Virus record (IMG/VR): IMGVR_UViG_3300008113_000374
Span: 1 to 26,246 of that record
Reading direction: 5' to 3' (one strand)
Source: a virus
DNA length: 26,246 nucleotides
Shown piece by piece: positions 1 through 26,246 of the stretch (its first letter is position 1; the number at the start of each line of letters is the position of its first letter). A program made the translations under genes and the position numbers. The notes beneath the pieces are model-generated. The model was not told the origin of the DNA. It searched no databases and was given only the letters and a program-made list of their open reading frames with translations.

Positions 1-30
1 ATTTGTATCACACTTATTTGCTAGGCTCAT
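1..30 (-). CDS. Small ORF beginning MSLANK, cut by window edge
   Basis: Leftward ORF with ATG at 28-30, reading MSLANKCDTN before the window ends. It has an AAAGGAC ribosome-binding site and lies downstream of a TTGACT-17-TAGGAT promoter (67-95). The first six codons recur at 263-279 and 292-308. Too little is visible to say what it encodes. Confidence 0.5.
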   Translation of the reverse strand, partial: MSLANKCDTN

Positions 31-81
31 TAGCCTTGTGTCCTTTATTTAGTTTTGATACTGAGTATCCTATCAGATACC
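14..81 (-). repeat. Duplicated promoter-plus-start segment, copy 1
   Basis: Two blocks here are repeated at 292-348 in the same order: a 17-bp block (14-30) encoding MSLANK on the minus strand, and a 19-bp block (63-81) carrying the -10 box. Copy 2 has them at 292-308 and 330-348, with a single G/A difference in the 19-bp block. A third MSLANK block is at 263-279. The sequence between the blocks differs, so promoter and start codons are kept while the linker and gene body diverge. Confidence 0.8.
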
Positions 82-132
82 CTCGCCATAGTCAAGGCGA
101 CACGCCGTAGGCGTTGTGTGAGTTATTTCACA
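63..132 (-). promoter_or_regulatory. Leftward promoter module with CRP-like site
   Basis: Read leftward: a perfect TGTGA-N6-TCACA palindrome (117-132), a GGCGTGTC box (99-106), a 3-bp gap, a TTGACT -35 (90-95), a 17-bp spacer and TAGGAT -10 (67-72) preceded by TGA. The palindrome centre is about 64.5 bp upstream of the predicted start. It overlaps the 3' end of the 123-230 gene. The same order of elements recurs upstream of many rightward genes. Confidence 0.7.
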
Positions 133-230
133 TTGTGTAGGCTTGTTATACAAGCGTTACACATAGCGGGAATACTCCGCTTAGATACATGAGCGGTCTT
201 ACCGCATAGCATACAATTTTTCTTAATCAT
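123..230 (-). CDS. 35-aa zinc-ribbon-like microprotein
   Basis: Leftward ORF of 35 residues, ATG at 228-230, with a strong AGAAAGGAT ribosome-binding site. Two Cys-x2-Cys pairs (C6/C9 and C24/C27) with basic residues between them suggest a small zinc knuckle. The role is unknown; it could bind nucleic acid or protein. It lies downstream of the MSLANK micro-ORFs and is probably read from the promoter at 334-362. Its 3' end carries the CRP-like site of the next leftward promoter. Confidence 0.65.
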   Translation of the reverse strand: MIKKNCMLCGKTAHVSKRSIPAMCNACITSLHNVK

Positions 231-308
231 TAGTTATCCTTTCTGAGATACTTTCTTGGGTCTTATTCGCTAGGCTCACCCGCTAGGCGGTTTATTTGCT
301 AGGCTCAT
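223..308 (-). other. Two tandem MSLANK micro-ORFs
   Basis: ATG at 308 opens a 10-codon frame (MSLANKPPSG) whose TGA overlaps a GTG at 279. That GTG opens an 18-codon frame with the same first six residues, ending at 223, and the next gene's ATG (230) overlaps its end. The first follows a leftward promoter with a GGG-rich ribosome site; the second has no clear site. They may be leader peptides, or scars of a tandem duplication of a gene start. Confidence 0.35.
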
Positions 309-348
309 ACCCTTATTTAATTGTTATAGGAGTATCCTATCAGGTACC
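292..348 (-). repeat. Duplicated promoter-plus-start segment, copy 2
   Basis: Second copy of the MSLANK block (292-308) and the -10-containing block (330-348) found at 14-81. A tandem MSLANK copy at 263-279 lacks its own promoter block. This is consistent with recombination of cassette ends at gene starts. Confidence 0.8.
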
Positions 349-535
349 TTGTCAAAAGTCAAGTCTAAACACGGCGTGTCGCATGTGGTGTTGATCACAC
401 TTTCCGGAGGTTATCCACAGGTCAGACCATTCATGTGTATAAGTAGTGTGACCCTTATCACAAAAAATAATTTCCCGACACGCCCGAAAAACGGGCTAAT
501 TTGTCAGTGGTGGGTGTTACACTTTCAGTATAAAG
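334..535. promoter_or_regulatory. Bidirectional regulatory module
   Basis: Divergent control region. Leftward: a CRP-like site with one mismatch (384-399), a GACACGCC box on the minus strand (373-380), a 10-bp gap, -35 TTGACT (357-362), 17 bp and -10 TAGGAT (334-339). Rightward: TTTCCGG (401-407), a perfect TGTGA-N6-TCACA (447-462), GACACGCC (477-484), a TTGTCAG box (501-507) and an extended -10 TGT-TACACT (ending 523). The rightward -35 slot (495-500) is weak. A perfect DnaA box (411-419) sits between the two arms. Confidence 0.7.
411..419 (+). promoter_or_regulatory. DnaA box TTATCCACA
   Basis: Exact match to the consensus DnaA box, in a divergent intergenic region. Further exact copies occur at 1278-1286 (minus), 3094-3102 and 3106-3114. 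Confidence 0.6.
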
Positions 536-538
536 AAA

Positions 539-557
539 GTTAAAGAAGGTCTTTAAC
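539..557 (+). promoter_or_regulatory. 5' UTR hairpin
   Basis: Perfect inverted repeat GTTAAAG-aaggt-CTTTAAC in the leader between the -10 box and the ribosome site of the 579 gene. A hairpin of different sequence occupies the same place upstream of 1427, so the structure rather than the sequence seems kept. Confidence 0.5.
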
Positions 558-578
558 AAGAAAGGAGTCAGAAATGAA

Positions 579-758
579 ATGACAAACTCAATCTTTGCAA
601 GAGTCGCTACACTTAGCGACTACCCACAGGGGTTAATGAACCTCTGTCAATGTGGGCAGGTTATCCTAGCCCCTGCTACTGTGCATGACATTTGCACAGA
701 AAATGGCGACTCTTATGGTCGCACTTGCTACCACTCACAATGTGGTCGCTCTCTCTAA
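579..758 (+). CDS. 59-aa Cys-rich small protein
   Basis: Start chosen at ATG 579, because the ATG five bases earlier meets TGA after two codons. AAAGGAG lies about 12 nt upstream. It carries Cys at residues 23, 25, 39, 50 and 55 (CQCG and CYHSQCG), which looks like a compact metal-binding fold. No family recognised. It is the first gene of a rightward set read from the module at 401-523. Confidence 0.65.
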   Translation: MTNSIFARVATLSDYPQGLMNLCQCGQVILAPATVHDICTENGDSYGRTCYHSQCGRSL

Positions 759-769
759 GCAATTAGAGA
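752..769 (+). promoter_or_regulatory. Tetraloop hairpin over a stop codon
   Basis: TCTCTAA-GCAA-TTAGAGA, a 7-bp stem with a GNRA-type loop, overlaps the TAA of the 579 gene. No U-tract follows directly. It may be an mRNA 3'-end stabiliser, a processing site or a weak terminator. No promoter is visible before the next gene (821). Confidence 0.45.
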
Positions 770-820
770 AATAAAAACTTAATAAAAATTAACTAATAAA
801 AAAAAGAAAGGTGGTCTCAA

Positions 821-997
821 ATGACTACACTAAACACACTATGTAAAGACCATAACCCTATGGTTTCCGCTATCTCTGAAATAGGAGATGAGCAATTCAC
901 TTTCTGCATGGATTGTGAACAAAACATTGAGCGTTACTACTATGATAGTGACCCTGAGCAATTCCCTATGTGGACAGATTGGTATGTGTCTAAATGA
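821..997 (+). CDS. 58-aa protein with two Cys pairs
   Basis: ATG at 821 preceded by AAAGAAAGG. It contains an N-terminal C8-K-D-H and a central C29-M-D-C32, so four possible metal ligands, with an acidic aromatic C-terminus. Small phage zinc-ribbon proteins often look like this; the function is unknown. The stop overlaps the next start as ATGA, indicating translational coupling. Confidence 0.65.
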   Translation: MTTLNTLCKDHNPMVSAISEIGDEQFTFCMDCEQNIERYYYDSDPEQFPMWTDWYVSK

Positions 998-1107
998 GAG
1001 ACTTTGTAAAAAATCAAGAATTAGAAAACTATTGGTCAGATAGTGAAATTGACCCGCTAGCAAAAAAGTTAGATGAAATCATAAAGAAAGGAGTTTACTC
1101 AAAATGA
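994..1107 (+). CDS. 37-aa hypothetical protein
   Basis: Starts in an ATGA overlap with the previous stop and ends in an ATGA overlap with the next gene. Charged, mainly helical in appearance, with no motif. Its reality rests on the coupled joints at both ends. Confidence 0.5.
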   Translation: MRDFVKNQELENYWSDSEIDPLAKKLDEIIKKGVYSK

Positions 1108-1238
1108 AGTTTATTTACACAATAGCCGTTGAGGTTGATGCAATTGACCAAGATGAAGCAACTTGGTTAATCTATAATTCTAAATTAGAAAATCTAAAAA
1201 CAAATTGTTTAGAGATTGAAATTGAAGAGACTGAATAA
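1104..1238 (+). CDS. 44-aa acidic hypothetical protein
   Basis: ATG overlaps the upstream stop; AAAGAAAGGAG lies inside the end of the previous gene at a suitable distance. It has an N-terminal strand-like MKFIYTIAVEV, an EATW helix and a Glu-rich tail, the pattern of small beta-alpha-beta phage proteins. No family assigned. Confidence 0.55.
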   Translation: MKFIYTIAVEVDAIDQDEATWLIYNSKLENLKTNCLEIEIEETE

Positions 1239-1259
1239 TGAATAATTATTCAACTCTCT
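1226..1259 (+). terminator. Terminator-like hairpin
   Basis: Nested inverted repeats AGAGA/TCTCT (outer) and GAATAAT/ATTATTC (inner) span the end of the 1104 gene. AAAATTTCCGG follows. This hairpin-then-TTTCCGG order recurs at 1995, 3041 and 7706. Confidence 0.5.
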
Positions 1260-1267
1260 GAATAAAA

Positions 1268-1377
1268 TTTCCGGAGCTGTGGATAACTTGTGGATATCTT
1301 ATGTGATCCTTATCACAAAAATAATTCTACGACACGCCCGAGATTTCCCATAATTTGTCAGTCCCCCATGATAGACT
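1268..1377 (+). promoter_or_regulatory. Promoter module with CRP-like site and DnaA boxes
   Basis: TTTCCGG (1268-1274), a perfect DnaA box on the minus strand (1278-1286) and a one-mismatch copy (1289-1297), a perfect TGTGA-N6-TCACA (1302-1317), GACACGCC (1331-1338), a TTGTCAG box (1355-1361) and an extended -10 TGA-TAGACT (ending 1377). The -35 slot at 1349-1354 is poor. The palindrome centre is about 74.5 bp upstream of the predicted start. The layout matches the rightward half of the 334-535 module. Confidence 0.7.
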
Positions 1378-1392
1378 TTCAGCATAAAGAAA

Positions 1393-1407
1393 GTGAGAAA
1401 CTCTCAC
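1393..1407 (+). promoter_or_regulatory. 5' UTR hairpin
   Basis: GTGAGA-AAC-TCTCAC, a perfect 6-bp stem between an AAAGAAA tract and the AAAGAAAGGAG ribosome site. It sits in the same place as the hairpin at 539-557 but with unrelated stem sequence. Confidence 0.5.
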
Positions 1408-1426
1408 AAAAGAAAGGAGTTAGCAA

Positions 1427-1636
1427 ATGACTAACTTACTAAATAACAACTTCTATAAAGTCCCTAATGGATTTTTTCAGATTAGCAATAACACTAATCT
1501 AAATTGCGACCATAGCGGTTTCGCAGATACTAAAGGTTATACCTTCTCAAATGGTAAAACCTCAATAATCCGCACTTGCGAAAAGTGTGGTTCAGAAAAA
1601 AGATTTTCTTCATACATGAAAGGTGGTCGTAAGTAA
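1427..1636 (+). CDS. 69-aa zinc-ribbon-like protein
   Basis: ATG after AAAGAAAGGAG. An N-terminal Asn-rich stretch is followed by C28-D-H30 and then C55-E-K-C58-G, giving a likely CxH/CxxC metal site, with a basic C-terminal tail (KGGRK). It resembles short phage proteins with a single zinc ribbon; nucleic-acid binding is possible. Its TAA overlaps the next ATG (TAATG). Confidence 0.7.
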   Translation: MTNLLNNNFYKVPNGFFQISNNTNLNCDHSGFADTKGYTFSNGKTSIIRTCEKCGSEKRFSSYMKGGRK

Positions 1637-1842
1637 TGGATACTTATAACAGAATACTAAAAGAGCAACAAGAAAAAAGAATTGCTCAGTCAATAAAAGA
1701 TAAGGCTATTGTTGAGGCTATGTTCTCTAATAACCCTCGTCCCCTAAATAATAACTATCAACCCGTTGGTATCTCAGTAAAAATTTCTTGCGACACTCTT
1801 GGTGTTCGTGGAACTATTCGTGGAAAGGCGGTTGCTAAATGA
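1636..1842 (+). CDS. 68-aa hypothetical protein
   Basis: Coupled to the upstream gene by TAATG and to the next by ATGA. The N-terminal half is a charged helix (residues 1-30); the C-terminal half ends in a strand-rich basic segment (VRGTIRGKAVAK). No family recognised. No separate promoter, so probably one transcript from the module at 1268. Confidence 0.65.
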   Translation: MDTYNRILKEQQEKRIAQSIKDKAIVEAMFSNNPRPLNNNYQPVGISVKISCDTLGVRGTIRGKAVAK

Positions 1843-1985
1843 AAAAGAATGTTTTGATTAGTTTCGTTACTGAAGCAGACACAGATCTGCAAGCAGTTTT
1901 CAATCTAAATAAAATAATGCAAAAACTTTCTGATGATGAATTAGAAAAGTTTGATGCATTTGAAGTTTTAGATGTTGCTGAATAA
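1839..1985 (+). CDS. 48-aa hypothetical protein
   Basis: Last gene of the 1427-1985 set, starting in an ATGA overlap. MKKNVLISFV resembles a first beta strand; a helix rich in acidic residues follows (LSDDELEKF). Small alpha/beta phage protein of unknown role. A hairpin terminator follows ten bases after the stop. Confidence 0.6.
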   Translation: MKKNVLISFVTEADTDLQAVFNLNKIMQKLSDDELEKFDAFEVLDVAE

Positions 1986-1994
1986 ATAAAAAAG

Positions 1995-2022
1995 TTTTCT
2001 GTTGGTGAAAGCTGACAGAAAA
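1995..2022 (+). terminator. Hairpin terminator
   Basis: TTTTCTGT (1995-2002) pairs with ACAGAAAA (2015-2022), an 8-bp stem with 12-nt loop, followed by TTTCCGG. It closes the 1427-1985 operon. Confidence 0.6.
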
Positions 2023-2099
2023 TTTCCGGGGCGTGTGATCTAAAACACACTTACGTTACGGCGTGTCGTCTTGACTTTTTGAAACTAATCTGTTAGACT
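2023..2099 (+). promoter_or_regulatory. Promoter module with CRP-like site
   Basis: TTTCCGG (2023-2029), TGTGA-N6-ACACA with one mismatch (2034-2049), GGCGTGTC (2060-2067), a 3-bp gap, -35 TTGACT (2071-2076), 17 bp and an extended -10 TGT-TAGACT (2094-2099). The palindrome centre is about 64.5 bp upstream of the predicted start, as in the leftward modules. It drives the 34-aa gene at 2134. Confidence 0.7.
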
Positions 2100-2133
2100 T
2101 ACATAGTAAGAAAATAAAGAAAGGATAACTAAA

Positions 2134-2238
2134 ATGGACTTTTTGGACTACATGGACGAAATCTATGAGGAACTTGTCTCAGAATTTGGACATGAAATTG
2201 AAGAAAAATGTGAGCATTATCACATTCCGCAAGCGTAA
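2134..2238 (+). CDS. 34-aa acidic microprotein
   Basis: ATG with AAAGAAAGGA upstream and a complete promoter module before it, which supports expression despite its size. Very acidic helix (MDEIYEELVSEFGHEIEEK) with a C-terminal C-E-H-Y-H that could bind metal. Function unknown. The next gene has its own promoter. Confidence 0.6.
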   Translation: MDFLDYMDEIYEELVSEFGHEIEEKCEHYHIPQA

Positions 2239-2245
2239 GTCTAAT

Positions 2246-2274
2246 TTGACTTTTTGCTAAAAAAATGAAATAAT
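2246..2274 (+). promoter_or_regulatory. Promoter for 2309 gene
   Basis: TTGACT, 17-bp spacer, AATAAT preceded by TGA. No CRP-like palindrome or GACACGCC box is attached, so this is a simple promoter. Confidence 0.6.
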
Positions 2275-2308
2275 AGAATTATTAGAAACTAAAGAAAGGT
2301 GACAACTA

Positions 2309-2521
2309 ATGTCAGCAAACATCTATACTATCGAAAGCCTACTTGTAGGAAAAACTTATCACTCTCGCACACTAAAGGGAGAAATTATCTCAGCCGAAAA
2401 GTCTGATGTATGGTATGGAGCAGATACCGAAAGTTATCTTGTTCAGGTTCGCCCCCACTACTCAGCACCACTAGGCTTGAAAGATACATACCGCACACTA
2501 GCAGTTAGGATAAATGACTAA
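2309..2521 (+). CDS. 70-aa hypothetical protein
   Basis: ATG after AAAGAAAGGTGA. Strand-rich sequence with KGEIISAEKSDVWYG and YLVQVRPHY segments, suggesting a small beta-barrel or KOW/SH3-like fold; this is a guess from pattern only. Its TAA overlaps the start of the next, frameshifted gene. Confidence 0.65.
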   Translation: MSANIYTIESLLVGKTYHSRTLKGEIISAEKSDVWYGADTESYLVQVRPHYSAPLGLKDTYRTLAVRIND

Positions 2522-2762
2522 TGAAATTAGATGAATTCAAAGCCCATGTAGAGGCACAGCGCATTCACGCATTCATTCTGATTCACCATTCCTGAGTCAG
2601 ATTCAAACACTACCCGCAGGCGTATTTGAATCAGTAAATGTCCAAGCCGTTGAGGATTTGCTAACACTTAGCACTTACACGTTAGATGAAGTGCAGGCAG
2701 AGTTAGACCGAGTAAATGAGGGTGGAACTCATGCGTTTATTTTGTTAGGAGAAAATAACTAA
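2521..2762 (+). pseudogene. Frameshifted ~80-residue gene
   Basis: ATG 2521 (overlapping the previous stop) reads 24 codons and stops at 2593-2595. A different frame is open from 2535 to a TAA at 2760-2762 and encodes a coherent protein (a segment near SPFLSQIQTLPAGVF, then VEDLLTL and EVQAELDRV) but has no start codon near its beginning. Joining the two frames near 2571-2577 gives one uninterrupted protein that ends in a TAATG overlap with the next gene. This points to a one-base indel, a sequencing error or a programmed frameshift. No classical slippery heptamer is evident. Confidence 0.6.
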
Positions 2763-2953
2763 TGATGACACGCAAAGACTATGTAAAGACCGCAGAAATT
2801 CTAAAAAGTTTTTCTGAGGAGATTCACCCCGCAGTATTTGAGGACATGGTGGATTTGTTCTCTGATTATTTCTTAGCAGATAATGAGAGATTTGATAAAG
2901 CAAGATTTGAAACCGCTTGCGGTGTTGATGAGTTAGGATTGATTGACGCATGA
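2762..2953 (+). CDS. 63-aa conserved phage protein (TRKDY family)
   Basis: Begins MMTRKDYVKTAEILK and continues to a C-terminal ADNERFDKARFETACG. I recognise this pattern from many actinophage small proteins of unknown function. The second ATG (2765) is an equally good start. Helical throughout. Its TGA overlaps the ATG of a 26-aa membrane peptide. Confidence 0.75.
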   Translation: MMTRKDYVKTAEILKSFSEEIHPAVFEDMVDLFSDYFLADNERFDKARFETACGVDELGLIDA

Positions 2954-3030
2954 TAGCATTGCAAAACATTAGCACAATTTTGTTGTGCGTTGGTGTTGGA
3001 TTTAGTTTAGCTTATTTATTTGTAAACTGA
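2950..3030 (+). CDS. 26-aa single-pass membrane peptide
   Basis: ATGA overlap with the upstream gene. Residues 8-24 are hydrophobic (STILLCVGVGFSLAYLF), enough for one membrane helix, with almost no charge. No family known. Coupled translation supports it; such tiny membrane peptides are common in phage early regions. Confidence 0.5.
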   Translation: MIALQNISTILLCVGVGFSLAYLFVN

Positions 3031-3040
3031 TCCACAAAAG

Positions 3041-3082
3041 TTTTGTTGAGATTTCAATTAGATGGTTGAAGTTTCAACAAAA
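3041..3082 (+). terminator. Hairpin terminator
   Basis: TTTTGTTGA (3041-3049) pairs with TCAACAAAA (3074-3082), a perfect 9-bp stem with a 24-nt loop, followed directly by TTTCCGG. It has the same layout as the terminator at 1995 but a different stem. Confidence 0.6.
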
Positions 3083-3195
3083 TTTCCGGGGGGTTATCCA
3101 CAGACTTATCCACAATGTGAATTACGTCACATTTTATTTATTTCCACAATTTTTGGGCGTGTCGATTTGATTTTGTCAGACCCAGATGATAGGAT
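3083..3195 (+). promoter_or_regulatory. Promoter module with CRP-like site and two DnaA boxes
   Basis: TTTCCGG, two perfect DnaA boxes TTATCCACA (3094-3102, 3106-3114), a perfect TGTGA-N6-TCACA (3116-3131), GGCGTGTC (3156-3163), a 3-bp gap, -35 TTGATT (3167-3172), a 17-bp spacer starting TTGTCAG, and extended -10 TGA-TAGGAT (3190-3195). The palindrome centre is about 78.5 bp upstream of the predicted start. Confidence 0.7.
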
Positions 3196-3224
3196 TACAG
3201 AGTAATTAAATGAAAGGAAAACTC

Positions 3225-3386
3225 ATGAAAAGTAATTTTGAGATAACGCAAGAGGTAAATGCCCTTGCTAAAAAGCACTATGGCGAGCAAGACCTTGCTT
3301 TCGTATGGGGTTGCGCCCAAGCACTATTAACTACTAAGCAATTAGAGTTAATTCTAGGAATACTAAAAGATAAGGAGGCTAAGTAA
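3225..3386 (+). CDS. 53-aa hypothetical protein
   Basis: ATG after GAAAGGAAAA. A helical protein with WGCAQALLTTKQLELILGILKDKEAK at its C-terminal half; the hydrophobic spacing suggests helix packing or dimerisation. No family recognised. TAATG overlap with the next gene; AAGGAG for that gene lies inside its 3' end. Confidence 0.65.
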   Translation: MKSNFEITQEVNALAKKHYGEQDLAFVWGCAQALLTTKQLELILGILKDKEAK

Positions 3387-3550
3387 TGAGCGAGTTTATC
3401 TTTATTTATTCTGTTTGTGGCAATAAGGGGTCTTTTGTGGATATCTATGATTTAGAGGCTAATCCGCATGGGGTTATTTGTTGTGATAATTGTCACAGTA
3501 TTGTGGCTACCCGTGAAAGTTGGTTTGCCGAACACGGAGTGTCGGTTTGA
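3386..3550 (+). CDS. 54-aa Cys-rich protein
   Basis: Coupled by TAATG to the gene above. Cys at residues 11, 32, 33 and 36 (CCDNCH) plus H37 form a possible zinc site. Its last codons contain the box and -35 element of the next promoter, so gene and promoter overlap. Confidence 0.65.
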   Translation: MSEFIFIYSVCGNKGSFVDIYDLEANPHGVICCDNCHSIVATRESWFAEHGVSV

Positions 3551-3575
3551 GTTTGTCAGACTAATCTGATAGGCT
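3536..3575 (+). promoter_or_regulatory. Promoter module embedded in gene 3' end
   Basis: GGAGTGTC (3536-3543, one change from GGCGTGTC), 3-bp gap, -35 TTGAGT (3547-3552), a 17-bp spacer beginning TTGTCAG and extended -10 TGA-TAGGCT (3570-3575). No CRP-like palindrome is seen. The -35 overlaps the TGA stop of the 3386 gene. Confidence 0.6.
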
Positions 3576-3603
3576 TTGAGTATTGAAAGAAAGGAAATGA
3601 AAA

Positions 3604-3804
3604 ATGGATAAAATAGAATACGCAGTAGAGAGAATTCGTAATTGCGATTTCTGCGGAGGAACAGGGTCTCAGTTTTGGGCTAATGGCGAGGACTTTGACT
3701 TTGAGACTTGCGAGGAGTGTAATCCTCATGAGATAATCTTTGACTATGACGGACACATTGTTTGGGATAATGGAACACTATTTACAACGCAGGAGGCTAA
3801 ATAA
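3604..3804 (+). CDS. 66-aa DnaJ-type zinc-finger-like protein
   Basis: Contains C14-D-F-C17-G-G-T-G and C36-E-E-C39, the CxxCxGxG-plus-CxxC pattern of one DnaJ zinc module. No J domain is present. An acidic FDYDGHIVWDNG segment follows. Zinc binding is likely and the role unknown; small phage proteins of this kind recur in actinophages. First gene of the 3604-4535 operon. Confidence 0.7.
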   Translation: MDKIEYAVERIRNCDFCGGTGSQFWANGEDFDFETCEECNPHEIIFDYDGHIVWDNGTLFTTQEAK

Positions 3805-4097
3805 TGGGAAGTAATTTTGCTAATGATTTAGTTACACTTGGAGATTTGGGTGTTGCCCTAGACATTGAAAGTCAGATAGGAATACACCTACGCTCTAATC
3901 ACTACCCGCCCGTACCGCTTTCTATGGTTCAGCCTTGTATTGAGGCTATTGACGCAGTAAATGACGCAGGACTTTGGAACCTAGAAATACCGCTGCCAGA
4001 GGGTATCTCATGGAAGGGTTGCGACACCGCACCCGCCCATGCTATTATTGAAGCACACCACCTAAACGCTTGGCTTATTGAACGAGAGGAATACTAA
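3804..4097 (+). CDS. 97-aa conserved actinophage protein
   Basis: TAATG overlap with the gene above. The segment HLRSNHYPPVPLSMVQPCIE followed by AIDAVND and a C-terminal IEAHHLNAWL is a pattern I recognise from many actinophages (typically R-x-N-x-[FY]-P-P-[IV]-P, ending I[VI]E-x-H-L). Function is not established. Likely soluble and cytoplasmic. Confidence 0.75.
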   Translation: MGSNFANDLVTLGDLGVALDIESQIGIHLRSNHYPPVPLSMVQPCIEAIDAVNDAGLWNLEIPLPEGISWKGCDTAPAHAIIEAHHLNAWLIEREEY

Positions 4098-4098
4098 A

Positions 4099-4308
4099 AT
4101 GGAATACACTTACTCAGTTACTACTTCGTATGACGGAGAATTAGTAAATACTTTGCGAGTATCAGACATGCTTGAAGCAGTATCAGCATGGGATAAGTGC
4201 GTAGACTTTGGAGATGCTAAGGAATACGCAACCTATAATCTATCAGACCCAACGGGTAAAATGTATACAAAAACTTTTTATCGTAACGGGAATGTAACGG
4301 GTAAATAA
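4099..4308 (+). CDS. 69-aa hypothetical protein
   Basis: Start set at ATG 4099 behind GAGAGGA, not at the in-frame TTG at 4078. MEYTYSVTTSYDGELV is strand-like, followed by the helix DMLEAVSAWDKCVDFGDAK and more strands: a small alpha/beta fold. Similar short phage proteins with a Y-x-V-x-x-x-Y-D-x-E opening exist, but no function is known. Confidence 0.65.
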   Translation: MEYTYSVTTSYDGELVNTLRVSDMLEAVSAWDKCVDFGDAKEYATYNLSDPTGKMYTKTFYRNGNVTGK

Positions 4309-4310
4309 AA

Positions 4311-4535
4311 ATGCCTGATACAATAATTAACATGGATTATCGCATGATAGATGTTCTCAATTCAGATCAGTTAGAGGTAGATGACCTAATTGATTTGAAT
4401 GGGGAAATTGTAAAAGTTATTTCTTTGTCACCATTGCGTTATGGTTTTGCTCTAACATATGAAGATGAATTTGGTGAGAAAGATATCGTTGATATTCTTG
4501 ATGATGAAACTTTTGATTTGTATATTCTAGAATAG
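4311..4535 (+). CDS. 74-aa acidic hypothetical protein
   Basis: ATG two bases after the upstream stop. The central DLIDLNGEIVKVISLSPL followed by a GFALTYEDEFG strand suggests a small SH3-like barrel of the kind that opens 'L-x-x-G-D-x-I'; this is inference. Acidic, no Cys pair. It ends the operon. A CCGG/GACACGCC-type intergenic module follows. Confidence 0.6.
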   Translation: MPDTIINMDYRMIDVLNSDQLEVDDLIDLNGEIVKVISLSPLRYGFALTYEDEFGEKDIVDILDDETFDLYILE

Positions 4536-4544
4536 CTGCTAAAA

Positions 4545-4638
4545 ATTCCGGGGCGCACCTTTTGTCCCAAAATGTCCGAATTACGTAGGACACGCCCATT
4601 TCCCCAAATTTGCCTTTCTGTTATTTTTGTGTTATTAT
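4545..4638 (+). promoter_or_regulatory. Promoter module for leaderless 4645 gene
   Basis: ATTCCGG (4545-4551), AATGTCCG (4571-4578), GACACGCC (4589-4596), -35 TTGCCT (4610-4615), 17 bp, extended -10 TGT-TATTAT (4633-4638). No TGTGA/TCACA palindrome; instead TGTCC and GGACA arms (4573-4592) flank AATTACG. The start codon lies 6 nt after the -10. Confidence 0.6.
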
Positions 4639-4644
4639 TTTATT

Positions 4645-4785
4645 ATGCTTAAAAAAACTAATGAGGAAATCAGGCGCTTAATGGAATTGAGACGCTCTAA
4701 TGCCGCCATGCCTCTTAGAAATAAAAAGAAATATTCTAGAAAAATTAAGCATAAAAATATTGACAAAAAAGAACAGATTGGATAA
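4645..4785 (+). CDS. 46-aa basic protein, leaderless
   Basis: The ATG is exactly 6 nt beyond the TATTAT -10 and has no ribosome-binding site, predicting a leaderless mRNA. Highly basic C-terminus (residues 25-43 are mostly Lys/Arg) with an N-terminal charged helix, which suggests nucleic-acid binding. No family recognised. Its last codons contain the -35 and spacer of the GP88 promoter. Confidence 0.6.
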   Translation: MLKKTNEEIRRLMELRRSNAAMPLRNKKKYSRKIKHKNIDKKEQIG

Positions 4786-4788
4786 AAT
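4760..4788 (+). promoter_or_regulatory. Consensus promoter for GP88 gene
   Basis: TTGACA, 17-bp spacer, TAAAAT, overlapping the end of the 4645 gene. The start codon at 4795 is 6 nt after the -10, so the message should be leaderless. Confidence 0.75.
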
Positions 4789-4794
4789 ATAATC

Positions 4795-5514
4795 ATGGCC
4801 CTTATTAGAAGCAAAGATAGAAAAGTAACTAATGCGGTTTCCCCTAATGGAAAGACTGCTACCATTGCGAATACCTTCGGACTACCCGCAGGAAAAGATT
4901 TCTCATGCCCTGGACAGACACCGACATGCGCTAAGGTATGCTATGCGGGAAAGCTTGAAAAGATCTATAAGGGTGTTAGGGATGTATTGCTACACAATTG
5001 GGAACAATTAAAAGACGCAGACCATGACACTATGGAAGCATTGCTAACAGATATGATTAATGAGTTTAGAAAAGATTGTGAAAAGAAAGACGCACCATTG
5101 CTATTTCGTATCCATTGGGACGGGGATTTCTTTAACGATGAATACGCCTTCGCATGGAAGCACGTTATTCTAAATAATCCTGATATTAAATTCTGGGTTT
5201 ATACACGAGTAGCCTCTGCCGCTAATATGCTTAAAGACATTGATAATCTTTCTTTATATTTCTCAACAGACGCAGACAATAAAGACATTGCTATTAACCT
5301 TAATAATGATAAGGGAATTAAATTAGCATACCTTGCAGATACCTTCGCAATTGGTCAGGCGGACATGAAAGAGATGATTGGCAAGGTAGGCGCAAAGTGC
5401 CCTGAGAATAAAAAAGCCATTCCGCTTATTTCACAAAGTGGATCTGCTTGCGTGTCTTGTGGATTGTGTATTGATAATAAGGCTAACATAGTTTTCTCTG
5501 CTAAAAAGAGGTAG
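4795..5514 (+). CDS. GP88-family Cys-rich protein
   Basis: 239-aa protein matching the phage 'gene product 88' family. N-terminal motif C38-P-G-x4-C45-x3-C49-Y-A-G, a central block with LLFRIHWDGDFF and VYTRVA, and a C-terminal C219-x2-C222-x2-C225. The spaced Cys set suggests an iron-sulfur or zinc site, but the biochemical role of the family is not known to me. Full length with no internal break. Expressed from its own strong promoter as a predicted leaderless transcript; nothing else is coupled to it. Confidence 0.85.
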   Translation: MALIRSKDRKVTNAVSPNGKTATIANTFGLPAGKDFSCPGQTPTCAKVCYAGKLEKIYKGVRDVLLHNWEQLKDADHDTMEALLTDMINEFRKDCEKKDAPLLFRIHWDGDFFNDEYAFAWKHVILNNPDIKFWVYTRVASAANMLKDIDNLSLYFSTDADNKDIAINLNNDKGIKLAYLADTFAIGQADMKEMIGKVGAKCPENKKAIPLISQSGSACVSCGLCIDNKANIVFSAKKR

Positions 5515-5526
5515 AGGAGAGGGGAC

Positions 5527-5555
5527 TTGCTAAATACCCCCCAAAATGGTAAAAT
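5527..5555 (+). promoter_or_regulatory. Promoter for 21-aa peptide
   Basis: TTGCTA, 17-bp spacer, TAAAAT preceded by TGG (extended -10). A GAAAGGG site and GTG follow within 25 nt. Confidence 0.6.
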
Positions 5556-5577
5556 GATAAAAACAGAAAGGGCAATA

Positions 5578-5643
5578 GTGGAATTAGTAATAATCTTAGT
5601 AATAACCCTCCTAATGCTCATGGGCATGGGTCACGAAAGGTGA
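5578..5643 (+). CDS. 21-aa membrane peptide
   Basis: GTG start five bases after GAAAGGG, behind its own promoter. Residues 3-18 are almost all Val, Ile, Leu and Met, then a charged GHER end: a single membrane helix. A hairpin terminator at 5654 closes the unit, making a promoter-ORF-terminator cassette of about 150 bp. No relative recognised; could also be a toxin-like peptide, but no antitoxin is evident. Confidence 0.5.
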   Translation: MELVIILVITLLMLMGMGHER

Positions 5644-5653
5644 TTTACCTCAC

Positions 5654-5676
5654 AAATCTCAAATAATGAGATTTTT
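5654..5676 (+). terminator. Rho-independent-like terminator
   Basis: AAATCTC-aaataat-GAGATTT, a perfect 7-bp stem, ending in TTTTT. Confidence 0.65.
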
Positions 5677-5688
5677 AGGGAAAATAAC

Positions 5689-5717
5689 TTGACAAAGCCA
5701 AAAATAAATGAAATAAT
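5689..5717 (+). promoter_or_regulatory. Promoter for 5757 gene
   Basis: TTGACA, 17-bp spacer, AATAAT preceded by TGA. The ribosome site AAAGGAG follows at about 40 nt. Confidence 0.7.
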
Positions 5718-5756
5718 AAATACTATAAAGCAATACCAACTAACAAAGGAGAAATA

Positions 5757-5921
5757 ATGTCAGTATCAGTAGCAACATACAAGGTGGGCGACACTTACAC
5801 TTCACAGAAGTCAAAGGTCACAGGAGTAATCAAGGAGATTGTTCCAACAGACAAGAACACAGTTCGTGTGAAGTTAGATGTAAATGGTGAAGTTCGCTGG
5901 ACAACTTGGAAAAACAAGTAA
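5757..5921 (+). CDS. 54-aa conserved actinophage protein (paralogue A)
   Basis: Pattern Y-K-V-G-D-T-Y-T-x-x-K-S-K-V-T-G-V-I, then KLDVNGEVRWTT. I recognise this small beta-rich protein from many actinophages, usually unannotated. The gene at 6525 is a diverged paralogue (shared G-D-x-[YF]-T, K-x-x-V-T-G, I-x-x-x-V-P and a strand ending in an aromatic). Good AAAGGAG site and own promoter. A small barrel that binds nucleic acid is possible but unproven. Confidence 0.75.
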   Translation: MSVSVATYKVGDTYTSQKSKVTGVIKEIVPTDKNTVRVKLDVNGEVRWTTWKNK

Positions 5922-5942
5922 TCTTAGCAACCGCTAACCTGA

Positions 5943-5970
5943 CCTGAGCAAGTCAAGGATAAACTGCTCA
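5943..5970 (+). repeat. Covarying hairpin element, copy 1
   Basis: CC then TGAGCA (5945-5950), 14-nt loop ending AAAC, TGCTCA (5965-5970). One of six copies between 5943 and 8919. No U-tract. Confidence 0.7.
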
Positions 5971-5972
5971 AT

Positions 5973-6001
5973 TTGATTTCTTACCTAGAAAATGCTAGAC
6001 T
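5973..6001 (+). promoter_or_regulatory. Promoter for 6044 gene
   Basis: TTGATT, 17-bp spacer, TAGACT with extended TGC. It begins two bases after hairpin copy 1. Confidence 0.6.
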
Positions 6002-6043
6002 AAGATAGAACCCCTAAACACCAAACAGAGAGGCAATACAAAC

Positions 6044-6463
6044 ATGGCAAGAGGAAAAGCAATTAGCGTGAAAATCGCTACACCTAAAGTTATCAAGGCT
6101 TTAGAAACAAAGTTAGCACAACTCCAAAAGGATAAGGCTAATCAGAAAGTAAATGAGGAGAAGTTCTCAAAGGCACAAGATAAGTGGAACAAGGAAGTCG
6201 CTAAGTTAGCACTTTCTCAAATCTCTAAGGCAGAAAATCTACGAGCAAGCACACGCTACAACGGCATGGTAAATGTAGATTTTGATTTGCCAAAGGGAAC
6301 GATTGACCTTCCTGCTGAACCTGAAAAGGATTTTGAGACCTACCATGAGTGGCAATACAAGGAAATGATTGAGGAAATCGAAAACGCAATTCGTATTCTC
6401 AAGATGACAGATGAGGAAGTAGTCAATACTACAACCTACAACGCTATCGCAAGATACTTGTAA
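6044..6463 (+). CDS. 139-aa coiled-coil phage protein
   Basis: Basic N-terminus MARGKAISVKIATPKVIKAL followed by a long charged helix to about residue 65 (KLAQLQKDKANQKVNEEKFSKAQDKW), then an ordered C-terminal part ending YNAIARYL. Similar proteins occur widely in actinophages without a known role. A weak GAGAGGC site precedes the ATG. Paralogues A and B flank it, and hairpin copies 1 and 2 lie on either side. Confidence 0.75.
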   Translation: MARGKAISVKIATPKVIKALETKLAQLQKDKANQKVNEEKFSKAQDKWNKEVAKLALSQISKAENLRASTRYNGMVNVDFDLPKGTIDLPAEPEKDFETYHEWQYKEMIEEIENAIRILKMTDEEVVNTTTYNAIARYL

Positions 6464-6471
6464 TTCACTCT

Positions 6472-6496
6472 CCTGAGCATGAGATAAAACTGCTCA
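6472..6496 (+). repeat. Covarying hairpin element, copy 2
   Basis: TGAGCA (6474-6479), 11-nt loop ending AAAC, TGCTCA (6491-6496), followed by ACACAAAAAACTAAG and the ribosome site of 6525. The A-rich tail recalls a preQ1-I riboswitch 3' tail, but the other copies lack it. No promoter is visible between this element and the next gene. Confidence 0.65.
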
Positions 6497-6524
6497 ACAC
6501 AAAAAACTAAGAAAGGAAAAACAA

Positions 6525-6692
6525 ATGACACTAGGCGGATACACTTATCAGATTGGTGATTTATTCACTACTTCTAAAACAGGTGTTACAGGACGAATTG
6601 AAAAGTTTGTTCCACAAAGTAAAAATGTAACTCGTGTAATGCTACGCTTGGCAAATGGTCAGCAACGATTTGCTATGGTAAAAACTTACTAA
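6525..6692 (+). CDS. 55-aa conserved protein (paralogue B)
   Basis: Diverged copy of the 5757 protein: Y-x-I-G-D-L-F-T-T-x-K-x-G-V-T-G-R-I, then F-V-P, V-x-R-V and a closing strand RFAMV. GAAAGGAAAAAC precedes the ATG. Without a visible promoter it is probably read from the 5973 promoter through hairpin copy 2, so its expression may depend on that element. Confidence 0.7.
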   Translation: MTLGGYTYQIGDLFTTSKTGVTGRIEKFVPQSKNVTRVMLRLANGQQRFAMVKTY

Positions 6693-6745
6693 TAAAATTA
6701 TTTCTGCTCTATTTCCTGGTTGGTTTTTAGAGTAGATATAAAAAT

Positions 6746-6770
6746 CCTGAGCATGATGTAAAACTGCTCT
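6746..6770 (+). repeat. Covarying hairpin element, copy 3
   Basis: TGAGCA (6748-6753), 11-nt loop ending AAAC, TGCTCT (6765-6770); the outermost pair is lost and the inner five remain. AATTTTT follows shortly, so this copy could terminate. Confidence 0.65.
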
Positions 6771-6784
6771 CCAATTTTTGGGCC

Positions 6785-6857
6785 CCGGAAAATGTGATGA
6801 AGATCACAGGGCAGCTTTAAGACACGATTTGTATTTTTCCAGATTTTCTGTTAAACT
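6785..6857 (+). promoter_or_regulatory. Promoter module with CRP-like site
   Basis: CCGGAAA (inverse of TTTCCGG, 6785-6791), a perfect TGTGA-N6-TCACA (6793-6808), GACACG (6821-6826), -35 TTGTAT (6829-6834), 17 bp, extended -10 TGT-TAAACT (6852-6857). The palindrome centre is about 63.5 bp upstream of the predicted start. Confidence 0.7.
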
Positions 6858-6885
6858 TATTACATACCAAAAGAAAGGAAGCCCC

Positions 6886-7164
6886 ATGTTATCAACAGCA
6901 TTGGCACTACAGCAAGCAACACAGGAAGCCGTCCATGATGAAAGCGTTATGGATTTAGCCTCTGCCCTATACCAACACAGAAATGAAATGACTAATGATG
7001 AATTTGCTAGAGCAATGTTCATGTATTCTGCTCATCTTGCTTCACTTACCACAACTCTTGTGACCCATGTCGTCTTGACAGAAAGCCAGTTAGATGAGAT
7101 GATTAGTGTTATAAAGGAATTTGACGAACTAGGAAAGGAATTCGACAATGGAAACAACAACTAA
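6886..7164 (+). CDS. 92-aa helical phage protein
   Basis: Start placed at ATG 6886 behind AAAGAAAGGA; the open frame extends upstream, but that part is promoter. All-helical: a central MTNDEFARAMFMYSAHLASL and a C-terminal acidic helix LDEMISVIKEFDELGKEF. Related small helical proteins occur in actinophages without a function. The next gene starts 17 bases before its end. Confidence 0.7.
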   Translation: MLSTALALQQATQEAVHDESVMDLASALYQHRNEMTNDEFARAMFMYSAHLASLTTTLVTHVVLTESQLDEMISVIKEFDELGKEFDNGNNN

Positions 7165-7576
7165 TAACGACGTTACCGTAATGAATGCAACTGCAGAATT
7201 TTTACATTCACAGATTGCACAGAAGGATACCCGTATTGCACAACTTGAGGAGCACGTACAAAATGTGACTCAACGTTCATATACAGAATCTGCAGAGCGC
7301 AGCCGTATGCGTAATGAAATGCAGGAATGGACCTTGGAACAACTGGATGAAGATTCAATTACACAATCGCAGGCCGAAGAAATTGCAAGCATTTGTGGTT
7401 TTGAATTATCCAAGGAAGTTGAAGTTGAGGTAACCGTTCAATATTCAATTACTGTAAATCTTCCACATGGTGAAGATATTCAAAATGTAATTCATGATAT
7501 CGATTTCGATACCGTTTCATATGATGATGACAAAATTACTTGGTTGTCATCCTCTATTGATAGAATAGATTTCTGA
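7148..7576 (+). CDS. 142-aa coiled-coil plus beta phage protein
   Basis: Overlaps the gene above by 17 bases; AAAGGA lies upstream of its ATG. Residues 15-65 form a charged coiled coil (QKDTRIAQLEEHVQNV). Residues 70-140 hold a helix then alternating strands VEVEVTVQYSITVNLP and ITWLSSSIDRIDF. This layout is familiar from actinophages, where it stays unannotated. Acidic and soluble. Confidence 0.7.
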   Translation: METTTNNDVTVMNATAEFLHSQIAQKDTRIAQLEEHVQNVTQRSYTESAERSRMRNEMQEWTLEQLDEDSITQSQAEEIASICGFELSKEVEVEVTVQYSITVNLPHGEDIQNVIHDIDFDTVSYDDDKITWLSSSIDRIDF

Positions 7577-7598
7577 TAGGGGGCTATCCAGAAACGGA

Positions 7599-7624
7599 CC
7601 TGGGCACTGTCTTTAAACTGCCTC
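7599..7624 (+). repeat. Covarying hairpin element, copy 4
   Basis: TGGGCA (7601-7606), 12-nt loop ending AAAC, TGCCTC (7619-7624). An A-U pair of the common stem is replaced by G-C and a wobble keeps the next pair; the outermost pair is lost. Confidence 0.6.
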
Positions 7625-7703
7625 ACAATCTTCGCCAGGCTGATTAGGGCGATAACAGAAATACTATAGAGCCAGTTCACACTAACTGCAAGAGGTGTAA
7701 ATT

Positions 7704-7728
7704 CCTAAGCATGAATCAAAACTGCTTA
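7704..7728 (+). repeat. Covarying hairpin element, copy 5
   Basis: TAAGCA (7706-7711), 11-nt loop ending AAAC, TGCTTA (7723-7728). A G-C pair of the common stem is replaced by A-U on both strands. TTTCCGG follows at 7734, as after other terminators. Confidence 0.7.
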
Positions 7729-7733
7729 TAAAA

Positions 7734-7832
7734 TTTCCGGGGGCCTGTGAGATTGATCACATTAAGGGAATGTCCGATTTTTCCCAATTTCTAGCAGCCT
7801 TATTTGACATTGACAGCCCCGCATGATAAGAT
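7734..7832 (+). promoter_or_regulatory. Promoter module with CRP-like site
   Basis: TTTCCGG (7734-7740), a perfect TGTGA-N6-TCACA (7746-7761), AATGTCCG, then TTGACA (7804-7809), 17-bp spacer, extended -10 TGA-TAAGAT (7827-7832). The palindrome centre is about 85.5 bp upstream of the predicted start. This is the only module here with a full consensus -35. Confidence 0.75.
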
Positions 7833-7863
7833 TGATAAATCAATTAGAAAGGATAAAAAATAA

Positions 7864-8880
7864 ATGGCACATGAACTAGAAACGCAAAATGGCGTTGCTT
7901 CATTCGCTTCTTTCCGTGAACCTGCTTGGCATGGTCTAGGTACTGTATTCACAGAAGAAAAAACAACAGCAGAAATGTTATCTGCTGCTAACTTATCAAA
8001 TTGGAATGTACGTCTTGAAGATGTAAACATTCCTAATCACTTATCATCAGATAAGAACTATCAGTACGTAGTGCGTACAAATCCTACAGATAATACTCAG
8101 ACAGATGTTTTGGGTGTTGTTGGTGAGCGTTACCATGTTTTACAGAATGAAGATTTATTCTCATTCGGTGACAACATTCTTGATGGCGGAGGTCGTTGGG
8201 AAACGGCTGGCGCAATTCGTGGTGGTCGTGTAGTATTCGGCTCTCTTGCTCTTGAACGTGAGACAGTGCTAGACCCTAGCGGTGTTGCGGATAAGGTAAA
8301 AACTTATTTGCTTATCAATACATCACATGATGGCTCTATCGCTATTCAAGCAAGCATTACACCTGTTCGTGTTGTGTGCGCTAACACTCTCAATCTTGCG
8401 CTAGGCTCTAAGCGTGGAAAGAACGCTATCAAGCAATCTTTCAAGATACGTCACACTCAGACCGCCAATGGTAAAGTACAAATTGCTCGTGAGACTCTTG
8501 GTCTTGCCAATAAGTACATGGACGAATTCGATAAGATGGCACACGCAATGATTACTAAAGAAATCACAGCCGTTGATTTCAATAACATCATTCTTGCTGC
8601 TTATCCTAAGCCTGAAAAAGATGCTAAGGGTGCTATCAAAAAGTGGGAAACCAAAGTTGATACCATCAATGACATTTACACAGGCGAATTCAATGGAATG
8701 ATTGCTGGCAATGCGTGGGGTGCTTTCAATGCGCTTACTGAACGCCTTGATTGGTATCGTTCTGCTCGTGGTGGTAACAACGAGAGTATTCTCGCTGCTG
8801 CTAGTGGTTTTGACGCTACAATTACAGCAGAAAAAAATCGTTTGCTAAAAGTTGTAAAAGATGTTTTAGCAATAGCGTAA
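7864..8880 (+). CDS. DUF932 phage/plasmid-like protein
   Basis: 338 aa, matching the DUF932 / TIGR03299 family of phage and plasmid proteins. N-terminal block with FREPAWHGLGTVF, a central core with NTLNLALGSKRGKNAIKQSF, and a C-terminal helical part with GNAWGAFNALTERLDWYR. Length is normal for the family. Its function is not settled; members occur near replication or recombination genes of mobile elements. Single-gene unit between a CRP-type promoter and hairpin copy 6. Confidence 0.85.
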   Translation: MAHELETQNGVASFASFREPAWHGLGTVFTEEKTTAEMLSAANLSNWNVRLEDVNIPNHLSSDKNYQYVVRTNPTDNTQTDVLGVVGERYHVLQNEDLFSFGDNILDGGGRWETAGAIRGGRVVFGSLALERETVLDPSGVADKVKTYLLINTSHDGSIAIQASITPVRVVCANTLNLALGSKRGKNAIKQSFKIRHTQTANGKVQIARETLGLANKYMDEFDKMAHAMITKEITAVDFNNIILAAYPKPEKDAKGAIKKWETKVDTINDIYTGEFNGMIAGNAWGAFNALTERLDWYRSARGGNNESILAAASGFDATITAEKNRLLKVVKDVLAIA

Positions 8881-8894
8881 ATAAAAACGCAACT

Positions 8895-8926
8895 CCTGAG
8901 CAAGAGTATAAACTGCTCACTTTTTT
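8895..8926 (+). terminator. Covarying hairpin element, copy 6, with U-tract
   Basis: TGAGCA (8897-8902), 11-nt loop ending AAAC, TGCTCA (8914-8919), then C and six T. Of the six copies this most resembles a working terminator, for the DUF932 gene. Confidence 0.7.
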
Positions 8927-8954
8927 ATTTAGATCAGAAGCTGGAAAAAATCCC

Positions 8955-9057
8955 CCGGAAATGTCCGTTTTGTCCTTTTTATTAAGATTGTTTATATTAT
9001 TTTTTATAAAAATTTAATTACGAAGGACTTGCTTTTTTCCCCGAATTTTGCTAAAAT
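8955..9057 (+). promoter_or_regulatory. Promoter region for 9084 gene
   Basis: CCGGAAA (8955-8961), AATGTCCG, an AATTACGAAGGAC block, then TTGCTT (9029-9034), 17 bp, extended -10 TGC-TAAAAT (9052-9057). The run from AATTACG through the CCCC-containing spacer parallels the 4580-4638 promoter. No CRP-like palindrome. Confidence 0.6.
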
Positions 9058-9083
9058 TTATTTATACCAAGAAAGGGAAATAA

Positions 9084-9320
9084 ATGACTGAATCATTTCT
9101 AGAAAATGAAAATCAAATGGTAATAGATGCTATCTACCATGAGATTGGAGAAATGCTAGTAGAAGATTGGGTTCAATCTAATCTAGATGAAGGACAAATG
9201 TATGCTGATTTTAGGTTTGCAGAAATGTCTGATGATAATTACATAAAGGGTAGATTTAATCAGTTTTATAACCTTACCCCGTCAGACCAGTACTACCTAG
9301 AGTGGAATGAGGAAGCATAA
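9084..9320 (+). CDS. 78-aa acidic helical protein
   Basis: AAGAAAGGG precedes the ATG. Acidic helices throughout (IDAIYHEIGEMLVEDW), ending LEWNEEA. No family recognised. Three genes follow tightly: its TAA overlaps the next ATG. Confidence 0.65.
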   Translation: MTESFLENENQMVIDAIYHEIGEMLVEDWVQSNLDEGQMYADFRFAEMSDDNYIKGRFNQFYNLTPSDQYYLEWNEEA

Positions 9321-9478
9321 TGCTAGGCTATGAACTAGAAGATCTAAACAACATGACCTATGGTGTTGATAACGCTATACTATTAATCAACTCTGATGAG
9401 CACCCTGCTATTTATAACTATCTAGTTACTACTAGAGAATTTTTACAAGGCCTATGGGCAGAAGGGTATTTTGACTAA
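9320..9478 (+). CDS. 52-aa hypothetical protein
   Basis: TAATG overlaps at both ends give its frame. Helix-rich, with HPAIYNYLVTTREFLQGLW. No motif identified. Confidence 0.55.
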   Translation: MLGYELEDLNNMTYGVDNAILLINSDEHPAIYNYLVTTREFLQGLWAEGYFD

Positions 9479-9657
9479 TGCCTAAGTGTTTAGATTGTAA
9501 TAACACAACAAGGTTTTGGTACCAGGAAATGGGTAACAAGCTTGGTGTTTATAATGAGGATGGATCTCTATATGATGTAGAGGATGACTTCTATGATGAG
9601 GTAGAGGGGGGCACTTGTGCTGAGTGCGAATCCACCAATATTGAGGGCAAACTGTAA
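9478..9657 (+). CDS. 59-aa zinc-ribbon protein
   Basis: C4-L-D-C7 near the start and C47-A-E-C50 near the end form a two-knuckle zinc ribbon, separated by an acidic strand-rich insert (YNEDGSLYDVEDDFYDEVEGG). Starts in a TAATG overlap. Function unknown; likely a protein-contact module. The next promoter begins at its stop codon. Confidence 0.65.
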   Translation: MPKCLDCNNTTRFWYQEMGNKLGVYNEDGSLYDVEDDFYDEVEGGTCAECESTNIEGKL

Positions 9658-9686
9658 TTGACATTCCCCTGATATTTTGCTAAAAT
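9658..9686 (+). promoter_or_regulatory. Promoter for Api92-like operon
   Basis: TTGACA, 17-bp spacer, extended -10 TGC-TAAAAT. AGAAAGGA follows before the ATG at 9712. Confidence 0.75.
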
Positions 9687-9711
9687 AATATAACAACAGA
9701 AAGGACCCTAA

Positions 9712-10458
9712 ATGCCAAATTGGTGTTTCAATACCTTGACTATTCAAGGACCTAAAGAGCAAGTAGATTCTATCAAGGCTAAACTAAATGAGCCTTTCCA
9801 AAGACAGCATGAGCAATGGAATATGGAAACTCATCAAATGGAAATCAAGGATTACTTCTATAATAATCCTGTGTTTGCATTTTGGAATATTTATAATCCA
9901 ATACAAGACGGTGTATCTAATGATACATACCTGCAACAAAACGACCACTCTAAGCCACTTGCAGAGCAGATGATGTTCAAAGGTAATAATTGGTATGACT
10001 GGAATGTTCGTAACTGGGGAACCAAATGGGACGTAGGTGTAGGAGATGAAGATAAGTATCCTGACACTGAACTGTTAGAGCATGAATCTAACGGTGAGGA
10101 CCAATGGCTTGTGTATAAGTTCAATACCGCTTGGTCTGCACCTCTTCCTGCTATGGAGAAGTTGTCTGCCCTTGTTCCTAACTGTGTAGTTACTCTTTCA
10201 TTTGAAGAGGAATCAGGTTGGGGTGGCGAATATGAATTCGTCAAAGGTGAGATTACTGCTGAGTTTAATTATGAAAATCAGTGCAGAGATTGTGATGAGA
10301 CTGACTGCATGGAATACTGCGACAATGATTGTGGAGAAATCTGCAATAAATGTAATTGGCTAGGCGAAGCAGACCTAGAGTGTGTTGCAGAATGTGATAC
10401 CCATAAGGTATTCTTAGATGATGAGCACGTTCCACAATATCGGAGGGTACAAGCATGA
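9712..10458 (+). CDS. Api92-like ferredoxin-fold protein
   Basis: 248 aa. Opens MPNWCFNTLTIQG and later has WYDWNVRNWGTKWDV, then a strand-rich VVTLSFEEESGWGGEYEF: the pattern of Api92/YubB-like phage and plasmid proteins with a ferredoxin-like fold. From about residue 190 a Cys-rich extension follows (CRDCDETDCMEYCDNDCG and onward, about nine Cys), probably a metal-binding tail. The family role is unknown. Its stop overlaps the next ATG. Confidence 0.8.
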   Translation: MPNWCFNTLTIQGPKEQVDSIKAKLNEPFQRQHEQWNMETHQMEIKDYFYNNPVFAFWNIYNPIQDGVSNDTYLQQNDHSKPLAEQMMFKGNNWYDWNVRNWGTKWDVGVGDEDKYPDTELLEHESNGEDQWLVYKFNTAWSAPLPAMEKLSALVPNCVVTLSFEEESGWGGEYEFVKGEITAEFNYENQCRDCDETDCMEYCDNDCGEICNKCNWLGEADLECVAECDTHKVFLDDEHVPQYRRVQA

Positions 10459-10652
10459 ATCTAGAAACATTAATTGAGTTTATCAAGATTACTATTATTA
10501 GTCTTGAACAAGACCTAGAAGGGCTAGCAGAACAAATGGATAAGTTAGACCCTGCCTCAAAAGAGTTTGCTGAGTTAGATATTGAATATAACTTTATAAG
10601 TGGACAAACAGTAGGCATGAGATATATACTAGATGTAGCACAGAAAGGCTAA
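10455..10652 (+). CDS. 65-aa helical protein
   Basis: ATGA overlap with the Api92-like gene. Two amphipathic helices, residues 3-32 (IEFIKITIISLEQDLEGLAE) and 37-60, ending GMRYILDVAQKG. It resembles the next protein in layout (helix, acidic linker, helix ending in a Y/L-rich stretch), so the two may be distant relatives. Unknown function. Confidence 0.6.
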   Translation: MNLETLIEFIKITIISLEQDLEGLAEQMDKLDPASKEFAELDIEYNFISGQTVGMRYILDVAQKG

Positions 10653-10653
10653 C

Positions 10654-10938
10654 ATGCAACCAACTACAATAGAACTTGAACCACATCTGCAAAAGCAGGT
10701 AGACCTAGGTTCAACTGGACTTGACATTATTCATGGGCACCTCAAAGTTCTTATGCTAGACGCAGAACGGGAACTAGAGGAGGCACAGCGTATTGAGGAG
10801 GAGAACGACTACTCAGACGCTATGGAATCCATGGAGCGTAAGTATTGGGAAGGCCAATGCGACGCTCTTGGACACCTATATGAATTAACATATCAACTAT
10901 CATTTGCAATTGCAGACAAGGAGGAAAAGAATGGCTGA
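10654..10938 (+). CDS. 94-aa helical acidic protein
   Basis: AAAGG upstream; one base separates it from the previous stop. A long helix HLKVLMLDAERELEEAQRIEEEN, then MERKYWEGQCDALGHLYELTYQLSFAIADKE. The Y-W-E-G-Q-x-D-A-L pattern is common in phage proteins that predict as helical hairpins. Role unknown. The next gene overlaps it by 8 bases. Confidence 0.65.
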   Translation: MQPTTIELEPHLQKQVDLGSTGLDIIHGHLKVLMLDAERELEEAQRIEEENDYSDAMESMERKYWEGQCDALGHLYELTYQLSFAIADKEEKNG

Positions 10939-11299
10939 GTTAGATCTACAAGAAGCAACACGTCGTGATGATGTGTTTAAAGACCTAAATGATATTGTTG
11001 ACAAGATTACTATTCTTCCTGTCTTCCCGTCACTTATGTGGGTATGGACATATGATGTACTACGCAACATCTATGAGAACAGCCGCTATGAGGACCTTGC
11101 TGTTAATGACTACGTAGATGAGGCCATACCTGCAGGCATTACATTAAAACAGATCTTTGATAAGTTCTGGGAAGATGTTGACGGCATTGGGCTCAGCATG
11201 GACCTTGGTGATGAGATCATTGAAGAAACTATTAGAGACTGGATGAGGGACAACGACTTCCTTGTATCCCTGGATGAGGACGGCTGGCTAGATGACTAA
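10931..11299 (+). CDS. 122-aa acidic hypothetical protein
   Basis: Start set at ATG 10931 behind AAGGAGGAA; the frame is open further upstream but within the preceding gene. Asp/Glu-rich, with PAGITLKQIFDKFWED and a C-terminal DWMRDNDFLVSLDEDGWLDD. I recognise similar acidic helical proteins in actinophages without a function. Overlaps both neighbours. Confidence 0.65.
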   Translation: MAELDLQEATRRDDVFKDLNDIVDKITILPVFPSLMWVWTYDVLRNIYENSRYEDLAVNDYVDEAIPAGITLKQIFDKFWEDVDGIGLSMDLGDEIIEETIRDWMRDNDFLVSLDEDGWLDD

Positions 11300-11450
11300 A
11301 GACGAACTAATTGATTTTATAGTTGATCAGATAGCCCTGTACGAGGCTGATCTAGAGATGACTACTGAGGAGGACTTTGCCTCATTCTATCAAGGTCAAC
11401 TTGAGGCTTACGAGGAGTGTCTAGCAAGGGTGCGTGATATGCATGTATGA
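11292..11450 (+). CDS. 52-aa acidic helical protein
   Basis: Starts 8 bases before the previous stop. Pattern MTKDELIDFIVDQIALYEAD followed by FYQGQLEAYEECLARVRD: two helices, with Y-Q-G-Q-L-x-A-Y echoing the Y-W-E-G-Q-x-D-A-L of the 10654 protein. That suggests a small family of paralogues at 10455, 10654 and 11292. Confidence 0.55.
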   Translation: MTKDELIDFIVDQIALYEADLEMTTEEDFASFYQGQLEAYEECLARVRDMHV

Positions 11451-11454
11451 GCAA

Positions 11455-11483
11455 TTGACATTATCTCTAGATTTTGATACACT
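11455..11483 (+). promoter_or_regulatory. Promoter for 11513 gene
   Basis: TTGACA, 17-bp spacer, extended -10 TGA-TACACT. GGAAGGAAA follows. Confidence 0.7.
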
Positions 11484-11512
11484 TGAAGTAACCACTAAGG
11501 AAGGAAATAATA

Positions 11513-11863
11513 ATGAATACTGAAACTATGACCTCTATGACCTACATTGGCTCTTTCGCTGTTGATAGCGGACAGGCTATTGTTGGCGACCCTTGCTACC
11601 TTGACAAATGGGAGAATTGGGCTGAGGACGAACCATTTGACAATCACAAAGAAAAAGCAGGTAACTATGGTTATCTTGGCTCATGTGGAGTTACACTAAG
11701 TGAGAGTAGCGCAGGAACTCTAGGCAACTCAGAGGCAGTAGCATTTACCACAGGCTATGGTGACGGACTTTATCCTGTCTATGCTAAATACAATGAGGAC
11801 GGGCGTATCGTTATGGTTGTTATTGATTTCAATGACGAACTAAATGATGAGGAGCAAGAATAA
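11513..11863 (+). CDS. DUF4241-like protein
   Basis: 116 aa. The N-terminal VDSGQAIVGDPCYLD and C-terminal TTGYGDGLYPVYAKYNEDGRIV match the pattern of DUF4241-like proteins found in phages and bacteria ('S-G-x-x-x-x-x-D-P-x-Y' plus 'G-x-G-D-G-x-Y-P-V-Y'). Function unknown. Soluble, strand-rich. TAATG overlap with the next gene. Confidence 0.75.
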   Translation: MNTETMTSMTYIGSFAVDSGQAIVGDPCYLDKWENWAEDEPFDNHKEKAGNYGYLGSCGVTLSESSAGTLGNSEAVAFTTGYGDGLYPVYAKYNEDGRIVMVVIDFNDELNDEEQE

Positions 11864-12216
11864 TGGGAGACCGTATTGTATATACCATTAGACAAGATGA
11901 GAACCTATCTTTAAATTTATACAGCCATTGGGGTGGCTATGATAGATTTATTGACTTAGCACGAGCTCTGCAGGCAGCCGAACCACGATGGAATGATTCA
12001 TCATACGCAGCACGTATTATTGTTTCCCAGTTAATTGGGGACCAGTGGGCAGAGGAGATAGGCTTTGGTCTATGGGCCAGCACTGAGCACGGTATGTATG
12101 GAGGAGACCATCCTGATATCGTAATTGATTTAGTTAACAAAACTGTAGAAGATGAAACAGGTACCCATTCATTTACAGATTTTATTAATTATCATGGAGC
12201 AAATATAAAGGTTTGA
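11863..12216 (+). CDS. 117-aa conserved phage protein
   Basis: Opens MGDRIVYTIRQDENLSLNLY followed by SHWGG, a signature I recognise from many phage genomes. Middle part W-N-D-x-S-Y-A-A-R-I-I-V-S-Q-L-I, then EHGMYGGDHPDIVIDLVNKTV. The conserved HWGG and GGDHPD suggest a defined fold, but the role is unknown. Last gene of its operon; tandem hairpins follow. Confidence 0.75.
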   Translation: MGDRIVYTIRQDENLSLNLYSHWGGYDRFIDLARALQAAEPRWNDSSYAARIIVSQLIGDQWAEEIGFGLWASTEHGMYGGDHPDIVIDLVNKTVEDETGTHSFTDFINYHGANIKV

Positions 12217-12249
12217 CTGAGGGCCTAGAGTGGTGACCTAGGCTGATAA

Positions 12250-12330
12250 CGTGGGACGAGGGGTCCTCCCACGATAATAAAAGGGTGGAGCGTAAGTTTT
12301 CTTAGTTACTTGCGCTCCCCCACTATTTTT
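12250..12330 (+). terminator. Tandem hairpin terminators
   Basis: First hairpin CGTGGGA (12250-12256) with TCCCACG (12267-12273). Second: GGAGCGTAAGT (12287-12297) with ACTTGCGCTCC (12308-12318), 11 bp including one wobble, followed by TATTTTT. A smaller CCTAG/CTAGG hairpin lies just upstream. They end the 11513-12216 operon. Confidence 0.75.
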
Positions 12331-12338
12331 GATACAAT
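12310..12338 (+). promoter_or_regulatory. Promoter overlapping terminator arm
   Basis: TTGCGC -35 lies inside the 3' arm of the terminator stem; 17-bp spacer; extended -10 TGA-TACAAT. The predicted start falls within a few bases of the next gene's start codons. Confidence 0.6.
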
Positions 12339-12346
12339 GAAGGGTG

Positions 12347-12580
12347 ATGATGAGACGACTACAACTACCAACTAGCAACGAAGAAAAGGTTGCAAAAAAG
12401 ATAGGAACAATCTTATCTGACTTCTCTTTGGATTTGGAGCAGGTAGGAAAATACATTGCCGTTGCTTTACCTTATACAGTTTATGCAAGAGCAGTAGAAG
12501 TATTAGAGGCGGCAAACTATAATAAAGAAGTTGCAGAATATAATGAAATGCACAAACTATATCCTGAGAAATTATTTTAG
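12347..12580 (+). CDS. 77-aa hypothetical protein, near-leaderless
   Basis: GTG 12344, ATG 12347 and ATG 12350 are all in frame. ATG 12347 was chosen because the predicted transcription start (about 12345) would exclude the GTG. Helical and mixed-charge: VAKKIGTILSDFSLDLEQVG, then a hydrophobic YIAVALPYTVYARAVEVLEAA. No family recognised. Single-gene unit followed by a hairpin terminator. Confidence 0.65.
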   Translation: MMRRLQLPTSNEEKVAKKIGTILSDFSLDLEQVGKYIAVALPYTVYARAVEVLEAANYNKEVAEYNEMHKLYPEKLF

Positions 12581-12595
12581 GATATAAAAATATTG

Positions 12596-12627
12596 TGGCT
12601 GGGGATTTGACAAGGATCGCCCAGCCA
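12596..12627 (+). terminator. Hairpin terminator
   Basis: TGGCTGGG (12596-12603) pairs with CCCAGCCA (12620-12627), 8 bp with 16-nt loop, then TGGTATTTTCCGG. It ends the 12347 gene. Confidence 0.65.
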
Positions 12628-12660
12628 TGGTATTTTCCGGAGTACATTTCCAAACAACTT

Positions 12661-13201
12661 ATTACGAAACCATCAAAATTTTCCAGAAATTTTATTACGA
12701 ACTTTCAAAATATTTTCCAGATTCATGGGAATTTTCAAACATGATATCAAATATATTTTGATTTGTCAAGTATCAGGTATATAGCTTATACTGTATATAG
12801 GTATGTTTGTTGAGTATTCTTTATATACCGTCCCGTTTTCTGCCGCCCGTCTGCGGCGGTGTCTAATAAGCCTAAAAGACATTACGAACGCCCGATTTTT
12901 TTTCCCCGAAATTTGGACGGTATAAAACAATATACCCTGATCCCCTATATAAAACATTACGATAGTATATATAAAATCCCCAAATAGTTTTTAAATATTT
13001 TGCTACATTTTCTGGATATTTTATTACGAAATCAAATATTTTTTCCACAAATTTGGACATTTTTCTACATTTTTAAATCTCAATATATGAGATATATTTG
13101 TCCATATTGTGGGATATATAGGTACTTGACAAACAATTTGATATGGGGTATAATCCAGAAAATTTGGATATGTCTATATATAGTGGTTTTGGGATTACGA
13201 A
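12661..13201 (+). repeat. ATTACGAA direct repeats
   Basis: Five exact copies and one single-base variant on the same strand within 540 bp. The same heptamer core TTACGAA also occurs singly elsewhere (for example upstream of 9084 and inside ssb), so it is enriched here, not unique. Confidence 0.6.
13126..13154 (+). promoter_or_regulatory. Consensus promoter with no gene behind it
   Basis: TTGACA, 17-bp spacer, TATAAT: a perfect match. The predicted start is near 13161. No ORF with a ribosome site or leaderless start follows; the next gene (13335) has its own -10. A TTGGG/CCCAA hairpin lies in the transcribed part (near 13188-13206). Confidence 0.7.
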
Positions 13202-13322
13202 CCCCAATATGTAGATGCTCCATCCCCCACTATCCTCCATTTTCCCCCACCCATAGAAAATAATATTATTATCAGTAATATTTATTGTCTCAATATTTGG
13301 ACAAAACAGGGGGTATTTATGA

Positions 13323-13328
13323 TATAAT
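13323..13328 (+). promoter_or_regulatory. -10 box of leaderless 13335 gene
   Basis: TATAAT preceded by TGA (extended -10), ending 6 nt before ATG 13335. The -35 is weak. Confidence 0.6.
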
Positions 13329-13334
13329 TCCTAT

Positions 13335-13544
13335 ATGCCTAATAAGAATACTCAGTGGTATAAGGATTCAAGACTTATAGAAGCATTGGACCAGATACGC
13401 CAACGCAATATGGGTTTTATGTCTTATTGTTATTTTTGTGGCGCTAAGTCCATTGCTATTAAAGCGGTACAAGAAAAGCTATTTTCAGTATGTGGATCTC
13501 ATGAATCAGATGAAAATTCAGGGGTAAGTGTAAAATCCTCATAA
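13335..13544 (+). CDS. 69-aa zinc-finger-like protein, leaderless
   Basis: ATG 6 nt after TATAAT, no ribosome site. C32-Y-F-C35-G and a later C53-G-S-H56 make a CxxC/CxxH metal site. N-terminal WYKDSRLIEALDQIRQRN is helical and basic. Small regulator-like; DNA binding is possible. Its 3' end overlaps a convergent gene by 46 bp, so one of the two may be shorter or mis-called. Confidence 0.6.
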   Translation: MPNKNTQWYKDSRLIEALDQIRQRNMGFMSYCYFCGAKSIAIKAVQEKLFSVCGSHESDENSGVSVKSS

Positions 13545-13702
13545 GATTCTTCGCATAATGGGCAAAAGCTATTAACACCTCTGGCTTTATCCATTCCAAC
13601 CAGAAGTAATCCCTTATCCTGCATATCTAGGATATCCTTATCTAATCTCCCATATACTACTGGGATTAATTTAGACTTACATACTATACAGTTTGTTATC
13701 AT
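13499..13702 (-). CDS. 67-aa two-knuckle zinc protein, opposite strand
   Basis: Leftward ORF started at ATG 13702 (the frame extends upstream, but that part crosses the promoter). TGC-TATAAT lies 9 nt before the ATG, so the leader would be about 2-3 nt. Two Cys pairs: C5-I-V-C8 and C47-P-L-C50-E. Middle part KDILDMQDKGLLLVGMD. It is the only leftward gene between 309 and 16188. Overlaps the 13335 gene tail to tail. Confidence 0.5.
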   Translation of the reverse strand: MITNCIVCKSKLIPVVYGRLDKDILDMQDKGLLLVGMDKARGVNSFCPLCEESYEDFTLTPEFSSDS

Positions 13703-13741
13703 ACTAGGGTAATTATAGCATTTCCTATATACCGCCTGGTT

Positions 13742-13770
13742 TTGATATACCCGCCCAAATGCGATATACT
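13742..13770 (+). promoter_or_regulatory. Promoter for leaderless 13777 gene
   Basis: TTGATA, 17-bp spacer, TATACT, ending 6 nt before ATG 13777. Confidence 0.7.
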
Positions 13771-13776
13771 TGATAT

Positions 13777-13890
13777 ATGCCAATAAATGAATGTCTAAAA
13801 TGTGGAATATCCCTTAAAGATCCTTTATATTGGGATAACCATCAAACTATGTCAGATAATAGTATTTGGTGTGTAGTTAGAAAATCTTAA
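13777..13890 (+). CDS. 37-aa zinc-knuckle microprotein, leaderless
   Basis: Supported by a consensus promoter, the 6-nt leaderless spacing and a terminator directly after the stop. C6-L-K-C9-G and a late C32 with H22 nearby could bind metal. Too short to assign to a family; a small transcription or host-interaction factor is one possibility. Confidence 0.6.
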   Translation: MPINECLKCGISLKDPLYWDNHQTMSDNSIWCVVRKS

Positions 13891-13939
13891 CCATACCGCC
13901 CTGTTAAGGGCATATGTTGGTTATGGGGTTTCTATTTTT
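13891..13939 (+). terminator. Hairpin terminator
   Basis: CCATA (13891-13895) pairs with TATGG (13922-13926) around an inner GCCC/GGGC stem; TTTCTATTTTT follows. Confidence 0.65.
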
Positions 13940-13960
13940 CGCCGAACTTTAAAGCATAGG

Positions 13961-13989
13961 TTGACAGATTATTTCAATTGCGCTATAAT
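13961..13989 (+). promoter_or_regulatory. Perfect consensus promoter
   Basis: TTGACA, 17-bp spacer, TATAAT. Predicted start about 13996. It is followed by a structured 75-nt segment rather than directly by a gene. Confidence 0.75.
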
Positions 13990-13995
13990 TGATAC

Positions 13996-14070
13996 TAGAG
14001 ACGTTGGCCCTCCCTTTCTGGGGCCATTTCCTCTCCTCCTGGGCATGAGGTTAAAAGGCCCCCTTTCTGT
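13996..14070 (+). ncRNA. Structured leader or small RNA with exclusive hairpins
   Basis: TGGCCC (14005-14010) can pair with GGGCCA (14021-14026). Alternatively GGGGCC (14020-14025) can pair with GGCCCC (14057-14062), extended by TTT/AAA and CCTC/GAGG inside; CCCTTTCTGT follows. The two foldings share 14021-14025 and exclude each other, as in an attenuator. The second would act as a terminator. An in-frame ATG at 14045 could start a longer form of the next protein if transcription continues. No known riboswitch family recognised. Confidence 0.45.
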
Positions 14071-14072
14071 AC

Positions 14073-14101
14073 TTGCCAAAAGCGCTACACTTTGCTATAC
14101 T
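14073..14101 (+). promoter_or_regulatory. Promoter for leaderless 14108 gene
   Basis: TTGCCA, 17-bp spacer, extended -10 TGC-TATACT ending 6 nt before GTG 14108. Confidence 0.65.
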
Positions 14102-14107
14102 TGGTAT

Positions 14108-14212
14108 GTGGGTAGAGTAGTTATATGCGACATATGCAAAAAAGAGATCGAGCTGCGCTGGGGTATCTTTGCACATGATACTTTAAGTAGACACAGGAGG
14201 GAGCATAAATGA
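14108..14212 (+). CDS. 34-aa C2H2-type zinc-finger microprotein
   Basis: GTG start set by the promoter, 6 nt after the -10. C7-x2-C10-x12-H23-x5-H29 fits C2H2 zinc-finger spacing, with a further H33 and a basic SRHRREHK end, so DNA or RNA binding is likely. A longer form from ATG 14045 is possible if transcribed from 13961. Its end carries AGGAGGG for the next gene, coupled by ATGA. Might regulate its own leader, though nothing shows this directly. Confidence 0.6.
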   Translation: MGRVVICDICKKEIELRWGIFAHDTLSRHRREHK

Positions 14213-14346
14213 GTTTAGATGACATGTTATTAAGAGAAGAGATTGCTAGGGCTATTGAGGCTATACCGCTTGGTGAAGATAATGCACAATTAAATGCACT
14301 TGGCATGAGAATATTAGCAGCAGAAGTAGCAAGGGGAAATAGATGA
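14209..14346 (+). CDS. 45-aa helical protein
   Basis: ATGA overlap, AGGAGGG site inside the previous gene. Two short helices: DDMLLREEIARAIEAI, then ALGMRILAAEVARG. No family recognised. Coupled to the next gene by ATGA. Confidence 0.6.
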   Translation: MSLDDMLLREEIARAIEAIPLGEDNAQLNALGMRILAAEVARGNR

Positions 14347-14510
14347 AATACTACATTACAGATCCAGATACTAAACAAAGCTTAGAGATTCCTGAAAATG
14401 TATCTGATAGTGTTATTAGTCAGTATCTTGATAGAAAGTATCTTGGCGTAATAGGACTTGGTTCTTTTATTATTGGATTTTTGTTAGGAGTATTAGCTTA
14501 TGCGCTATAG
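14343..14510 (+). CDS. 55-aa C-terminally anchored membrane protein
   Basis: Cytoplasmic-looking residues 1-33, then a hydrophobic helix from about 34 to 55 (LGVIGLGSFIIGFLLGVLAYAL) ending at the stop: a tail anchor. Unknown function. The next gene overlaps it by 11 bases. Confidence 0.6.
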   Translation: MKYYITDPDTKQSLEIPENVSDSVISQYLDRKYLGVIGLGSFIIGFLLGVLAYAL

Positions 14511-14757
14511 CGATGATGATATGCGTGAATGGGAATTTGAGGTTGTTCATAACTCCCGCCCACCTTTGCGATGGATTGCAAATTTGTTTGGAAGTATTGG
14601 TGGATGGGCAATTCTAAAGGTTTCATATCTTGATGAGAAAGAAAACTTTGGTTTTAGATATACCGTTTATGGCAGCCTTTACAGCACATTCATGCCAACA
14701 TATTATAAATATGGCACTGTATACAAGATGAAGTTTGAAGAAGATTATTTAGATTAA
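14500..14757 (+). CDS. 85-aa strand-rich hypothetical protein
   Basis: ATG overlapping the membrane gene; TTAGGAGT lies upstream. Residues 30-45 (LFGSIGGWAILKVSYL) are mildly hydrophobic. The rest alternates aromatic strands (FGFRYTVYGSLYSTFMPTYYKYGTVYKMKF). No family recognised. Possibly membrane-associated with the preceding protein. Confidence 0.65.
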   Translation: MRYSDDDMREWEFEVVHNSRPPLRWIANLFGSIGGWAILKVSYLDEKENFGFRYTVYGSLYSTFMPTYYKYGTVYKMKFEEDYLD

Positions 14758-14760
14758 CAC

Positions 14761-14790
14761 TTGCAAAAGAATTAAGCATATGATATGCTT
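14761..14790 (+). promoter_or_regulatory. ssb promoter with overlapping operator palindrome
   Basis: TTGCAA, 17-bp spacer, extended -10 TGA-TATGCT. The -10 is one arm of a perfect inverted repeat AAGCATA-TGA-TATGCTT (14774-14790), an obvious place for a repressor to sit. Confidence 0.65.
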
Positions 14791-14829
14791 ATGTAACGGA
14801 TATCGTAACTTAGTAGAAAAGAGAGCAAT

Positions 14830-15204
14830 ATGAATCCTAAAGTAACACTAGTGGGTCGCCTTGGTGCTGATCCTGAAGCAATTGGAACAACTGGAGTTCG
14901 TCTTCGTGTTGTAACAAGTGATAGAGCAAAGAATGATAAGGGTGAGTGGGAAGATCGTGACACCTCTTGGTGGACGGTAAAAGCATGGAAGACTCTTGCA
15001 GAACAAACAAAGAAGACTCTTAAGAAGGGTCAAGAAGTTATGATTACTGGAACTATCTACCAGGAAAACTGGACAGACAGTTCTGGCAACAATAAGACTT
15101 CATACGAAGTAGTCGCAGATTCAGTTGGTTTAACTGCATATACTATTACGAAGCAGCCAGTAACGGCTATGGCTTCATCTGCATCAGAAAACCCTTGGAA
15201 CTAG
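14830..15204 (+). CDS. ssb: Single-stranded DNA-binding protein
   Basis: 124 aa with a complete OB-fold: VTLVGRLGADPE near the start, then LRVVTSDR, a DRDTSWWTVKAW block and LKKGQEVMITGTIYQENW. It coats single-stranded DNA in replication and repair. Short for an SSB: the linker is brief, and the C-terminus ends ASENPWN instead of the acidic DDDIPF-like tip that recruits host partners. AGAGAG upstream. Own promoter with a palindrome at the -10. A hairpin follows the stop. Confidence 0.9.
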   Translation: MNPKVTLVGRLGADPEAIGTTGVRLRVVTSDRAKNDKGEWEDRDTSWWTVKAWKTLAEQTKKTLKKGQEVMITGTIYQENWTDSSGNNKTSYEVVADSVGLTAYTITKQPVTAMASSASENPWN

Positions 15205-15227
15205 TTATACAAGGATAAGTTAGTAGT

Positions 15228-15251
15228 GGGGCCAGTGTAAAAGCTGGCCTC
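15228..15251 (+). terminator. Hairpin terminator after ssb
   Basis: GGGGCCAG-tgtaaaag-CTGGCCTC, 8 bp with one wobble, followed by ATTATT. Confidence 0.6.
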
Positions 15252-15275
15252 ATTATTAAAAATTAGGGGAATAAA

Positions 15276-15530
15276 ATGGGTAATTGGACAGAAGAGTTAA
15301 CAGACGAACAGAAGAAACAAGTCTGGGATTTTATTGTATTTACTGTTAAAGAGATACGTGAACAAATTGCTATGGATATTGAATATACATATGAGGTTTG
15401 GGCTACCCACGGAAAAGCAAAGAGTAGACAAACAAAGAAAGCATTCATGGTAAGTGCAGATATTGCAAGAGGATTAAACGAAAGGTTGCCTAACAGTGGC
15501 GGATCCAAATCAAACACCGCAGAGGGGTAA
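15276..15530 (+). CDS. 84-aa conserved hypothetical protein
   Basis: AGGGGA precedes the ATG. Residues 5-35 form an acidic helix (EELTDEQKKQVWDFIVFTVKEI); residues 36-75 are basic and helical (THGKAKSRQTKKAFMVSADIARGL). No family recognised. No clear promoter after the ssb hairpin, so partial read-through from ssb is likely. The next gene overlaps it by 35 bases. Confidence 0.65.
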   Translation: MGNWTEELTDEQKKQVWDFIVFTVKEIREQIAMDIEYTYEVWATHGKAKSRQTKKAFMVSADIARGLNERLPNSGGSKSNTAEG

Positions 15531-15816
15531 TTGGGTATGTCCTTGTAATGGCTGCAAGAAGGCAGCTAAGCAAGTAATTGATCAAATAGTAGAAGATTAT
15601 AAGTCTTGTCTTAATATAATGGAAGATGATGGAAAGCTATATTGTCATACATGGTATAGACATGATGATTGTGTAAGATTAATGAATCTGTTATATAAGA
15701 TTACGAATGATTCTAAATATACCCTGCCAGAAATTCGTGAGGAACTTAAAGAAGCAATTAATCATATGTTGACAGATCCTAATACATCTGAGATACTTAG
15801 AAGATTAAAAGATTAA
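15496..15816 (+). CDS. 106-aa protein with N-terminal Cys cluster
   Basis: GTG start at 15496; AAAGG lies 11 nt upstream. CPCNGC (residues 15-20), then C38, C50 and C59 with HTWYRHDDC, so metal binding is plausible. The C-terminal half is helical (YTLPEIREELKEAINHML). Recurrent in actinophages as an unannotated Cys-containing helical protein, as far as I recall. Its stop abuts the first tRNA. Confidence 0.65.
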   Translation: MADPNQTPQRGNWVCPCNGCKKAAKQVIDQIVEDYKSCLNIMEDDGKLYCHTWYRHDDCVRLMNLLYKITNDSKYTLPEIREELKEAINHMLTDPNTSEILRRLKD

Positions 15817-15890
15817 GCAGCAATAGCTCAGTTGGTTAGAGCCCCCGACTCATAATCGGGTCGTCGTAGGTTCAAGTCCTACTTGCTGCA
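15817..15890 (+). tRNA. tRNA-Met (CAT)
   Basis: Cloverleaf: acceptor GCAGCAA/TTGCTGC, D stem GCTC/GAGC, anticodon stem CCCGA/TCGGG with loop CTCATAA, T arm GTAGG/CCTAC. CCA is not encoded. The CAT anticodon would also fit tRNA-Ile2 (lysidine-modified); which one cannot be settled by eye. Confidence 0.85.
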
Positions 15891-15894
15891 CAAT

Positions 15895-15968
15895 GCGGAT
15901 GTTGCATAATGGTAGTGCCTCTGCCTTCCAAGCAGACGGTGCCAGTTCGATTCTGGTCATCCGCTCCA
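15895..15968 (+). tRNA. tRNA-Gly (TCC)
   Basis: Acceptor GCGGATG/CATCCGC, anticodon stem TCTGC/GCAGA with loop CTTCCAA, T arm GCCAG/CTGGT with one wobble. CCA is encoded (15966-15968). Reads GGA, a codon used often in this window. Confidence 0.9.
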
Positions 15969-15969
15969 T

Positions 15970-16042
15970 ACCTCTGTAGCTCAGTGGACAGAGCGAGACT
16001 CTTCTAAGGTCTGCGTCGCAGGTTCGATCCCTGCCAGGGGTG
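15970..16042 (+). tRNA. tRNA-Arg (TCT)
   Basis: Acceptor ACCTCTG/CAGGGGT (one wobble), D stem GCTC/GAGC, anticodon loop CTTCTAA, T arm GCAGG/CCTGC. Reads AGA, frequent in the leftward genes and rarer in most actinobacteria. CCA not encoded. Its last bases form part of the next gene's extended -10. Confidence 0.9.
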
Positions 16043-16049
16043 CTATAAT
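16041..16049 (+). promoter_or_regulatory. Extended -10 abutting tRNA-Arg
   Basis: TGC-TATAAT starting in the last two bases of the tRNA gene, with ATG 6 nt after it. The -35 would fall in the T arm and is not consensus. Confidence 0.55.
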
Positions 16050-16055
16050 AAAATT

Positions 16056-16214
16056 ATGAGCCTTGAAGATGATATAAGAGATATACTTTTTGAAATCGGT
16101 AAAGATGTAAAAATACATAAACTTATTGATGGTAATCTTATTATTGATATTGACTATGAAAAATATGTTAGTCAGATTGTGGACAAAGTTAAATTATATT
16201 ATCCCAATACATAG
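16056..16214 (+). CDS. 52-aa hypothetical protein, leaderless
   Basis: ATG 6 nt after TATAAT, no ribosome site. Layout: helix (SLEDDIRDILFEIGKDV), two strands (LIDGNLIIDID), helix (EKYVSQIVDKVKLYY). No family recognised. It is the last rightward gene; its 3' end overlaps the end of the leftward glycosyltransferase gene by 26 bp, the point where transcription converges. Confidence 0.65.
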   Translation: MSLEDDIRDILFEIGKDVKIHKLIDGNLIIDIDYEKYVSQIVDKVKLYYPNT

Positions 16215-16860
16215 TTCTTGGATCAAAATCAGATAGCTCTCTCACCTTGTATTGAGTTATCTTTTTGTTTGTGTATGCTGGGGCAGCTGACATTTTACCC
16301 TCATAGTCTTTTTGAATAAACATAGGATCATTAACTGCATAAACATTAAAGAATCTTTGTATCATTGCAAATGGTACATCCATAGGCATTGGGTATTCTT
16401 CAGCACAATATCTAGTAGTTCTAATACACATATCCACATAATCTTGTGTTAGATATAAAATAGCATGAGAGGATAGCATGTTATAAATGCGTAATATTTC
16501 TGGATACCCCTCAACTTTTTTGTATTTTAAATAAAACCCAGCATGACTGCTTTGTAGTCCCCATTGAGAGTTGCCCAGATATACCGCATCTGCGCCCTCT
16601 GGAACGTCTAGAATGGCCTTAAAGCTATGTGGGTCAGCATCATCCTCAAGGACTATGAAAGGGGCTGAGACCTGCCCTAGAGCCATTAATTGAGACTTAG
16701 AGAGTCCTACCCTGCCGTTCTTCTTGTCCTCTATTGCATTTATTCTTGTAACATTTTTGAATCCAAGATCTTTTAGCTGCTGCTCTATATGCTTTTTCTT
16801 ATGCTTATCCTTAGACATATTAATATAAAATACGGGGATTTCTAATAAATTAATTTTCAT
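16189..16860 (-). CDS. GT25-like glycosyltransferase
   Basis: 223 aa. The opening FYINMSKDKHKKKHIEQQL followed by VTRINAI, then GLSKSQLMAL and PFIVLEDDAD, fit glycosyltransferase family 25 (LPS-type galactosyltransferases): 'x-[IV]-N-L-x-x-x-x-x-R', 'S-H', and an E-D-D nucleotide-sugar/metal motif at residues 72-74. A later GFYLKYKKVEG fits the domain. Its sugar and acceptor are unknown. Last of four overlapping leftward modification genes; probably alters a capsid, tail or cell-surface glycan. Confidence 0.75.
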   Translation of the reverse strand: MKINLLEIPVFYINMSKDKHKKKHIEQQLKDLGFKNVTRINAIEDKKNGRVGLSKSQLMALGQVSAPFIVLEDDADPHSFKAILDVPEGADAVYLGNSQWGLQSSHAGFYLKYKKVEGYPEILRIYNMLSSHAILYLTQDYVDMCIRTTRYCAEEYPMPMDVPFAMIQRFFNVYAVNDPMFIQKDYEGKMSAAPAYTNKKITQYKVRELSDFDPRTMYWDNII

Positions 16861-17569
16861 TGTTCACCATATACACATTATAGTAGTAATCTATGGCAGA
16901 TTTTCTTGGCAGAGAATCTTTATCTGTACCCTCTCGATTCAGCATTTGATTCCAAATCTGTAGTGTATGGCTATGCTTGCTTTTATTAATAACACTATTT
17001 CTTTTATCTGGATTAAATATGTCTTGCCACTCCCAGTAATTTATGGGATAGAATACGATTGGTTCTTGTATATATTTTTCTAGTTTATATTTATATATTT
17101 TTTCAGTAACCAGTTGAGGACCTATCTCTCCCCATTTTATTTTATTTTTATCAAATGACTGTGAAATATCAACTAACTCAGCAATGAAGTCAGAGTCTTT
17201 TGGAGCTCTCAACAAGCCATTAGCAATTATTTTATGTGGACCACCTTGCATACCGAAAAGATATTCTGGAAACTTCCATTTACTTTGTAAGCAAATATTG
17301 TCTGTATCTGTCCAAGTTAAGCCAGTCTTTTGAATCATTCTATATCTAAACATATCAGCAAATGGACCATATGAGTTATCTGTTTTAAATATCTTATCTT
17401 CTTCTATGATCTCTCTTGCATTAATTTTATTTACACCTTTTGGAACTTTAAGGTCCATATCATATACAAATAAATTAAAGCTATGCCCGTGATATACAAA
17501 AGAAGATAGACATAGATTTTCTATTTTACTTAATGGTCTTCCAACCCAAAGCGATCCAAATTCTGCCAT
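16850..17569 (-). CDS. DXD glycosyltransferase, GT32/Gb3-synthase-like
   Basis: 239 aa. FGSLWVGRPLSKIENLCLSS resembles the N-terminus of DXD sugar transferases; ADMFRYRMIQKTG followed by TWTDTDNICL matches 'x-D-x-x-R-Y-x-x-L-x-x-x-G-G-x-Y-x-D-x-D' with D-T-D at 88-90. A C-terminal HSHTLQIWN is like the H-x-W-N end of Gb3-synthase-type proteins. Overlaps the downstream GT25 by 11 bases; ATG one base after the preceding stop. Substrate unknown. Confidence 0.75.
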   Translation of the reverse strand: MAEFGSLWVGRPLSKIENLCLSSFVYHGHSFNLFVYDMDLKVPKGVNKINAREIIEEDKIFKTDNSYGPFADMFRYRMIQKTGLTWTDTDNICLQSKWKFPEYLFGMQGGPHKIIANGLLRAPKDSDFIAELVDISQSFDKNKIKWGEIGPQLVTEKIYKYKLEKYIQEPIVFYPINYWEWQDIFNPDKRNSVINKSKHSHTLQIWNQMLNREGTDKDSLPRKSAIDYYYNVYMVNNEN

Positions 17570-17570
17570 G

Positions 17571-18194
17571 CTAATTCTCGTAATCTGGTATGTCTTTTAT
17601 GTTCCAGAGAGACATTGTTTTATCTCTATCGTGTGATTGAATATTTCCCTCAATAATTATCTGCTCTGGATTAGGAAAATTAAAAGGATCCTGTTGAAGA
17701 TTAATCCTACGCCAAGCACCCACTGGAATATCATTATTATTTTTATGTGATTTCCACATAAAGTTTGTTGTAAGTAAATACCTAGAGCCACTATCTTTAA
17801 TATTTTTAAGTGCTTTAAAAACATCTGTGTTTGGTAAGTGAACAAGGCAATCCCTTACCATAATTAAATCTACTTTTGGTAGTGGATCATTAACAATATC
17901 AATAACATCAAACTTTACATTTTTGCTTGCAAACCTATCAGCATTTTTATTAATCATTTCTTTTACAATATCTCCACCAAAATACTTGATGCCAGAGAGA
18001 TCTATGCGCTTCATCCAATTGAAGTCTCCACATGGAGCGTCTAGCATTGACTTGATGCTGAAGTCCTTTAGCATAATCTGTAGCTCTGGAATAAGATACT
18101 TCGTTTGTTCATAGTCAGAACCTGGACCAGAGAGTGACTCTTTTCCATTCCACGAATTTTCTCTATAGTATTTAGTAAATAACTCTTTGCTCAT
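17571..18194 (-). CDS. SAM-dependent methyltransferase
   Basis: 207 aa class I methyltransferase. Motif I is MLDAPCGDFNW (residues 50-60) with the glycine loop, then YFGGDIV and MVRDCLVHLP, with a late strand. Opening FTKYYRENSWNGKESLSGPGS is typical of the phage and bacterial type that accompanies glycosyltransferases. Probably methylates a sugar or small molecule in this cassette; the target is unproven. Starts at the FkbM stop. Confidence 0.8.
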   Translation of the reverse strand: MSKELFTKYYRENSWNGKESLSGPGSDYEQTKYLIPELQIMLKDFSIKSMLDAPCGDFNWMKRIDLSGIKYFGGDIVKEMINKNADRFASKNVKFDVIDIVNDPLPKVDLIMVRDCLVHLPNTDVFKALKNIKDSGSRYLLTTNFMWKSHKNNNDIPVGAWRRINLQQDPFNFPNPEQIIIEGNIQSHDRDKTMSLWNIKDIPDYEN

Positions 18195-18898
18195 TATTCA
18201 AACATTCCTATCTTTTTAATATACGGTGCATATTTAGATTCAGAATCTATGTACAGAGTTGTTAAAAAGCTGGTTGCAATTGGACAATACCCTTTTTCTA
18301 GCATTGTTTTTCTTATTGGTGATCCATTGAACATGTCCATACTATCATCTTCAACCATTACGAAAGGTATTTTTACATCATGGGTGTAGGTTTTGATTAC
18401 TTCGTGATCCATTCCCTCTATATCTATGTTCATGAAAAATGGTGTTTTTTGAAAGTAATCAAGATGAATAGATATAATTTCATTAATAGTTTTAGTTGGA
18501 ACCTGTGCCGTCCAGCTTACAGCAGTGTGCTGACTGTTCTTTTTTCTTTCTGCAAATTGTGGAGAAAGTGTATTTGACGAGTCCATATCTCCAAACATAA
18601 AAAATTCTTTTGTGCCAGATTCGATATCCACTGCACAATTATATAATATATCATTAGGCCTTGTCTCATGCACCAGCACATTAAAATAGCTGTTAGGGTC
18701 TACAAGGGTGCCAAACCAACCCCTTTTATATAAAAAGTATGTGTTTGATTCTCTTACTGGATGAAAAGATCCAATATCTATATAGGTATTTTGATCAAAT
18801 AGATCTTTGCCCATTAACCAAGATAGTCTTTTCATTACTCCGTTTAGTATAGAATCTTCTCCATATGAAGAATATGATTCAAACTTCTCGTATTCCAT
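18194..18898 (-). CDS. FkbM-family methyltransferase
   Basis: 234 aa. SYGEDSIL at 11-18, YIDIGSFHPVRESNTYFLYK (39-58), GWFGTLVDPN and a later FMNIDIEGMDHEVIK are the expected FkbM motifs. Usually an O-methyltransferase acting on sugars or polyketides. First gene of the surface-modification block, behind a GAGGGG ribosome site. No promoter is obvious after the hairpin at 18918, so it may be fed by read-through from the lysis-region genes. Confidence 0.85.
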   Translation of the reverse strand: MEYEKFESYSSYGEDSILNGVMKRLSWLMGKDLFDQNTYIDIGSFHPVRESNTYFLYKRGWFGTLVDPNSYFNVLVHETRPNDILYNCAVDIESGTKEFFMFGDMDSSNTLSPQFAERKKNSQHTAVSWTAQVPTKTINEIISIHLDYFQKTPFFMNIDIEGMDHEVIKTYTHDVKIPFVMVEDDSMDMFNGSPIRKTMLEKGYCPIATSFLTTLYIDSESKYAPYIKKIGMFE

Positions 18899-18917
18899 AT
18901 ACCCCTCACTTAAAATA

Positions 18918-18943
18918 GGGCGAGTCCATTTCTAGACCCGCCC
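18918..18943 (-). terminator. Hairpin terminator between holin-like gene and glycan block
   Basis: Read leftward: GGGCGGGTC pairs with GACTCGCCC, 9 bp including one wobble, 8-nt loop, followed by TATTTTA. It separates the holin-like gene from the FkbM gene. Confidence 0.65.
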
Positions 18944-18958
18944 CATTCAATCAACTAA

Positions 18959-19213
18959 TTACTTAGCTTCCTTCTTCTTTGTAGCCTTAACAGACTTCAA
19001 AGCTTCCTCTACGGCAGATACCTTTGGCATACGGCCAAAAGCAGCGTCGTTAGGATTAATTGCTCTTGTTGCTACTGGTAGAAGAGCACCTACTAGTGCT
19101 GCCCACATATCTTTTGGATCTGTGATTCCAGCAACGTATAGAGTTGCAACTGCACCTGCAATTGAGCGCACATATGACGCAAGCATTGCCTTGTGTTTCT
19201 TATTTAGCTCCAT
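18959..19213 (-). CDS. Holin-like membrane protein
   Basis: 84 aa. Opening MELNKKHKAMLASYVRSIAG, a hydrophobic stretch around residues 17-30, a second around 36-50 (MWAALVGALLPVATRA), then INPNDAAFGR and a Lys-rich tail. This matches small two-helix membrane proteins of actinophages usually called holins. Excellent AGGAGGAAAT site. No endolysin is visible nearby, so lysis function is inferred. Confidence 0.65.
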   Translation of the reverse strand: MELNKKHKAMLASYVRSIAGAVATLYVAGITDPKDMWAALVGALLPVATRAINPNDAAFGRMPKVSAVEEALKSVKATKKKEAK

Positions 19214-19222
19214 TATTTCCTC

Positions 19223-19381
19223 CTAGGATATAACTTTAATTAGTATAGCATAACCAGCCCATAGCCCAATAATTCCTGCTACCCCTGCAAAAACTGGTGG
19301 TGCTGGAACTGGTAATTTGAATGCTGCGAACACTACGCCACATCCAAAACCTGTTACTACTGATAGTAATATGTCTTTCAT
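19223..19381 (-). CDS. XapX-domain small membrane protein
   Basis: 52 aa from ATG 19381 (behind GGGGGAAAG); the frame is open upstream but overlaps the preceding gene. MKDILLSVVTGFGCGVVFAAF and LPVPAPPVFAGVAGIIGLWAG fit the XapX domain (DUF1427): two membrane helices with a central P-A-P-P. XapX proteins are known in bacteria with no firm function. Next to the holin-like gene it could be a second lysis-associated membrane protein; that is inference. Confidence 0.65.
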   Translation of the reverse strand: MKDILLSVVTGFGCGVVFAAFKLPVPAPPVFAGVAGIIGLWAGYAILIKVIS

Positions 19382-19545
19382 CTTTCCCCCAATATGTGTT
19401 GTTGATAATGTTTCATGCAAAAATCAACATATCTTGTTTCTGTCATTGCTAACTTTTCACTTTTTTCTATGCATTGATCAACTTCACAAACAGCATAATC
19501 AAACTCTAGTACTTCCATATATGTCTTTACCCTAAAAAAACTCAT
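19378..19545 (-). CDS. 55-aa Cys-containing hypothetical protein
   Basis: Start at ATG 19545, overlapping the upstream stop as ATGA. The pattern YAVCEVDQCIEKSEKLAMT followed by ETRYVDFCMKHYQQHI has three Cys and three His, a possible metal site within helices. No function known. Ends by coupling to the XapX gene. Confidence 0.6.
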   Translation of the reverse strand: MSFFRVKTYMEVLEFDYAVCEVDQCIEKSEKLAMTETRYVDFCMKHYQQHILGER

Positions 19546-19736
19546 TGGGATTCTTTCGGATCTGGATTGTCTATTGGTGTTGGTGCTGTAGCAAATGCTC
19601 CACATGAATGACACTGTATGTCTAAATGGTACATGCCTATAGTATAGGTTTCTGGATCAAAAGATACTAACGCTCTAAACAAACTGTCGCCACAGTTTGG
19701 GCAAATACATGTTGGGATGCCTCTAGCGTCTATCAT
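19542..19736 (-). CDS. 64-aa zinc-ribbon protein
   Basis: C10-x-C12-x2-C15-G and C42-x2-C45-G form a zinc ribbon typical of small phage proteins; the middle has FDPETYTIGMYHLDIQCH. The C-terminus is Pro-rich. Overlaps genes at both ends (14 bases upstream, 4 downstream). Unknown role. Confidence 0.65.
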   Translation of the reverse strand: MIDARGIPTCICPNCGDSLFRALVSFDPETYTIGMYHLDIQCHSCGAFATAPTPIDNPDPKESQ

Positions 19737-20151
19737 CGATATCCTCTGGAAGAAGATTTTTTAACTCATATATTTCTTTTGATATCTTCTTGAGAGCTTT
19801 GTCATGTGGAGTAATCATACCTTCTACGGCAGCACCGTATTTGTTATAATATTCCAACTCTGGCTCTACCTCTTCTATAAATCTTGTAATTGTTTTTTGT
19901 GTTTTTTCAATGTATTCAAAAGCCCAATCACGAGAGTCAGATAAAAACTTTATAAAGCTTTCTTTGTGTGTTTTATCAATGTCGGGTTGATCTTGATTTG
20001 ATTCTGCTAGTGACTCCGCAGATGAAAGATAAAGCAGTATAGTTTCTGCTAAGTGCTGAGTTGTTATTCTTAATTGCCTTGCAGTGTATAGATATGCTAT
20101 AAAAAATGATAGGCCAAAAACTGAAATCAGTATTAATAATATATCCATCAC
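19723..20151 (-). CDS. 142-aa N-terminally anchored coiled-coil protein
   Basis: One membrane helix at residues 4-22 (ILLILISVFGLSFFIAYLY), then a long charged helical body (QHLAETILLYLSSAESLA and WAFEYIEKTQKTITRFIEEV). Spanin- or holin-associated proteins can look like this, but no specific motif supports it. AGAAAAGGTG precedes tandem ATGs. Its promoter overlaps the end of the upstream gene. Confidence 0.6.
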   Translation of the reverse strand: MMDILLILISVFGLSFFIAYLYTARQLRITTQHLAETILLYLSSAESLAESNQDQPDIDKTHKESFIKFLSDSRDWAFEYIEKTQKTITRFIEEVEPELEYYNKYGAAVEGMITPHDKALKKISKEIYELKNLLPEDIDDRR

Positions 20152-20160
20152 GCACCTTTT

Positions 20161-20189
20161 CTCATATACAAGTATACTACATTAGTCAA
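20161..20189 (-). promoter_or_regulatory. Leftward promoter
   Basis: Read leftward: TTGACT (20184-20189), 17-bp spacer, TATGAG (20161-20166). The -35 overlaps the stop codon of the 20182-21096 gene. The -10 is weak. Confidence 0.4.
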
Positions 20190-21096
20190 AATAAATAGAG
20201 TAAAATTCTTTAAATTTGTGCCCACAAAAAACCTCATACTCCTTTAAAGATCTTATGTTGCCAGCACCATATGGTCCATCCTCTATTCCGCATAAAACCC
20301 TCATCTGTTTGTCTCTTGATATTTCTTCTATCTCAGTCCAAGAATTTCTTCTTATGTTGCTATCTTTCCATATCTTTTTATAGCCTTCTCTGCTATAAAA
20401 ATGATACAAAATTGTTTTTGATGGGGAGTATATGTCCCAACCTCTAGTCCATGCTCTCATTGCAAAACATATTTCCTCACCAAAAAAAGATATTTCTTGA
20501 TCATAAGGAACTTCTTTTACAATATCCCCTTTAGCAAAAATAAATCCACCCAGAACTGTGCTTGATTCCTCTGGATTAGAAAATGTTTTATCATCAAACT
20601 CTACCCTCAAAGCTGTCCATTCATTTCTTTTATTTAATAGAGGAATCTGCTTAGTTGGATATGGTTTTCTCTCTTTATCTTTTTTTGGATATGTTATTTC
20701 TTTATTTAATTCTATATGAAATGGTGGAGGGAAATAGGATAAAATAATTTTATTGTTTCCAGATATCTTTTCAGCCTTGCTTAATTCATCAATACATAAT
20801 AGATCCCAGTCTTTTGCAAACACAGTATGAGAGTCTATTTGTAAAAAATAATCTTGATTAGAATATAGCCCCATTGCTTTTGATCTAGCATACCCTGCGC
20901 CTCTAGCTTCTTTTATGGTCATTGTTACTAAGTTTAAGTTTGGGATCCATGACATGTCTGGAATCTTTTCAATAAAATCTTGAACGACTAACCCAAAAAA
21001 TAAATCTTGTGGATTGTGTGCGTTATCAATAGCTGACTTAACAGTTCTTATTAATTCTGGATCACGATAGCTTGCTATTGATATAAAAATTGTCAC
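20182..21096 (-). CDS. GlcNAc-type glycosyltransferase (GT60-like)
   Basis: 304 aa. Opening IFISIASYRDPEL is the signature of the glycosyltransferase 'GlcNAc' family; GLVVQ, then ARGAGYARSKAMGLY, QIDSHTVFAKDWD (D88-S-H90 as the DXD-like metal site), and FFGEEICFAMRAWTRGWDIY followed by ILYHFYSREG. Full family length. Probably adds a sugar to a protein or glycan acceptor. GTG start overlaps the upstream stop. Separate from the glycan block by six genes. Confidence 0.8.
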   Translation of the reverse strand: MTIFISIASYRDPELIRTVKSAIDNAHNPQDLFFGLVVQDFIEKIPDMSWIPNLNLVTMTIKEARGAGYARSKAMGLYSNQDYFLQIDSHTVFAKDWDLLCIDELSKAEKISGNNKIILSYFPPPFHIELNKEITYPKKDKERKPYPTKQIPLLNKRNEWTALRVEFDDKTFSNPEESSTVLGGFIFAKGDIVKEVPYDQEISFFGEEICFAMRAWTRGWDIYSPSKTILYHFYSREGYKKIWKDSNIRRNSWTEIEEISRDKQMRVLCGIEDGPYGAGNIRSLKEYEVFCGHKFKEFYSIYFD

Positions 21097-21581
21097 GATA
21101 CATGGGTAGGCCAGTAATACTTACAAGGCTCTTTCCTTTCTGGACAACATGGAGTGTTGTATGCACTATTTACTGCATACTGATATTTCATGTAATACAT
21201 AGGATCTTTATTGAAAAGACTAACTTTATGCGTTGTTGTAATACGCATTAAAGTATCATTATCATTCATCCATGAAGGAAGAGATGTTCCCCATCTATCA
21301 CCGTACATATCTTCTAAAATAGCAATATTTTCTGCATTTTTATCTGTTTTAATGCCTCTAAAATTTGCTTCAGCAATCATTGTTTTAGCATAGGTATGCA
21401 GGGCACGTTCATGCTTTTTCCACATCAACACTGCTGGATGATTGCGCCACCCACCTGTTGGAGATGCTCCAGATAATACTTTAAGAATTTGATATGACTC
21501 TAATATTTGTTTATTTAGTCTTTTTGAATCTAACTCTTTTGCAGTTTCTAGAATATTTGAATGTGGTAAAAATGTTTGCAT
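21093..21581 (-). CDS. Pyr_excise/MSMEG_6728-like protein
   Basis: Start at ATG 21581 behind GGAGAAG (162 aa). MQTFLPHSNILETAKELDSK followed by RLNKQILES and WRNHPAVLMWKKHE match the MSMEG_6728-type proteins placed with the pyrimidine-dimer glycosylase (Pyr_excise) domain. If that assignment holds, it would cut UV-damaged DNA, a plausible role for a phage in sunlit water. A Cys-containing C-terminus (CCPERKEPC) may bind metal. Substrate not demonstrable here. Confidence 0.65.
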   Translation of the reverse strand: MQTFLPHSNILETAKELDSKRLNKQILESYQILKVLSGASPTGGWRNHPAVLMWKKHERALHTYAKTMIAEANFRGIKTDKNAENIAILEDMYGDRWGTSLPSWMNDNDTLMRITTTHKVSLFNKDPMYYMKYQYAVNSAYNTPCCPERKEPCKYYWPTHVS

Positions 21582-21608
21582 TACTTCTCCATAGTTCTCA
21601 AGCATCTT

Positions 21609-21623
21609 GTACAAATGTTGTAC
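21609..21623 (-). promoter_or_regulatory. Palindrome in 5' UTR
   Basis: GTACAA-nnn-TTGTAC, a perfect 6-bp inverted repeat between the -10 (21632-21637) and the ribosome site of the 21581 gene. Possible operator. Confidence 0.5.
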
Positions 21624-21631
21624 GACTTACC

Positions 21632-21661
21632 AGTATACGGGCATGAACCAGCACTTGTCAA
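21632..21661 (-). promoter_or_regulatory. Leftward promoter for 21581 gene
   Basis: Read leftward: TTGACA (21656-21661), 18-bp spacer, TATACT (21632-21637). Confidence 0.65.
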
Positions 21662-21708
21662 GACATGATTTTTTATTTTACAAACTACAGACATGAACAA
21701 TATTTTTA

Positions 21709-21939
21709 TCATTGCAGTGGCTCTCTAGTAACTAATACAATTGCGCCTTCCATTTCTAAGGCTTTTTTAACCTGAGAAACATATTGCACAGCCTCAATCT
21801 TTTGGTCATGAGACAGGTGGAGAAATGACCTCTCATCTAATTTTATCGTAATAAAGGTATCATTGTCAATAAGGTTAATGCCAAAATTTAAAGGAGCTTG
21901 AATATTATGAAAAGCTCTACGCATTGCATCTGTGTACAT
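21709..21939 (-). CDS. 76-aa hypothetical protein
   Basis: AAAGGG precedes the ATG. Alpha/beta pattern: MRRAFHNI, strand NFGINLIDNDTFITIKL, helix HDQKIEAVQYVSQVKKALE, strand AIVLVTREP. Unknown function. Two bases separate it from the upstream gene. A 70-bp gap with no clear feature follows it before the 21632-21661 promoter. Confidence 0.65.
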   Translation of the reverse strand: MYTDAMRRAFHNIQAPLNFGINLIDNDTFITIKLDERSFLHLSHDQKIEAVQYVSQVKKALEMEGAIVLVTREPLQ

Positions 21940-21941
21940 GC

Positions 21942-22244
21942 TTACCCTTTATTTTTACCCTCAGAATATTTAAATATCTGATCTAAAGACTTCCATTCAA
22001 TATCATCTTCTAATCCAAGTGCAGATAAAAGTATTTGCCATGTCTCCACAACATATCCTTTTGCAATGTCTGATGGTTCTACTAAATCAGCATCAATTAA
22101 AAATGCAAGAGGTAGCCCAAGATCATTGTATTCTATAAAATCTTTAAGATCTTTATCTTGCTTGTAGTTTGACCAAAGCTCAGACAATATCGCACAGATA
22201 GTATCAAAATCTGTTAATTCGTCTCTGTTGTCAGAATCTTCCAT
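21942..22244 (-). CDS. 100-aa conserved actinophage protein
   Basis: DFDTICAILSELWSNYKQDK followed by FIEYNDLGLPLAFLI is a pattern I recall from many actinophages and their hosts, next to WhiB genes. Acidic and helical; unknown function. GGGGAG site; overlaps the WhiB gene by 31 bases. Confidence 0.7.
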   Translation of the reverse strand: MEDSDNRDELTDFDTICAILSELWSNYKQDKDLKDFIEYNDLGLPLAFLIDADLVEPSDIAKGYVVETWQILLSALGLEDDIEWKSLDQIFKYSEGKNKG

Positions 22245-22501
22245 ATTTCTCCCCAGTCCTTCTTACTCTTATGAACATTAAACTCCTTAGAGATTTCTCC
22301 ACCCTCTAAGTATATACCGCCCCAAACGCCCCACTCTTTGCCTGATACTCCTACCGCAAAACATTGTTTTGCAACAGGGCATCCCTTGCATACAGAGTCA
22401 ACTATATGTCTTGATTCTACACCTTCTTCGTATTTATCAAAAAATGTATTTGTATCTATTCCAAGACATGCAGCATCATCTTTCCATAAATGCTGTTGCA
22501 C
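22214..22501 (-). CDS. whiB: WhiB-family Fe-S transcription factor
   Basis: 95 aa with C12, C38, C41 and C47 in the C-x(n)-C-x2-C-x5-C order that binds a [4Fe-4S] cluster, W6, and the GVWGG turn at 58-62. The C-terminus is mixed in charge with several Lys. WhiB proteins are confined to actinobacteria and their phages, so this fixes the host phylum. In phages they can alter host gene expression, as with WhiBTM4. GTG start with GGGAG. Confidence 0.9.
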   Translation of the reverse strand: MQQHLWKDDAACLGIDTNTFFDKYEEGVESRHIVDSVCKGCPVAKQCFAVGVSGKEWGVWGGIYLEGGEISKEFNVHKSKKDWGEIWKILTTETN

Positions 22502-22503
22502 TG

Positions 22504-22713
22504 TTACTCCCTGTACTTATTCGGAATATCCCAACCATTTTTTCCAACTGGGTAAATTCTTTGTAGATACCAAACGCCATCTACTCTGACACCACTTACT
22601 GATGTTCGTCCTGACTCAGATCTTTTACGATCAACAACATCCCATCCAATCCAAGATAAGTTGCTGTTGCGTGAAACAATCTTTTCCATTTTTTCTAATC
22701 TATTAATGATCAT
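22504..22713 (-). CDS. 69-aa hypothetical protein
   Basis: AGGAG before ATG 22713. Basic, with LSWIGWDVVD and VDGVWYLQRIYPVGKNGWDI; the W-x-G-W and Y-P-x-G-x-x-G-W pattern suggests a small strand-rich fold of the kind common in actinophages. Two bases separate it from whiB. Unknown function. Confidence 0.65.
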   Translation of the reverse strand: MIINRLEKMEKIVSRNSNLSWIGWDVVDRKRSESGRTSVSGVRVDGVWYLQRIYPVGKNGWDIPNKYRE

Positions 22714-22722
22714 TCGTTTCTC

Positions 22723-23073
22723 CTAATACCTAAATATTCCTACTTCGATTTGCTTAGATTCTGCGACAGAAACTAATTTTGAAACAGCCTCTTTTGGCTT
22801 ACTTAAAAATGCAAAATAATTTATATAATCTATATTTTCTATAACCCATGAAGGTGGCACCTTATAATGCTTAATCTTCATCCCCCTAGCTTTCATACCA
22901 CGCTCTGATAGATTACAAAACTCAGACAACATTGAGTTAATCCTTGCTGGTCCAGCAGAGTATATATGTAGCTCTTTGTCGTCAATGCCTATGCTAGACA
23001 TTGCAACACCTATGGCACGAAGAAAAACTTGATAGTCATCAAAATCTTTGCTTCCTTGAACAACTATATTCAT
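22723..23073 (-). CDS. SLOG/DUF2493-like small protein
   Basis: 116 aa. MNIVVQGSKDFDDYQVFLRA resembles the G-S-R/K-D-x-x-D-x-x-x-x-x-x-A opening of the SLOG nucleotide-binding superfamily, followed by LHIYSAGPARINSML and HYKVPPSWV. The family binds nucleotides or derivatives; here only the first motif is convincing. AAGGAAG site. Start overlaps the upstream stop. Confidence 0.5.
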   Translation of the reverse strand: MNIVVQGSKDFDDYQVFLRAIGVAMSSIGIDDKELHIYSAGPARINSMLSEFCNLSERGMKARGMKIKHYKVPPSWVIENIDYINYFAFLSKPKEAVSKLVSVAESKQIEVGIFRY

Positions 23074-23486
23074 TCTTTTTCTTCCTTTAGCTTATCTAAT
23101 ATGAACATCATCTTTTCAATATCTTGTTTTGACATACTCAATGTATCAATTTGGCGTGTAGTTTCTGGCATAACGCTTCCATCTTTAATGTCTGCTGTAA
23201 AAAAAGTATTATCTTTTACCCAGTAAGCATTTTCATCTATTACCATTACCTTTAACATATATTTATTAGAGTGGTTAATAGATTGAGTTATGTGCTCTTT
23301 ATTTTTTAAATCTTTAGGAATAAACTGCTTTGTCTTATTATAAATAATGCTCTGACTTTTCATAACAGTTTTTACCCCCTTAGATCTAATTTTTGAATTA
23401 CGTTTAATTATATATGAAGATAGGTAAAAAGTCAACACGGCAATAATGCAGTATTGTAAAATTTGAACTAAAATCATATTGCTCAT
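23070..23486 (-). CDS. 138-aa N-terminally anchored protein, leaderless
   Basis: Residues 5-27 are one membrane helix (ILVQILQYCIIAVLTFYLSSYII), then a basic region and an acidic helical C-terminus (MSKQDIEKMMFILDKLKEEKE). Promoter TTGACA-17-TACAAT ends 7 nt before the ATG, so little or no leader. No family recognised. First gene of a leftward unit down to whiB. Confidence 0.65.
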   Translation of the reverse strand: MSNMILVQILQYCIIAVLTFYLSSYIIKRNSKIRSKGVKTVMKSQSIIYNKTKQFIPKDLKNKEHITQSINHSNKYMLKVMVIDENAYWVKDNTFFTADIKDGSVMPETTRQIDTLSMSKQDIEKMMFILDKLKEEKE

Positions 23487-23493
23487 CTATACT

Positions 23494-23522
23494 ATTGTAT
23501 CAAAGTAGAGTTAGCGTGTCAA
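23494..23522 (-). promoter_or_regulatory. Leftward promoter for 23486 gene
   Basis: Read leftward: TTGACA, 17-bp spacer, extended -10 TGA-TACAAT (23494-23499). Confidence 0.7.
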
Positions 23523-23529
23523 GTAGTGT

Positions 23530-23964
23530 TTAGTTATCAAACACTGTTGATAGAGATGAAGATTTTGTATGATCATTACCAAAACCAGAAAATATTTCTT
23601 TGCTCATTTTCTTTTCTCTTTCAACAATTTTACGAGACCAGGAAAATCCTGCGTCTCCGCCCCATGCATCCCACATGATTCGTCCATTTGATGGATTAGA
23701 CGTATTATAAAAATCTTTTCCTTGCTTATCTACTTCATGACGAGAAAAGAAAGAGTACATACGCTTAACGGTGTCAAGAGATAGTCCACGACCTGCAACT
23801 ATATCTGTTGCTCTTCCCCAGCCAACAGGAGTTCCAGCACCCTTTGCCTTGCCCTCTTCTTTCCATTTAAGAGCACGACGTGCTGCAGCCTTCATTCCTG
23901 AAGTAGGTGTATATGTTTCTGCTTTATGGATATCTGATGGTTGAACAATTTTACTTCTTGTCAT
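23530..23964 (-). CDS. Conserved phage head-region protein
   Basis: 144 aa from ATG 23964 (behind GGGGAG). MKAAARRALKWKEEGKAKGA then VGWGRATDIVAGRGLS, TVKRMYSFFSRHEVDK and GRIMWDAWGGDAG: a domain I recognise in many phage proteins, often fused to or beside portal or prohead-protease genes. Function not established. Overlaps the 46-aa gene by 14 bases. Confidence 0.7.
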   Translation of the reverse strand: MTRSKIVQPSDIHKAETYTPTSGMKAAARRALKWKEEGKAKGAGTPVGWGRATDIVAGRGLSLDTVKRMYSFFSRHEVDKQGKDFYNTSNPSNGRIMWDAWGGDAGFSWSRKIVEREKKMSKEIFSGFGNDHTKSSSLSTVFDN

Positions 23965-24091
23965 CTTTTTTCTCCCCATATTTTCCAATAATAGATTTAA
24001 TAGTTCCGTTCTTATTAAGACGAACAATCATTCCGTCTTTAATTTGAACAGCATTAAAAGGATGCTTAGTTTTATATTTTCCAGATGACAT
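23951..24091 (-). CDS. 46-aa basic hypothetical protein
   Basis: ATG at 24091 overlaps the TAA of the gene above (TAATG). The sequence has an SH3-like GMIVRLNKNGTIKSIIG core and a Lys/Asp tail. Too short for assignment. It sits between two head-region genes, so it is probably co-translated with them. Confidence 0.6.
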   Translation of the reverse strand: MSSGKYKTKHPFNAVQIKDGMIVRLNKNGTIKSIIGKYGEKKDDKK

Positions 24092-24804
24092 TACTTTGTA
24101 AACTTTCTTAAGTCAAAAGCAGATCCAGACCAAATTTTTTCAACAGGAACACAATTAGGAACCATTCTTCCATTTTTTCCTGGTTTCATTCCACGCTGAA
24201 CATAGCCTTCCCAGCAAGGAGCTTTCTTTGAAACATCTTCTCCACAGCAATCCTTCATTGTTTCATCTTCTCTACACACTGGACAATTTTCACAATTAAC
24301 GTTTAATTCTTTACAGGTTGGACAACCGCAGCCTTCATACTCTTTATTCATATCATCTTCATCTTCTTCATCTTCTTGCATGGATTTATCCATTCCAACA
24401 TTAGACTCAAGAGATGGCATTTTCATTACGTCAGATGCTTTTGCACCAACAAAATATTCGGTCTCTTCAAGACCGCCTTCTTCCATTTCAAATAATTGAA
24501 TTAATATCGCAGGCTCTTCTGCAGACGCAGGAATAGAATACTCTGATCCAGGGAATCCTAGCATTCCTTCTGTCATAACATGGACTACACGCCCAACATA
24601 TACTTCTTCTTCATGTGGAGCCATAACCATGTCGCCTTCTTTTACCATGGCTTTATCAATATTTCCTTCGCTAACATTTATAGCGTAAATTTGACGAGCA
24701 GCAGCTCCTCTTGTTTTGTGGCAACCCATTACTGTTCCATCATCTTTGACAGCTGGATAGCCTGAACAACCGTATGAACCCTTAGAACCTACACTATATG
24801 GCAT
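24091..24804 (-). CDS. Head-associated Cys-rich phage protein, leaderless
   Basis: 237 aa. The N-terminal YSVGSKGSYGCSGYPAV, then GTVMGCHKTRGAAARQI, resembles domains next to prohead-protease or head-maturation genes. The centre (45-130) is strand-rich; from about 140 an acidic linker leads to a Cys-rich block (CGCPTCKELNVNCENC) and PCWEGYVQRGMKPGKNG. About 14 Cys in all suggest metal binding. ATG lies 6 nt after TATAAT, so leaderless. No catalytic motif seen. Confidence 0.6.
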   Translation of the reverse strand: MPYSVGSKGSYGCSGYPAVKDDGTVMGCHKTRGAAARQIYAINVSEGNIDKAMVKEGDMVMAPHEEEVYVGRVVHVMTEGMLGFPGSEYSIPASAEEPAILIQLFEMEEGGLEETEYFVGAKASDVMKMPSLESNVGMDKSMQEDEEDEDDMNKEYEGCGCPTCKELNVNCENCPVCREDETMKDCCGEDVSKKAPCWEGYVQRGMKPGKNGRMVPNCVPVEKIWSGSAFDLRKFTK

Positions 24805-24810
24805 ACAACC

Positions 24811-24819
24811 ATTATATCA
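24811..24819 (-). promoter_or_regulatory. Extended -10 for leaderless 24804 gene
   Basis: Read leftward: TGA-TATAAT, 6 nt before ATG 24804; the -35 is weak. Confidence 0.6.
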
Positions 24820-25152
24820 GAGTTCTTTTGTAAAAAGGATTCTCTTTAGCTCTTCTAAAGCCCAACGATCTTCTCTTGAAAGCTTTAAAATCTCTTCATC
24901 ATTAAAGGCTAACTCAGATAATCTAACAATAGGAGACTCAGCCAGTAAATCCATGTGGACAAACCCCTTTTCCCATAGCCCCATTATTTCTGAGTTTACA
25001 TGGTTGAGGTGCTCTTTATATAAATCTGGCATTACATCTTTTAGTTTGGGGGTAAATTGATATAAAAACTCACCAGTCTTTTCATCTACACCGCATATCT
25101 GCATAGCCCCTGATAATAATAGATCGTCTATAACTTGCTTAGATTCATCCAT
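24817..25152 (-). CDS. 111-aa conserved actinophage protein
   Basis: Layout: VIDDLLLSGAMQICGVDEKTGEFLYQFT, then MPDLYKEHLNHVNSEIMGLWEKGFVHMD, then LSREDRWALEELKRILF. I recall this helical protein from phage structural regions, but no function is assigned. ATG overlaps the thioredoxin stop. It ends at the promoter of the next gene. Confidence 0.65.
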   Translation of the reverse strand: MDESKQVIDDLLLSGAMQICGVDEKTGEFLYQFTPKLKDVMPDLYKEHLNHVNSEIMGLWEKGFVHMDLLAESPIVRLSELAFNDEEILKLSREDRWALEELKRILFTKEL

Positions 25153-25399
25153 TAATAAAATCCTCTAGTTGCTCTCTTGTTTTTCCACCAGTCATTCTAT
25201 TTACCTCTATTCCCTCATTAAATAGAATAAAGGTTGGAACTGCTTGGATACCGAAAGTTTTTACTAATTCTGGCACAGTATCTACATCAATAATCTGAAA
25301 TCCTGCTACCGTTTGTTCACGGTTCATTTCTTCAACTATAGGCTTTGTTTTTTTGCATGGCTGGCACCAGTCAGCTGTAAAATAATAAACAGTTTTCAT
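25145..25399 (-). CDS. Thioredoxin
   Basis: 84 aa with the W11-C12-Q13-P14-C15 active site, VDTVPELVKTFGIQAVPTF (cis-Pro motif) and a C-terminal G-G-K. Shorter than host thioredoxins (about 105 aa), as is usual for phage glutaredoxin/thioredoxin forms. A redox donor, possibly for phage ribonucleotide reductase, which is not in this window. Overlaps both neighbours. Confidence 0.9.
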   Translation of the reverse strand: MKTVYYFTADWCQPCKKTKPIVEEMNREQTVAGFQIIDVDTVPELVKTFGIQAVPTFILFNEGIEVNRMTGGKTREQLEDFING

Positions 25400-25803
25400 T
25401 TACCAGACTTCTTTCTTTGTGCTGCTAATGCTGAAAAGTCTTTAACCTTAGTATCTCCAAGATATCCCCAGGCATATCCATCATTAATCATCTTATCATT
25501 AACAGATTCTGTATCACCATTAACATATAGCCAACCAAGTATACGACCATACTTTTCAGATGAGTCCATTTTTTCTGTTTTAATTACTACAGATTTAGCT
25601 TCTTTAAGATGTTTCTTTAAATATTCTTTTGATTCAAGACCTAAAGCTTTTTCCATCTTATCTGATGTTCTAGATTCTGGCGTATCAATTCCAGCTAATC
25701 TTACACGCTGTTCAAAAAGAACATTAAATCCTAAATCAATTACAACATCAATAGTGTCCCCATCAACTACCGATTTAATCTCTCTGACATAATATTGATA
25801 CAT
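25396..25803 (-). CDS. Thermonuclease-family protein (SNase)
   Basis: 135 aa. VVDGDTIDV at 12-20, then RVRLAGIDTPE (33-43) and EKYGRILGW. R35, D40, E43 and R87 sit at the same numbers as the catalytic residues of staphylococcal nuclease, so it should be active on DNA or RNA. No signal peptide: it would act in the cytoplasm, perhaps degrading host nucleic acid. ATG overlaps the upstream stop. Confidence 0.85.
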   Translation of the reverse strand: MYQYYVREIKSVVDGDTIDVVIDLGFNVLFEQRVRLAGIDTPESRTSDKMEKALGLESKEYLKKHLKEAKSVVIKTEKMDSSEKYGRILGWLYVNGDTESVNDKMINDGYAWGYLGDTKVKDFSALAAQRKKSGK

Positions 25804-26069
25804 TAGTAATCCTTGCCCTGTGATCTATTTTCAATAAGCCTGTCACGTTCATCTGTAATTTCTAGCATGAAGCCCATCATTTTTATATATGCATCTGGAT
25901 TGTTCATAATCTTATCATAGTGGTGTCCACAAAATAACAATTCTCCAGTTGATCCCTTTACCATGACATATGCTTGAGCACTGCAGCTATCGCATCTGTC
26001 CGTTGCATTTAATATATAAGGCTTTTCTTCAGTAGTACTTGGACGATTTTCCATTATTGGTCTGGCCAT
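25803..26069 (-). CDS. DUF7455-like zinc protein, leaderless
   Basis: 88 aa from ATG 26069, which lies 6 nt after TATAAT. C26-D-S-C29 and FCGHHYDK (C47-G-H-H50) form the zinc site of DUF7455-like proteins, with DRCDSCSAQAYV typical of the family. Actinobacterial proteins and their phages carry it; function unknown. First gene of the unit that continues with thermonuclease and thioredoxin. Confidence 0.75.
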   Translation of the reverse strand: MARPIMENRPSTTEEKPYILNATDRCDSCSAQAYVMVKGSTGELLFCGHHYDKIMNNPDAYIKMMGFMLEITDERDRLIENRSQGKDY

Positions 26070-26075
26070 AATTGT

Positions 26076-26081
26076 ATTATA
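26076..26081 (-). promoter_or_regulatory. -10 of leaderless 26069 gene
   Basis: Read leftward: TATAAT 6 nt before the ATG. The -35 is weak. Confidence 0.55.
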
Positions 26082-26090
26082 CATCTCTTT

Positions 26091-26246
26091 CTATTTGTCA
26101 GTTGAATAAAATCCAGAACCTTTGAATTGAATTCCAAAAGAATTCCATACTCTGCTCATTGATGTTCCACAACAAACTGGTTCTCGATCTTCACCGAATC
26201 CACGCTCAAACTCTATCTGAGAAGAGCAAACATTACATTTATAATC
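26091..26246 (-). CDS. FmdB-like zinc-ribbon protein, partial
   Basis: The window edge cuts the N-terminus; 51 residues remain. C4-x2-C7 at the start of the visible part, then E-R-G-F-G, V-C-C and a C-terminal FKGSGFYSTDK. The last is the hallmark of FmdB-type putative regulatory proteins, whose N-terminal zinc ribbon is the rest. Small phage versions occur in actinophages. Its stop lies just upstream of the 26069 promoter. Confidence 0.7.
   Translation of the reverse strand, partial: DYKCNVCSSQIEFERGFGEDREPVCCGTSMSRVWNSFGIQFKGSGFYSTDK

Follow-up and report, generated by a model that had tools for sequence, protein, structure and literature searches.

Control of single phage promoters by host CRP is already known. 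In Escherichia coli, the class I positions of CRP lie at -61.5, -72 and -82.5, and CRP placed at -64.5 gives about 6-fold cooperativity, not 760-fold (PMC6301791). Rv3676, the CRP of Mycobacterium tuberculosis, binds DNA with only an approximately 2-fold effect of cAMP (PMC4005916). Among phages, pir, dam and recE of T1 are repressed by host cAMP-CRP (PMC6737242), while the Mor site at the Pm promoter of Mu is centred at -43.5 (PMC4390567). In the open-access literature searched, we found no prior report of CRP- or GlxR-driven actinophage promoters, nor of any phage family whose multiple promoters form a helically phased Crp/GlxR regulon.

Here, we analysed a window of 26,246 nucleotides (positions 1 to 26,246 of the IMG/VR virus record IMGVR_UViG_3300008113_000374) together with related phage loci. 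The results support a large family of uncultured freshwater actinobacterial viruses that shares Crp/GlxR-type dyads ahead of the promoters of a small-gene cluster. Judging from sequence comparison, these dyads are probably operators of the host Crp, which would activate the small-gene promoters from a fixed helical face, in class I fashion.

Crp-type dyads and promoters in the window

The perfect dyad TGTGA-N6-TCACA occurs eight times in the window, versus 0.02 expected from shuffled sequences, and none of 100 shuffles reached eight copies. All eight are confined to positions 117 to 7761. A sequence-only reading of this DNA had listed six perfect dyads and two with one mismatch (384-399 and 2034-2049), and our scan recovered every one of them at its coordinates. 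This earlier observation is confirmed as real, and it was understated: two perfect dyads (2209-2224 and 3482-3497) and one with a single mismatch (5639-5654) had been overlooked. On one side of each of the 11 dyads (8 perfect and 3 with one mismatch) lies an extended -10 promoter, of the form TGnTAnnnT, or TGAAATAAT for dyads 2209 and 5639; several of these promoters also possess a -35 element. The earlier description of each dyad as intergenic and ahead of a -10 thus holds for the promoter, but not every dyad is strictly intergenic: the added dyads 2209 and 3482, each ahead of a promoter, overlap the 3' end of the upstream ORF.

Distances are given hereafter from the dyad centre to the last base of the -10. 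Two modules face the minus strand. The dyad at 117-132 (TGTGAGTTATTTCACA) is centred 57.5 bp from a promoter at 67-95, composed of a -35 TTGACT (95-90), a 17-bp spacer and the extended -10 TGATAGGAT ending at 67. The one-mismatch dyad at 384-399, also at 57.5 bp, faces a promoter at 334-362 (TTGACT, 17 bp, extended -10 TGATAGGAT ending at 334). Behind the latter promoter, a 35-aa ORF on the minus strand (123-230; MIKKNCMLCGKTAHVSKRSIPAMCNACITSLHNVK) overlaps dyad 117 by its 3' end.

The other modules are on the plus strand. Dyad 447-462 (TGTGACCCTTATCACA, 68.5 bp) precedes the extended -10 TGTTACACT at 515-523, with TTTGTCAG ahead at 500-507, and dyad 1302-1317 (TGTGATCCTTATCACA, 67.5 bp) precedes the extended -10 TGATAGACT at 1369-1377, with TTTGTCAG ahead at 1354-1361 and a small ORF of 69 aa behind the module (1427-1636). 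The one-mismatch dyad 2034-2049 (TGTGATCTAAAACACA, 57.5 bp) is followed by a promoter at 2071-2099 (-35 TTGACT, 17 bp, extended -10 TGTTAGACT). Dyad 2209-2224 (TGTGAGCATTATCACA, 57.5 bp), located within a small upstream ORF, at its 3' end, is followed by a promoter at 2246-2274 (-35 TTGACT, 17 bp, extended -10 TGAAATAAT) and by a small ORF of 70 aa (2309-2521), which is among the ortholog clusters of the phase test presented below. Dyad 3116-3131 (TGTGAATTACGTCACA, 71.5 bp) precedes the extended -10 TGATAGGAT at 3187-3195, with TTTGTCAG ahead at 3172-3179. Dyad 3482-3497 (TGTGATAATTGTCACA, 85.5 bp), within the upstream ORF 3386-3550, precedes the extended -10 TGATAGGCT at 3567-3575, with TTTGTCAG ahead at 3552-3559. 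The one-mismatch dyad 5639-5654 (GGTGATTTACCTCACA, 70.5 bp), a weak candidate, is followed by a promoter at 5689-5717 (-35 TTGACA, 17 bp, extended -10 TGAAATAAT). Finally, dyad 6793-6808 (TGTGATGAAGATCACA, 56.5 bp) precedes the extended -10 TGTTAAACT at 6849-6857, and dyad 7746-7761 (TGTGAGATTGATCACA, 78.5 bp) a promoter at 7804-7832 (-35 TTGACA, 17 bp, extended -10 TGATAAGAT), behind which a DUF932 protein gene of 338 aa is found (7864-8880); the dyad upstream of this gene is kept in its orthologs.

With +1 placed 7 nt past the -10, we reproduced the centre-to-start distances proposed earlier: 64.5 (117, 384 and 2034), 63.5 (6793), 75.5 and 74.5 (447 and 1302), 78.5 (3116) and 85.5 bp (7746). 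Seven of the eight dyads then listed had been considered helically phased. With the added dyads, this becomes 8 of the 11 in the window, 3116, 3482 and 5639 being out of phase. Phase is not provable from one window, and the strong support for this claim comes from the relatives.

Conservation and helical phase in related phages

We gathered about 160 related IMG/VR loci, i.e. 1.3 Mb of non-redundant sequence. The perfect dyad is present 283 times in this set, versus 1.68 expected, and ranks first among all 5-mer dyads with spacings of 0 to 16. Including one-mismatch copies, we counted 283 perfect and 335 imperfect dyads, versus 2 and 18 for the reversed control. The dyad centre is A/T-rich, with TT, AA and TA over-represented 2.2-2.5 fold and TA not dominant; in GlxR sites, TA is among the preferred inner bases. 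The dyads belong to a single gene region: in loci extending 10 kb out from the GP88 gene, most of them lie no more than 6 kb away from it. Moreover, all 30 long phage records carry perfect dyads (1-9 each). Besides the dyads, these promoters harbour other elements, namely TTTGTCAG, GGCGTGTCG and ATGTCCG.

The dyad-to--10 distances in the relatives peak at about 46.5, 57, 67.7, 78 and 89 bp, with a period of about 10.5 bp (best-fitting period, 10.56 bp). When a single promoter was kept per ortholog cluster, R was 0.575 (n about 63), versus at most 0.397 in 20,000 trials of the null. For 92 promoters gathered without anchor genes, R reached 0.74 and 84% of the promoters were within 1.5 bp of phase, versus 30% expected. 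A peak at 62.5 bp, at first sight a counter-example to phasing, was set aside: a second, in-phase dyad abuts the off-phase one, 16 bp further out, and was found at 78.5-79.5 in 12 out of 12 rows of the cluster examined.

Chance or module duplication could also be considered. Some modules of the window are visibly alike (repeats D1, D6, D7 and D10), as would be the case if a single ancestral module had been copied, its phase being inherited and not selected. Yet the dyad is far above chance, and its distance differs between orthologous promoters mostly by 10-11 or 21 bp, moving among 57, 67 and 78, and not by arbitrary lengths. In addition, no series of several peaks 10.5 bp apart was formed by decoy motifs around the same promoters or by the neighbouring boxes (a DnaA-like box, GGCGTGTCG, ATGTCCG and CCGG); for GGCGTGTCG and its reverse, the distance to the -10 mostly takes one or two fixed values. 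Chance or such a by-product is scarcely credible, and the phasing is the reflection of selection for a helical face.

Relative to a +1 inferred 7 nt past the -10, the dyad centres are at about -53.5, -64, -75 and -85. Anchored on the start, this phase is displaced upstream by about 2.6 bp from the E. coli class I optima, the start being inferred and the host not being E. coli. The earlier comparison with class I CRP activation therefore holds for the one-turn periodicity, the dyads being upstream of the -35 at positions that recur each helical turn, but not for the absolute phase (PMC6301791).

The same layout bears on the direction of the control. Repressing sites usually overlap the promoter. 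A host Crp acting as a repressor or brake, delaying the genes in certain metabolic states, would have a precedent in T1 pir, but nearly all the centres are 46-89 bp upstream of the -10 with a fixed phase, which is an activator layout, and we consider repression quite unlikely. Activation by the host Crp is the reading that we retain below.

Candidate binding protein and host

The assignment of these phages to one actinobacterial order is putative. This order was inferred from a WhiB gene, from a presumed freshwater origin of the contigs and from a single phage-like contig of 4.7 kb present in a MAG; a tRNA-Met identity test did not favour it, the best matches being in larger genomes. The first HTH_Crp_2 match in the MAG was discarded, as its ORF reads, by eye, as a GntR-type protein. 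Across the putative host order, 57 of the 61 genomes encode an HTH_Crp_2 protein above the cut-off. A representative Crp matches M. tuberculosis CRP with an E value of 8e-80 and an identical helix, GASRETVNKALADF. The recognition helix of GlxR/Rv3676 is identical in all three Crp examples examined, and two of three examples also have the TN cAMP-site signature of Rv3676. On the phage side, no match above cut-off to PF13545 (HTH_Crp_2) or PF00027 (cNMP-binding) was obtained in 30 records of 54-120 kb, possibly incomplete, and a phage-encoded Crp analogue is rejected as far as these two domains in these records show.

From these comparisons, the likely binder is the host Crp, of the GlxR/Rv3676 type, and not a phage analogue. 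A dimer of this protein would bind the dyads upstream of the promoters of the small-gene region and may help the host RNA polymerase to hold the extended -10 promoters, probably through contact with its alpha C-terminal domains; the genes so controlled may be early ones. The phage, having no detectable Crp factor of its own, would rely on that of its host.

We then searched for the motif in the putative host order. Only 9 perfect dyads were found in the 61 genomes, fewer than in the reversed control, 52 of the 61 have none, and one-mismatch counts are about equal to the control. The scan of relatives and hosts advocated by the sequence-only reading is thus strongly positive for the relatives and shows no enrichment in the putative host order. 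A host-genome Crp regulon based on the same motif was not seen in these 61 genomes.

This lack of genome-wide use is in line with an alternative in which a phage-encoded regulator unrelated to Crp binds the dyad and activates the promoters, like Mor of Mu; the dyad would then have converged on the Crp consensus. The further promoter elements mentioned above are phage-specific, the absolute phase is unlike that of E. coli CRP, and there are known phage activators whose 16-bp element contains inverted repeats of 5 bp, such as Mor at Mu Pm (PMC4390567). However, the dyad matches the CRP/GlxR consensus exactly in its ten fixed bases and shares its A/T-rich centre, and a full match to the consensus of an unrelated family is improbable. 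Moreover, no candidate phage protein was found with the domains searched (Crp helix-turn-helix and cNMP-binding). We regard this alternative as unlikely.

The number of perfect dyads per phage exceeds that of nearly all genomes in the putative host order. With 1-9 perfect dyads per phage record versus none in 52 of the 61 putative host genomes, a replicating phage genome could act as a sponge that titrates Crp off host promoters, whatever the position of the dyads. Neither the helical phase nor the promoter link is needed for this, yet both are strong, and we hold such titration to be very improbable as an explanation of the dyads.

Retaining control by the host Crp, we considered the place of cAMP. 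A class III search detected no adenylate cyclase of this class in any of the 61 putative host genomes, and for a phage-encoded cyclase a single match was obtained, below threshold. Since the putative host order has neither a class III cyclase nor a genome-wide enrichment of the motif, cAMP dependence is unsupported, and the evidence leans towards a Crp acting with little or no cAMP. The earlier proposal of control by host cAMP-CRP/GlxR or by a phage analogue is consequently kept for the conserved, phased, operator-type promoter set, and not for the phage analogue (none in 30 records) or for cAMP (0 of 61 genomes with a class III cyclase). More tentatively, and as a possibility that we would not yet call probable, a widespread family of freshwater actinophages may have built a Crp regulon of its own. 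Each phage would carry 1-9 perfect operators, all on one helical face of a row of extended -10 promoters, and the host Crp reading them would need little or no cAMP. According to this tentative reading, Crp would therefore serve as a conserved, constitutively available host activator, used by the phage as its switch-on factor.

Comparison with known systems

The sequence patterns described here suggest that these viruses may rely on a bacterial regulator to turn on viral genes. If true, uncultured actinophages would gain a defined host dependence and their promoters could be predicted; the hundreds of promoters would also constitute a natural experiment on the spacing rules of actinobacterial Crp and RNA polymerase.

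Among cultured phages, the Streptomyces phage Angela (Samistivirus, Stanwilliamsviridae) resembles this family by its DUF932 gene (53% identical) and by a small-gene cluster near the genome end; no TGTGA-N6-TCACA was found in 10.3 kb around its DUF932 gene. As for Mu, its promoter Pm is likewise preceded by an element of 16 bp that contains two inverted repeats of 5 bp. Mor, however, is a product of the phage, with a site centred at -43.5, whereas here no phage-encoded binder was found with the domains searched and the dyads are further upstream. T1 shares with our phages the control of phage genes by host CRP, which is predicted in our case. In T1, this control is a repression, in E. coli, and cAMP is needed, whereas here several conserved and phased upstream dyads point to activation and the putative host order shows no class III cyclase.

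Class I promoters of E. coli (lac type) likewise have an upstream site of the TGTGA-N6-TCACA family, with working positions one turn apart. The phage centres differ from them in being about 2.6 bp off the series, and the phage promoters in their extended -10, their additional TTTGTCAG and their actinobacterial host. Finally, the consensus and the upstream placement agree with those of M. tuberculosis CRP (Rv3676) and Corynebacterium glutamicum GlxR (PMC4117774), and an ortholog of Rv3676 with the same recognition helix occurs in the putative host order. The Rv3676 and GlxR regulons consist of host loci, by tens to hundreds, whereas the dense and phased set described here sits on the phage.

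Crp-type dyads in the window and its relatives

Eight perfect TGTGA-N6-TCACA dyads occur in the window, compared with 0.02 expected. All the palindromes listed by the sequence-only reading, which placed them ahead of phage promoters, were recovered, but its list was incomplete: two further perfect sites, at 2209 and 3482, each fall within the terminal part of a preceding reading frame and are followed by a promoter. With up to one mismatch, a scan of all 26 kb gives eleven dyads, all in the first 7.8 kb and each with an extended -10 on one side, of the form TGnTAnnnT, or TGAAATAAT at 2209 and 5639. Measured from the dyad centre to the final -10 base, the distance is 57.5 bp for the dyads starting at 117 and 384 (both leftward-facing), 2034 and 2209, 68.5 bp for 447, 67.5 bp for 1302, 71.5 bp for 3116, 85.5 bp for 3482, 70.5 bp for 5639, 56.5 bp for 6793 and 78.5 bp for 7746. 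Behind the 384 promoter lies a 35-residue reading frame with two CxxC, whose end overlaps site 117.

The motif is conserved. In about 160 related loci (1.3 Mb after removal of redundant stretches), we counted all 5-mer inverted repeats with spacings of 0-16: TGTGA-N6-TCACA ranks first, with 283 occurrences vs. 1.68 expected. One-mismatch copies add 335, where the reversed motif used as a control gives 18. Each of the 30 long phage records carries 1-9 sites; the reversed control occurs once in all of them together. Most sites are no more than 6 kb away from the GP88 gene, although the loci extend up to 10 kb each side.

Helical phase and the proposed mechanism

In the related loci, distances from dyad to extended -10 form sharp peaks at about 46.5, 57.5, 67.5 and 78 bp, with few values between. 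Among orthologous promoters (grouped according to the protein encoded downstream), most distance differences are of 10-11 or about 21 bp, and not of arbitrary size. When each ortholog group contributes a single promoter (n about 63), the resultant length reaches 0.575, the maximum of 20,000 random sets being 0.397. A second sample, gathered by pattern alone without anchor genes, gave 92 unique new promoters with a resultant of 0.74, 84% being within 1.5 bp of phase vs. 30% expected; its pattern demanded TGTCAG and an extended -10, so that one promoter type was sampled. Decoy motifs around the same promoters did not show the distance series. The best-fit period is 10.56 bp (peaks at 46.5, 57.1, 67.7, 78.2 and 88.8 bp), excluding from the fit a 62.5-bp class that is half a turn off phase. 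This class is explained by a second dyad that directly adjoins it, exactly 16 bp further out (78.5-79.5 bp from the -10; 12 of 12 rows in the cluster displayed). Of the two dyads in such a pair, the outer is in phase, whereas the inner is displaced by half a turn; both could hardly be occupied by Crp dimers at the same time. Abutting pairs were observed upstream of the MTTLN- gene in L012, L102, L104, L119, L139, L160 and other related loci.

The most probable mechanism is that a Crp dimer bound to the dyad, on a fixed helix face 46-89 bp upstream of the -10, aids RNA polymerase at the extended -10 promoter. The sites, their association with promoters, their phase and their conservation are shown here; we infer the identity of the binder, the sign of its effect, the polymerase contact and the timing. 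Regarding the class I layout proposed earlier, the helical periodicity holds but the absolute positions would be shifted: if transcription starts 7 nt after the -10, centres lie at about -53.5, -64, -75 and -85, upstream of the E. coli positions by about 2.6 bp. There, CRP cooperativity is about 6-fold at -64.5 and about 760-fold at -61.5 (PMC6301791). The actinobacterial polymerase may set another phase, or the contact may differ.

Promoter anatomy and neighbouring boxes

Of the promoters aligned on the -10, about 60% have TTGA at -35; the alignment also shows a strong TTTGTCAG between -30 and -23, and its extended -10 reads TGnTARRMT. TTTGTCAG lies within the -35/-10 spacer at 500-507, 1354-1361, 3172-3179 and 3552-3559 of the window, and is highly conserved there in site-associated promoters of relatives. 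Near the Crp-type sites, GGCGTGTC occurs in either orientation at 99-106, 373-380, 477-484, 1331-1338, 2060-2067, 3156-3163 and 4589-4596; in relatives it is found 75 times near sites vs. 5.6 expected, its spacing to the -10 mostly taking one or two fixed values, and is perhaps the site of a second regulator. Also enriched near sites in relatives are GGCGTGTCG and ATGTCCG (about ten-fold) and the DnaA-box-like TTATCCACA (about six-fold), which may be sites of further regulators. TTATCCACA adjoins Crp-type sites at 411-419, 1278-1286, 3094-3102 and 3106-3114, a possible link between DnaA and these promoters. The repeat TCCTGAGCATGAGATAAAACTGCTC follows stop codons at 6471-6495, 6745-6769, 7703-7727 and 8894-8918, and may form a hairpin in the RNA that serves in termination or processing; the dyad GAGCA-N11-TGCTC is enriched 42-fold in relatives. 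Elsewhere, the A/T-rich stretch 12600-13200, with five TTACGAA repeats and without a long gene-like ORF, is a possible origin or recombination region.

Candidate host Crp and known systems

Neither a Crp helix-turn-helix over the cut-off nor a cNMP-binding domain was found in the 30 phage records. The window (a viral record of 26,246 bases, 37% G+C) carries DUF932, GP88, SSB and WhiB genes, and its WhiB gene points to an actinobacterial host. Cultured-phage DUF932 relatives all have <60% identity and are mostly actinophages, and among the matches listed, Samistivirus-type Streptomyces phages come closest; in IMG/VR, the contigs of near relatives reach 120 kb. One MAG contains a 4.7-kb phage-like contig bearing a DUF932 gene with 89% identity. 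The genomes of its order are mostly 1.2-1.5 Mb, and from this size we take it to be Nanopelagicales. This order is a putative, not a proven, host, and tRNA similarity does not single it out.

A Crp over the cut-off is present in 57 of its 61 genomes, and a representative aligns lengthwise with M. tuberculosis CRP, Rv3676 (E 8e-80). The recognition helix GASRETVNKALADFA is kept in all three Crp examples examined, and the TN signature of Rv3676 at the cAMP site in two of them. Scanning the genomes of this putative host order as well, as had been suggested for hosts, revealed no genome-wide use of the motif in the 61 genomes; perfect sites are more abundant in the phages than in nearly all of them. 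No class III adenylate cyclase was found in any of the 61, and cAMP alters DNA binding by Rv3676 only about two-fold (PMC4005916). Should this order be the host, its Crp would thus most likely function with little or no cAMP. Retention of Crp without this cyclase suggests a cAMP-independent Crp in this streamlined actinobacterial order.

Searches of open-access literature turned up no description of a phased Crp regulon shared across a phage family. Mor of phage Mu is a phage-made activator for a 16-bp dyad (PMC4390567); it differs in being the phage's own, whereas no phage Crp was found in our 30 records. Phage T1 shows that promoters of a phage can be under host CRP, in that case by repression (PMC6737242). 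Host-CRP control of single phage promoters is known, while a phased multi-promoter Crp regulon across a phage family would be new.
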